64,000 nucleotides of DNA from Cyanodermella asteris (Eukaryota; Ascomycota; Lecanoromycetes; Ostropales; Stictidaceae): NCBI GenBank assembly GCA_900618795.1, contig UYJD01000007.1:944385-1008384 (forward strand). The letters are read 5' to 3'. This document shows positions 1-64,000 of the stretch, piece after piece. Each line of letters opens with the position of its first letter. The stretch's first letter is position 1. Under the pieces are notes generated by a model that made no database searches, was not told the origin of the DNA, and saw only the letters and a program-made list of their open reading frames with translations. A program made the translations under genes and the position numbers.

Positions 1-1011
1 TTGAAGTTTTCGCAGTGCCCCCTGTATGCTTCTAGCCATGCTCTCAACTCCTGGGTCGACCCGAGGTCTGCGGTGCTGCACCATCTTCTGGGGCAGCTTC
101 TCGCGGAGATACTGCTGAGTCCACGAAACCTCCTCGCCCGGGAGGCACTCTCGCATGCGTCCGTTCAAGGTTTCACTTATGTGGGTCGCGAGCGAAATCA
201 GAATTCGTCGCTGCATGACGCCTTCGCCAGCATCAATCGGCTCCGCTTCGGGATCGTCCGCCGGGCTTGCTTGCGTAGGCACTGATGATGCACTTAGTCT
301 TGGCGGTAAAGGGGGTCTGATGGTAGTGGAGAGATCAGTGAGCAGGTCGAGAAGAGAATCGGTCGCTGACTGCTGATTCCAGCCAAACCCAGTGGTGACG
401 GTGCTGGACTCGCTCGTTGCATCTATGCTGACACCGTCCAGCTTGAGGATCGGGCTATGCAGTCGATCTTTGGAGGGAAGGTGGCGGTATGCATGCATCA
501 CTGCCTCTGCAGTTGTCACAAGAAAGCGGCTGGGGCGTTTCGTCTTGATGCGGGGATGCAAGACTCCAATCATTCGCAGTAGATGGCAGAATTGCAACGT
601 TCGTAGTCGTTGTTGTTCATCATCAGCCTTGTCTTGTGCATTAGCTTCTGCATCCAGGCCGTCGCCTGTCGGCTCTACCTCACTCGTCGTGTCCGATTCG
701 TCCGCAGCTGCAGCATCATACCCAATCATCTCCAACGTCTCGTTCACCTTGAGTACCACCTCTCTGGGGTTGCCCAAGCGTGCAATTGTCTGCAGACAGT
801 CTCCCGAGTCCGGCAGCAGCGGCGCCAGCAAGTGCACAAGGTCCCATCCGATGCTAGTCGTGAGTCGCCCATCTTGCAGCAAGCTATTCAGAAGCGGCAA
901 AGCTTGCTTATCGAGGTGAGCTTCGACAATGGTCAGGTAGCTAATATAGTCTGTTTCGGGAGGCAACGCCGTGACGAACGGATGTCCCGCCATGTCTTCA
1001 GCTTGGGCCAT
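1..1011 (-). CDS. YAP-binding/ALF4/glomulin family protein (partial, C-terminus off the window)
   Basis: The minus strand is open from ATG at 1011 to base 1 (337 codons) with an in-frame stop just upstream, so the start is well defined and the gene runs out of the window. The N-terminal stretch PPETDYISYLTIVEAHLD, the segment SIGWDLVHLLAPLLPDSGD and then RLGNPREVVLKVNETLEMIG match my memory of the conserved start of the fungal Kinetochor_Ybp2 family (Yap1-binding proteins Ybp1/Ybp2, related to plant ALF4 and animal glomulin). Family members are helical-repeat proteins linked in yeast to Yap1 oxidation in the peroxide response and to kinetochore function. An acidic Asp/Glu/Ala linker follows at about residues 98-125. 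No intron is seen. Family assignment is fairly firm; the exact role in this organism is inferred. Confidence 0.8.
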   Translation of the reverse strand, partial: MAQAEDMAGHPFVTALPPETDYISYLTIVEAHLDKQALPLLNSLLQDGRLTTSIGWDLVHLLAPLLPDSGDCLQTIARLGNPREVVLKVNETLEMIGYDAAAADESDTTSEVEPTGDGLDAEANAQDKADDEQQRLRTLQFCHLLRMIGVLHPRIKTKRPSRFLVTTAEAVMHAYRHLPSKDRLHSPILKLDGVSIDATSESSTVTTGFGWNQQSATDSLLDLLTDLSTTIRPPLPPRLSASSVPTQASPADDPEAEPIDAGEGVMQRRILISLATHISETLNGRMRECLPGEEVSWTQQYLREKLPQKMVQHRRPRVDPGVESMARSIQGALRKLQ

Positions 1012-1790
1012 AGCTTGATAGCGCTTTTGGCGATGTTACATGCGCCGGCTTGAGAGCGCCTAGCAATCGCGCACGCTGACAGCCTCGTTCTGCATGTAGT
1101 CTGCAGAATCTGCGGCTGGAAAGGTTGTGCAATCACGCTGCAGTTGTAGGGTTGCAGGAAGGCTGAGGAAACAATACCGCAGCGGATTGATAGGACGTCA
1201 GAGCTTCGCCGCTGCAGCCGCGCCAGCGCCGCCCGCGTCTGTCTGGATGTTGCGCTTGTTCAGCTCCGCCGTGTCACCCCATTTCCAACCTTGCTGCGCC
1301 TTCAACGTACCTGGCGAGCTTGCTCGCAAATCGTGGGGTGTGAGGCGCACTGTTTGCAGACATGTCTGTTTACTCGACGCATCAGAGCTTTATATGCGAC
1401 GGCGCGGCAAGCACATTATATATTTCGATTTCTGTTATGATAGAAAACCCAAGAGCGAGGCCAAGACAGCAGCTCGCGCGACCCTCCAACAGCGAGCCAC
1501 GTCGCTTCAGCAGATGTCTGATGAGTCGCGACGTGTCAGAAGTGTGGGGCCGCAAGAAACATAGTAAGACTCCAAGTTAATCACGCCGCTGCGCCCATTC
1601 CTTTCCAGAACCAACCGGAAAAACCGTTGTGTACGTAATGTCATTCTCCTCTTGCATCGGGTAAATCAAGGCTGCTGAACCATAATTTGTCGGTCATCGT
1701 GCTCACGCGTACGACCTTTCGCTATCGACGGGATCCTGTCGTTCAGGCGGATGAAGAGGTTGCGGACCTTTGCTCTAACATGCAAAGGTC
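1012..1790. other. Intergenic region
   Basis: No convincing gene. It is the promoter side of the minus-strand glomulin-family gene and the downstream side of the small CaaX-box gene. Only short unsupported open frames are present. Confidence 0.5.
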
Positions 1791-2055
1791 CTACATGACA
1801 GAACAGAAGCCACACCTCTTGTCGTAGATATCCTCGGCAGGCTTGTCCATGACGGCGCCGAGCCCGCGACCAAAGTTCTTCGGCTCCTCCAGCTCCGGCT
1901 CAAGCATCACGGAGCAGTAGCTGGCTATACCTGCGAAATAATGTTAGCAAATGATGAATAGATGCAGGAGAAGTATCAAGTGGCTACGTACCTGGTCCCT
2001 TGGACTTCTCAGCCTCGCCAGTAGCGGCCAAATTGACGGTGTTGACAGGAGACAT
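1791..2055 (-). CDS. Small CaaX-box protein, candidate lipopeptide (a-factor-like) mating pheromone precursor
   Basis: Two exons, 2055-1992 and 1930-1791, joined across a 61-base intron with a GTACGT donor, a GCTAAC branch site and a CGCAG acceptor, give a 67-aa protein. It ends RCGFCSVM, a CaaX prenylation box (Cys-Ser-Val-Met). A second copy of the same tetrapeptide lies inside, in GIASYCSVM at the start of exon 2, and a Lys-Arg pair stands directly before the terminal CGFCSVM. Ascomycete a-type pheromone precursors are short, lack a signal peptide and end in CaaX, commonly with an aromatic residue before the Cys and Val-Met at the end. The doubled motif plus the dibasic site recalls hybrid-type pheromone precursors described in Trichoderma. 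ATG 2055 is the first Met after an in-frame stop. It does not resemble a G-protein gamma subunit, the other small CaaX protein of fungi. The gene model is good; the pheromone role is inferred. Confidence 0.6.
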
Positions 2056-3640
2056 TCTGATAAGATTCACTTGTGTCTTGAAACGACTGTTGTACTTGTA
2101 GCGAACGTAGTTTGAGTTTTCGGATTGCCGTGGGGCTCGAACAGAAGTTGTGATCTTTGCATGGTCGACTTAAGTACAACTGTTGCGCATTCGTCTTTAC
2201 CTCGGACGACTTAGGCGTTGGACTGTCTTGACATTGTCTCGAGCCCTTTTCGGACGTGGTGGCAGGGATTTGATATGCTCTTTGAAGAAAAACATGGCAG
2301 AATGTGCACTTCAAAGAAACCAACATGCTTCATATTGTGCCACTTTCATACTACAAAATGAAAGCATTAATCTAGCCTCTCGCAACCCAGAGATCCAGAT
2401 TGAGCTAGATGGCAGCGCCAGAAAACATGAGAGCACTGGCAACTTCACAAAGAGAAAAGTATTCCAAACTCCCAGCAACGCTAACGCGATGCTGAGTAAA
2501 GAATGACAAGTCGCCTCGAAGCGTCGAATTCTATCCGTTCGGTCACGCCGAGCCCGCAGTACCCGACGCAGGACGAGAATTGTGCTGCGGCAATCTGTCT
2601 CCCGTCTATCTCAGTCGCAGTCGGTCACGCNNNNNNNNNNNNNNNNNNNNNNNNNACAAAGATGCAGCTGGTACATTGCGGATACTCGACTTCGACGCCA
2701 CCTTACTTGGGAGCCCTCCATTTGCAGCGAGGTCAGCAGACTCGCAGCAGGGCTCCGCACTTGCGATTTTGGAATGTCGATCCTGGCGTCTCTCCCGGCA
2801 GTGCTCGACGTCACGTAATATCATTCGACAAGGGCGGCAGTAATAGGCTCAGCTGCAACGCCAAACACAGACTCGTGCACGTAAGCTGATGATCATCTTC
2901 CTCAGCAAAGATACCTCCAATGAGCACGGCCGAAGGAGCTGGCGAGACAGCCGCCACGCTGATTGCTGAACAACCGGAGTAGATCCACCCGCTGACACGG
3001 CGGATTAATCAGGTGCGCGACATTGCAATGGTGCCCTGTGCCGGCACTGGTTAGCCCTCTGTCTTGGTGAACAAAAACAGAATTGATCGGAAGTTGTCGC
3101 AAACAATATGAAGTCGACATGGCTGACCGAGGACAGTCGAGTCTTGGTGCGCCTCCCTGGTGCACGCTAAACCAAAAGCGGACGGGTGCCACTGATCGCT
3201 TGATCACTCGAGTCACTCCAGGAGCGTTTCTCGACATGAGCTTCAAACCAATGTCGCCTGCCTACCTCACTGACCAGCGCAATTGCCCTGTCGCCGGCGC
3301 AGACATCGCTTTCCAGACTCGGTCTCTCGGTGTGAGACTTTCAGAGTCGTGATTGAGAAATTGGGACAAAACAATGAGCTCTTCTGTTATTTTCAACAGA
3401 CATGATCATTCTATGAAAGCAGGTAATCGAAAAAGATTTATATCGCGTCAGGACAAAGCCGATACACAATGAAGAGGGGGAAAATACTACATGATACATG
3501 AGGGCATCCACTTTGTATCAATTAGAACTGTCCGGAGCTGGTAACCGGCGAGGAAGTGTTTGAGCAACTACCTCTGGCCGGCCGCCGTAATTCGCTTGTG
3601 CTGTTCCACGACTAAGTTATTCTCTCAAGCCTCGAAGTGC
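2056..3640. other. Intergenic region containing a 25-base assembly gap (2631-2655)
   Basis: Upstream region of the CaaX-box gene and downstream region of the phospholipase D gene. Open frames on both strands are short, overlap one another and show no recognisable protein, so no gene is called. Confidence 0.5.
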
Positions 3641-6600
3641 TCAAGTATATATCGGCTCTGTCGCTGCGTTCAACGACAGTCCTTGCTTGGCAATATCCTC
3701 CTCAATGAGGAAAGTTAGGGGCATTTCAACAAGAGTTCCCTTGATAGTTGACAGGATCTCCTTGATTTGAGTCACGCCTTCCGGCCCTGGCGGAAATTCT
3801 TCCCTGACCACATGGCCCCATTTGTATTTGGCGGGTGTCTTTTCCACCTTTCCTTGTGCTTCTTGGTCCGCAACATGGAAGTACTGCTCATAGAACGTGT
3901 GGTAGTCCTTCCAAGTCCGGACCGTGTCATCTGGAACCGCATGAAACAACCGACGGAAAGCCTCGGTGTTTCGATGGGCACGACTGTTCCAGAAGTTCAA
4001 AAAGGTCGCGGCTATTGGATCCTGAACAAGATGATCCTCTGGCGATCCGAAATCGTACTCGTTGGGTGGCCCAACTGGATGGAAGTTATTATCTGGATGA
4101 GACACTTCCTGGGGTGGCAGCAGACCAAGGTGTTTTCTAAATAGCTGCCGGCGGAGTGTGGCTGCGAATTTGCCCGCCCGCCATGGTGCGCCTCCCATAT
4201 ACGAATCCAACGCTTCGGAATCCTCGATGACCATGGCAATTTCAGAATCATGATCACCCAGCTGCGATCTGTCGTTGAGGTTTGCAGATCCGCATATGAC
4301 AACTCTATCATCAGCAATCAGCACCTTACTATGTATATAGAGTTCCTCAGACACGTATGCGTTGATCTCTGATTCTGCATCTCCGTTCCATGGTGCTGTG
4401 CGAATGTCTGGACCGTGGAGCATATAGCACTGCGCAACGCTGTCCCAATAGCCTTCATCTTGAGAAAAGGTCTTGCCAGCGATCTGCTGGAAGCGCTTGT
4501 ATGTGTCTCGTGAAGCCGGGACAGGCTGACCGCCGTCTTGTGCCTTTCTTCCCATCGGATCCATCAACTCGTCGGCCTCTCGGCGCACATCCTCGTACGC
4601 CATATCATAAGTCTGCTCCATTTCCTGCAACTTTGGATTGTAGTTGATCCGGTCGTAGTTTCGAAGATTATAGAATCTGATGTAGTCCATGGGATTGTAG
4701 CCGGCCGCGTTGATTTCCTCCATAATCGAATGTCCACCACGATTGATCGAATTGTATTGAAATTCCATGATCGCGCGTGTTCCCAAGGAGCTTTCGTCAC
4801 GCAAATCTCCTGCAAAACCGGGAATAGCGGGAATGACGACAATCACTTTAAAATCATCATCTGCCCTGGCTGCTCTCAAGATTCGTTCGACAAGCGCCGC
4901 TCCAATCTTGTTCATCACCGGTGTCTGTTTGGAAGACGTCGCCGTGATGAAGAACTGGTTCTCGATGTAGAGAAAGTGCTGGGCACTGCGAATGGCGCTT
5001 ATATACGCGTTCTGAATCGAGTGTTCCAAGGGGCTACCATTCGACCACCGAGCGCAGCTTCGGACGAGCTGCATGGACACTGATCCTTGTGTGGGCTTCC
5101 GACTCCCGGCAGCAGACTGAGCATACTGACTGTAGGCATTGTAGAGCCGGCCTCCAGTTATCCTATCTGCTGCTGCGAAGCCTCTCCGCTCAAACTGTGC
5201 TAGGCGACTACTGTGCCCTCCAGAAGTTCCGAGCCCATTGTTCGGCTCATCAAAATCTCCTCTAGTGTCAGCTTGAGGAGGAGGAGGAAAGTAAGGGCTA
5301 GCCGAAGCATGAGATGGCATGTCTTGTTGGGCTGGGTCCAAATGCGTCTGGGCCTCTTCCTGCACCTGTAATGGAACCTTGGTAGGATCAACCGAGTACT
5401 CAGAATTATCATGGGCCTGGCTTTCTTGGACGTGCTGAAAGTTCTGATGGCTCGCGGTTGGCGAAATTCCCGGTCGCTGCGCTGCGATGCCTATAAGGTC
5501 CGATCCCTGGTGTTGCGAGCTGGCTGGCTGGCCTTGCAATACAAGCGGGCGGTACCGATGATCCTTTCGTACATCATACTTGAGGTCAAAGATATAATTC
5601 CTTATACCAATAGTCAGCAACGCCTACAGCAATGTGCAAGGAGAGGACGAAACAAACACAGGCCACGCGGCCTTTCGAACTTACCATCTCTGGACAAAAT
5701 GCTTTTCCAGGTCAGCCAAAACCGGACCTTTCAAGCTAATACTGATGTCAGACCATCCCATCCGAGAGCTCTCTGTGCGATCGAGTTTGTTATTTTCCGG
5801 CTGTGACACGTTCTGGAAGTCCATGATGCGAGCATTGTTGTAGTCTTGGCCCGGGTATAAGATATTGTCCAGAAGCGGATGTACATCGGAAATGGCGTGC
5901 TGGTTCGTATCCCATCTTCCATAGCAGAGATCGAGGCCTCCCATAAAAGCTACTTGGCCGTCAATGAGGCAAAGCTTTTCATGATGAGCCCAGAACAAGA
6001 TCACGTCCTCGTTAGCACCATACAAAGCTTTGATTGCTTCCAAGGGCAGCTTCGCAACGGATTCAGTAGATAGTGAAAAATTGCTCAAGGACGATGTGAG
6101 CGAGGACTGGAATGCCTGTGCATCTGGAAGATGGTCTGGATGCCTGAAGACGGCAATATTCGGGTGGAGCCCTTCGAGAGCATGTTTGCTGTACTCACTC
6201 GGCAGTGTCAACGCCTGAGGTACTTCCTTGTAGATGATTACATTTATTTTGACTCCCCGTTCTGCAGCCGTCTTCAGGAGACGGTCAAGTCGGTACTGCT
6301 CGTTCGACGCAGGGGACCGTCGAAGGTAAAGCTCGGGACTCAACCACCAACCAAGGATCCAGATCGACTCTTTTGCGTTCTCAATAGTCTCAGACACAGC
6401 CCAGAAGTACCCGCACCCGTCGACATACCATTTCGCTTCGTTACCCTCACGTGCTTGAGCGAAACTATCGAAGCGATGTGCGTTGCCGGCGGCTGATTGT
6501 GCCCCGATCCTGAGATCGGAGAGACGGCTTGTCAGATCACTACTGATGTCCTGTACAGCTCCCGAGAGTCTTCCCAGCAAGGAAGAGACGCCCACGCTGC

Positions 6601-6700
6601 GCAGATGGTTGACAGTGTCCCCGATGATACCCCGCTCGGCGTCCTGGTCGCCTTCGCCGTGGTGGTATTCACCATATGCCAAGTGATCATCTTCAGACAT
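3641..6700 (-). CDS. Phospholipase D (two HKD motifs, no PX/PH domains)
   Basis: Exons 6700-5685 and 5600-3641, with an 84-base intron (GTAAGT donor, GCTGAC branch, ATAAG acceptor), encode 991 aa. The two catalytic HxKxxxxD motifs of the PLD superfamily are present: HHEKLCLIDG at about residue 239 and IHSKVLIADD at about 761, the latter followed by GSANLNDRS. PLD hydrolyses phosphatidylcholine to phosphatidic acid and choline and acts in membrane traffic and signalling. There are no PX or PH domains at the N-terminus, unlike yeast Spo14, which places it in the shorter filamentous-fungal PLD1 type. A Gln/Pro/His-rich, low-complexity stretch of about 130 residues (roughly 350-490) separates the two catalytic halves. 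The start ATG 6700 opens on an acidic, His-rich N-terminus. Identity is firm. Confidence 0.93.
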
Positions 6701-7584
6701 GTCAAATCGTGTGCGCCATGCATCAAAGGTTGCTCTGGATTTCGCTTGGTAGCATGGACACGCTTGTCAGATGTGAGGAGCTCCAAAGAAAGTCTTATGC
6801 TTGCCGTCTGCCGGTGAGGGGAAGACAGCGGTGTAAGCAGGCTGACGCAGATTACTCCCTAGGTGTAGGACCTCAATCAACGCCGACTCGAGCTTCACGA
6901 CAACGTAGCCTGTCTTTCACAGTGGGTGAGCCAACATCCAAAGGATCATGACCGTCTTACGACCTGACGAATATCATTCCCTTGTCCGGGGCTTAGGTTT
7001 ACGAGGTAATCGACAAGCTGGTTATCATTCGTGTCAAATCTCAACTTAGTTCGACGGTTGAGACTCACCGCATGCAGTCAAGCACCGTTTTCGCCATCAC
7101 AATGGATGAGACAGTCAATACTGCCCATGACCATGTCAAGCACGACCTCTACTGCGAGATAGGTGTAAGACATAGGATCTTTTTACCTCTTCTGAATAGT
7201 ATTGATATCGAGCTGTTTACTGCTTGCAGTCATGCGTTGCGTGACAATGTTTAGCTGAACAAGTGGTGCAAAGCAGCACATTGCATAGGCCTCGAGTCAT
7301 GAGTCTCTCATATCTGTTCGTTATCATCACTGTATCCTTGTTCCTTTGTTCCTTTTCGTTGTGTTGATCAGGCTACATCTGCCTGAAGGCGATGACCGGG
7401 ACGACAACACACACCATTGTTTCGCCATTCTATATAGTGGATCTCCCCGATCATCCTCTCCTTCACAGGGAGCTCCCAGCAAGCGAAGATCACACAGCAG
7501 CCAAAACTTTCTGCCAACAGCCCGTGACATTCATATCACGCCGATCAGCGCTTCCACACCAAAACTCCGCCTGTTCATTTCATC
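6701..7584. other. Divergent intergenic region between PLD and the 214-aa gene
   Basis: About 880 bases separate two divergently transcribed starts (minus at 6700, plus at 7585), so it must hold both promoters. No gene is recognised. The 100 bases before 7585 contain pyrimidine-rich stretches typical of fungal promoter/5' leader DNA. Confidence 0.5.
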
Positions 7585-8229
7585 ATGTCCGACCACGACT
7601 GTGACATTTCCGACGCCGGCTCAGACGTCGGGTCGACTTCCGCCGACCGAGGCCGCACCGGACAGTTGGTCATCGAGGCGCCTCTCTGGCTTGAAGCCGA
7701 GCCCGCCAAGTACGCGGAGGCAGCCGCGAAGAAAGTCGAAAGTATAAGCTCCGAGGATAGCCAGAACGAGCTTCAACTGATCAGCAAGCACCTGCCGACC
7801 ATCTTCGTCGCGAAAGAGCTGTACAAGGCGCTCGAACTCCTCAGAAACCACGCCATGGGGAATCTATTCGCTTACCTCGGCGGCGGTGCTCGCAAGGATA
7901 TAGAGCAGATGGGAATGTCGGCGGGATACACCACGGAGAGCGTCAAGTCGAGCTGGACAATGGTGCGTGGGATTGCACACCGAGTGATTGGCTGGTATTC
8001 ACTGTTGCTGAACAACAAGGACGCGGAGAATTATTGGAGTCTTCTGGGGGCTGCGCGCAAAGTTTACCTGAATTGGGGCTTGTTCGATGCTGTGTGGACC
8101 ACAGAGGAGGAACAGAGCCGTATCTTTCTCAGGCTCAGAGACCTCTACGACAATGTCGGCAACAAGTTATACGCTTTGGAACCCAATGATGCCTTTGGCG
8201 ACCTCGACAGGCACGGTTTTGTTGGTTGA
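7585..8229 (+). CDS. Hypothetical protein, 214 aa
   Basis: A single open frame starts at ATG 7585 (CATCATGTC context) and ends TGA at 8227-8229. The product begins with an Asp/Ser-rich acidic tail (about residues 1-25), then becomes a helical globular protein with Gly-rich GNLFAYLGGGARKD near residue 90 and several aromatic-rich helices (for example VIGWYSLLLNNKDAENYWSL). No family or catalytic motif is recognised, and there is no signal peptide or membrane segment. Codon use and the clean flanks make it a believable gene. It ends about 120 bases from the end of the convergent BRCT gene. Confidence 0.65.
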   Translation: MSDHDCDISDAGSDVGSTSADRGRTGQLVIEAPLWLEAEPAKYAEAAAKKVESISSEDSQNELQLISKHLPTIFVAKELYKALELLRNHAMGNLFAYLGGGARKDIEQMGMSAGYTTESVKSSWTMVRGIAHRVIGWYSLLLNNKDAENYWSLLGAARKVYLNWGLFDAVWTTEEEQSRIFLRLRDLYDNVGNKLYALEPNDAFGDLDRHGFVG

Positions 8230-8346
8230 GTGCACGACAAGTTCAACAACGGAGATGTGACTTTTGCGTGAAGCTGTATGCAATCGAATCAACTGAATCT
8301 ATCAAAAATCGCTGCGTTTTCCATCGTAGATGTGAAGTCGTGATCA

Positions 8347-10848
8347 TCACTTCGTATTAAGCCGAGTTCGCTTACTGATCGTGCTTGTAGTGTCCGTCAG
8401 GACAGGCTTCCGCGGCTGAACAGCGCCCTCCAAAGTTTCCACCGAGCCGCCTCCCTTGGTGGCGCACATCTTTTTAACAAGCACATCCCGCCACATGGTA
8501 GCTTCTGAACTATCGTAGCCAATCTGTGTCGCAGCGAAGGCTTCATCCTCGTCCTCCTCACGTGCGGAATGGAGGCACAGGTCGTCATGGCTGAGGAGTA
8601 TTTCTGCGGACAAGGGCGCGGTTTCGTCGACGAGCAGAGTTGATTGTGCCTTGAGCTTTCGAGGAGAGACGTGTGACACAAAGTCAATCGGGGTTCCCAT
8701 GCCATCGGTGTTCATGGAGTCAATGCTGCCAGCCCGCGACAAGTTGCTCCTGGTGGAAAGATCTGATCGTGCTCTCCCTAAGATTTGCCGCTTCTTGCGT
8801 GGTGATTGCTGGAGACTACCTGCTGCTTGCTGTGACTTCTGCTCATTGGTCTTTGCAATCAATGCGTGCAAAGAGTCTACTAGACCGTCGCCTTGGTTGA
8901 GCGCTGACGCCCCTTCTCGCAATGACTTCGCCACCCGTCGTTGGTTGGAGGGTACCTCAATCAATGGCTGGGGTCGTTGCCCGTCAGACCGTAAAGTGCC
9001 ATTTTTGACCGCTGGAGTAGATCCAGAAGTGGCTTTGGAGGCTGCATGGCCAGACCGAATCAACTCGGTAAGTGTCGTATCAGTCCGATTGCATCCAGGT
9101 GGTTGCATAGACACTACGTTGCCACTTGGATGCATCGATCGTCCAAATAATTGTTTTTTATCTGTTGTGCACGAAAGCTGCTCCTTTGGACTCGGGGCGT
9201 CTTTCGGGCCCTGAGTTAGACCCGTCTGGAGCTCAGAGCGAACCAGATAGCTCTGCCAAGGCTTCATCAGTCCAGATCTGACAGAATCCCACAGCCACGA
9301 GGCATGCACGGCCGGTACCTTCCATGCAAGGGCATGCTTGAACTTTTGTCGGGCAATCGAGTCATCAAAACATAGTAAGATTGTCGTGTTCTTCGTGAAA
9401 CCTTCTGTGTATGATGCACCGAGGAGGCTCAGGACTTTACCGATGTGCATTAGATCAACGCCTTCGAAGCCAGTTGAGCTGACAGCCAAGTTCTCAAACC
9501 CAGCAATCGGATGTTTGAACGGAGTGTAGGCTGGCTCTGACCCAGGGTCGATAAAGGCCTTCTTGTGCAGGCATTTCTCAACCCAAAGCTCCGTCACCAT
9601 GCTCGTGGCCGGCAAACTCGACGCCGAAGGTAGCTCCTGGACGGAAGAGGAGTGTGGGACAACGACCAGATTCGAGCAGGACTCACTTGGTATCAGTTGC
9701 TGTGGAAGACAGTTTGCCTCCATCAAAACCTCGCCATCTTGCGATTCCAGATGCTGCTGTAGTAAATGCACCCGTCTCTGGTCAAATCCGTGCAACCAAA
9801 ATCGCCTTCCAGAGAATACGCCACACCTTGCGATCGGTTTCGAGATCGTCCCAGGTCGGCGAGTGGTGTGCAGCACATCAGCTTTAGGCCCCATTGATTC
9901 GTTCATCGGCAGCAGTGGAGGTGCCATAGTCGTGTTCGTGGGCTCGCTGTGCGTCCGCCTCAAGCCCGTCCCATCATTGCTTTTCTCGAATGGTTTGGTC
10001 GGGACTATGTCTTGCCACATGCTGTCGGAGCTGAATTTTGAGCTTGCGGTGCGGCGGAGCTTGCGCGTGGGTTGCACCTTAATATCATCGGTTCTGGTAC
10101 GCTTGAGCATCGGGGACTTCCGCGCCATCTTCTTCCACGCGTGTTTCCCTCGCTCCTCGGGGGCCGTCAGAGGATCGAAACATTCCTCGTCGAGCACGAG
10201 ACCCCGTTCTATGCTCATGAATAGCCACTCGATGCTGACCGTTCGGATGTTGCCCCATGCCTTCGCAGAAGTGTACTTGGCGCCCGACGGAGAGTGACAG
10301 ACAAGATGCGTGCAATCTTTTCTGAGATCGCCTCGGTATTCGCCACCGTGTCGAGTGATCTGTGTCTCAAGCTCCTTCCTCTGGTCCGGATCCTCGAAAC
10401 CTGTGATGCATATGCGCAACAGGAAAAAAGTTGGAAGCTTGTGCCCGTCCTCCAAGGCCTTCAGAGGCACATCTGTGCCCTCCATCCATATCTTGCGAAC
10501 CGCGGGGATCCAGCTCTCCTTGAGACACTTGACATCTTCCCTCTCCTTAGCAACGTATCTGTATTTGGGCGTCTGTGTCTCCCCCACGACCAAGTGAGTA
10601 ACGTCTGAGGTCAGGTCAAGTTTGTGGTCAGCACCCATCTCCGCTGCCCATGATGTCAACTGAGTCTGGTCGATGTTAGGGGTCCGGTCTCGGCATGACA
10701 GTATCTTTACTTACTCGCGTCTCTGGATCAATCGAGGTGCAGCAAAGCACGACACCACGGAGGGGCAGTTGAGCATCTACACGTCTTCTTAGCATGATCG
10801 CGAACTCTGCAGGGCTGGCGCATTACCTTCGTGATGACCACCAATCAT
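8347..10848 (-). CDS. DPB11: BRCT-repeat DNA replication/checkpoint protein, Dpb11/Rad4(Cut5)/TopBP1-like
   Basis: Three exons, 10848-10827, 10776-10715 and 10665-8347, with introns of 50 and 49 bases, give 800 aa. Exon 1 is only 22 bases. The N-terminal BRCT pair is clear: PLRGVVLCCTSIDPETR, then LTSDVTHLVVGETQTPKYR with the typical CLKESWI end, and a second repeat with RKDCTHLVCHSPSGAKY and VSIEWLFMSIERG. Two further BRCT-like repeats lie in the middle (GVFSGRRFWLHGFDQ onward, then FEGVDLMHIGKVLSLLGASYT to VHASWLWDSVRSG). The C-terminal third is Ser/Lys-rich and disordered, with LARALRK-type basic stretches absent and an acidic patch near the end. Family members bind phosphorylated Sld3/Sld2 or 9-1-1 to start replication and activate ATR/Mec1. 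The family call is strong; the joining of the two small 5' exons rests on splice consensus and homology memory. Confidence 0.88.
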
Positions 10849-11495
10849 CGTCTCTGACTGAATGGCAGCGCGAGTTCTCTGAAAATGCCTGTACTGCAGC
10901 TTCTCTATGCCTTCTGGGGCAAACTATCTGCGGCTCGGCGGAGCGTTGCTTTGAACCTTAAACTCACAGCGCGATGCGCGTACGTAGATGCGTGACGCGC
11001 ACGGACCATTCAGTGCTCTTTCTAATCAGTACGAAAGTGGTCGAAGTACTCACGGTCTCGAAGGAGGCTTGGTCTTTCTAGATGGGTTCAGGCGTGAATT
11101 AGGGAGCTGATCGCCGGTTCTCGCTGAAAATACATTCATTGCAGGACTCAGAGTCGGCACCGGGGTTTTACAGGCATTGTGTCCGGTGCAGAGTTCGATT
11201 CACCGATGAAGCAAGCCAGAAGCTGCAAGCCAAAGTCACCGTGGCGCGCATCGCAAGCCATCCCATCTATTTGCTACATATATGTGAAGGCGTGCCTCAC
11301 GCCGCAGAAGACGAGTCTATACTTCCCAACGCCATGTCGCTCTATTCTACCCAAAGTCATGACCCGATATGCGCCTTCGCTGCACTGCGCTCACGCCGGA
11401 CATTTTAAAGGACTGTTGCTCTTCAACCAAGGAAAAATAGCTGCACAAGGTGAATCTGCTTTCAGTCCAGCATCCTCGACCTTCGCGACTCAGTC
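10849..11495. other. Intergenic region upstream of the BRCT gene
   Basis: About 650 bases between the BRCT-gene start and the end of the NADH dehydrogenase gene, both on the minus strand. Open frames here are short and unrecognised. Confidence 0.5.
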
Positions 11496-13342
11496 TTACT
11501 CGCGGCTCACGTCGCGCCCAAAGAGCTTAGCCTTCATCCAGTCGACACAGACAAGCACTCTGTTGCGAGTGCTGAAACACATGCTAAGGTATGCGCTTCG
11601 CCAGAAGACGTACGTCCACGCGCCACCCGAGGCGATATTGCCCCTCAGCCAACTGATGTCAGCGACAGCTTTGTCGCTGCCAATGTAAGCCAATGAGCCC
11701 TGGTGACTGTATTCGAAGGGACCAATTTGTTTGACACGGCGTAGACGTCGTTGAGACTCCTTTATGTCGTTCAAGATCTTGGTGCGGTCGTCCTGGCTCG
11801 GAGCTTTGGCCTGTTGCTCGCTAAGATCGTCCAATCGACGCTCAAGTGTTTCGGTTTTGGCTAAGCTGTTGAACAAGCGTGCCAAGAAGGCTCCCTCTTG
11901 CGATGCGACTTGAGCGGTCGGAGCGTAGTTGGCAACGGCGCAATCACCGACTGCCCAGACATTTTCACAGCCATTGACGACAAGATACTCATTGACTGCA
12001 AGGCCGCGTCGCGAATCCTTCTGCGCCGGAATCTGAGCCATGAGATCCCTGACCACCGGTCGCACAGCATTGCCAGTCGCCCAGACCAAGAGGCCGTATG
12101 GAATCTTCTCAAGCGATTTCTTTCCGTCTGGCTGGGTGTATTCTGCCTCAATATACTTGTCGGTGACCTTCTTGACCATCGTCTTTGTCTTGATGGAAAT
12201 TTTCTCCTCGTCGAAAGTGGAGGTTGTGTAATCAATCAGCTACAATGGGTATTAGCAAGACTGAGCGTAGACCTGTTGTCAAGCTATTAAGCTCACCTGC
12301 TTTGAGAACATAGGTAAGACATTTGGCAAAGCTTCAACAAGGGTGACGTGAAAATCCTTGGCGACTTCAGGAATCCATTTCTTGAGGTCGGCCTGGAAGA
12401 AGTCTTGCAGCTCACCAGCGAACTCAACGCCGGTGGGGCCTCCGCCCACAACAACCATGCTCAGCAGACGCTTGCGCTCTTCTTCGCTCTGGTCCTTGAA
12501 TCCTGCCGTCTCGACACAGTCCATGATGCGCTTGCGGATGGCCTGTGCGTCTCCAACCTCCTTCAAGAAGAGGCTGTGCTCGCGAACGCCTGGTATACCA
12601 AAAGTCGCATTCTCGGCGCCAACCCCAACGACTAGATAGTCGAAGGACACCTCGTTTGAGATCGTGTCACCCTTGACCTCGCTCTCATCAGAGATATGTA
12701 TCTTCTTGTTTGTATAGTCGATTTTGGTAACCTCTGCTTCGTAAAATTTGACTGCAGCTTTTTTGTGCCGCAACACGTTGCGGATCGGCTCCATGATCGA
12801 GCGATGCTCGACGAGGCCAGTGGTGCATGATGGTAGGAGTGGAGTGAAGAGGAAATAGTTGCGGGGCGAAATTACGATGACATTGTAGTTTTCAGTGTCG
12901 AGTTTCTTCAGTAGGGATACAGAACCCCATCCCGTCCCTAATGCCTTGTCAGCAACAGCTACAGTGGCCACCGGGAGATGTGGTAGCACGACCGAAACAT
13001 ACCGAGGACAACCAGAGTCTTTTTGGCCGGATCAGGCTCAAACTGGTCGTCAGGGGTGCGCAGCTCATAGATACTGTAGCCCAAAGTGCCGACCGCACCC
13101 AAGGCAGCCAGCTTCGTCAGTCGCCAGGTCCATCTAAAGAAGCCCGCGCGTTTCCTGGGAATCGCGGGCAAGCCCTCGGCGTACAAGCGGCACTGGTAGG
13201 GCGAGATGGGAAGTCGCGTCCTCGAGTGCGCCGCCCGACTCGCGAGAAAGACAGTTCTGGACGACAGCTGAGATGAGGGCGACAGTGAATTCAAGACGCG
13301 AGAAGAGGCCAAGGAGAGCCTGGGGACGTTGCTGGCCGCCAT
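11496..13342 (-). CDS. NDE1: Alternative (type II) NADH:ubiquinone oxidoreductase, mitochondrial, external NDE type
   Basis: Three exons, 13342-13003, 12937-12297 and 12239-11496, with introns of 65 and 58 bases, give 574 aa. The first dinucleotide fold reads TLVVLGTGWGSVSLLKKLD and is created by the first splice. A second, VVVGGGPTGVEFAGEL, lies in exon 2; NYFLFTPLLPSCTTG and VWAVGDCA are family hallmarks. The enzyme passes electrons from NADH to ubiquinone without pumping protons. The N-terminus is Arg/Ser-rich like a mitochondrial presequence and is followed by a hydrophobic segment (KLAALGAVGTLGYSIYEL) as in inner-membrane external dehydrogenases. An Arg/Gln/Glu-rich helical insert (about residues 450-490) precedes the membrane-binding C-terminus. 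An in-frame ATG at 13519 would add 59 residues; I prefer 13342 because it gives a normal presequence. Confidence 0.92.
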
Positions 13343-13958
13343 TGTCCAGGGGACAGGAACGGGGTGACAAACCCTGGCCAGGGAAATGGGAGAGTGTCGA
13401 GCGAAGATGGCGAGAGGACGGATGGAGGAGTTCCTCTGCCGGCGTGGTGGATGATGGAGATCAGGGCAATGGCTAAGAGAGACCGTTATCTCTATCGAGA
13501 GAAATTGTCGCGAAAACATCTGCTAGCTTATCCACAGTAAATGACGCATGGGCCACGGCGACATGCCGCCCTGGCCGGGTACCTACGTGGGTACTTGTTA
13601 CGATGGGCAGGCGACGGAAGGAAACGCCGCCGCGCTAAACAGCCTAAACTTGTCTGGGATCTTGGGCGAGCAATAAAGCCGAGTCACTGATGTGGCATAG
13701 ACCATGAATAATGCTTGGCCGTTTGGTCCAGCCGTGCACAGCTCACCAAGCTCGCTGAGCTTGCACTCTTCACACGCGAATACTGCCGCCTCACCACTCG
13801 CTGCGATCCCGTAGTACGTATAGCCGCTACTGCTCATTTCCCCATCAGCTCGCAGAGGTCTTGGCTGTCAACACGTCCGCTCCCAGCAGCCTCCTCGGAT
13901 CTAGCGACAGCAGGTTCCGCGGCTCCACTTGCTTCCTGGCCCCGCTGAAGCTGCAATC
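13343..13958. other. Divergent intergenic region
   Basis: About 616 bases between the divergent starts of NDE1 (13342, minus) and the small three-exon gene (13959, plus). Presumed to hold both promoters; nothing else seen. Confidence 0.5.
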
Positions 13959-14345
13959 ATGCAGAAGGTCACCAATTTGAGGGAGAAGCTGCGTCGCAAG
14001 CTCTCTGTTCATGATAAGAATCGTACTGTCTCATCAAGCCCCAGGGGTCATGAGTGCATGGTACGGACACTGATTTATCCCAGCCAATTTCGACGATCAC
14101 GATGAATTCGATGACGAGACCGAGCAGCGCCTGCAAAAGGAAATAGCAGAGGCGGAGGAGAAGGGCTATGCTACCGGCAAGCCAGGGTCCTTTCTCAACC
14201 GTTTGATCGCGCACGGAAACTCGAAGACTGTACTGACGGGAGCATTCTCGGTGTGCCAATCGTCCAATTGCTGACCATCGGACAGGATGAGCAACTGCAG
14301 CAAGAGACTGCTGCTTCCGGCTCGGCGGCTACCGGAGCCAAATAA
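13959..14345 (+). CDS. Small protein of 89 aa, three exons, function unknown
   Basis: Exons 13959-14022, 14084-14229 and 14286-14345 join in phase across introns of 61 and 56 bases. Both introns begin GTACTG; the first has CACTGAT and the second GCTGACC as likely branch sites, and both end in CAG. The product begins MQKVTNLREKLRRKLSVHDK, is basic for about 20 residues, then acidic (FDDHDEFDDETEQ), then has a helical Glu/Ala/Lys-rich stretch and the ordered-looking KPGSFLNRLIAHGN, with an Ala/Gly/Ser tail. No signal peptide or membrane segment. I do not recognise the family. The consistent phases and the change from noise to protein-like sequence at each splice site argue for a real gene. Confidence 0.6.
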
Positions 14346-14992
14346 GGACGAACTGGTGTTCTGGGCATGTTCCCTATCTATCAACTTCACAGATAGGCAA
14401 ATTCCCAACTGATTCTACTCGAGCATACGCAGGTCAGTCTTTGCTAGCTTGTGAGTTGCAAGAGTACACCCACGCCGCGTTTGCAACACAGTTTACGACC
14501 CCATACATAGCAAAAGTTGCTCGATCGCGTCGGCCAGGAGTAACCACAGAGTACAAATCAGACTTGAATCTTTCGCACGATGCTTTCTTCATACACGTCT
14601 AAAACGTGCAGGTTTGCTTACGTACAAGGGAGGCGAGGTCTCGTCACCTGAGCTGAGCATGCCAAATTTAGCAGAGTTCAGATGTCCTTGCGGAGTGATT
14701 CTTGGATATTCGAGCGAGTTGGCGAACGTGCCGGCATCAGCCAGCTCGTCCTAAGCCATGTAATGAGGAAGTACTGTGACCGAAAGACAACGCAGGAACG
14801 CTACATGGTAACAGGTGCCTCCCAGTCCCGCTCATGGCTATATGATAGGCGGAGATTCAACTGAAAGCTCGCTCCAGAACGCCATTGATGCAATGTATTG
14901 GGTTGTCATCAGGGGTATCCGCTTTTCAAGGGTGAAAACAAAGTCAGAGCCATCAGATCGGCGTGCCATCAAACATTATGGAGCAACGGCCC
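14346..14992. other. Convergent intergenic region
   Basis: About 650 bases between the ends of the small plus-strand gene and the minus-strand cyclin gene. No gene or RNA recognised. Confidence 0.5.
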
Positions 14993-16969
14993 TCATCGAT
15001 ACCCAGAGGACTGTCTGTAATCCAGCGGCGGTATCTGTCTTGACGGGTCCATTGGCGCCATTTGAAATTGGCGAGGTGTGAGGTATGGCACCATACCCTG
15101 TCTCGGCTCAATCGGGGCTTTGCTCAGGGGTTGGTAATACGTCGGCTGCTGACTCATGTGTTGTAAAGGGCTTTGTAGAGCCGCCATCGACGGAGGTGGT
15201 GCGAGGAGTGTGTTGACCTGTCTCACAGGCCTGTAAGGCGAGTTGCGATACATCAAATATCCAGACGGTGAATGGGCGACTTGTGGCGGCGGGTAGTTGG
15301 TATTTGTGGGTGAAACATTCTGGGAATCCGATTGCAATGTCGACGGCGTTGTCTGGGAGAGCAGAGATGGCAAGGAAGGCACGCCGGATGAGAGGTTGCT
15401 GGATGGGGTACTGGAGTGAGGTTGCCAAGACTGCTCCGAGGGAAACATGACGGGAGCCGGCAGAGTGAGCTGCGAGGCGGATAGAGGAACGGTTGTAGGA
15501 TACGAAGGAGCATACAGCGGAGTGGTTGTAATTGCCGAATAGAGTGTAGCGGATGGCATGGGAAGTCTGGGCAGATTGTAATCCTGAGCCGGCATGGTCG
15601 GTAGATGCGGAAAAGCCGACCCTTCTGTGCTGGACGACGGCGTGGTTCGCGCCTGTTTTTGAGGCAATGCAAACATGGGCTCATCGACACTCCTTTTCCG
15701 AGAGGTGGGCCGGGATCCGGCAGCTCTCAGATCGGCTATGCGAAGCTCCTCGGCAGTCCTAGCGGCAGGTTGTGGAACATTGATTGCTGTGTTGTACACA
15801 GGTAGTGGATTTGGTAAATGTCGCGGCGGCAAGAGAACGCGTTGTGCTGTCAGATGCGGTGGAGACAGCTGCTCAGAAGGCGGTGTGAAAGGCAGAGCTT
15901 GAGGACCTGCAAGATGGGATGTAGCCATACTGGACGGAGTCGGAACCGCGTTGTAAATCCTCGACGCCTTGTCGAAATACTCGGCGAATTTGCCGAGCAA
16001 TCTTTGCCACTGGTGCCAGTGCTCTGCTGATGTGTAGAGATCATATTTCATATTGCTCAAAAATTCCACTTCCATGACGTGAATTTCAGAGACGGAGATG
16101 CCGGAGACATCGGCCCAAGTCTTGTTAGTATAGGTGTTGTCGTCCAAGAATTTGTTGCCTAGCATCAGAGCTACGGTCAGAAGACGATACTCGCTGCCCG
16201 CCTTGCCTTTGACGTTAGCGGTAATGTTCTTGAGCCTGTAGACAAATAGTAAGGCCAGGAGAATGACATTTTGTGAGACCTGGGTGGTCGACAAGAGAGT
16301 CGTGACCCATTTCCGAAATCCCACTGTTGGGTTCGCTTCCACTGGCAAAGGCACAATCGCGGGAGCGCCGATGGAGCTCTCAACACGCGCGAGAGTGCTT
16401 GCGTCCTCAAACCAGAAAAGGCAAGTAATCTGGGCCGCGAATTCGGCCAGGCTTCCTTGACTATCGTTTACCGTGTCCGGAATTTGGAGGGCAGTGGCAA
16501 TCTGAGAGTTTTCGATGCCATTCATAGTGTCGTGCCGCGATGAACACATCTGCCTCACTTGAATATCCGGGCTGAGCGAACGATGTGATCGATCCAACAT
16601 GAGGTTGGGAGTGGAGGTCTGGACCGGAGGGCGCTCAGCTGTTGTACTCTGATAATGACTATTTCGTTGTTGCCCGTTTGAAGTAGCCAGGAGGTGCTTG
16701 TTGCGCTTGTCTGTGCTGACCGGAAGACTCCTAGCTCTTGTCTGACTGGCCGTTTCCGCTATCCACTTATCCACATAGCTGTCCAGTCCGTATGGTGGTG
16801 GTCGAGATGAAGCTGCGTCCACGGCATTTGGGACATGTCTGCTTGAAGGGGCATAGCTGTTCAGTATATCCCAACGTTGAGTGAACTGTTGGCTGCGCGA
16901 GGAAAGAGGAGCAGCAGTTGGTGGCATGGGGGGAAATATCGAGGCAGCCAGCATGGAAGGTGCAAACAT
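14993..16969 (-). CDS. Cyclin of the Pho80/Pcl (Clg1-like) type with long disordered tail
   Basis: A single open frame from ATG 16969 encodes 658 aa. Residues about 175-325 form a cyclin box: SLAEFAAQITCLFWFEDAS, FRKWVTTLLSTTQVSQNVIL, YRLLTVALMLGNKFLDD, the TYTNKTWADVSGIS element and EIHVMEVEFLSNMKYDLYTS are characteristic of Pho85-partner cyclins. Such cyclins steer a Pho85/Cdk5-like kinase toward phosphate, glycogen or polarity targets. The N-terminal 170 residues and the C-terminal 330 are Pro/Ser/Thr/Gln-rich and probably disordered, with many SP/TP sites. The 7.4 kb region upstream has no other gene, so this gene may have an unusually long leader or regulatory region. Family is firm; the specific member is not. 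Confidence 0.88.
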   Translation of the reverse strand: MFAPSMLAASIFPPMPPTAAPLSSRSQQFTQRWDILNSYAPSSRHVPNAVDAASSRPPPYGLDSYVDKWIAETASQTRARSLPVSTDKRNKHLLATSNGQQRNSHYQSTTAERPPVQTSTPNLMLDRSHRSLSPDIQVRQMCSSRHDTMNGIENSQIATALQIPDTVNDSQGSLAEFAAQITCLFWFEDASTLARVESSIGAPAIVPLPVEANPTVGFRKWVTTLLSTTQVSQNVILLALLFVYRLKNITANVKGKAGSEYRLLTVALMLGNKFLDDNTYTNKTWADVSGISVSEIHVMEVEFLSNMKYDLYTSAEHWHQWQRLLGKFAEYFDKASRIYNAVPTPSSMATSHLAGPQALPFTPPSEQLSPPHLTAQRVLLPPRHLPNPLPVYNTAINVPQPAARTAEELRIADLRAAGSRPTSRKRSVDEPMFALPQKQARTTPSSSTEGSAFPHLPTMPAQDYNLPRLPMPSATLYSAITTTPLYAPSYPTTVPLSASQLTLPAPVMFPSEQSWQPHSSTPSSNLSSGVPSLPSLLSQTTPSTLQSDSQNVSPTNTNYPPPQVAHSPSGYLMYRNSPYRPVRQVNTLLAPPPSMAALQSPLQHMSQQPTYYQPLSKAPIEPRQGMVPYLTPRQFQMAPMDPSRQIPPLDYRQSSGYR

Positions 16970-19900
16970 AAATGAGCCTGTCGAGCGAGAGGCGAGGAGG
17001 GTTTGCCAGTTTCAACAATCAACGGCAGTGACGGTCCAGCCGTCACCGGGGAAGATGAGGAACAAAGCAGTTGCGAAACTGCGTATTAGACTGTCTTGAA
17101 AGAGTGGCCATCCGGTTGTGAGAAGGGCGCTGCTTGGTAAGACGCAACGAGAGGCTTGTGTGGAGCAGCTCGACGGGCACAGAGAATTGAAGGCCGAAGG
17201 TGGACAGAGATTGGAGGGGGGTGTAAGGTAAAATCACGGCGGCTGAGAGCAGAGAATGTTGATGAGGAATTCGAGGTCAGTATGCCGGAAACGGGAATCG
17301 GGAAACGGGGCAGGGTAGGAAGGTAGCGGGCAGGTACGGGCTGTGTTTGTTGTGCGGTGATCAAAGTGAAGAATGTTCAGAATAAGGAGTGGATCTCTGA
17401 ACCAAAGCAAGAAGGCGAGGAATACTGTAATGGCAGCGATGTATTAAGTGAGCAGCAAAGCGAGCTTGCGGAGTCCAAGGACGAAGTATGCCTGCCTCTG
17501 ATGCACGACAACGACACTCATAGCGGCTCACATCATTGGCGCGGCAGGCGAGTAGTGTGAGCGGCGCCGGAATGTGCGGTCGAAAGAAGAGAGGACCAGC
17601 AGAGATGGCATCTTCGAACAGCAAAGGTAGGAAGTGATGTTAATTCAGGGCGGCGTAAGCAAACTTGCAAATGTACCATATTGTGTGGGACTTCTGAGAA
17701 AGGCTCTTCCGCATTCGTCGCCTCTGCACCGGTCGGCAAATGAGAGGTGACGCGCAATAGTGATGCTAAGAAGCGAAGGGCAGCAAAATGTGCCAAGAGT
17801 CCTGTCGAGCAGCATATACCAAGACCTCGGATGATGACAAGGCAGCCGATGAGCTAGCCAAGTAGAGTAAAAGATTGTTGACAAGTCGCCTAGCATACTT
17901 GGTCGTTAATTTACAACTGGGGGTGGCTAACAGGCCGAGCAAGGGCAAGCGCGAGCCACAACCAGAGGAGGGAGAGAGCCAGAGCGGGCGTTTCGCAGAC
18001 TCGCAGTCTCGTAGCGGGCAGGCGCGGCCGGCAAGGCTAGATTGCGATTTTGCTGGAGGGAGGAGCACACCCAGGATTCCAGGCAGGAGCGACCCGCCAA
18101 AAGCGGCGCTGTTGCCACGCAATCTGCCCGCAGCTCGATTCAGGCGAGCCAGTGCAAGGCCACACACCAACACTCTGATCCCCTCCACTCGACACTCGAC
18201 CGCTGTAGCGTACGCAACAATCAGCTGCTACCGCGAATCCCTTCACGCCAATTTTCCCTTCCAGTCCAGGCATGTTTGGCACTATCCCTTGTTCCTCCGT
18301 CCATGTGCTACGTTACCGCTTACAAGCCCTCCATCAGTAGCTGCAGCTAGTGCTTTGCCCGCCACCGTGAACCCGGCGGCATGCTGATCAGGCCAGACAG
18401 CCCGGCCAGCAGCTGAGACGCCAGAAAAGCGCTCACAAAGAGAGTCAGACAGCGCGTTCTGTCGGCGACACGAAGCGAGAACCAAGCAGGCGATGAGACG
18501 CTGGGGTATGCGAGCGAGCTGCAACATCCAGCCCACGGCCACTTGCTGTAAGCGGTTTCAGACCCGGCGAAGCTCGACTGCGCGACAGGATACAGTATCC
18601 TTTCTGCTATTTACTGTGCGTACTCCGTACTCCGTACTCCCACAACTTACAGAGTGCCGCTCCTTTAGCGTTCCACATCCACGTCGGCGTCTCGATTTCC
18701 AGGCCCATGCGGTCACGCAGCGCTGCGCCCAGAGCCTCGTAAATCTGGCCGAGGTCTCAGACTAGTCCTGGTCGGACTACTGCCTCGCGGATCGAAGCAT
18801 CATGCCAGCTCCTTGCCCGGCGCTGCAGTGCCCCGGCACGACTCAAATTCGCTGATTGGTCGACTCCTGGCGCAGGAGGCAGCGCGGAAGTGCTGGAACG
18901 TAACCTTCTCGTGACGTGTGTCTCTGGCGACGACGATGGCGATGTATAATGGAGTTTTTCTACGCTTGCCTCCGTTCGACGCCGGATACAGGGATCGAAC
19001 TCAAGGAGCGAGGGGTCAGCCGGGTCTCGGACATAGCTGCGCCTTGAGCGATATCCCGCAGGTCTTCATACACCAGACTCGAACGAATGGGAGGCTTGGA
19101 AGCGGTCTCAGACTGCCTGTCCCCACAGCATTAGTGAGTGCCGGCTCTGAGGGCTCCCTTTGGCTCACGATTATCACTCCGCCACGACCTCGCGTCGTGC
19201 TCAACATTATTCTCGTCTAATGATGATGTTGACGGTAAGTGCAGGATCGCCCACCCACGACACAGAACACCACCATACATACGATGGTACCACAAGCAGC
19301 GTTGGTGGAAATCGGTCGACGCTATCAGCGTCAGCACGTCTTGCCTCCACCGATAATCCTGAGCATGGGCCGGTCCCGGTCGGCCAACATCTTGCAAAGG
19401 AAGGAGAGAGGAAGCGGCGCCTCATCACGACTCGTTATGTGTCGTGTGGTGTGGGAGCCAACGCCGTGCTATCCACAGACCCATCCTCCACCCAAAGACC
19501 GACGACATCACCCATGAGCCACGATGGCACGGGAAGCAGCAAATTATGCCCGGCCACCTCGCTCCTCATTCGTGCTTATGTTGCCGGCCAGGCTTTTTGC
19601 CCGCATGACGAAGATGAGCCAAAGACCAACGCTCATCATCCATGCACATTATTATTGCGGTAGTGCTTCACGCCCACTCCTAGACTCAACCACTAACCGT
19701 TTACGGCGTGCTCCATCGTCTCCCTGCCCAGACGATACGACACAATTGTACCCGGCCACCCTGGCGTCACTGTCCGCTACTGGCGGCCTAAACTTACGCT
19801 GCTGCTGCCCGCAGCCGGGATATCTGCGACTTTTGAGATCCATCCACATCTTGTAGAATTGCAAGAATGAACATGACAAGGAGGATGCTGATGCCCTATC

Positions 19901-22900
19901 TTCATTTCCTTCATCGCGACTAGCCCCTGCACTCGTGTCTGATGAGACTCACAAACATCAGCAGCACATTGAGTATTACGGGCAACGATCCTTCGCTTCT
20001 CCACCACTCATCACACTCGAACATTTCGGAAGTACATGCCGGTGAATGGGTGGAATGATGATCGATAAAACGTTCGTACCCACGCACCTTCCTGAGGGTG
20101 GAGACGATGATATTCCGTGAAGCCTCGCCAGAGGCAGATCCCGGCCTCCAGGTCGCTGCTCAATGTTTGTCTCTGTGCATACTTCTATAACACCTGTAGA
20201 AGATATACCAAGAGGGTCGCCAGCGGTACTTTACAATCAACCAATGCCCGAGCGCTCGGAGGTCCCATCACGAGCCCTGCTTTCCGTGTCTCTGAAGTTC
20301 CCATCGCGCCACCGGTTAGCCCATCACGACAATCTGCTGAGTCTTCACTCTTCACACGTCGCTAGGCCAAACTGCTTTCTGCTCAGGAGCGACCTCGGTC
20401 AAAATAATGTTCCAAGCTTCAGCCTAGTACAGACTGTATGCCTGCATCCTTGCTAGGCTGAGAAGGCCACGCCATCATCGCTGCTGAGCATGTTAAGGGC
20501 CATGGCGAGCTTGTGCGATATACTTGCTTCTCTAACAAAAGTTGCTGGCTTGACTAAGCTGACGGCCATCATATACGACGAGATAGCTTCGTGCGCCATC
20601 ACTCTTCAGGTGGAGACATGGGTGCCGCGCCGCGTTCGTTATCACGCTTTCCACGACAGCCCAGCCAAAAACTAGTCAGCACAATGATGGCTGCGCGTAC
20701 GAAGGCCGCTGACCAGGGTTCGACGTCGCCATTGGGGTTTTCAGAGAGATGCAGTGGTCCCCTCCTTGAAGAATCCTATGATATCTTTTCCGTCGAAATA
20801 CTCGACTTCAGCTTGCTGTGACTCGTTCGTTCGGCGTTAGTCTGCCCTTGTTTCGTCGACGTACGACTAACGAATCGACGCAATGTTATTGTCGATGGCG
20901 TTGCTGTTCTTTCAGCAGCTGCAATCACTGGATCACGCTGCCTGGCAGAAGCAATGCGCGCGGCGTGCACAGGCCGAGTTATCGTAGTCTTACAAACGGC
21001 GTATCAACGCCTCCGCGAGACCTCCGCCGCAGGTTGTGCAAGAAGAATAATGTTGATCGTTGCTGAATTCCACATGTCCACTCCGACGAGCCGACCGCCG
21101 AAGAGACCTTGCTTCGTCCGTACTCGCAAGCATAGCCCGCGCACGACCTCAAACTCTTTGTCTGTAGCGTGCGTATTTGATTGATTACCGAAGTACGAAC
21201 GCCACGAGAATTGGTTTCAAAATTGAGACGTCAGTCTTCAAGCACTCGGATAACCAAGACGCACAACATATCGTGTCCGTAAGCCAGCATCCGGCAGATT
21301 GCTATTTGCCCCTCACGAACGACAACAAAAAGGTAGTTATCTCGGCTGACAAGAGACTCGGTCAGAGTCTATGGCTCAACGTTTTTTTACCATCCGATTC
21401 TGCGACCAAAGTGTTCATCCGGCTGCTTGGCCCCGCTTTCGCAATGAGAATTGGCCAGGCAGAGCAGTGAAACCAGGTCATCGGATCGCTTCCAGCTAAC
21501 AAGCCTGACGATGGCGGTGCTCATGGATCTTGCCGTTTTGCACTGCTCAAGTCGGCATACCATCACCTGCACGCGAATGCCCTGCCTTTCACCCACGGAA
21601 AGGGCATTGGCTAGGCACGGGACCGCAAGACGGGGTCACGGCCATGATATTTGCCCATTATTGAACGCTACCGCCGGCCAGTTTTCGACTTGCAGACGCC
21701 GTTCATGAACCAGTCACTCGTCGAGCACGAGAGGGCGTCAATGCGAAGGTTGTGCAAATCCACATTAGCCCGAGCGGCGTGGGTGTACTCAAGCCCACAT
21801 GACAACAAATAATCCTACTTCGCGCTGGCTCGATCGTCGTCTCTTACTGATTGTGGTTTTGTCTTCTCTTGCTGTGATGGTCGATAGAGCCTTGCAAGTT
21901 CCAGCCTCGCTCAGGCACCAAGAGTCGCCGTCGTCTCCTATTAGAGTCATGTTCCGGTCACACAGATTGGTTTGAGTCTAAGGCCGGACCTGTGGTCACG
22001 GCAGAAAGCCGCGAGTATTTTACGATTGTGCTCAGGCACACGAAGCGGCCTCGACGGCAACCACAGTCACTACGTCAGCCTTTCCGGTCATTCAATGTAT
22101 GGTTCTTTGGTAACCATTGAGCGCCCTCTTCCCCATCGCCGTAAGGCGGGTTGGTCTCGCATGGCCAATGTACCTTTGTAAGATCCAGTAATAAGCTTGC
22201 GCATGCGGACAACAATGCGTCGAATGTCCGAAGCTGGAACTTGTTAGCAGTCTTGAAAGCCGGCCAGACCGGCACGGTCAGAAAGTCACGGCTTTGAAGA
22301 TGAGACAGGTCAGCCGTTGTCGCCCAACGAGGTCAAAACTCGGAAAATGATCCCCAGCATGTCTCCTGACTAGCTCGGCTGCATATCACGTTATCGCAGT
22401 CGACAGCTCTGAAGAGGCACGGGTAAGATCGTAAGACTTGCAAGCACCACGGCTGCCCGCTCTCCACCGCGCGGGGGCGTTTTAGGAGGCAAAGCACCAA
22501 CAAACCATGGTCAGCCTGTTACGGCACGTGCAAACACCTCTACAGCAGCTTACGTGCCTTGCAGGCTCTTGCAATCACGCGAAGTGAGCTGCGCAAACCG
22601 TGCAGATTGGCGTATATTGACCACCACGGATTATGCGACGGGCTAAGCTCCATCAAGCCTAGTGTGAGGGCAGCGTGGAGCCTGCGCAAGAAGCGATTTA
22701 CGGTGTCACAGCTGAGATGACTGACCGCCTCAGACATGGCTTGCCGGCGCCTGATGCACTGATTTACGTATGTGTTTGTGTGCACTTGATTCGTGTCAAG
22801 TATCAGACTCTCAGCCATGCACATGCAAGACCACTGCGGACTTCAGCCGGTGGGAGCTTATAAACCTCTCGTGGTCATTGTGCTGGCACGCCAGGGTACC

Positions 22901-24353
22901 ACTCAGTCCTCACATCGTCGCACTTCGATTTCGGATTTCTGGCACCTCGCAGTGTCTTCCAAATGTTTTTGAGACATACTCGGTGCAAGCTTGATCAGGG
23001 CAGGACCGTTAATTGTTGTCCGGATGCTGTGACGGCCTTTCGACGTTGCCCTACATTGCCGCTGGTCAGTGACTACGTGCTTGGCAATTGTGTGTGGTTA
23101 CCACCTCTTGCACGGTTACAACCTGGTCACCACGTTCTCGGCAGACATTCGTGAACGTTAACACGCATGCTGCGGTCTTGTCTGGAACTGTTCTGCACTT
23201 TGGCTACCTTGGCTTTTCGTTCTATTGGAGCTCACTCTCGGGATAGAATTTACTATGTAATTTTGACGTTTGTGCGGTTTTCATCGCCAATGTTTCTCCT
23301 TTACGAATTGCGCTTGACGTCGAGATGCTGAATGAGATCCGAAACGACTGCTTCTGAATGTGGAAATGAGAATGATGGACTCCGTGACGCAGGTAAACCG
23401 ACAGGGTGTTCAATGATCACATCAAGTGCTTTTCACGATATCTCGAGATCAGGATGGCAGCACAAATCCCGCGCCCCCACGGTCTATGCCCGGATTCTGC
23501 AGAAGGTAAGTGAATTGTTGCGTTCAGGCGTCATTCTGAAGAACTGGGGCCACCACGAGATAACGAATCGAGAGAATCCTATCGGACATGGGTCGCACTG
23601 GCACGGAAGTTCACAGCAGCCGAAATTCGCACAAGTTTCTAATTTGGACAAAGTAAACGAAGACCACACTTCCGAACTTTCACGAGGTCTCAGGCATGGA
23701 TTTGGTATACCAGAAGCAAGTGCATCTCGCAGCTACTAGGCTCTTATAGCACTTGTCGATGAAGAGACCGAATGCAAGACCAAGCTGTGCCGTTTGAGCT
23801 ACGACACATCGGTATTGATCTTCTTCGATATACTTTCAGCACAACCAGAGATGCTTTGATCTTCTGATGCACGCAATCCAGTTTGATATGCATCTCATCG
23901 GCGTCCCGAGCGCTTCCGACCCCTTGTGGGTATCTTCATGATTGAGCTATGCCTATGACGTCCGACACTTCCCGTGGCAAGCTCCGTCAACCCGCTCGGG
24001 CCTTCTGAACGAAATCTTTGCTCGAAGATGATCGAGACCTTGGCGAAATTCCGTGGCTCTTTGCTGTGCTTCGCCTCGCCCTGTCGGGTTATCCTCGGCT
24101 CCAAACCTCGAATACGTGATGCTCGTCAAGATAGACTGACAGACCAAGTTTTCACCTCTGCAAGACTGAACGAGCTGACGTTGGCCAGCGGACTCAATGG
24201 CAGTCGCGTCCGCGTGAGCCATTACCTGGTAGGCCGTCAAGCGTGGGATTTGCGCACTATTATTCCACCTGTTTGGGTCACTTGGCTCAGGCATATGGCA
24301 CTGTGGCACAGGAGTCGATATGACAATCAAAGAGCATGTACCGAGCCATTGCC
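16970..24353. other. Long gene-poor region (7.4 kb)
   Basis: No convincing protein gene, tRNA, rRNA or snRNA was found between the cyclin gene start and the end of RRB1. Base composition looks like that of the flanking genic DNA, not AT-rich, so it is not an evident RIP-mutated repeat. Many medium-sized open frames exist (for example 17875-18387 and 23332-23739 on the plus strand), but they overlap frames on the other strand and resemble no protein I know. It may hold long leaders, non-coding transcripts or lineage-specific genes. Confidence 0.45.
18621..18640. repeat. Short tandem repeat, three units of TACTCCG
   Basis: Two perfect TACTCCG units and a third lacking its final G follow each other. 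TACTCCG/CGGAGTA words are often seen in intergenic DNA of filamentous fungi; no function is assigned. Confidence 0.8.
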
Positions 24354-25963
24354 TTATACACTGATGGTCTTGAAAACACTGCGCTTTGTCAGTCTGATTA
24401 AACACCGTAAAATCCACATAAAGACTTACCCGAATCCGTTGGCACCTGTGGCCATTACACAGCCGGGAATCTGGGGGTGCCAATGACACTCTTTGACTTC
24501 TTCCATGTGGTGTTGAAAAAGGAGCTGCGGAGGTATGTCTTGCACTCCAGCAGTGTCTCTGCTTTCTTCATCGTCGAGCTCGACTGCCAAATCCCACAAT
24601 GTCAGGGTATTGTCGCCTGCAGCAACGGCAACGACACTGTCGTCGGTCGGGTGCCATTCGACGGTCGTTATTTGCTCCTTGTGAAAGTTGAATTTTGCCA
24701 CAGGCTTCGGTCCTGATCCGCGACCGGCATCCTTGAAGCCGCGCAAGTCCCAGACAGCCCATTCGCCGTCATCTGCGCCGGTCGCCAGCAGGTGAGGTGT
24801 CAATTTAGACCACGATAGTACGTTGACATCAGCGGTGCTCACTTTGACGCTGACTGCAGGTTTCCTGGATTTCGACCGCAGGTCCCAGATCTTCACGGTG
24901 CCATCGCTGCTGGCTGATGCGAAGACGGATTTCTCTGTGGGGGACCACTGAAGGTCTTCAACACTGCTCTCATGCCCAGTAAAGGGCTTCGTGTCGGCTA
25001 CAAATTTGCCTCCGTCGGTAGCAGATGTGACAAAGATTTTGCCGTCGTTGTCTCCGGTCAGGAGCTTGCCAGTGCTCACTAACGGCGACCAATCAACCGC
25101 ATAGCCCTCGCTTCGATGCATCTGTAGTCTAGTCAAGGGCGATGAATTATTAGGGGAGGTGACAGATCCCGGCACATCAAAGGCCGACAGGTGTTGAGTG
25201 ATGTCGTGAATCAGAACCTCGGCGTTATCCGTCATGGTCGCCGTCAAAGTATGGATATCACCAGCAACGTCAAAGTGCCGCGCACGTACTCTGTTTGTCG
25301 TTGCAGACATTGGAATTGACTTGGTCTCAAGAATGGCTTCCGCGTTCTCCTCGTCCGATTCTTCGTCGTCCGAGTCGTCCGCGGTCCTGTCCATTCTGCT
25401 GAGCCCACTGAGTTTCATGACGAGCAGCTCATTATCGGACTGGCGGGCGTGATCGGCCTGTGTGCCTGCTACAGCATATACTGTGACCGGATATGTCTTC
25501 CGGTTGTCGCCCAGGTTGTCCCTTAATATATCGAGAGACAGGCATGGCCATCTTGTCGACAATGAATGGAGAAGCTCGTAAGTTGAAGGGTCTGGAGCCA
25601 ATACCTGGCCTGCTTCTAGCGTATTCCGACCCGGGATGAAGGTACTCTGATCGACGTCCATGGGGTCTGTGGTTCCTTGATCAGCAAATGTTGTGATGGC
25701 AATGAGCAGCGCCTAACCCAGTAAGCCAGGAGCCAGGGCATCGACGTACCCTTCTCTTCCGCTGCAGCACCTCCTTCCGGCTGTCCATCTGCACCGGCCT
25801 CGAAGATCTCGTCCTCGCTTTCCGAGTCACCGTACGGGTCCTCGAGTTCGCCCTCAATGCCTTCCATGCCCACATCGGGGGCCAGCTCCGGAGCCTCCTC
25901 ACGCTGTCCAGCCTTGAGAGAGCGCGGAGTGCGGTCTGAATTGTCTGCTGGTCGCTTGGACAT
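24354..25963 (-). CDS. RRB1: Ribosome assembly chaperone RRB1 (GRWD1-like WD40 protein)
   Basis: Three exons, 25963-25750, 25675-24430 and 24378-24354, give 494 aa. The last exon is only 25 bases and encodes the end VFKTISV, joined to CVMATGANGFG across a 51-base intron with a GTAAGT donor. The acidic N-terminus (EDPYGDSESEDEIFEAG) leads into TFIPGRNTLEAGQVLAPDPS and YELLHSLSTRWPCLSLDILRD, the conserved start of the Rrb1/glutamate-rich WD repeat family. WD repeats follow, including HESSVEDLQWSPTEKSVFAS, DGTVKIWDLRS and EQITTVEWHPTDDSVV. In yeast Rrb1 binds ribosomal protein L3 and is needed for early 60S assembly in the nucleus. It is divergent from the TEM1 gene. Confidence 0.94.
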
Positions 25964-26550
25964 GTCGCAAATCGCGCTGACAGGTGGCGGCCACGGCGGA
26001 CATGCAATCTGAAGCGTTGATGGCGAGGCGAGGGTAAATTGTTCACATCAGAGGACTCCAAAGCCCAAGAAAAAAAAGCTGAGGGCAGCGGGACCATCAT
26101 GTCATTGCAAGCGGAGCTCAAACTCCGACGGAGCGCAGTGCAGCAGAAGTGCGGCGCGTCCAGGCACGCCCAATCAGCGGCGGCACCTTTCAACCACTCT
26201 AACTGACAGTGATTGTCTTGCTTCTCTGAATTGGCCTCATTCTCACGCAACTGCGCGCACCTGATGTCCATTGCCACCAGCTCTAATCGCATCCACGGCG
26301 CACCCGGCTAAATTGCCCCCAGACGCGTCTGAAGCGAGCCTCCCCGAGTGCTCTCCTCCCTGCAGAGAAGCCCAAAGAGCTCTTGTCCATACCGGGGCAG
26401 AGGAACCACTCGATTTGGCCACCCGAGCGCGTTGCTGTGCTGCTGACTTGTGCTCCGCTTGCTCCTATTATCGACGACCCTCTGCCCGCCGAGTCCTCGG
26501 CCTTCAGGGCCGCTGTTCTCTCTCCGTCTCCTGCGCCCAACGACACGGCC
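25964..26550. promoter_or_regulatory. Shared divergent promoter region of RRB1 and TEM1/SPG1
   Basis: 587 bases separate the two start codons, transcribed away from each other. No other gene fits. No specific transcription-factor site was identified by eye. Confidence 0.55.
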
Positions 26551-27576
26551 ATGGACCATGACATGAACGCCGAGCAGACCCTCATGCCGGACCAGCAGCA
26601 CGCACCGCCGGCAGACGAGGCCATGGCAGGCATCGAGCAGGCGCAACCACCTGTGACGACAGCAGGTGTAGCATATATTTATGACGATGAGTTACGGCGA
26701 CCACAGACCTCCAAATCAGCAGACTTTCCAATGTCCGGCGGAGCAGCTTTCGACGAACGATACCCCTCTCCGAACATGGGTCATCAGCAGCTGCCTACAC
26801 AGACATCACGACCGCCATCCTCCATGTCGCAGACCACAGCTGGGCAAAGTTACCAGGATAGGCAGTCAGAGCAAGGGAAGACCACCAATAGTGTTGTTAT
26901 AAAAGTTGGCATGGTGGGAGATGCTCAGATCGGCAAGACTAGTCTCATGGTCAAGTACGTGGAGGGCAATTACGATGAAGACTATATCCAGACGCTCGGT
27001 AAGCGGCGATTCTGTCCTGGTTGGATTTGACTAACCAGACCAGGTGTCAATTTTATGGAGAAGACCATCAGCATCCGCAACACTGAGATCACCTTTTCCA
27101 TATGGGATCTCGGTGGTCAGCGCGAGTTCGTCAACATGCTCCCACTGGTGTGCAACGACGCCGTTGCGATCCTTTTCATGTTTGACTTGACCCGGAAGAG
27201 CACGCTCAACAGCATCAAGGAATGGTATCGCCAGGGGCGGGGCTTCAACAAAACCGCCATTCCTTTCCTCATTGGGACCAAGTACGACCACTTTGTCAAT
27301 ATGAGCCAAAAGGACCAGGAAGAAATCAGTGCGCAGGCAAAGAGATTCGCAAAAGCCATGCGTGCCAGCTTAATCTTTTCGAGCACAAGCCACAGCATAA
27401 ATGTTCAAAAGGTGGGTGGCTTGCGCTTCTATCACGTTCCTATCATGTTCAGCATCCGTTAACTGTGTGCACAGATCTTCAAGATCGTTCTCAGCAAAGC
27501 CTTTGATCTAAAGTGCACAATTCCAGAGATCGAGAACGTCGGAGAGCCGCTACTCATTTACCAGTCAGTAGCCTAG
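26551..27576 (+). CDS. TEM1: Small GTPase of the septation/mitotic exit network, Tem1/Spg1
   Basis: Exons 26551-26998, 27044-27411 and 27475-27576, with introns of 45 and 63 bases, encode 305 aa. P-loop GDAQIGKT lies at residues 123-130, the switch II motif is [14 protein letters not shown] (canonical for Tem1/Spg1 rather than Ras DTAGQ), the base-recognition motif is GTKYD, and [13 protein letters not shown] forms the last loop. The end reads [14 protein letters not shown]. Spg1/Tem1 sits at spindle pole bodies and triggers the kinase cascade for cytokinesis and septum formation. The first 110 residues are Gln/Pro/Met/Ser-rich and disordered. ATG 26551 lies in a strong context (GCCATGG). It is convergent with the RING gene. 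Confidence 0.93.
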
Positions 27577-27928
27577 AAGGATCTGGTTGCCCAGAAGCCA
27601 CCACTGAGTTGCTTTAGTCCACGCGGAATTAGCCGAATGGGCAAACGAATTACGCAGTTATGCGCCACGACCAGGATCGCGGAGGGAAATTTCGAATCTT
27701 GAAGCACAGAACCCCCGAGCAACCCAGCAGGCGTCACGACATGGATCACGGCGTCACAAATATCCGGTGTTTCCAGGCTTTCCTCATCTGTGTTGTATCA
27801 GTAAGAGAAGTGCGCTGGCTGGCTCCGGTAGCACTTTGCTCTTCGGAAGCTCACGAGTAATATGAATAGAAGGGGGTTCAATATCTCGATGCTTGAATCG
27901 CGTCCCGTCTGACGCGAGTCCGCAAGTT
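27577..27928. other. Convergent intergenic region
   Basis: 352 bases between the 3' ends of TEM1 and the RING gene, holding both 3' ends. No gene seen. Confidence 0.5.
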
Positions 27929-28992
27929 TCAGTCTACCGTTTCAACCTGCCGCTGCTTGCCTTTCGTAGTGCCCTGGCCAGGCTTGGGCTTGACTTTGAA
28001 AACCAGAGGGACAATACCCTTTTGCTTCTCTGCTGCCCTCTTCGCGAGTCGAAAGACTGGCGTCCTACAAAAGGGACACAATGCCTGTCTTTGGTCAGCC
28101 TATTGCTCGTGGGAAAATCGGGTAACATATGAACCTTCGCGGAAGAGTGGCCACGGCTCATCTCAGCTGTGATAAGGTGTTCACTGATGCAGGTGTGGCA
28201 GAATAGATGGCCGCAATGCGTGGCCGTCATATCGGTGAAATCGTCCATACAGATCACGCACTGCATGTTGCCAAGTCCTTTGGTGAAAGACCGATTGCCT
28301 AAATTTGCAGTATCTGCTTGCTGTTGTTCAAGTGTAGATTTTAACATCTGGGCATGGGCCTTCCTTTTGGCCTCGATTTTCATGGAGCGCTCACGATGGG
28401 CTTGCCGTTCGTCATTATCTCGAGCCTCCCACTGCCTTAAAGCTGTGGTGTCGTTGACGCCCGTCAGATCTATGGCGTCCAGGCCGTCCGACTCCTGATC
28501 AACGAGGACCGTTTCTGTTGTTTCCGGTGCGGCAGTGCTGTTCTCGTTGACAGGATTCGATAACTGAGAGTTGTAGAGCATACCAAAGGGAAGGTTGTGG
28601 TCGCCGGACATGGTATAGTCCAACTGTGATGTTGACGACACGGGCTCAGTTCGAGCACCTAGCAGCTCTGTTGCATCGGCCTCACGTAAACCGAAGGGTA
28701 GTTCATGCTCGCGTTGTGGAGTTGCCGCAAGGGCCGTCACGGAATTATTACTCGACGAGTGTGCCTCCCGATCTCCAGGAGCGCTGCCGCTAACAATTTC
28801 AACGTAGTCTCTCTCGCTAACGGCCCATCCGTCTACATGCTGGATTGACGCCGTCGGATGTTCCTGTACTCGTTCGGCATCGAGGGCAGGCCTGCCACTG
28901 TTGAGACGTCGACGTTTGGGAGCACGCTCATGGCCAGCAGGAGCGGTACCATCACCGCTCGCAGGTGGCGATGAAGGCGACTGGTGGTCCAT
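27929..28992 (-). CDS. C3HC4 RING-finger protein, candidate SUMO-targeted ubiquitin ligase (Slx8-like)
   Basis: Exons 28992-28135 and 28084-27929, with a 50-base intron (unusual GTTCAT donor, GCTGACC branch, GACAG acceptor), give 337 aa. The intron falls inside the RING. The eight ligands are C245, C248, C260, H262, C265, C268, C289 and C292 (CVICMDD, THCGHLFCHTCI, then ALCPFCRTPV in exon 2), a complete C3HC4 set. A basic KRRR patch near residue 28 suggests nuclear location. Hydrophobic-acidic strings TVLVDQESD and AIDLTGVND (about 161-181) look like SUMO-interaction motifs. This layout, disordered N-terminus with SIMs and C-terminal RING, is that of Slx8/RNF4-type ligases. RING identity is firm; the SUMO link is inferred. 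Confidence 0.85.
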
Positions 28993-30062
28993 ACTTGGTC
29001 GGCAGTCGTTTGCTGGCTCGTCAGATTAGAATGCCTGGTGTGCCCTCCATCTGCCGTTCTTTTCCTGTAATCAAGAAATAGCTGCGGCAGGAAGCGGTGG
29101 CGAAACTCAAATGCTGATTCTGAGGTGCTAGGTGGGACAAGGGCGGATGCGTTGATGGCGTCAAAAGGCTACAAGGCCAGCGCTGGATTTGGAGCTGGAC
29201 CCGAGGATTGGAGGCAGAGCAAACGAGAGCGCAGCCGTTTCACGAGCAGCCCTCAGCGAAGACGTCAACCTCAAAGGGGCTATGAAAAGAACAAGAACAG
29301 CAACTACCAGCAGTGCTAAAAACGGGAGTCTACTTACTCACTGCTCAGGCAGCGCCAAGACCGAGACGTCAGACAGCTCGAGCAAGTCCCTGTAAGCGCC
29401 CGTCACTCCACTTGTCCAAGCAACTTCTCGAGGACTCTCACAACTAATGCACCGTGTTAAAGGTCGAATCGAGCTTAGCATGGTGATTCGATCGCTCTTT
29501 GCGATGACCGCTTGTAGCGCAGCCAGTCGGACACCTCCGTCACATCCTGACCTCGCGTGGACGTGGCCCGCTCTTCTGATCTCAGCCATGACCAGTGGGC
29601 GGTAGCTGGGCAATACGATCTTATCCCAGACATTGCACGTCTCCAGGCTCACACAGCCAGCAAACCTGGTCTTGATGGCTCGGATATCTCGATTATCTCC
29701 ACGGGGCCTCGGTCGATTTGGCCGCCATCTCCGTTGACTTCGGGACATCTTGCGGCTGAACGAGCCGCGCTCAAGCTACCGATGCCAGGTAAGTCCAAGG
29801 CCAACTGACCATGTCCGATACACTTCACAGCTGTGCCGCACTACTGTGCCGTGCTCTGACGATAGGCCGGTAGGTCAGGTATACACTCACAACAACCCGT
29901 GGGGCAGAATGCTGGCTACATAGATCGAGTTCAGTCCTCACTTCCTGTCTACATCCAAGGATAGGTGGTTTTGTGCATCTCCAGAAGCACTTTGACGCTC
30001 CTCGTCCTCAAACTCAGCAACCACTCAGCTTCGTCTTCGTCCAGACCGAGGCTCGCAGCACC
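28993..30062. other. Intergenic region with one doubtful gene
   Basis: About 1.07 kb between the divergent RING gene and the SDR gene. Besides the doubtful spliced frame listed separately (29240-29748, minus), a plus-strand frame ends near 29788 at a GTAAGT consensus. The two overlap on opposite strands and cannot both be coding; neither shows a known family. Confidence 0.4.
29240..29748 (-). CDS. Possible small hypothetical protein, 148 aa (low confidence)
   Basis: ATG 29748 opens a frame that can splice from 29342 to 29279 (GTGAGT donor, pyrimidine-rich end, ATAG acceptor), ending EHPFEVDVFAEGCS at 29240. The second half (LAALQAVIAKSDRIT, AYRDLLELSDVSVLALPE) looks protein-like, but the N-terminus is Arg-rich with unusual codon use and no family is recognised. 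An open frame lies opposite. It may be chance. Confidence 0.25.
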
Positions 30063-30809
30063 ATGGCACTTCCCCTCGAGAACAAGATCGCCATTGTTAC
30101 CGGCGGCACCAAGGGCATCGGCCTTGCCACGGCGAAACGACTTGTTCGTGACGGTGCCAAAGTAGCCATCAATTTCGGTTCCGACAGCGCCTCTGCAGAG
30201 ACGGCACTGAAGGATCTCGGCACGGACAATGCAATTGGCATTCAAGCTGATGCTGGCACTGTGGCAGGTGGGGCCAAAATTGTCGACGAAACCGTGAGAA
30301 AATATGGCAAAATCGACATACTGATTCCCAACGCCGGAGTACTCCCGATAGCCGACCTCGAGAGCACCACCGAGGCTGACTTCGACAAGGCTTATGCTCT
30401 GAACGTCAAGGGCCCCTATTTCCTTTGCCAGAAGGCGGTCCCGCACATGGCAGCTGGCTCGCGCATAATACTCATCTCTACTTCTGTCCTTATGAACTCG
30501 AGCCCTCCCCCGACGTATCTCCTCTACGGATCAACAAAGGGCGCCATCGAACAATTTGGACGTATTCTAGCAAAGGACCTTGGTCGTAGGCATATACTTG
30601 TGAACGTGGTGTCGCCTGGGCCAACGGCGACGGAGCTGTTCTTGCGCGGCAAGCCACAGCAAGCCATTGATATGATGGCTAACTGGTCGCCCTTTGCCAG
30701 GCTGGGCGAGCCTGACGATATTGCCGACACCATTGCTTTCCTTTCGGGACCTCAATCGAGATGGGTGAACGGGCAGAATGTTCCGGTGAATGGCGGTGCA
30801 TTCGTCTAG
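30063..30809 (+). CDS. Short-chain dehydrogenase/reductase, classical, cytosolic
   Basis: An intronless frame of 248 aa starts at ATG 30063 in an ACCATGG context. It has the cofactor motif TGGTKGIG (13-20), NAGV (90-93), a catalytic Ser around 139-141, and YGSTK (Tyr155, Lys159), followed by the NVVSPGPTATELF segment typical of the classical SDR family, and ends with VNGQNVPVNGGAFV. Such enzymes are NAD(P)H-dependent reductases of ketones, sugars or quinones; the resemblance is to 3-oxoacyl-ACP reductase-like and versicolorin-reductase-like fungal SDRs, but the substrate cannot be told from sequence. An Ala/Asn-rich loop after the cofactor motif (INFGSDSASAE) suggests NADP preference. It is convergent with TUF1. 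Confidence 0.9.
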   Translation: MALPLENKIAIVTGGTKGIGLATAKRLVRDGAKVAINFGSDSASAETALKDLGTDNAIGIQADAGTVAGGAKIVDETVRKYGKIDILIPNAGVLPIADLESTTEADFDKAYALNVKGPYFLCQKAVPHMAAGSRIILISTSVLMNSSPPPTYLLYGSTKGAIEQFGRILAKDLGRRHILVNVVSPGPTATELFLRGKPQQAIDMMANWSPFARLGEPDDIADTIAFLSGPQSRWVNGQNVPVNGGAFV

Positions 30810-31144
30810 TCTTGGCCAACATGACTGACGCCGACCGGAGGATCCTGTGAGAGGTTGCAATTGTATCAACAAGGTCGTCTGTAATCATGAAGAACGATGG
30901 CTGCGTAAGGTCAAATTGAAAAAAAAAACCCCGATGCCAAATTCGAATTTTCGTCAGATTGGCTTGGAGAGGAGTAATAAGACACAGACAGAATTATCAA
31001 CACGTTGCTACGCTCAGTCTCCCGATTCCAAATTTTGTACAAGTCTAACGTGCCCGTGCTACCCTCTGGAACGCCATCTATGACCATGACCTGTCAGACA
31101 GCAAGAGGCTTCAAAAACAAACCCCACCGTCAGCCGCGCTTGGC
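30810..31144. other. Convergent intergenic region
   Basis: 335 bases between the SDR end and the TUF1 end. Contains an A9 tract near 30920. No gene seen. Confidence 0.5.
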
Positions 31145-32528
31145 CTAAGACAGGACACGAGTGACCAGTCCAGTGGCGACAGTGCGACCACCTTCGCGCA
31201 CGTTAAAGCGCTGTCCAGCCTCGAGAGGGACCGGATGAAATGTTTCGCACACCATTTCGACATTGTCGCCAGGCATAACCATCTTGTTCTCTGGATCTTC
31301 GGTCCCCTCAGGCCAAGCAAAAGAAGACGGCTCGTCGGTTGTGCGAATATAGATCTGCGGCTTGTAGTTGTGATTGAACCCGCTGTGTCGGCCGCCTTCC
31401 TCCTTTGTCAAAACGTACATGGAGATGAGGAATTTAGAGTAGCCCTTTATTGAGCCCGGCTTGACAACAACCATACCACGTCTCACATCCTCGCGTTTGA
31501 CTCCACGAAGCAGAAGACCGGAGTTGTCACCGGCGCGCGATTCCTCGCACGACTTCTTGAAGGTTTCGATATCCGTGACCTTTGTCTTGATGACTTCGCC
31601 TTTGCCGATGAGTTCAATTTCGGCGTCACGCTTCAAGACACCTCGCTCGACACGACCGGAGGCGACGGTACCTCTGCCGGGAATTGAGAAAACGTCCTCA
31701 ACCGCCATCAAGAAGGGCTTCTCGGTATCGCGAGGGGGCTCCTCAATCCATTCGTCAACGGACTTGAGCAGATTATCGATCTGCTGTTCGCCAATTTCCG
31801 GCTTTTTGCCCTCCAAGGCGCAGAGAGCAGAGCCAAGTATAATCGGCGTATTGTCACCATCGAAGCCGTAGGTGCTGAGGAGCTCCCTCATCTCCATTTC
31901 CACCAATTCCAACATCTCCTTGTCCTCGATTGTGTCGATTTTGTTGACGAAAACGACGATCTTTTGCACACCAACCTGGCGAGCAAGCAACAAGTGCTCA
32001 CGGGTCTGTGGCATTTGTCCATCCGAAGCTGCCACCACGATGATGGCACCGTCCATGTTTGATGCACCCGTAATCATGTTTTTGATGTAATCCGCGTGAC
32101 CGGGGCAGTCGACGTGAGAATAGTGGCGATTTTCCGTCTCATACTCGATGTGTGCTGTAGAGATGGTAATTCCACGTTTCCTCTCCTCGGGAGCTTTGTC
32201 GATAGAGCCATACTCGAGGAACTTTGCGAATCCTTTCTCGGCCTGACGTTTGGTGATGGCGGCAGTTAGGGTAGTCTAGAAAATGTGTCAGCTCGAAACG
32301 CGAGGTAGCTCAATCGGCCTGGAGCCAAAGTACCTTGCCGTGGTCAACGTGACCGATAGTGCCAATGTTTACGTGCGGTTTCGATCGCTCAAACGCCGTG
32401 GCATATGCTCGCGCAGTCTTTGCGTTTTGACCGAAGACGCGTTGAACGGGGTTCAGCGAACCTTGGGAGCGTAGGGCGAGTCTGCTTGTTCGCGAAAAGG
32501 CACTCAACGACCGTGTGAACGATGCCAT
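31145..32528 (-). CDS. TUF1: Mitochondrial translation elongation factor Tu
   Basis: Exons 32528-32334 and 32275-31145, with a 58-base intron, give 441 aa. The intron splits the P-loop: exon 1 ends [12 protein letters not shown] (residues 54-65) and exon 2 begins [24 protein letters not shown] and SALCAL follow, then the two beta-barrel domains ending [14 protein letters not shown]. The first 45 residues are Ser/Arg/Ala-rich without acidic residues, a mitochondrial presequence. EF-Tu delivers aminoacyl-tRNA to the mitochondrial ribosome. Length and motifs are normal for the family. Confidence 0.96.
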
Positions 32529-33420
32529 GTCGAACGGAGTGGTACTGGCAAAGAGAACGTGGGAGAAGAAAAGGATGTGGCGAAGGCTGTTCTGTGCTGC
32601 CGACGAAAGCTCGCTTCACTTGATACATTATTTTCTGGGTCTGCCAGATCGAGAAGCACGGACCATCTCAGCAGCCACTTGGCACAGAACTTGGAGCTGC
32701 TGATTGGCCTCGGGGCAGCACTTGCAAGCTTGTGAGCCTTCTCCACGCCCTGGTTATCATTCCGAAATGCTTGTAAGCGTGATCTTTCTGGAGTCCGCGC
32801 ACATATCTTATATGCGACATACAGCTTTGACCGTGTAGACCGACATCCACGATGAGACTTGAGGCTCTGGCACGCGACATCTGCAAAGTCGCGAACACGA
32901 TCATATGAAATCGGGTTCCCGAACATTTATGCAGTACTGAGTGCAGAGGGAGGGTGCATGAGAGGATGTTCGAGCAACGTCGGTCTCTGGACATTACACT
33001 GTCGGTTTCGCGCAGATGAAAGCTGCTGACCATGGACCGAGTTGGAACCCTTTGTTCCGAGCTATCGATTAGGCACGCAGATCTAGGTCTCTATCTAGAC
33101 TGCCGTCCGTAACTCACTTCTAACTTCACAAATACTGTAATCGTAAACCCCGAAAACACCTTAAGAAAAGAGCGCATCAACATTCAAATTCAAGTTCAAG
33201 TTTGATGGTCTGCGCTGTAGACTACGTAGACTTGTCGTACACCAGCTGCATTCCAAGATATATCATCATTCGTGACTAGCAAATCACAGAATTTGCGCTG
33301 TTCAGCCCTTCGATTAAGTACGGGTACAATTATCGATCGCTAAAGGTGCCATGCTCATGCACCCAAGGGATTATTGCAATACTACGAAATGCGGGTTGCC
33401 GCAGCAGAAATTGAGAGCTC
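32529..33420. other. Intergenic region upstream of TUF1
   Basis: Nearly 900 bases between the TUF1 start and the VAC8 stop, both minus strand. Only short unrecognised frames; presumed TUF1 promoter. Confidence 0.5.
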
Positions 33421-35218
33421 CTACCCCTCGACCAGTGTTGCCTTTTCACCATTGCCGAGCAACTGGAGGCTGCGCCTGGCCAAAGCAACTACCTCTGCCT
33501 CTCCGTTTTCTTCGTCTTCATGTTGCTCGTCCGCGCTGTCGATGGCCGTGTCTGCAATCTTTGTGATCATGTCCACTACGTCATCGGACCTTCGGAGAAG
33601 ATCCAGCAGTTTGCTGTCTTCAGACTCGAGCAACTGAAGAAGTGTCCAAATAGCTATGTGCTGGAAAGTTGCGTCTCCGGACTCCAAGAAGCGCCGCAGA
33701 TAGCCGTGGATACCTCCGTTAGGTTGCGTCCAGTTAGCGACGAAAGGGGAGTAGTCTCCCACTATACTGAGGTTAGCACTGGCTCGTACGCGCAAGCTGT
33801 CCGACCTCACCTTTGGAGCTCAAGTTGCCTAGCGCAGCTGCACTGTTACCTTGTACTTCCAAGCTTTTACTGTCGGTAAGCGGTATTAAGACGTCAAAGA
33901 CGCCGAGATTGAGGAGGTGGCTTTTGAGATCATCGCTAAGAGCGAGCACAGCGATAGCTGCTGTCATCTCGCTTTGCACAGTCACTGGAACCTGTAGAAC
34001 AAGCTGCTTGCACTTCTGAACAGCCCCGGCCTCCAGGACGAGCTGTTTGTTCTTGTCGCTGCTTGCGGCGAGATTTCGCAGTGTTGAAATGGCGTGGCAT
34101 TGAATTTCTTCGTTGTCCGTGCTGCCAAGCAAATTCACTAACGGACCAAGAAAGCCTGCCTCGATGATTGGCGATTCATTCTGTGGATGGATGGAAATAT
34201 TCCTGATGCATGCTACCGCAGAAAGGATGAGGGGAAGATATGAAGATTGGAGGAGGCGGAGAAGCAGAGCGAGTCCCCTGGATCTTACAATCTCGAGCTG
34301 GTATTTCTCATCTGAAGCGAGATTACGCAATGCCAGGGCGGCTTGACATTGGACCTTTGGTGAAGAGGAATCCATGAGGGCAACGAGGGACTGCACGAGT
34401 TTTGGCTCAGACTGTGCCAAACGTTTTCGGTTGGCAGCATCGACGGCGATGTTGCTGAGTGCTGTGGTGCAATAATACTGGACATCAACATCGCTAGACG
34501 AAAGGAGCTGGACGAGTACTGGAATGGCCCCGGCGTTGACAAGCTGGTTCCGGTTGTCGTCCGAATGTGTCATGTTCAACAAGGCCCCTGTAGCATTCCT
34601 CTGCACTCGCATGTCTTTCGAGCGGGCCAGACGAGTAAGTGGACCAAGTGCGCCCGATCTTGCAATCTTGGCCTTGTTCTCCTCATGTGTTGCCAGGTTT
34701 GTTATACACCCCACTGCATTACACTGTACCTCGACGTTCGGCGACATCATTTGTCTGATCAAAGAAGTAAGGCCTCCGAGCTGTACAATGGAAACTTTGT
34801 TGTCTGTGTTCACGGCGAGATTGCCGAGAGCTGCGCTTGCAGCCCGCTGGACCTCGACGTCCGAGCTACCGAGAAGCCATAGTATGGGCTGTAGGGTGTC
34901 ATTGCCAACCTGACGTACATCTCTTTCTGTAATCTCGGCAAAGGTTAAACTGGCGCTCCGTTGGAGGTCGACATTTTCTGAGTAGACGAGTGTGCTCAAG
35001 GCTTGGAGGGGCGCGCCAGAAAAGAAGTCTGTCTCTGCTCGATTCTCCAAGTACTGTAGGAGATCCGCTACAGCTTCCCGCTCGCTTTCCTCTAGGGCGG
35101 GCTCGTAGGGATCATTTCCAGATTGGCCTGACGGCGGTTAGCTGGCAAGTTGGAGGCTGAGAACAAAAGTGAATTTACCTTGGCAGAGATTCTGACAGCA
35201 AGATATACACGGGCCCAT
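33421..35218 (-). CDS. VAC8: Vacuolar armadillo-repeat protein Vac8
   Basis: Exons 35218-35179, 35127-33811 and 33761-33421, with introns of 51 and 49 bases, give 565 aa. The 40-base first exon encodes [13 protein letters not shown], carrying the N-myristoylation Gly2 and Cys4, Cys7 and Cys8 for palmitoylation, which tether Vac8 to the vacuole membrane. Exon 2 continues [24 protein letters not shown] and then about eleven armadillo repeats, for example [33 protein letters not shown] and [17 protein letters not shown]. The last exon begins [11 protein letters not shown], as in other fungi. Vac8 acts in vacuole inheritance, homotypic fusion and contact with the nucleus. Identity is certain from the repeat pattern and acylation signal. 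Confidence 0.96.
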
Positions 35219-36131
35219 GATGCCCGCGATCGTGGCCTGCAAGCCTGACGACTTCCAAAGCGACCTCGGTTGGCCAATCTTCGAAGCGGGCCCGCGACAG
35301 CCAAGGTGCAGGCGTACGCTATTGTCAGGCTAATTTGCCTGGAGGGACATGGAACGAGCTGCAAGAGGATTAATGTACAAGTGCAAGTCCTGGGACTGAT
35401 GCAGCGGCACGAGGAGCTCGAAAGCGGATGGCAGTGGGTGGGATGACCAGAAGAGCATGAGCCCGTGAAGATGCCTTTGCCTCACGAGGATCAGTAGCGA
35501 TAGCAGCCAGCTCGAGCGTCGGCGAATGGAGCTTTTGCGCCTCAGGTCGGGTGACGACCTCGCGTACAGCGCAGCCTGGCAGGTTCGGCTCTATCCGGAG
35601 CTGGGTTCTGACGAGGGTCAACAAGGAGTGCTGGACATGAGTCTGCTGCGGTTGCAAGGCAGGTGACGATGGAGGCAAGTTTGCTTTGCTTTGCTGTGCT
35701 TTGCTTGGGCGCTTCGTGCTTGATTCGGGCAACGGCGGCGCCAGAAGCAAACACGAGCGCCCAGCCACACATCCGCGCCCGCGTGCCCGCCGCAGGAGCC
35801 GTCACTTGCATTACCAGAACAGATCATCTCCACCTTCCTCCTTACCGGCTCACTGCTCCCCTGCTTACAGCTACGCCCACGACGGCAACGTGTCCCTGTC
35901 AATTTGGCCTCCTTGCTCGCATCGACGTATATGAACATTCTCCGTCTAAAACTACATAGAAGCCAAGTCAGCACGCTTTCGCGAGGTTATTTGGTTTGCC
36001 AACTCTTGCAAGGCCTTACTCGAGATCCCTCATGACAACCTTGGGTGTTGTCACTGTTGACCATCCCTCGAACGCCATTGAGCCGAGTTGTTCGTCGCCG
36101 CCCAAGGCCACCCTACTGTTACGAGCCTGTT
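35219..36131. other. Intergenic region upstream of VAC8
   Basis: About 910 bases between the VAC8 start and the ACC1 stop, both minus strand. Contains a TTTGC microsatellite. No gene recognised; presumed VAC8 promoter and ACC1 3' end. Confidence 0.5.
35680..35704. repeat. TTTGC microsatellite, five units with one mismatch
   Basis: Units 1, 2, 3 and 5 are TTTGC and unit 4 is TGTGC. It lies about 460 bases upstream of the VAC8 start. Confidence 0.8.
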
Positions 36132-39100
36132 TCAGTTGCCTCCCAAGTACCGAAGCACTTCCTGCCTCTCGCTGTCCGAGAGCAGACCCAAGATCTGTTT
36201 GACACCCTTAAGTCCTCCGTTCTTGTTGCCTCGTAGCAGCGAGGCCACTTCACTGGCGACACTGTCGTTCTTCATGCCGTCGATACGCGCGTACAGATCG
36301 TTCCTGTTCTCCTCGTACCACTGAGCCACGGCACGATCGTCCTCGTCAAAATTATCCACGCGAGCCCACTGCACGAGGTGCGCCAGATGCACCGCCCTCG
36401 TGGTCTTACCGCCGGCCGATGACATCTTCTTGAGGATGGTCTCCTCGTTGAGCCTCCGGCGCAGGCGCCAATAAAAGTAGCGACGCGCATTCCTCCATTC
36501 AATCTCCTTGCGAATGGTACCTTTTGCCGCCATGCGACCGGCACGGTCATGCAGATCGGCAAACTGCCATGCGATTTGAGAGTAGACGGGTAGGAGAAGC
36601 TCCTCGCGTTCGGTCATCTTCTTCTTGATTGCGGCCTGTTGCTCCGCACTCGCCTTGGGATCTGCAAGTTGACGTTTCAGATCACCGTAAGCAGAGTCGA
36701 GGCGCGCCATGGTCTCCAGCTGTCGATCTTTTCGATACTTGATGCCGATTAGTCCATCCGGCTCGAGGACACCTCCGCGGGCTTCGGTATCGGCATACAT
36801 CTCCATCTGATCTGGATTGATCGTCGGGTCCACGACAACCCAAGAACCGCCACGCAACTCTCCAAACGGTGGAATGTAGACAAAGATCGGTTGCTCGTAT
36901 TTGACCAAGGCGTCAACGATATAAGAACCGTATTTCAACACTTCATTGTACATGTCTCGCTGTCCGCCGGAGAAACCGCGCCAATTGGCTAGAATCATCA
37001 GTGGTAGCTGCTCTCCGTTATTGAAGTCCTGGATCGCTTGCGCTGTTTTGAATGCAGAGTTGGGATACCAAACACCACCCGCTTCTTGGGTAATCTGCTC
37101 AATGGAGTCAGGGTTAGCGGGATCCGCAGGTGTGACATTTTCGACTGATCGAGTTTCCACGCTAATGACACCGATAGGAATGCCACCAAGGCGAGCGCGA
37201 CCGCAAACAACCGTGCGCGCCCATCCTCCCAAGGACTCCCTGAACGAGTCTTTGTCGAACAGACCTGTCAGTGACCCCTCGTCATCATCCTTGCCGTTAA
37301 GCAGCCACCTAACGTCGTATGGTTGCTTGTTGGGCGGCACGTATGTCACGTCTCTGTCCCAGGAATCCGCACTGATGGAAATCGGTAGCGGAGCATGTCT
37401 CTTCTCGGGTACGAACGAGAGCCATTCCACAATTTTCATCACGCCTTGATAATCGTCCTTGGCGGTCATGTGCGATACACCGTTCTTATACATGATCTGG
37501 GTGCCGCCAAGCTGCAGATTCGAAGTGTACACCTCACGTCCAAGGAGCTTATTGATTGCAGGGGCTCCAGTAAGAATGATGGGCTGGCCATCGACTTGTA
37601 TAGCGCGTTGACCCAAGCGCACAAGATAGGCACCGATACCAACAGAGCGACAAGTCACAAGCGTGATTGTGAAGATGTCTTCGTAGGCTCGAGAGGTGGC
37701 ACCTGCGATCAGACCCGAACCCCGCAGGCATTCAACTCCCAGACCATCCTCTGCACCGATGACGGTGGTAATCTTGAATCTCTCTTCGCCGCCGTCGATA
37801 ATCTTCTCGGTAATGACACTCTTCTGTTTTCCGTCCTCAAACTGTTTCTTGGCCGCTGGCGTCAGGTACAGATACTTGAAGCCGGCTTCCGGGTTCTTGG
37901 GGTCGTTCCAAGCTGCTGAAAAGTGTTTGATCAACTCCTCGGCCATGCCCAAACGAGCACCGGAGTTTGCGGACAGATAGATACGCGGAATACCAAGCTT
38001 TCGCGCGTATTCGGTGCACTTGAAAAAGAATCTGTCTTCCTCAGGCCCGAATGAACCAATTTTGAAGGTAATGTCGTTGGCAATTATTACAAAGCGGCGG
38101 CCCTTCGGGTATTCGGGAGTTTTTGCGGTGACAACCCAAGCAACCATGCCATGGGTGTTTGTGCCGGGCTCGCGACCAACTTCAGCAAGATTGTCGGCAT
38201 CGTCCAGAACCAGCTCGGAATACTCCATGCACTCGCCAATCTGTGGGCGAATATCTTGCAAAGAAGGGTTCTCTCGAACTGCCTTTGTCCAGCTCGTCTG
38301 GAACGATTGGCGGAAGAGCTCAGGGAAGTCGTAGACGTACTGAGTTCCCATGAGGTGGGCCTTGTAACGCTTCGGCTGTAACCATTCTTTCGTCGGGTAT
38401 GGCGTGGAGACCGGGCGCAAGTGCATTGGTCCGACCTTGTTCGTGCCACCAATGTGATGGAAAAGCCATTCTCCGCCTCGGTCTGACTTCTTTTCCGCGT
38501 ACATGTCTACTTGAACAACGTAGCCAGAAGTGTTGTTGATCATGACACGAACAGGATAAACGAGTCCAGTCGTAGACTCAGTACAGATGATGCGAATCTC
38601 CGCGGCAGTGACACGAAGCCTCCAGGCACGGCGACCGAAGCGCTCCAGGAATCCAGCTAAGGCCTGCTCAACATCCTTCGGCTCAAGCGGGAAGACTGGT
38701 GAGAAGTTAATGAAAATGTGGTTGAGGTCTGAATTGTTGTTGCCAATGATTTCGAGGGCATCGAGGATGTCGCTGGTGAGGCGATCGGCTTCCGAGATGA
38801 GATACTGCAAAGTGGGAATATCGTCACGCAAATGCCCAGGGCGAACTGTTGCTCGGGTAAAGTATCTCTTGTCAACGACCTTATCGTTATCGGAACCCTT
38901 ACCAATGGCTTCGTAGACGTGGATGTTGCGATTCTCAGTGAAAACCGGCTTAATTTTGAACTTCGACAAACGGCCAAGCTCGAGCTGGAAAGCAAGTGCG
39001 GGTTCGATGTGGCGAATGCTCTCATCTTCCACAAAAGTTGGTCCACGGAAGGTGTAGTAGCCCGGGTAAGCACCACCGTGGCCACAGATGAAGGTCAGGC

Positions 39101-42100
39101 GGCGCACGCCACGAGCGGTCAGTTCTTGTCTATACGAGTCAACAATAGTGTTGATACGTTTGAGAATTTCGGCATCCTCGGTCGCCTCAGCATCAGAGAC
39201 AGCCACATTGCAGATCGCAGTCGGCTCTTCGGTCTCCGGAGACTTCCGGTCATGGGCTGATCGGTGTACGCTGCGTGGGTCTGGTAGGCCGCTGGGCGAC
39301 TTTCGTCGTGCTTGCTTGGCAAGGGGAAAGAGTTCGAGGGCACGCTGGAGATATTCGTCGGCGTCTTCGATGAACTGTACTGGTACAATTACACCTTTCC
39401 GAACCGGTGCTTCAGTGGCGTTGCCCGTCAAATAAGAAAGATCGCTGATCGAGTTGATGCATTTGAAAGGATTCGCCTCAGCCGGGGTGGTGGGTGTCGG
39501 TGGGATAGAAGGCTGAGGGATATCATATTCAGACTCACCGCCCACCTTACGGAGGAGGAAATCCCAGGAGATCATGTATGGCGGTTCCATGTCCTTGTGA
39601 TATTGAAGCTCTTTCAAGGTATATGCCTTGTATGCGCGACGAATGTACACTTCCAGTGCAGCCAAGGTGACCCAGGGATCAGAGTGCTGGAAGAACTTGG
39701 AGAGAACATCGAAGACCGTGAATTTTGAATCGACGACCTCTCGAAGGGCATGAATGTCGGGCTCGCGATGGTCGAAACCGGTCTCACCATAAGTGCTTTC
39801 AATGACCGAAGAGCGTAAAATGTGCTCCATCTGGGTCATTCGTTCCTCCATGGATGGCAAAGCGCACTGTATGAGCACCTCACGCGCTTTTAGAGCAACC
39901 TTGGCTGTGTGGCGCGACTCCAGTTCTGTAAGCTTTTGGAGAGATGGACGGAAATATTTGCCAATGTTCCCAACTCCAGGCTGGTTCGGTCTGTAGAGAT
40001 CGAGGATGGCAATGACAAGGTTGTTCTTTGCCGGAATCCGAGAATGAGACAGGACGGTTTGGATGATCTTCAAGAGGTCATCTTTGTGCTCGTCTCTGAG
40101 TCGCAGAATCACATCTTCGTCACGCGCATTACGAGTTGAGAAGAGCTTTTCGATGCGCGCGTACTCATCCAACAAATCACAAAAGACCGAGTATTCGTGC
40201 ACCTTCAAACCGTCCTCGTAGCGATCCATGACAGAGACTAGTGGCTGTAGCTGCGTTGTCAGGGTCTCTGCGTCGCCGACCGCCACGTTCTCGTCTAGGA
40301 ATCGGCTCATTGCTTTGTGCAACAGTTTCGCGGGAAACTCGGCTCTTCTAGTTCTGGACCTTTCGACGATTTGAGAAAACATGGCGCTCAGCTTCTGCGG
40401 CATGCGAGAATGCAATGCTGAGAATTGGGCATTCCACTCGCCATAGGGTAGCAATGGGTCCCTCAAAACCTCGACTAATTCCTTCAAGGTTGGCGCCATG
40501 ATGACCTGGTTATCGAAACCTTGCAGAATGTGCACCAAAACACTGTGGAGGAGGACGAAACGCTGCGGAGCCTTGTCACCCACGATCGTAGGCGGTCCCA
40601 TGTCAGGAAGCTGACCTGTGAAGGGCTGAGCATGCTTGACGCGGGACGGGTCATCCAGCGCGAGGATCCCGAGAATGTCTCCTGCTTCAAGAGTGGCACC
40701 TGGCTGCTTGAGGAATTGCACCACTCCGTCCTCCTGTGCTACGAGGGGCATGTACATCTTCATGACTTCGACCTCGGCGAAAGGCTGACCGGCGCGGGTA
40801 TGTGATCCATTTGCGACAGTGTATTTGACAAGCTTACCAGGCGAAGGAGTACGGAGCTGTGTGGGGTCATTCTCCTGCTCGAGCAAGCACGTTTTCCCAT
40901 CCACACTCATGCGGGTCGCGCCGACCTCTTCTTTCCAGTAGACGTTATGGCTCCTGCCACTAAGCAGGATCAGAAGGCCGCCATCAGCAAGAGCTCTGAC
41001 GCCGACAAGACACTTGGATCCATTGATAAACAGGTGATAGCTGTCCATACTGGCGCGAGTGGCGGTGAATTTGTAGCGGTTGCCCTCGTAAATGAACTCG
41101 ACTTGAAACACAGTCTTGAGGACGTCCTTGGCCGGCACCTGGCCCTTTTCGAGGCTCGTGCGATAGTGGGCGATGCAAGCTTCACTTTCGACATGAGCCC
41201 TCAGAACCGCACCACAGATGACTGCTAACATTGGGTCGGGACGTTCCGCAGTAAGCTTGTTGGAGATGAGCTCGTCCAGCCAGCCGGTTGTAATCGTGTT
41301 CTCCTCGAAAGCAGGTGTCTCGAGTAACTTGATGAGATACTCGATTGTTGTTCGGAAATCGCCACGGATACTCAATTCTTTCAGAGCAACAACCATGTGT
41401 TTCCGGGAAGCCGTTCGGTTCTCGCCGTAGGCGAAGATATGACCGAATTGGCTGTCGGCAAAGTTGTGAACGGCACCGCTGCTACTTAACGAGAAATAAC
41501 CCCAGACATTGGAGCTACTCCGGAAATTGAGCTCGTGCATTGTGCCGCTGGACGGCTTGAAGCCCTCGCCCGGATCTTCGGATGTGATCCTGCAGGCGGT
41601 TGTGTGACCCGTCGGCTGTGGACGTCTCTGCGTCCTGAGGCTACCTTCTTTGCTGAAGTCAAAGTCAATCTCCGAGGAACCTTTGGGATCAACGCCGTAC
41701 AGAAGGCGAATGTCACTGATGCGATGCAGCGGGAGACCCATGGCGATTTGCAGTTGTGCAGCTGGAAGATTCACGCCAGTGACCATCTCAGTCGTGGGAT
41801 GTTCAACCTGTAGACGTGGATTCAATTCAAGGAAGTAGAATTTGTCGTCTTCGTGGGAGTATAGGTATTCGACTGTACCGGCAGACACGTAGCCAACAAG
41901 CCTTCCCAGCCGAACAGCAGCCTGCTCCATCTGCTGGAACGTCACAGGTTCGGCAATGGTCACCGGGGCCTCTTCGATGATCTTTTGGTGACGTCTCTGC
42001 ACCGAGCAGTCGCGTCCAAAAAGTGAAACGTTGTTGCCGTACTCATCCGCAAGCAGCTGCACTTCTAAGTGGCGTGCATTGCTCGCCAACTTCATGATGA

Positions 42101-43098
42101 AAATGGGAGACCCGGGAACTTCACTCGCTGCAGCATTATAAGCCGCAACGAAGTTGTCGGCATTCTCGACTTTGCGAATTCCTTTTCCACCGCCACCTTC
42201 GGACGCTTTGATCATGACCGGAAACCCAATTTGTTCAGCTTTCTCAAGACCTTCTTGAGGCGAGTGTGTACATCCACGATCATAGACATCATCGGCAACA
42301 GTGACAATGCCATTGTCGTCAACTTCGACCGAATCCACGCCCTCGCCAGACCAGGGAATACAAGGGACCTTGGCGTGCTGTGCAACGATCGTGGACGAGA
42401 TCTTATCACCCAAAGAGCGCATGGCTGATCCGGGCGGCCCTATGAAGACGATCTTTTTGGGGGAGGCGGCAAGTGATTCTGGCAACTTGGGATTTTCCGA
42501 GGCGTGACCCCTGAACGACGTTAGCAGCGTTCAAAACCGAATGCCTCCGCGCGGGAACTTCCTTACCATCCTGCCCACACAGCGTGCACATTCATGCGCT
42601 CTGCGACATCGACTATGAGCTCAACATTGGCGTAGTTGTTGTTGTTGGTTCCGCCAGGCACCTCCACATACTGATCCGCCATGCGAATGTAATCTGCATT
42701 TGCCTGCAAATCTTCTGGCGTGGCCATGACGGTGAACTGGATGGCTCGCTCGTCGCCAAATGTCTGGTATGCCCATTTTCGAACCGATCGTATTTCCTTC
42801 ACTGCGGCGATTCCGTTGTTCGCGATCAGAACCTGGCAAAGGGGTCAGCAAGGGCCTCGAGATTGAACAAGCAATGCTCGACGTCAAAACTTACCGAGGT
42901 GATGACAGTATGCCCGTCGTGGTTCTTGACAAAATCCTTCACCTTGCTTTCCGGGGCGACTTTCAGGTGGTTTCCGCCGATGAAATGCGGAGGTAGCTCG
43001 AACCTGGATGAGTACGAACCGGCTGACCTGCTTTTGGCATCGCCGTTCACGGCGTGAGAGCCATTGGGCCGGGAGAGCGACCCGTTGGTGCTGGCCAT
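36132..43098 (-). CDS. ACC1: Acetyl-CoA carboxylase, multifunctional cytosolic
   Basis: Exons 43098-42895, 42832-42567 and 42510-36132, with introns of 62 and 56 bases, give 2282 aa, normal for fungal ACC. The enzyme makes malonyl-CoA, the committed step of fatty acid synthesis. The N-terminus has [20 protein letters not shown], then [20 protein letters not shown] (biotin carboxylase entry), the Gly-rich ATP-binding loop [10 protein letters not shown], and [13 protein letters not shown]. The biotinyl site reads EVMKMYMP, with the modified lysine at residue 741. The C-terminal half is the carboxyltransferase ([39 protein letters not shown] split over the domain). ATG 43098 lies in GCCATGG. A 3.1 kb gene-poor region lies upstream. 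The gene supplies malonyl-CoA for lipids and any polyketides. Confidence 0.97.
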
Positions 43099-46000
43099 GG
43101 CGAACGCGCTGCGCTGCGCAGTGTGGGCAGGTCGCGAAATACCTAGAGTCGAAGCTGGAGGGGGGGTTCCTAGGAGGCCATAGACAGAAATCGGAGAATC
43201 AAGGAAAGGAAACGCCGCTAGAGCAATGGGCGGCGTCTTCGGCGCTCTATCACTGCAACCCCGGAGCCGACGAAGTAAGTGCAACCCCAGCTTATCGTCT
43301 CACTTCTGACGTGAGAAGCAAGCTGCCGAGGGAGAGCTGGTGGAAGACGCGAGGATGAAGCCTGAGGGGTGGATGGAGATGGGCTACGGGGAGGAATTGA
43401 ATGCGGAATGCGACAGTGGCAGTCTTGGGAAGAGGCAGTTGGGATGTGGAGCACTTGCAGTCAAGTACCTAGAGGTATAGGAGCTGTTGCGCAAAGTCTT
43501 GCAGCAAGCAGTCGGTCGTGTGAAAACATGTGCTGGGGCAGAGAATATTGCTGGGGTTCTACGGGATACAACAAAACAGTACAATACCGGGCACGGCAGC
43601 CACTGCGACTGCGAGTGCTGCACGCCGCATCCCTTTTTTTTTTTCTTTACGCGGCAGCAGCACAATTCGGTGCAGAATTGTTGGATCACAGCGATTCATT
43701 CCATGCTGCTGCTCGAGCGGCCGCTCTTTTGGAAGCGCGCTGGCACCGCCTGCCGAGGTGGACCCCGTGCATCTCAGGCTCGCCGACCTTGGTCGAGCTT
43801 GTACACTAGGGTTCTGTATACGCCGACTGTGATGAATGCAAAGTTGTACATGCAGGCATGCGTACTTATCTCGGAGCTCAATGTTACGATACCGTCGTGC
43901 ACGCGTACAGGACCTACCTAATCGGTCGGGTTCCCGCCAAGGCCGTCGATCATCTTCCGTACCCCCGCCGTCATTTCCTCAATTGCCCGTGACTGCCCAA
44001 TCTTTCGACTTCAGACCTGCCGTAGGGGTGATGATAACAGATGGTTGCCCTGCGCGGCCTCAGGCACCTCGACGCTAATCTGGCGCCAGGCCGAGCAGCA
44101 CAGGAAATGGAGCACCAAGCAGGACGTTGGAACATGGCGCCAGGCAATTCATCCCCGTGCGGCTACACGAAACCGCGAGCGCCGGCAGATCCCCGACATC
44201 TGGCGACAGGCTGAGGGCTTCGTGGCACCTTTCTAGCAGATCGCTCCACCGCTGATAGAGGGGACGATAGGCGGCTACTCATGCTCATGCTCGGGGTCAC
44301 CAGCGTCCATCGGCTATTGAGCACCGAAATAATGCTTGCAAACTTGCGCGCGCTGCATCACCGACCATGCCGCTCATGGCTCGTCAAGGAACTCAAGCAG
44401 GGTAGCAGTCGGGTTGCGAACGTCTGCTCAGTGCCCATCAGCGCGGGTCCTTATCAGCGCCGAAACGTCGAGTAAAGTCAATACAGTACAGTCATAGCAT
44501 GCAATCGCGTTTCATTCTTGGCCCCGAGTACGTGCTGTTACTCCAGGCCGGCAACATGATCAGGTGTTCGAGTCTATGTACCACTGACATCAGAGGCCCC
44601 AATGCAGGAACGACGCGACTTTGTGACGGGCGCAAAAGACCCGATGCAGCAGCCCCATGTAGCCGCTCCGAACACAGTAGTCCGAAATAACGTGCTCTGG
44701 CCTGTCTCAGAGTCTCAGAGTAGCATGCAGCTTGGCCTCGTAGAAGCATCCAGCAGGAGGTGGTCAATGCTAGAAAGAGAGGGCCGACATGGATGACACA
44801 ACAAAGGCTCCGGGTCGAAGGGTCTTTCGAGCAGGTCCCCAACAAGAATAATGAGCGACGACATGGAAGCTTTTCAGCGCCACGCGACCCATGTCGCGCG
44901 ACTGCACCACTCACGTCCGGCTACAGGCTCAGACCGTCACTTGGACCTTGAATAGGCTGCGAAATCGCCGTACCCTAGACAGAGTCTCGGAACGCAGCAC
45001 GTTGGAGTGCTTTATCTTCGACGATGCTGGGACTGATGCGGTGCTGTGCTCTGAAGATCGTATGAGTACCAACGGAGTAAGAGGGCTGCAGAAAGACCAC
45101 TGGTTCTGTCCAGCATTCCTGTCACGTGAATTCAGGGACTGCCAAGGCGGTTTCATTGAAAATAGGGGTATCCAAGTCAATTTTTCTACGCTATAGAACT
45201 TAGCTCATCAATCAATTCAACAATACCACTCGTTGCACTGCGTGTTGGTCCAAGCGTTCAGAGCGGGGCGGTAAAGCTCCGACGTGTCGGGGATTGTACT
45301 GCGAAGCTTTGGCGAGGCTCGTTGCGGCCACCGTTCATGCACCGCGCTGCATCGTTCTGTGCCCTGTCACGGCAACAGAATATCGATGATAAATTCGTGT
45401 CCGGTAGATAAGCCGAGGCCTTTGAACTTGCGCATCACAAAGCCGTCATGTTCCTCTTCACGGGATTATACCGCCCGAACACCCGGACCATTGAATACCG
45501 TGGAGTCGTCTCCTGACAGAGTTGGTGGGCTGACTTGTAAAGACAACACAAGCTCCAACCCTTCGCACGGGCCCGCACGCTCGTCGTAGAAAATCCGGTC
45601 CTAATTCGATCGGTGGCTATAGTCTATAGTGCTAGGTTTCTAGCTCATTCCAATAAGACGGTCTGTGTTGCGATTTGCTAGCCGGCCCCACAAAGACTTC
45701 ACCTGCTGGACAGACGCGCTGTGCTCATCGCCCCTTCGTGTTCGTCAGCGCCGTACCATACAACCTTCACAGGTAGCCAGCGATGTTTAACTCGTGGTCG
45801 TGGCGGTAGCGGGCTTCGTGACACAGAGCTTTGTTCGCGTTGTTCTGAGGTCACACATTGCAAGCGGTTGGAGTGAATTGCTGTGCATGTTCCGGCAAAA
45901 TGTTCAGCAATACTGTGGTTTGATCACGATTGTGGGGTTGCATTGAGGCTGAAACCGGGCCGAATCCACTAGAACGCATGCGGGCCGTGAGATTACAGGG

Positions 46001-46211
46001 CAGAGATGGTGACCTAGCTTACCAAACGACCTGCCTGCCGGTACCAAGATCCGAAGTGGAGGAAGTGGGGTGTAGGTTCATGCCTCTGAACGAATCGCGT
46101 GGTGACGCCCAGGTCAAGATGAATATTGGAGCAGTCCTTTGACCATTCAAGCAGATTTCGAATTCTCAAGAGACTATCCAATCGCGACCGGCCAAATACC
46201 CAACTTCTGAA
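43099..46211. other. Gene-poor intergenic region (3.1 kb)
   Basis: Between the divergent starts of ACC1 (minus) and the five-exon SDR (plus). Contains an 11-T tract near 43634 and many short overlapping frames, none recognisable. Probably the ACC1 promoter and leader proximally; the rest shows nothing I can name. Confidence 0.5.
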
Positions 46212-47298
46212 ATGGTGCTATACAAGCCGCAGGATGGTCACGTCTTACAGCAATTCTCTTTGAAAGGCAAGAAGGCGTGTGTCACCGGCGGCGCTCGAGG
46301 GTAAGACCTTCATACCAACGACTGCTTGACTCAGCTGATCAGCTGTTCAGAATTGGTCTCGATGCCTGCGTCCGAGGACTGGCCGAAGCCGGGGCTGATG
46401 TGGCACTGATCTACAGCACTACGAAGGCTGCCCATGAGATTGCACACAAAGTCGCCAGCGAGACGGGAGTCAGCGTCAGAGCCTACCAGGCTGACGTGCG
46501 TGATATCGAATCCATCGCCAGTGCGATAGAGCAAATTGCGAATGATTTCGGCAGGCTTGACATAGTTGTCGTCAACTCCGGAATCACTGACCATATCGAT
46601 GCATTGGACTACGGCCCAGAGGCGTTCAGGAACCTCATGCAGGTCAACCTCGATGGAGCCTTCTGGACGGCTCAAGCTGCTGCAAAGATATTCAAACGGC
46701 AGGGTTCCGGGAATGTGATTTTCACTTCCAGTGTCAGCTCAAAGCTCGTGAACGTCCCTCAACCACAAGCTCCATACAACGCCTCGAAGGCAGCCGTGTC
46801 TCAGCTAGCAAAATGTCTGGCTGTCGAATGGGTCGACTTTGCCCGTGTCAACATCGTCTCGCCTGGTTTCATTGCCACAGATAGTAAGGTGCCCGACCAG
46901 TTCCCCATTGCTGTAATTGACAGCTGTCAGTGATCGCAGGCGTTTCAGAAGAATGGAGAAAGAAATGGCATGAGATGGTCCCAGCTGGAAGGTTTTGTGA
47001 TACCGCCGAGCTGAAAGGTGTAAGTCGCAGTGACGTCTCAATTCCGGCTACCTGAACTGATCTGACCATTGACAGGCGTATGTCTTCCTAGCAAGCGATG
47101 CGTCCAGCTACATGGTGAGTTCCAGATCTCCAAGCTTCACTCCCATATTTGACGCTTCCCCCTTCGATGTACAAGCTCCGCGATCAACGGGTTCAGGCCT
47201 CCTTCATCGTTTTCATGTGCATGTATCTTGTGACTGACAAGCCTTTTCCACAGACCGGCTCCGAGTTGTTCATAGATGGGGGCTATACTCTACCCTAG
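46212..47298 (+). CDS. Short-chain dehydrogenase, mannitol dehydrogenase/sorbose reductase-like
   Basis: Five exons, 46212-46300, 46351-46883, 46940-47019, 47076-47114 and 47254-47298, give 261 aa; the last intron is 139 bases, the others 50-56. Exon 1 carries the start and ACVTGGARG; the cofactor motif TGGARGIG (25-32) is completed by splicing. NSGI (105-108) replaces the more common NAGI, Ser156/157 and YNASK (Tyr172, Lys176) give the catalytic set, and the end SSYMTGSELFIDGGYTLP is typical of fungal NADP-dependent mannitol 2-dehydrogenase or L-xylulose/sorbose reductase enzymes. These interconvert sugars and polyols such as fructose and mannitol. Family is firm, substrate inferred. It is flanked by gene-poor DNA on both sides. 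Confidence 0.85.
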
Positions 47299-48823
47299 CT
47301 CGTGAGACTGGCAACGGAGTATCTGACGAGCCATCTACTGGCCGCGTGATCTCCTCCCGCAGTAATAACCTCGAGTTGATGATTCAATTATTTCGCGATT
47401 TCCAAGCATGTGAGACTTTGAGATCAAGTATTGGCGGATCTGACGTTTACCGGCCAAAAAGCCAGATTTTATAGCAGTTGCAAATACGCAATAGATTTGT
47501 AACCTGTATAGAAGGTATACTAGCTTGTAGAGAACCTAAAGCTCTCTAGGTCTTCTACACGAAGAATATTTCTAAAATTTATCAGGCGTGAGTAACCGTA
47601 ACTAGTACGACCTCGATCTATTTTTCGGCAGAGTTCAAATATGACGCCCTGCGAAAATAGGCTCTGAACATCGCTCTATATCACACAACTATACTCTCGG
47701 CTCTTCATCTGATTATCTTCTACTGAATAATTATATACGTACCAATCAATTACCTAGATTATATCTATAAGGTTACATGCATTTAGGATGGCTTAAAGCT
47801 TGTTGCGCGCTGATCTTAAGTCGCAAAATTATGCGTTTTGGCTGTGAAAAGCGGGATTCGCGAATACCTCCGTCTGGTAACCTGTAGAGAAGCGATTGCA
47901 GAAACGCACCGGGGAGAAGATGCGCAGAGGCTCATGCTAGGTACTTCGAGACACCCCTTTGTCAGGCCAGTAGGGACAGAAAGCCCGAGCAGGGAGCGAC
48001 AAGCGACAGGCCGTCGGTCGCTTTGTCGTCCCAGGTACTTGAACACGGCCTGCTGGGTATCTCTCGAGCGTTTTAGGTGTTCGTGCGCATGGGCTGCACG
48101 ATTCAACGAATTGGGCAAGCTTGCCTAGCGCTGCGGCCCTGTTGTGAGCAGGTACCCCCAGTACTTGGCATTTGAGAAGCGGAGCGCTGTTGCAAAGTTT
48201 ACAAATCTGGTGTCAGGTGCTTGAGCTGAAGAGGGCAATCACGTTTTCGAAGGCGGCGCAGGCAGGCAAGCTCGGCATGCCCAGGCCGCGATGAGTAGTC
48301 AGCAAAAAAACGCATTGCGGACGAGGCATTACTTGTGCTGCTTGATTGCCCACTTTCCACCTTACATCATCCAGCCTGTCTACGTTTCACGTCGCAGCAA
48401 AGCCGTCTTCCAGTTTTATAACCTAGACATTGGAACTCAAGCCCTGTCAGACCCCACGTCTACTCAGTGACAAAACTTTTGTTGCGCCCGGGACTTTGTG
48501 ACAAGCCACGGCACATCAAACAGCCTCTTTTCGAGCGGACATTCGAACGAGCAGAGTTTATGTATTCGTCCCGCAAAGGCCACCATATACACCATCAGCC
48601 TCTCAAGCTGCACCTATTCCCCATACCGCGAAGGCCTTGTATGCCGACGAGGTCAAACGGTTAGCGCCTTCAAAAGTACAATCATCTCTCGGTACCTTAG
48701 ATCGAGCCCAAGACCGCTTGATGTGGACTCCATCATCAGCAAGCATCATACTATCAGCCGCAGCCCGCCCGGTTGATCCCTACAGCGCCTCTAGCCCACA
48801 AATACGTTGAAATAACCGTCAAG
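47299..48823. other. Intergenic region with AT-rich part
   Basis: 1.5 kb between the SDR end and the eIF5 start. The first half is AT-rich (see separate feature); the second half has normal composition and must contain the eIF5 promoter and leader. Overlapping frames at 47816-48128 on both strands show no known protein. Confidence 0.5.
47430..47810. repeat. AT-rich island, possible RIP-mutated repeat remnant
   Basis: About 380 bases are markedly richer in A/T and in TA dinucleotides than flanking DNA, resembling the AT-rich tail at the window end. No terminal repeats or coding remnant seen. Origin as a decayed repeat is inferred. Confidence 0.45.
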
Positions 48824-50150
48824 ATGGCTACCATTAACATTCGTCGGGACATCTCCGATCCCTTTTATCGCTACAAGATGGAGCGCCTCCAGTCCAAGAT
48901 AGAGGGAAAGGGAAACGGAATCAAGACAGTCATCGTCAACCTTAGTGGGGTTGCTCAGTCTTTGGCACGCAGCCCCAACTATGTGATCAAGTATTTTGGG
49001 TTCGAGCTTGGCGCACAGACAAACACCAATCCGTCCGATGACCGTTGGATCATCAATGGCGCGCACGATGCCGCAAAGCTGCAAGATCATCTCGACGGCT
49101 TCATCAATCGATTTGTTCTATGCAAGAAGTGCAAGAACCCAGAGACAGACTTTGTTCTCAAGGACGGTCATATTCAGCTCGACTGCAAGGCCTGCGGGCA
49201 ACGTTCTGATGTTGATCTCCGCCTCAAGCTAAGCAGCTTCATCCTGAAGAACGAGACGTCGAGCAAAAAGGGGAAAAACAAGGGTGACAAGAAGGCTCGG
49301 CGTGCGGCAAAACAACAAGCAGCCCATGCCCAACAAAACGGGCACGGAAACGGCTCAGGCAGCAACTCTGACAATGCCGAAGACGAAGAGGACGACGGTG
49401 CAATGGAGGCTGGCAGCGATGACGAACTCACTCGCCGCATCAATGCCGAAGCCCAAGACATTGACGAGCCCCAGGAAGTCAAGGATGATGAATGGAACGT
49501 GGATGTTTCCGAGGAAGCCGTCAAGGCCCGTGCCAAAGAATTGCCTGATGATTTGAAACAAAAGCTCGCTTTTGACGAGGATGACGAAAATGGCGACGGC
49601 GAGGGCGGCAGCAGTGCGTACGATCAGCTAGGCAGCTGGATCATTGATGCTGCAAAAGAAAAGGGAAGTGTTGTGAAAGTGTCTGACGTCGATATCTACC
49701 TCAAGGCCAAGGAATACGGCATCGAAAGCAAGCACAAGACCCTCACGGTGCTTGCTCAAACTGTTTTCGACGAGAACATCGCCACTCAAATCGAAGGCCG
49801 CGCCAGCATGCTCAAGAAGGTCAGTGATTATAGATGATGTGCGGCGTTGGGTTGTGACTGACTGCTCGCAGATGATCACTTCGGAGAAACACCAAAAGGC
49901 CTTCCTCGGTGGTCTTGAGCGCTTCGTCGGAAACGAACATCCGAATCTCATTGCTCAAATTCCCAAAATCCTATTGCCGCTCTACCAGCATGATCTGGTC
50001 GAGGAGGACACTCTCAAGAGCTGGGGATCCAAGGCTAGCCGGAAGTATGTGGATATCAGCATCAGTAAGAAGGTCCGCAAGGCTGCTGAGCCATTTTTGC
50101 AATGGCTGGAAAATGCCGAGAGTGACGAGGAAGAGTCCGAAGACGAGTGA
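48824..50150 (+). CDS. TIF5: Translation initiation factor eIF5 (GTPase-activating protein for eIF2)
   Basis: Exons 48824-49819 and 49872-50150, with a 52-base intron, give 424 aa. The N-terminus INIRRDISDPFYRYKM carries the arginine finger (Arg16 here, Arg15 in yeast), followed by EGKGNGIKTVIVNL and YVIKYFGFELGAQT. A zinc ribbon has Cys100, Cys103, Cys121 and Cys124. A Lys-rich then acidic linker (about 150-260) leads into the C-terminal W2/HEAT domain, ending in the aromatic-acidic tail FLQWLENAESDEEESEDE that contacts eIF2-beta and eIF3. eIF5 triggers GTP hydrolysis on eIF2 at the start codon. ATG 48824 lies in an AAGATGG context. Confidence 0.96.
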
Positions 50151-50972
50151 TCCGACGTTATAACCGCCTTGAGCAATACCGTTTTGCGCAACAGACTGCT
50201 TTGAAAATTGGTTTAGCTAGAGCTTTTTACGAAACTCCGCTCCTGCCTTTGTGACACGATTCTGTGCCGCATTCGATGCCGTGCTTCCATCGAGTTGAAA
50301 GTGACAGTCAACTGCGAGAGGTAAGTCCATCATGACCACGTGAAGTACGCGGTGGATTGAGCGAGGGACTGGTCACCCTATTAGCGCGAAGCGTGTCGAG
50401 CACGGCTTTTGAACTCGTTGATGAGCATATAGCGGGAGACCATTCCACAAGCAAAGCCCAGGGACCCTTCGAGACCTCTGAGCCACACTAAGCAGGCAGG
50501 GTTGCCCGCTTATAAAGGCAGGTGACTCGGCAGTCTTGGAGTCAACGGGGTAAGTGTAGCATAGTGGCCAACTAGTAAGCAAGATGATCAGTAGAGATTC
50601 CTGGTCCGGAGAGCTGTCCCGCCTTCCTCTCGCTGGTAGACGTAGAGATCATGTAGGTATCTATACAAAGATGAATACTGCTACGCGCCTCGAGGGACAT
50701 TGCGAGACGCTTTCAAGCCCGCATTCAGCCATGCACGGGGACTATCGGATGTTGTCCCGTAGACGAGTGCGGACAGTTTCACAGTCACGTCTCTCACGCC
50801 CACTCCTTGGCGCCTGCCGCCGCTCACTCGAGTCAACCTCTCCTTCTCAGGCCATCAGCCATGTTCGACTAGTCGGCGGTCGATGGGTCCGCAGCTCCAG
50901 TCCCGGACGTTAACAGCACACGACGCAGACGCACGAGTGTAACCTACGTCTGTAAATGCGCAGCTCGGCAGC
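50151..50972. other. Intergenic region between TIF5 and TTI1
   Basis: About 820 bases between two plus-strand genes. Short unrecognised frames only; presumed TTI1 promoter. Confidence 0.5.
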
Positions 50973-53918
50973 ATGGATCGATCAATTTTTCAGCGGCTGC
51001 GACCCGAATGCGTCCGGGTGAGCAAACTCGTAGCTCGAGGTAACCTGCAGACCAGCAGCTGGCGCGAACTGGAAGATGCGCTGCACGGCGTCCAAAATAT
51101 ACTCGCCGGAGTCGGCAAGCTGGATGGTGCTTTGGCCGACTATGTCTTGTTCCCCGTCCTTCAGATATTCCGACTGGACAGTGCCACAAGGCCATCCTAT
51201 GTTACAACAACTGCCTTGGAGCTGTTGGGTATTATCTTACAGAACGCTCAGAGCAGACTTGATGAGCCCGAATTCGCCGTTCAGATCCTCATACTGATGA
51301 CAAACCTAATCCAGCGACAAGGTGAGCTCCTCTCCCAAAAGAAAGCGGACGAGCACGAAATCACAGCTTTGTGTGACTGCGTGAAGTACCTTTTGGCCCA
51401 AGCGGATATCAAGTATCCGCGTAAGGATGTCTCGGGATCAAATCCCCATCTGATTATCACTGGAACTCTTCTTGCTACCCTGTTTGAAGTGCTATCGTGC
51501 GAAGAAGTCTCTGCAGCCAGAATTCCCGCGCTCGAGGCTGTCCAAGCCGTACTCTTGCGCGAGAAGGACATCGAACTACTACGGCGCTTCCTTCCTGGTC
51601 TCTTATCGAACCTCGTCAGGCCCTTTGGTGGTCTCTCGGCCAGCAAATGGTCTTCGAAAGCTTTACAGCTAGCGATGGGCATAGTTGAGATTGCCCTGGC
51701 CACATGTCTAGGCCGAGAACGCAACGAGTTTACTGTGAGGCCAGGATCAGAGACAGGAGATAGCGAAACATGGCTTCGAGCCAACAAGGACGGCCTAACA
51801 GCTGCCTTCAAGCAGCTCGTGAAAGCTGAGAGGCACGAAAGACCGGAGGTTCGCAGGGCACTTCTCGATCTGTGTGTCAGTCTACTTGAGATCGCCCAGG
51901 CTCATCTTCATCCTGATTTACTCCACCTACTTGTGTCAACCATCGTCGGCCTACAAGCACAGCAATCTCCTCCACATGATGACGAACGTGTGATGCGCGT
52001 TTTCGCACAGTCGACTAATCTTCGTGAAATCCTTCAGTCCACCTGCAACACATCCATCAGTCAGTTGCCAAGCTCACTCCAGAGTCCTGATCAACTCAAG
52101 CATGAACGGGCCTTCTCAGCAGCGGCCGGCGGCCTTGCTTTCACGATGCGTCTCGGCACAGCATCCCGGGAATTCATTCAAATTCTCGCCGAAGGTCTTC
52201 TTTCTTCTGCCAACGTCTTGCTGCACAGCACAAAGCCTGCTATTCAAAATGTGGGCAGAGATTCGGATGTGGTAACAACATTGGACTGCTGGGCGTTAGA
52301 GACAGAGAGCGATCCAATTTCTATCTTTGGCTCCGGAATCCAAATTCAGAAGGACAGATTAGCATTGCAAGACATGATTTACAGCGTTCTGAAAGGTCCG
52401 ACCAGCCTCGATCTTTTAAGGGCCCTTTCAAGCTCGGTGGAGGCTGATATCGAGTCATCGATGCCGAACCTACCGCGAATGTGGGTCCTGGTCGTCTGCC
52501 TTAACGTGAGCCGCACGGACAACAGTCATTGCCATCGAGAATTGGCCATCGAAGCGCAGCTCGAACGTGTATCAACACTGGCATACAATGCTTCACTCGA
52601 TATCCTGAGGCTACCTCCCATGAGCGGAGATGCCGACTGGCGTGTACAGGCTCTTGCTTTGGCATTTGTCAGCCTTTACGCTCAACGCAGCTCAGAGTCG
52701 TTTCGACCTGAACTTGTCTACGCCCTGTACCCCATCCTTGAGCGTGCGGCGTGCGTAGACAGCGCCATACAAGAGCATGCTTTGCAAGCTTTGAAAATGG
52801 TCTCGAGAGCATGTGGTTACGTGAATGTGAGCCAGCTCATCCTTCACAACTCTGACTACTTAATCAATGCCATCAGTATACGACTCAACACGTTCGATAT
52901 CCGACCAGAATCCGCGACCGTCCTCCAGCTGGCCATCAAGCTGTGTGGACCAGCCTTCCTGCCTCATCTAGGTGACGTGACTGAATCGGTGTTTACAATT
53001 CTTGATATGTATCACGGGTATCCCTTGCTGGTCCAGTCCATGTTTGCTGTCTTGGGGACCATCCTTGATCAAGCTCCGGTACAGGAGGAGGGACCCAAGA
53101 AGCAGGAGTGGAGCGAACTGCAAATACCCCGGGAAACGAGGGTAATTGGGAATATTCGGGGTATCAAAAGGGTTCGAGACCAGGTCAAGCAAGTAGAGCC
53201 TGGCTTTACTTCAACGGATCACGCGGAGAAGCCTTTCCTCGATAGTGCGCAGGTGCTGAAGGCCATGAAAGGAGGACGTTCGCCGTCCCCACTATTCGCC
53301 CGCATAATGCGACATGCTCAATTCTTTCTCACTTACGAAGCCACTTCAGTGCGCCATGGACTTCTGGGGATACTAAATAAAGGTCTTCGCGCACTACGTA
53401 ACGATCATGAGACGCTACTTCCAGTGATTAACGACATTTGGCCCGTTACAATTGCACGGGTATCTGATCCTGAGCCATACGTGGTAATTGAAGCACTCAA
53501 CGTTCTGGAGACTGCCATTGCTTGTGCTGGAGACTTCCTCTCGTCTCGCTTCGAGGACGAATGGCCCAGACTAAGGGAGGTCATTCTGAAACACAAGCCA
53601 AGCACTGCTCGCGGCAGTCCAAGCTCAAACACCTCCCTTTCGCCTGCTCATACACAGACCGCTAAAGTTTGGGCAGCTATAACGACGTTCTTCGCTAGCT
53701 TTGTGCAGACGATAGACATTCGTCCTGAAATGGAGGATGACCTCGTGTCCGCATTTGCAGATGGGAGTCATTCAAGCCCCGTCATCAAAGAAGCTTTAAC
53801 TCGACTTAACGCGGATGCAGCATGGCTGTCGAGCTATATGCGAGATAACGACCCTAACTGTGCTCTCCCTGGAGGCGAGTTCAAGGGAGAAGAAAGATTT
53901 GCGACGCTGCCAGAGTGA
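50973..53918 (+). CDS. TTI1: TEL2-interacting protein 1 (TTT complex, HEAT repeats)
   Basis: An intronless frame of 981 aa from ATG 50973 (GCATGG). The protein is built of helical HEAT-like repeats throughout. The N-terminus FQRLRPECVRVSKLV and ELEDALHGVQNIL, the central TLDCWALETESDP region and the C-terminal HAQFFLTYEATSVRHGLL, DIWPVTIARVSDPEPYVV and VWAAITTFFASFV match the fungal Tti1 family as I know it. Tti1 with Tel2 and Tti2 stabilises PIKK kinases (Tor, Mec1/ATR, Tel1/ATM, Tra1). Length is normal for the family. It ends 98 bases from the convergent flavin monooxygenase gene. Confidence 0.88.
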   Translation: MDRSIFQRLRPECVRVSKLVARGNLQTSSWRELEDALHGVQNILAGVGKLDGALADYVLFPVLQIFRLDSATRPSYVTTTALELLGIILQNAQSRLDEPEFAVQILILMTNLIQRQGELLSQKKADEHEITALCDCVKYLLAQADIKYPRKDVSGSNPHLIITGTLLATLFEVLSCEEVSAARIPALEAVQAVLLREKDIELLRRFLPGLLSNLVRPFGGLSASKWSSKALQLAMGIVEIALATCLGRERNEFTVRPGSETGDSETWLRANKDGLTAAFKQLVKAERHERPEVRRALLDLCVSLLEIAQAHLHPDLLHLLVSTIVGLQAQQSPPHDDERVMRVFAQSTNLREILQSTCNTSISQLPSSLQSPDQLKHERAFSAAAGGLAFTMRLGTASREFIQILAEGLLSSANVLLHSTKPAIQNVGRDSDVVTTLDCWALETESDPISIFGSGIQIQKDRLALQDMIYSVLKGPTSLDLLRALSSSVEADIESSMPNLPRMWVLVVCLNVSRTDNSHCHRELAIEAQLERVSTLAYNASLDILRLPPMSGDADWRVQALALAFVSLYAQRSSESFRPELVYALYPILERAACVDSAIQEHALQALKMVSRACGYVNVSQLILHNSDYLINAISIRLNTFDIRPESATVLQLAIKLCGPAFLPHLGDVTESVFTILDMYHGYPLLVQSMFAVLGTILDQAPVQEEGPKKQEWSELQIPRETRVIGNIRGIKRVRDQVKQVEPGFTSTDHAEKPFLDSAQVLKAMKGGRSPSPLFARIMRHAQFFLTYEATSVRHGLLGILNKGLRALRNDHETLLPVINDIWPVTIARVSDPEPYVVIEALNVLETAIACAGDFLSSRFEDEWPRLREVILKHKPSTARGSPSSNTSLSPAHTQTAKVWAAITTFFASFVQTIDIRPEMEDDLVSAFADGSHSSPVIKEALTRLNADAAWLSSYMRDNDPNCALPGGEFKGEERFATLPE

Positions 53919-54016
53919 AGTGACACACATTTAGACCTCTGACGCCATGGACGGATAACAGTTCTGTAATCATCCCGATGTAGCCTCTTGGCTTTCACAA
54001 CAAGGACTTCGCCATC

Positions 54017-56132
54017 TCAGCCAATTATATCGACCCCAACCACTGGCTGCTCTGCTGGGAGTAGCCGCAAGCCCTCGAGGACATACGCCAAGAGGTTGAG
54101 CAGACCATAGAATATCATGGGCACGACACCAAAGAAGAAATTTCCAGTCATGCCACGCCTCAAGATCGTGTCTAATAATTCTGTCTTGGCAACTTGCGCC
54201 GCGTTGGACGATGCGAAAGGGCCTGTCAGTCGGTAGAAACTGACAAACGAAGCACCAAAGCAATAAATCAGCACAACCTTGAGTCCGTGGACTTGCCAGA
54301 GCTCGCAGAGGCCTGGAGCACCTCCAAAGTCTTTCGCAAGAACACTCATGTACGTGCTGTAGTCAACGCCGTACTCAATACGAGCCCCAGGCTTCGCCAA
54401 AAGCCTGTAGTGTCCGGCGGTTTCGGGAACGCTCATCTTTCCGGTGAGTAAAGCGGTCCACCACATGGCTTGCTGTTCAGCGATTGGAGGAATAGCCCCT
54501 ACACCCGGCCGAACGAACCCGATGAAAGCAATATCTGGTCGATCTGACTTGATGATGTTACGCACATTTGCCTGACCTGAAGTTGGGTACGAACTGTTCA
54601 GCCACGCAAAGTCTTGCTGATACCTGTGACTACATTAGCGTCTGCGATCTTCGATTTAGGCTTCTTGGCAGGTTTGGGCTGGCCATGACCGGCTGCAGTT
54701 GAGATCCTTGCGGACCGGACCGTGGGGACGGGTTCCGCGCTCGGGTGTAGTGCAATGCTTCTGCAACGACTGTATCTGCCATGTACTTGACACGGGATAC
54801 TCGAGGCTTTGCTTGTTACTGCTGAATGGATTGCGCAAATGCTATTGGGGATGGAGGATTGAACTCACCCAGTAGCATACACCAGCAGCGATGGACGGCA
54901 CTCGCGGTCCTGCTTTTCGTATCTCAGATAGTCTTTCCGTTGAGAAGGTTCGAAGTGTACTCTTCCAGTAGCGTCGAAGTGACTTGAAAAGGTGCAGGTA
55001 TCAATCCAGCGCGTGGACTTTGCGTCTTCCGGCGGATCGATGTACTCGTTGCCCATCCATTCTAACAGTGCCTGCTTCTGCTTATATGGTCGATTGAGAT
55101 ACGGCATTGCCTTGTGGCTCTTGTTCAAAAATACGTAGGAGCGTCCAAGAATCTCATTCGGCAAGGCGCCAACATACTGGTTACAGCCCTCTTGAGAACC
55201 TGTCAGGAACCACATGACTTTCTTAATAACGACGTCGGATATCAGGGATCGCAGTCGCCACTGCCGGATTGTATGGTGTACATATGATGTTTCGAAAAGA
55301 TTTGTGATAAGGCCGTCGATAGGAAGACTACCGCCAAACGTCGTACCAAAGACACGAAAGCGGTTCAGGACTTTTGGAAAGGACAGGAAACCGGTCCTGA
55401 AGCTCATAGTGACCGACTTTGCAGGGGCCTTGACAGCCTCATAAGCAATGTCCATTGCCGTTTCGCCACAACCCAGAATCAACACATCCTGTCCTTCGAG
55501 TTGTGAACGGGCTTTGTAAGCCGATGAGTGCATAGATTTGCCACGAAAGTGCTCGACTCCGCTGATGTGAGGTACACTAGGCTGTACGTGTAAGCCAGTG
55601 CATATTGCCAGGTGTGTACAATCAAAGTGTTTCGGCGGGGACGAATTTCCAAGCTCCTGATACCGTACGCGATGCGCAAATTCACTGGGCCCTTCCGCTA
55701 GCGGGGATATGTCAATCACTCTACTTCCAAGGGACACGTAGGGGCCGAGGGTAAATCTGTCGACATAGGACCGGAGGTACTCGACGTAATCGGGCAACGA
55801 AACATGATCACCAAAAGTGCTTGGAAACCGATGGTCTGAGAATGCTGTGAGTTGCTTCGAGCTCACAAGCTCGGCATTCTCGTAAGATCGGTATCGGAAG
55901 GTTCCGCCAATGTCATCTTCGCTGTCTTGTCTCAGCGGCATGCAATCTCGAAATCGCAAGATGGTTCGTACGCTTCAAATATCCGGGCTTCGATCGTGTG
56001 ATCGCGCGTGGATGCTTCCAGGAGGGTTTTGAGAGTCACCAAGCCGGCTGGCCTGTGGATGTTAGCCCGAGTCAGCGTCAAAAAGCCGTGATCTTACCCG
56101 GCGCCAATTATTGCCACTCGTGTGCTACGCAT
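54017..56132 (-). CDS. Flavin-containing monooxygenase (dimethylaniline monooxygenase-like)
   Basis: Four exons, 56132-56098, 56052-55972, 55930-54869 and 54623-54017, give 594 aa; introns are 45, 41 and 245 bases. Exon 1 encodes MRSTRVAIIGAG and splicing completes the FAD motif GAGPAG (10-15). FRGKSMHSSAY at about 167 is the FMO signature FxGxxxHxxxY, and ILGCGETAMD at about 192 is the NADPH fold. IGGTFRYRSYENAELVSS is typical of fungal FMO-like enzymes. Family members oxygenate N, S or carbonyl centres. Two hydrophobic segments near the end (around SFYRLTGPF and FFFGVVPMIFYGLLNLL) suggest membrane attachment. It is divergent from the amine-oxidase-like gene and probably in the same cluster. 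The long third intron may hide an extra exon. Confidence 0.85.
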
Positions 56133-56728
56133 GACGAACAGCACAGTATTGCGAAATAGGCAAAGCGAGCGGAATTTTGGTATCGGGTCCCGAAAACAGA
56201 AAGCAGTGAGCCCGAGAATGTGTACGCCTTGTCGTTCGTGTACGAGCACAACAGCCAGGTGTCGCTGGCAAGGCAAGCAAAGTGAAAGTCGATCGTCGCC
56301 TGTTGCTGCTGCTCAGGATTAACAAGCTTACCTACGCTGATGGCGGATGAGGCGACAAACTTCAGCTAATAGATCCAGTTACATCACGACCGCGTCGAAG
56401 AGTATGGCTAGAGAGGGGCACGGGCGGCTGCAGAGCATGGGTCCATACACGGCATGCTTTGCCTGTATCGCTTCTGGATTCTGAATCCAAAAACAAAACT
56501 CGAGCTGTTCTGGAGCGTCGAGGTGGGCCGGTTGCCCTTGCACCCCGCGACCACGAGTCCACAAAAGGCAGGTCTCAAAAGGATGCGCTAGCCGAGGCGA
56601 GCGATGCGCAAACCTTTCGAGACATGTTTGCTCGGACAGCACACTATACCTGCACAGCGAAAAGTATCACAGGAAGAACGTAGCAGCATCCCAGTCATCC
56701 CGTCGACGCCAGTGCTAATGTTGACGCC
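56133..56728. promoter_or_regulatory. Divergent promoter of the FMO and amine-oxidase-like genes
   Basis: 596 bases separate start codons transcribed in opposite directions. It contains CGG-N3-CCG at 56184-56192 inside an 11-base inverted repeat (TCGGG T CCCGA, 56183-56193), the type of inverted CGG site used by Zn2Cys6 regulators, and a second inverted repeat with 7-base arms (TGGATTC T GAATCCA) at 56475-56489. Joint control of both genes is inferred. Confidence 0.5.
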
Positions 56729-58220
56729 ATGGGTCAACAGGCAAAGCAGAGATCGGTAGCGGTCATAGGAAGTGGCATGGCAGGCCTGGTCACCGCATTT
56801 CTCCTGTCCCAGGACCCGCTGCAAAGGTACAATGTTGAGGTTTTTGAGAAGGTGAGACGACGGTCCGCACAATGTACTCGCGGCTGAAGAGCAGGGAATA
56901 TAGAGGCTGACAAGGATGTCCAGGGTTCGCGCGCATCGCTCGATGCGGCATCCGTCTCTGTTGAAAACCGCTCCACTGGTCGACAGGAGCGCATTGACGT
57001 GCCTATGAGAGCATTCAGCGAAGGCTACTACTCGAACCTGAAGCGCATGTACGACTTTCTCGACATTCCATATCGACGGCAGCGAATACTATTTGCATTT
57101 CGAAAACTTCATAGCACCGACTTGACCACATCCAAGTCATCTCTGCACGGCGACAAGCCTCCGCCAGCTCCCGTTTCCACTTACTTTGTCCACGCCTCCA
57201 ACAATCATGCTTTCCCTCCAATCCGACCGTCAGGCCTGCATATACTCGCCTACGTTATCCGGCTGCTGTGGCTAGCCATCTGCTATTTGTGGTTCGCCAT
57301 AAGCTGTTACCTGTATCAGGCGGGTGACAATGAATCGTTGGATGCATGGCTCCAGAGGACGCATCAGTCCAGACCTTTCGTGCGGGAATACCTTGTCCCA
57401 CTACTATCAAGCATATGCACGTGCTCGCACCTCGAGGTACCGCAAATTGATCGAGAGCCAGAATGAACAAGGAAGTGTGCTGATCATTATCAAGATACTC
57501 AACTTCCCTGCAAGAGATCTCGTTGATTACAGGAAACGAATCATGGGCGGCGAGCAGTTCGTGTGTTCAAATGGGGTCCAAGAGGTTCAGGGCAAACTAC
57601 TTGCCAAGTTGAAAGTCAAGTACAATGCTCATGTCATTTCCGTGGAACCATCTCGCACGCAGGTTTCCATAAAGTGGCTCTCGGAAGATCTCGCGACCCG
57701 CTCGAGCTCGTTCGATCATGTCGTCCTCGCCATGTCTCCGGATGTTGTCGCTCGAATTTTCAGCCCCCTCAGAACCACGCTTTCAAATATCCCGGTACTG
57801 CCTATCACGACCACGACACATTTTGACACTGGGAGAATCGATGCGCCAGTAACATACTCGAACAACGTAGCCCAGATCATTTACCTTGACACAGGAAGTG
57901 ATATGCGCTTGACAGAGGCCACGCACGTCCTTGACTCCGGGGTCATGGTAACGACGTCGCCGCTAAGGCCAATTGCACAGGCAACGGTCCACGGACAACA
58001 TACTTTCACCCGCGTGCTTAGAACTGTCTCAAGCAGGCAAACAGTCAACAACATTTTTGGACCATGTCACGGATCCGGGAATGACGTTAAATGGAGAAAT
58101 GGCGATCTCGGCGTATGGCTAGCTGGTGCATGGTGTTGGGATGGCATGGTTTTGCTGGAGGGCTGCATTACATCCGCAATACGAGTAGCCAGGGGCTTAG
58201 ACATAGATATTCCTTGGTAG
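56729..58220 (+). CDS. Amine-oxidase/desaturase-like FAD oxidoreductase, membrane-associated
   Basis: Exons 56729-56851, 56924-57436 and 57495-58220, with introns of 72 and 58 bases, give 453 aa. The dinucleotide motif is VAVIGSGMAGL (GSGMAG at 14-19), followed by VEVFEK with the FAD-binding Glu. RAFSEGYYSNLKRMYDFL and the C-terminal GVWLAGAWCWDGMVLLEG, with Gly-Ala-Trp and a following Gly-containing turn, resemble the flavin amine oxidase subgroup that in bacteria partners cyclopropane-type methyltransferases. A strongly hydrophobic segment at about 147-171 (HILAYVIRLLWLAICYLW) is a likely membrane anchor. The acceptor of intron 1 could also be ten bases upstream (phase allows it). The next gene encodes a methyltransferase on the same strand. 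Substrate unknown; a lipid is inferred. Confidence 0.8.
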
Positions 58221-58554
58221 CACCGTTTTATTGCAACAAATATCTTGAGAAAGAGCAATGGACACTAGGTTGCATTCGGCCACGGCGAATTTCCTGATCT
58301 CAAGTCGACGGCACGTGGGAAGAACGACTTCCTGGCTAACTACGAGACGGCGTAAACATCATCGACATCGCTGCCAAATCCTGTAGGGCTGAGCACAAAC
58401 GCGGCCCAAGCTTTTTTTTTTTTTTTTTTGGCGCAGACTAGTTGTGCCTCCGTCCCACCACCGACCCACGTAGGTTCTTGCCAGCAGCAATGCCCTCAAA
58501 TCCGAGACACCACTGTCGTCGCATGGCCACTTGGGCGCTTGGTCAACAGCGATC
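58221..58554. other. Short intergenic region with an 18-base T tract
   Basis: 334 bases between the flavoprotein gene and the methyltransferase start. An uninterrupted T18 runs 58412-58429, about 125 bases before the chosen start codon, and could serve as a nucleosome-excluding promoter element. A frame open upstream of 58555 leaves room for an unrecognised 5' exon. Confidence 0.55.
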
Positions 58555-59797
58555 ATGCTCGCCATATTGATATTCTTGAGCATTGGCCTGGCCCTGTCGT
58601 ATTACATGAGCATGCGACCATCTGGGGTGACTCTGGTAACTTTTGCTCTCGGCCTCATGACACCACGACTACTCAAGACAGTCGTAGGTCAATTGCTGAA
58701 CCAGCGATCCACAAAAGATGATCGCATCTACGGCCTGGAACATGGGGTTCTCAATCTAGCCTTGCCACCCGCAAGCATGTGGATGAATTTCGGCTTCTGG
58801 AAGCATTCGGTATAGCACGCCTCCTACGTGACTCTAGCGAGCGCATTGAGACTCGAAGCTGACACGGACATTAAAATAGCCTGCCAATTTTGCCGAGGCG
58901 TGTGCTGCGCTGCTTGAAGAGTTATTTCTCGTGGCCGAATTGGCCAGCAGGCAAGGAGAGAAGCTGATCCTCCTCCACAACATTGACGTCGTGGATGTGG
59001 GCTTCGGCTGTGGTGACCAAAGTCTTCATTTGCACAACTTGAGTAGTGGCTTGCATGGTGCTGCCCGCACTCCAGGTGCTCACCAACCTGAAAATTCAAA
59101 CAAAGTCGGTAGTCAGCGGAGACAGATCAACCAGTACGTCGGAATCACCGCGAACGAGAGGCAATTCAATTTCGCTTTGCAGCGCTTCCTCGATGCTGGG
59201 ATCTCTCCGTTGATGTCGACTGGCCATCGGAAGGGACATCCCGTCTTCAAAATCTTTGCTGCCGATGCCGCGCAGCCAGAAAAGTGGCGGCCTGATCTCA
59301 AAGAAGCCATCGAAAACATTCACGTTCGTTCGTTACAAGGACATGAAACCTGGCTGCTTGGCTTAGACTCGATGTATCACTTTTCTCCATCCAGAAGACC
59401 AATCTTTGAGTACGCACAGCGAAAGCTTCGAGCATCCATTATGGCTTTTGATCTGATGCTTCCGGACGAAGCCTCAAGCCTGTTTGACAAGCTCCTCCTT
59501 CGGGTCTTTTATTCTGCCACTGGCACACCCTACGAAAATTTAATGACTACCCAGCAATATCGTGAGCTGCTCCGAGATGTCGGCTACAAAGACGTCATGA
59601 TAAGTGACATCTCTGAGCATGTTTTCGAACCCCTTGTCGACTATCTCAGAAACCAGGACGCAAGGTTACAAATGATAGGCAAGGGTATTGGAGGCTTTCG
59701 AATTGCGGCCTGGGTTCTCTCTCGTTGGGCTCACGTTGGTTCGGTACGCGCCTGTCTCGTTGTGGCACGACACCCAGACGGGCCCCGACATAGCTAG
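58555..59797 (+). CDS. Membrane-anchored SAM-dependent methyltransferase (cyclopropane-synthase-like)
   Basis: Exons 58555-58809 and 58880-59797, with a 70-base intron (AGCTGAC branch), give 390 aa. The first 40 residues hold two hydrophobic stretches (MLAILIFLSIGLALSYYM and GVTLVTFALGLM), likely membrane anchors. YGLEHGVLNLAL and MWMNFGFWKHS precede motif I, VVDVGFGCGDQ (about 122-132). YVGITANERQFNFA and FAADAAQP follow as the SAM-adenine and acidic motifs, then LGLDSMYHFSPSR. The architecture resembles class I lipid or cyclopropane-fatty-acid-type methyltransferases. The start is the first Met in frame after 58475; an upstream exon is possible. It follows the amine-oxidase-like gene on the same strand and ends 53 bases from the membrane-protein gene. 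Substrate unknown. Confidence 0.78.
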
Positions 59798-59850
59798 CAG
59801 GATCCGGAGACAATCATGAGCGGCAATGCTTGGACTGAGTCTGACATTCA

Positions 59851-61040
59851 TCAAATCTTCTTAGTCTTGACCGTGGTTGCCTGCTCGGTTGGTCTCGAAA
59901 TGGTAGTCCATACCAGGAAGCTTATTGTACACAAAAGCGAGTCCCAGCCGACGCTGCTAACTGCCGGATGATCGTACAAAGCCGCCAATACATTCCAGAA
60001 AGGTGAAAGCTGCCTAAGCTCGGGCTGAGCTGTTCGGACCTCATATACGATCGAATGGCGGTGACAATGTGTTTCTCCGGGATTGCTGAAGACATTAACC
60101 AGTGTTTGAGCCTGGGCACAGCTGCCTAGGACAATTATGACCCAGTAGAATCTCTCATAGCTGGACTTGGACTCGCGTGCCGAGCTGATCTCTTGATACT
60201 TGTTGACTGGCCGAAGGAGTGGCAGGAACAACGCAAGATGAGGGACGGCAAGTACTGGAAGAAAGTACTTTGTATTTGAGACGTGAGGCAGGAGTCCCAC
60301 GCTAATGACGGTCATAATCGCTGGGGCAACGTCGAAGACAACCCAAGTAGTCTCCTGTCTGTTGTTGGTAAACCCGAGTTTCTTCGAAGAGCGAGGTGAG
60401 GCTCTAGCAGAAGTGCCCGGGGCGCATCCTGCTTGCGCTATGACAATAGCTAGAAAGAAGAGATTCATGGCAAACGATATAGCGACGATTTGGCCCAAGA
60501 GCATATACATCCAAAGACCTCGAATTTGCCACGACCGTCCTGTGCAAATATGAGCAAATGTCTGTTGTCATAGACAGAAAACCCACCTTCACGAGCTAAG
60601 AACGTACTCCAGGCTGCCGTGAAGAAGAATATAGGCTGGCTCCAAAAGAGCCGTGAGTGTGTCTCAGTCGTGACCTCCCACGCATCACGAAAGAGCTGAA
60701 CATCGCTCAGCCACTGTCCGAGCTTTAGGTCGAGGATCCATCGAGCCACGGTCGTTGCAGAGGTTTGCTGAACATGTAGATTCTCTAGACGCCATGCGCG
60801 GTAAGACAGGCAGAAGAATTGGATCATATAAAACCAGGTAACGCAAAGGCTCGCCACTGTGAGGCCCGCGGTGATGAACAGAGCTCTGCGTTGCGGTCTC
60901 AGTGCAGCATGCTTATAGCCGTGAAGCAAAGACTTGCTGATGACACAAGTCAAACCTAGGCAGGTTGTTAAGTACGACAAGAATATCGCTATTCCACGAA
61001 TCTCCTGTCGTGTGATCGTTTCGCACTTTGTTGACTCCAT
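59851..61040 (-). CDS. Polytopic integral membrane protein, function unknown
   Basis: Exons 61040-60587 and 60539-59851, with a 47-base intron, give 380 aa. Seven or eight hydrophobic segments are visible: GIAIFLSYLTTCLGLTCVI, ITAGLTVASLCVTWFYMI, WSQPIFFFTAAWSTFL, LLGQIVAISFAMNLFFLA, VVFDVAPAIMTVISVGLL, FLPVLAVPHLALFLPLL, YWVIIVLGSCAQAQTLV and perhaps a last one near residue 360. The splice fuses REG to RSWQIRGLWMYMLL in the middle of a membrane region, supporting the model. I do not recognise the family; it lacks obvious MFS or ABC motifs. It is convergent with the methyltransferase, so shares the neighbourhood of a membrane-lipid or metabolite modification cluster; a transport or membrane-scaffold role would be a guess. 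Confidence 0.72.
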
Positions 61041-61949
61041 AATTGAGACTGATGACCGACAGACTGGAGGCTTTGATTCGCAGAATCAACAGAATTGGAA
61101 ATGCTTAGGTGAAAGCCTCGGACTTGTAGGTCGAGATTGTGGATCGGCTACAATAGCAGCTGCAGGTTCCGTTTCGACCCCAGTGTAANNNNNNNNNNNN
61201 NNNNNNNNNNNNNNNNNNNNNNNNNNNNNNNNNNNNNNNNNNNNNNNNNNNNNNNNNNNNNNNNNNNNNNNNNNNNNNNNNNNNNNNNNNNNNNNNNNNN
61301 NNNNNNNNNNNNNNNNNNNNNNNNNNNNNNNNNNNNNNNNNNNNNNNNNNNNNNNNNNNNNNNNNNNNNNNNNNNNNNNNNNNNNNNNNNNNNNNNNNNN
61401 NNNNNNNNNNNNNNNNNNNNNNNNNNNNNNNNNNNNNNNNNNNNNNNNNNNNNNNNNNNNNNNNNNNNNNNNNNNNNNNNNNNNNNNNNNNNNNNNNNNN
61501 NNNNNNNNNNNNNNNNNNNNNNNNNNNNNNNNNNNNNNNNNNNNNNNNNNNNNNNNNNNNNNNNNNNNNNNNNNNNNNNNNNNNNNNNNNNNNNNNNNNN
61601 NNNNNNNNNNNNNNNNNNNNNNNNNNNNNNNNNNNNNNNNNNNNNNNNNNNNNNNNNNNNNNNNNNNNNNNNNNNNNNNNNNNNNNNNNNNNNNNNNNNN
61701 NNNNNNNNNNNNNNNNNNNNNNNNNNNNNNNNNNNNNNNNNNNNNNNNNNNNNNNNNNNNNNNNNNNNNNNNNNNNNNNNNNNNNNNNNNNNNNNNNNNN
61801 NNNNNNNNNNNNNNNNNCGTGAGTCCCCGACTGACGGCCCCTTCCTATGTCCGTGACACCCGTCTAACCCACAATCTTGGCGTCTCGTTGATTCGACGAT
61901 CGGCTACACCACTAACTTCGCGGATTATTAGAACGCTAAGAGACATGGA
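61041..61949. other. Intergenic sequence with a 629-base assembly gap (61189-61817)
   Basis: Upstream of the membrane-protein gene. Only about 150 bases before and 130 bases after the gap are readable, with no gene. The gap sits where normal-composition DNA changes to the AT-rich region. Confidence 0.6.
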
Positions 61950-64000
61950 TTTCGCTCTGCGCCGCTATAAACACGTTTAGCATAGTTCTAAAGCAGTTTA
62001 AGGTTAAGGATAAAATCTAGTGCTACTTTCTCTACTTTATTTGCGTATTAGATTTAATAGCTGTAGCTGCCTAGATAGAGCTATAAGGATAGAGTATTGC
62101 TAATGCCAAAGCTATAGTGCCGTTTTAGAGTCACTTGCTAATCTATATTTAGTGTAGTATACTCTACAAGATTTAGTTATAAAAGCATATATTTACAATT
62201 AATAAGGAAATTTTATGTTTTTATTTACGCTATAAATTAAGTACGAGGTGATATAAGGTCTAATGATAAGTAACTAGCTAGTCAGCTAGCTAGTCAACTA
62301 ACTAGGTCACTATTTGCTATAGAATCTCTATTAGTAGCTTACTATTAAATAACATTATAGGTAGAAATCTATCTAGAATACTTAGCAAGATAGTTTTAAG
62401 AGTTGAATAAGCTGAACCGTAAGCTCTGCGTCTACGAGATAATAGTTGAGTGGTTAAATTACTATTCAAAGCTTAGTAGATTAAATTAGTAGATTTCTAC
62501 ATACTATTACCGCCTCATTTAGTAGAATATTTGATAGTTTAACAGCTTATTAAAACTTGACTGGAGAATCTAAGTGTCTATCTATATAATAGGTAGTAAG
62601 TAATATCGTAGCTAAGATAGCTATTAAACTGGTTGATAACCATGTTACTAGTCTAACCTAGTAGAATTAGTTAATTAAATTAGCTAGTACTAAGTAAATT
62701 TAATAGATTTTAAGTCGACTTAGTAATTAACTTATCTAAGGTGAGCGTTTTAATAGTTGATATGCTAAGCTTGATTAAGAAAATATTGCTACGCTAAGCG
62801 ATAATTACTAAACTATAGTTAGTTTACAGTTGACTCTAAACGCGAATAATTAAGCTATATATAGCGTAAAACGTAGCTAATTTGACCTCAACATAACCCC
62901 CCCCCCCCTTTTTTTTAATGAATTAAACTAAGATTAGGTTGATAGTAAGTTCGACAGTTATCTAAATAGAGCCTTAGCTAGTTTTGATTATATATTAGAT
63001 AGCTAAATTAGTAAATACACTACTCTAGTCACTTTCCTAAGCGTAGCTAAATGATAAGTAAAGAAGTCGAATATAAAAAACGCTTAACCAGACGTTCAGC
63101 TACTTTATAGATAATTTTTTTGTATTTTAAAAGCTATCGTAGGCGATTAATCAAAAGTAAAAGTAAACGAAATATCTAAATATAACAAAAAATCTCTATA
63201 AAAAAAACTATAAAAAAACTAGGCTAACTAAGTTCTCTTAAGGGTTTTGACTTTAGAAAGTTTTCTTAGGCGACTATAGCTAGAACTATAGTATATAGCA
63301 CATAGATACTTTAGCTAAAATCGCCCGTTCTAGCTTTTTTTTTCAAATGCTTTTTTTCCCGTATAAAAATGTAGCTTAGCTATGGCTTGGCTGTGACAGT
63401 GCTTTTATAATTAGGCTGAGCATAATCATCACGAGAAAAGTTGCCTTAAATAGTTTCATTGTGAAGTCTAATCATAATCTATTTGCTTTAGTTAGTGTTA
63501 GCTGATTTAACTCCTTAACTCCATTAGATTAAGGCAACCACCTGAATAGTTACTAACTGGCCTTAAGTTCTAGATCACTTTGAGGTGGACGCGATATACG
63601 TAGTATTATGCAGCATTACCATCAAAAATTTCTAACTTTTTATACTGTACTACAGCAATAAAATATTGCTTTATTCTATCAGCTATGCAATGTAGTTGCT
63701 TGCTTTCTCAGTCTATTCTACAATCATAAATGACATGTCATGTTATCATAACCTTGCAGATTCTTAGAGATAGCGCTTTATTGATTGACGACAGTACCGC
63801 TCAAGTGGCAATGCGTGATATTATTACTATGTCATAGAGTAAAAAGTACATAATTGTGCTCACTTGCCTAGCTACTTTCACATCTTTAAGTACGACAGCT
63901 TAGAAATGCTTCTAATGCTTTAATATTACTTTACTAAGCGTGATTTTTAGAAGGATACTGATCACTTTGATGGAAAACGTGGCTCCTGACTATTGTTAAT
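61950..64000. repeat. AT-rich, probably RIP-mutated repeat DNA running off the window
   Basis: About 2 kb to the window end is strongly AT-biased, full of TA, TAG, CTA and AGCTA-like words, poor in CA/TG, and has no long open frame. It contains CTAGCTAG-type runs near 62277-62310 and a C12T8 tract at 62897-62916. This pattern is what repeat-induced point mutation leaves in ascomycete transposons. The original element cannot be named from sequence alone; no terminal repeats are seen inside the window. Confidence 0.7.

Follow-up and report, generated by a model that had tools for sequence, protein, structure and literature searches.

The four-gene locus

The window, i.e. the whole stretch of 64,000 nucleotides of Cyanodermella asteris DNA analysed here, looks fungal in its introns, its TTI1 gene and its signs of RIP. 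At positions 54017–61040 it carries four adjacent and apparently intact genes, g1 to g4, for all of which open GT–AG spliced models were obtained (table 1). Alternatives existed for intron 1 of g2, the start of g3 and the intron of g4, and were decided by reading frame and splice consensus, without a transcript. While g1 and g2 diverge from starts 596 bp apart, g2 and g3 stand in tandem with a gap of 334 bp, and g3 and g4 converge with 53 bp between their ends. The left neighbour is TTI1 (Pfam PF21547, PF24173 and PF24181), and on the other side a 629-base run of Ns (61189–61817) separates the cluster from a RIP-mutated stretch. The composite RIP index is −0.41 to −0.94 within the four genes and −0.06 at 63400–64000. 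Spliced models, TTI1 domains and RIP index thus agree with an earlier note on this DNA, which had placed four neighbouring genes between TTI1 and a RIP region.

Table 1. Genes and other features of the locus (positions within the window).
Feature	Position	Strand	Details
g1, FMO	54017–56132	−	591 aa; 4 exons: 54017–54623, 54869–55921, 55972–56052, 56098–56132
g1/g2 intergenic region	56133–56728		596 bp between divergent starts; possible shared promoter, from coordinates alone
g2, predicted flavoprotein of a GGH-less UfaD side branch	56729–58220	+	453 aa; 3 exons: 56729–56851, 56924–57436, 57495–58220
g3, predicted class I SAM methyltransferase	58555–59797	+	390 aa; 2 exons: 58555–58809, 58880–59797; start codon uncertain
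g4, polytopic membrane protein, DUF2834	59851–61040	−	380 aa; 2 exons: 59851–60539, 60587–61040; intron end uncertain
AT-rich RIP-mutated stretch bordering the cluster	62000–63400		GC 0.30; composite RIP index +1.18 and +1.23 (two halves)

By hydropathy, hydrophobic segments are present in all four proteins, i.e. two near the C end of g1, one at residues 148–166 of g2 besides the Rossmann strand, one at the N end of g3 and five over threshold in g4, in line with the earlier impression that all four are membrane-associated and that one is a polytopic membrane protein. The latter, g4, matches DUF2834 (PF11196) at 1.8e-9, with 38.1 bits against a cut-off of 22.9 and positions 40–92 of 96 as the best stretch, and may provide the first context for this domain in a fungus. 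g1 matches the FMO-like family of Pfam (7.6e-37) and carries GxGxxG, a second nucleotide site, FxGxxxHxxxY and ATGY. It thus combines FAD and NADPH sites with the FxGxxxHxxxY/F motif, presumably the signature of an FMO and not of a Baeyer–Villiger enzyme. Bacterial relatives of g1 amounted to 627 records, of which the two opened were uninformative. In line with the earlier note, no PKS, NRPS or terpene synthase domains were reported among the 10 large open reading frames of the window that were scanned; viral scans found no relative.

The flavoprotein g2

That two flavoenzymes are read from divergent starts holds for g1 and g2, but the amine-oxidase-like label previously given to g2 needs refining. 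Pfam assigns g2 to NAD_binding_8 (9.2e-14) and Amino_oxidase (3e-8). As judged by its sequence, however, g2 is a member of a side branch of the UfaD group that is devoid of the GGH motif, and not a plain amine oxidase. In a first tree of 42 rows and in one of 36 rows, with six outgroup rows dropped, g2 stood with 15 canonical UfaD-like proteins (support 97/96 and 100/99, respectively), where 'canonical' is defined by operon layout and not by the sequence of R. sphaeroides UfaD. In the final tree of 43 rows, g2 and 10 bacterial proteins form the side branch (99/95; 98% of 200 bootstrap trees), which together with 16 canonical UfaD-like proteins makes up a single group (100/100). Within the side branch, g2 sits on a long branch (2.9) outside its 10 bacterial relatives. 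With this position, and with GC3 values of g1–g4 close to that of TTI1, a recent bacterial transfer of the cluster finds no support.

Profile scores point the same way. With g2 left out, the profile of the 10 bacterial side-branch proteins, which had themselves been picked using a profile that included g2, gives g2 137.2 bits; the scores are 81.0 on canonical UfaD, 28.4 on amine oxidases, 17.0 on HpnE and 6.9 on CrtI. We therefore rejected g2 as a general amine oxidase or as a relative of HpnE or CrtI, with their lower scores and with g2 outside their clades (CrtI rows being part of the 36-row analysis and not of the 43-row tree). An arrangement of FMO, amine oxidase and N-methyltransferase for handling amines or xenobiotics would suit the FMO signature of g1 and the weak Amino_oxidase match of g2, but is improbable in view of the distance between 28.4 bits and the two UfaD-related scores.

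Identity between g2 and canonical members is 21–25%. GGH, absent from g2 after the first Rossmann unit, is present in 15 of 15 canonical proteins, and g2 has the LLE-type C end that also marks the side branch. Fungal g2-like proteins without GGH are known as well. The additional hydrophobic insertion of g2 reaches a hydrophobicity of 2.03, a value attained by none of the 15 canonical proteins outside the first 60 residues (maximum 1.25).

The methyltransferase g3

g3 is a predicted SAM methyltransferase unlike the usual partner of UfaD. It carries SAM motif I and, against a profile built from six linked methyltransferases of bacteria and not from g3 itself, reaches 78.7 bits, as opposed to 0.5 bits on a CFAS profile; these bacterial relatives, together with the motif, bear out the earlier reading of one gene as a SAM methyltransferase. 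General databases contribute little, with nothing in Pfam at E ≤ 1, one NCBIfam methyltransferase at 0.11 only and no solved structure below 0.87. The N-terminal hydrophobic helix is common to g3 and the methyltransferases of two bacterial genomes (G663 and G698); the remaining four methyltransferases of that profile lack it. An AlphaFold model of exon 2 had a mean pLDDT of 41.6 and was discarded.

Linked relatives in bacteria

A genome scan with g3 yielded one relative, in a metagenome-assembled genome of Oleispira, whose identity to g3 is 29% along the alignment and 25% in tblastn. The same genome holds, at contig ends, two incomplete flavoprotein frames that share features with g2, i.e. no GGH, an ICTC motif and LLE near the C end. 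With one of these pieces, tblastn led to an Acinetobacter FAD-binding protein, which lies 4 bp from a methyltransferase on the same strand; this methyltransferase had already been retrieved with that of Oleispira, so that the two genes of the pair come from separate queries. They align to g2 over 462 aa (22.7%, 7e-15) and to g3 over 287 aa (26%, 4e-11), respectively. An unannotated A. baumannii record shows the same pair with the methyltransferase split into two frames. On a Leptospira plasmid, an unannotated piece of flavoprotein directly adjoins a gene-3-type methyltransferase, their ends meeting; the flavoprotein is without its N-terminal part and the pair is possibly dead.

Linkage of a gene-3-type methyltransferase to a side-branch flavoprotein was found at six of the 10 loci by which bacteria are represented in the tree, that of Acinetobacter included and two of the six being near-copies. 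The other four had no such methyltransferase at E ≤ 1e-4, one of these loci lying on a contig of 7.7 kb. Taken one by one, some of the linked methyltransferases fail to match g3 (E 0.37 at L134, 0.006 at L136 and 0.004 at L137). Among nine opened loci from the order of Oleispira, five are linked, at 2.1 kb (G663), 5.8 kb (G698) or in overlapping frames (G343 and the near-copies G665 and G752); G663 is not independent, because the A9 search profile included g2 and the protein of locus L117. In the window, the short gap between g2 and g3 likewise places a methyltransferase of this family next to a side-branch flavoprotein.

As the same two families are linked both in the fungus and in a number of bacteria, g2 and g3 very probably function jointly, as far as gene arrangement can tell. 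For the same reason, with Acinetobacter, Leptospira and several further bacteria all showing such linkage, it is very improbable that the four genes are functionally unrelated neighbours. The functional unit supposed in the earlier note thus survives for g2 and g3, by a route which that note had not named.

For g1 and g4, the bacterial loci tell a different story. Homologues of neither were found at nine bacterial side-branch loci (L131–L139), and no CFAS or DUF1365 match was found in the seven bacterial DUF2834 neighbourhoods opened out of 15 listed, so that DUF2834 was dropped as a linking element; one of these neighbourhoods (L044) contains a single weak match to the UfaD profile (22.3 bits). 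g1 and g4 may thus be fungal additions or chance neighbours. That g2 and g3 alone form the unit, with g1 and g4 beside them by chance, is quite possible on the strength of these two surveys, a reading that overlaps with others considered here, so that their likelihoods do not add up. Yet g1 diverges from g2, g4 ends close to g3, hydrophobic segments recur in all four proteins, and bacteria need not keep what a fungus has added.

Comparison with furan fatty acid operons

A tblastn search of 72,556 plasmids with g2 returned 47 records, each below 30% identity, of which 14 were opened, 12 of them annotated and two unannotated and read by profile. All 14 canonical UfaD-like neighbourhoods have a CFAS-type or other SAM methyltransferase within the 5–6 kb opened, and 12 of 14 have DUF1365, although many of these plasmids are from Rhizobiaceae and hence not independent. 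In the 12 annotated neighbourhoods, 241–2243 bp lie between flavoprotein and methyltransferase, and DUF1365 is the next gene in seven and some 4.8 kb away in three. This layout is that of the furan fatty acid operon, in which UfaD introduces a double bond into a methylated acyl chain, with oxygen added by UfaO, the DUF1365 protein (PMC7380195).

Compared with UfaM–UfaD–UfaO (PMC7380195), the fungal set is similar in joining a flavoprotein of the UfaD group to a SAM methyltransferase, with an oxygenase gene nearby. It is dissimilar in that g2 has a membrane helix added and no GGH, g3 is not CFAS-like, and the window holds an FMO and DUF2834 where DUF1365 was not detected. In a six-frame search of the window, a CFAS profile built from 14 operon neighbours gave no significant match to a UfaM-type gene, and a DUF1365 profile gave a best score of 4.3 bits for a UfaO-type gene, which may sit elsewhere in the genome; as controls, the two profiles found an untrained CFAS at 409.6 bits and an untrained bacterial DUF1365 at 275.0 bits. 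With neither a CFAS-type methylase nor DUF1365 detected in the window, the set was rejected as the furan fatty acid pathway itself.

A further likeness is to the pair in Acinetobacter and the order of Oleispira, i.e. an FAD-binding protein and a class I SAM methyltransferase, relatives of g2 and g3 that lie adjacent. There, no FMO or DUF2834 partner was seen, and an alpha/beta hydrolase often appears instead. Among eukaryotes, the Arabidopsis proteins AtUFAMD1, AtUFAO1 and LIME1 are relatives of the Ufa and FufM proteins located on lipid droplets, and have been compared with canonical UfaM, UfaD, UfaO and FufM (PMC10940516).

A possible pathway and its alternatives

The favoured substrate is a lipid chain, on two grounds. 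The side branch is part of the UfaD group, and methyltransferases of the gene-3 type occur 1.6–1.7 kb from standard UfaD–DUF1365–CFAS operons at two loci (L121 and L123), whose UfaD-like proteins are 90% alike and count as one event. It is in this sense that the lipid or membrane modification suggested earlier is favoured. Tentatively, and with something less than even confidence, we regard the core as a g2/g3 module common with bacteria that modifies a lipid-type chain, to which g1 and g4 may have been added in the fungus. We infer the substrate, the types of reaction, their order and whatever part g1 and g4 may play as follows. Held at the membrane by its N-terminal helix, g3 would transfer the methyl group of SAM to a long hydrophobic chain, e.g. 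a fatty acyl chain. g2, with its added helix dipped into the membrane, would take a hydride, such that a double bond is made or shifted. In the fungus, g1 (using NADPH and O2) might then add oxygen and g4 might keep the enzymes in place or transport the substrate, the part of both in such a pathway being a guess.

It is also possible that g2 and g3 act jointly on a non-lipid specialized metabolite such as a terpenoid, an alkaloid or a small acyl compound, with g3 methylating oxygen or nitrogen and g2 acting as an oxidase similar to LkcE, the lankacidin amine oxidase and a non-lipid enzyme. A profile of g3 and five bacterial relatives reaches MitM and the structure 3bus, which we take to be RebM, ahead of a CFAS, and a profile of g2 with canonical UfaD-like proteins matches LkcE (1.2e-68). 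These profiles, however, consist mostly of bacterial rows, and g2 alone finds no LkcE match at E ≤ 1. NRPS or PKS genes adjoin two relatives of g3, but neither of these is paired with a side-branch flavoprotein, and the scanned frames of the window lack such domains. The bacterial neighbourhoods of the side branch fit a non-lipid metabolite in that four of the flavoproteins (L011, L117, L136 and L138) have alpha/beta hydrolase genes nearby and no CFAS-type or DUF1365 gene was found in these neighbourhoods, where the only CFAS-profile matches, weak ones, are the linked methyltransferases themselves; nor were lipid genes seen beside the Acinetobacter pair.

Returning to the lipid reading, no flavoprotein–methyltransferase module of the g2/g3 type was found described in our searches of open-access literature, nor was a product for such a gene set, as the earlier note had also held. 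In its most specific and rather unlikely form, this would be an undescribed module, found in a fungus, in Pseudomonadota and on a spirochaete plasmid, for methyl-branched, conjugated or furan-like lipids made without CFAS or DUF1365, with FMO and DUF2834 added in the fungus. The g2/g3 finding offers a genetic lead to unusual lipids without the signature genes on which cluster finders rely. More generally, a gene labelled 'amine-oxidase-like' becomes part of a testable two-gene module, whose bacterial counterparts are amenable to laboratory hosts.

Distribution of the two families

Among 194 genomes of the order of Oleispira, 10 score at least 300 bits on the side-branch profile, the next match being at 209. 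Five of the genomes have both side-branch and gene-3-type matches, with 1.1 expected (hypergeometric P 0.0016, or 0.008 with one near-copy dropped; both values are too favourable, because G001 and G663 contributed profile rows). No flavoprotein was present at the methyltransferase loci opened in G510 and G428, nor in the opened stretch around 10 of 14 methyltransferases from the order; the other four, in G663, G698 and the two near-alike genomes G818 and G798, have a flavoprotein of the UfaD group within 6 kb. Gene-3-type methyltransferases as such occur in 21 of the 194 genomes of the order, in five of 274 genomes of the class and, at E ≤ 1e-10, in three of 398 genomes of the phylum.

Bacterial relatives of the cluster genes

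In two opened bacterial loci (L121:5212-11320 and L123:284-6505), a canonical UfaD-DUF1365-CFAS operon, which has the layout of furan fatty acid synthesis, is accompanied by a methyltransferase related to that encoded by gene 3. The gap between them is 1.6-1.7 kb, and this methyltransferase could be an additional lipid methylase of the FufM kind.

Side-branch flavoproteins, the bacterial relatives of gene 2, repeatedly have alpha/beta hydrolase genes nearby (loci L139, L138, L136 and L011). A Leptospira plasmid carries part of a flavoprotein that has no annotation (L021:7786-8730, minus strand); this piece lacks the N-terminal Rossmann part, with PAS-like residues preceding or fused to it, and looks like a remnant. 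At a further bacterial locus (L044:6327-7985, minus strand), the protein adjoining a DUF2834 gene matches the UfaD profile weakly (22.3 bits).

The cluster and its surroundings

According to the gene models, intron 3 of gene 1 (window 54624-54868) comprises 245 bases, whereas all other introns of the four genes span 45-72. The window contains two runs of N, one of 25 bases (2631-2655) and one of 629 (61189-61817), the latter of which could conceal part of another gene. The proximity of an acetyl-CoA carboxylase gene to the cluster is probably coincidental.

Other genes in the window
Gene	Position	Strand	Remark
PLD-like	3644-6766		housekeeping-type
BRCT protein	8350-10710		housekeeping-type
EF-Tu-like GTPase	31148-32275		housekeeping-type
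Armadillo repeat protein	33776-35137		housekeeping-type
Acetyl-CoA carboxylase	36135-42530	-	~11.5 kb from cluster
eIF5/eIF2B domain	48722-49834		housekeeping-type
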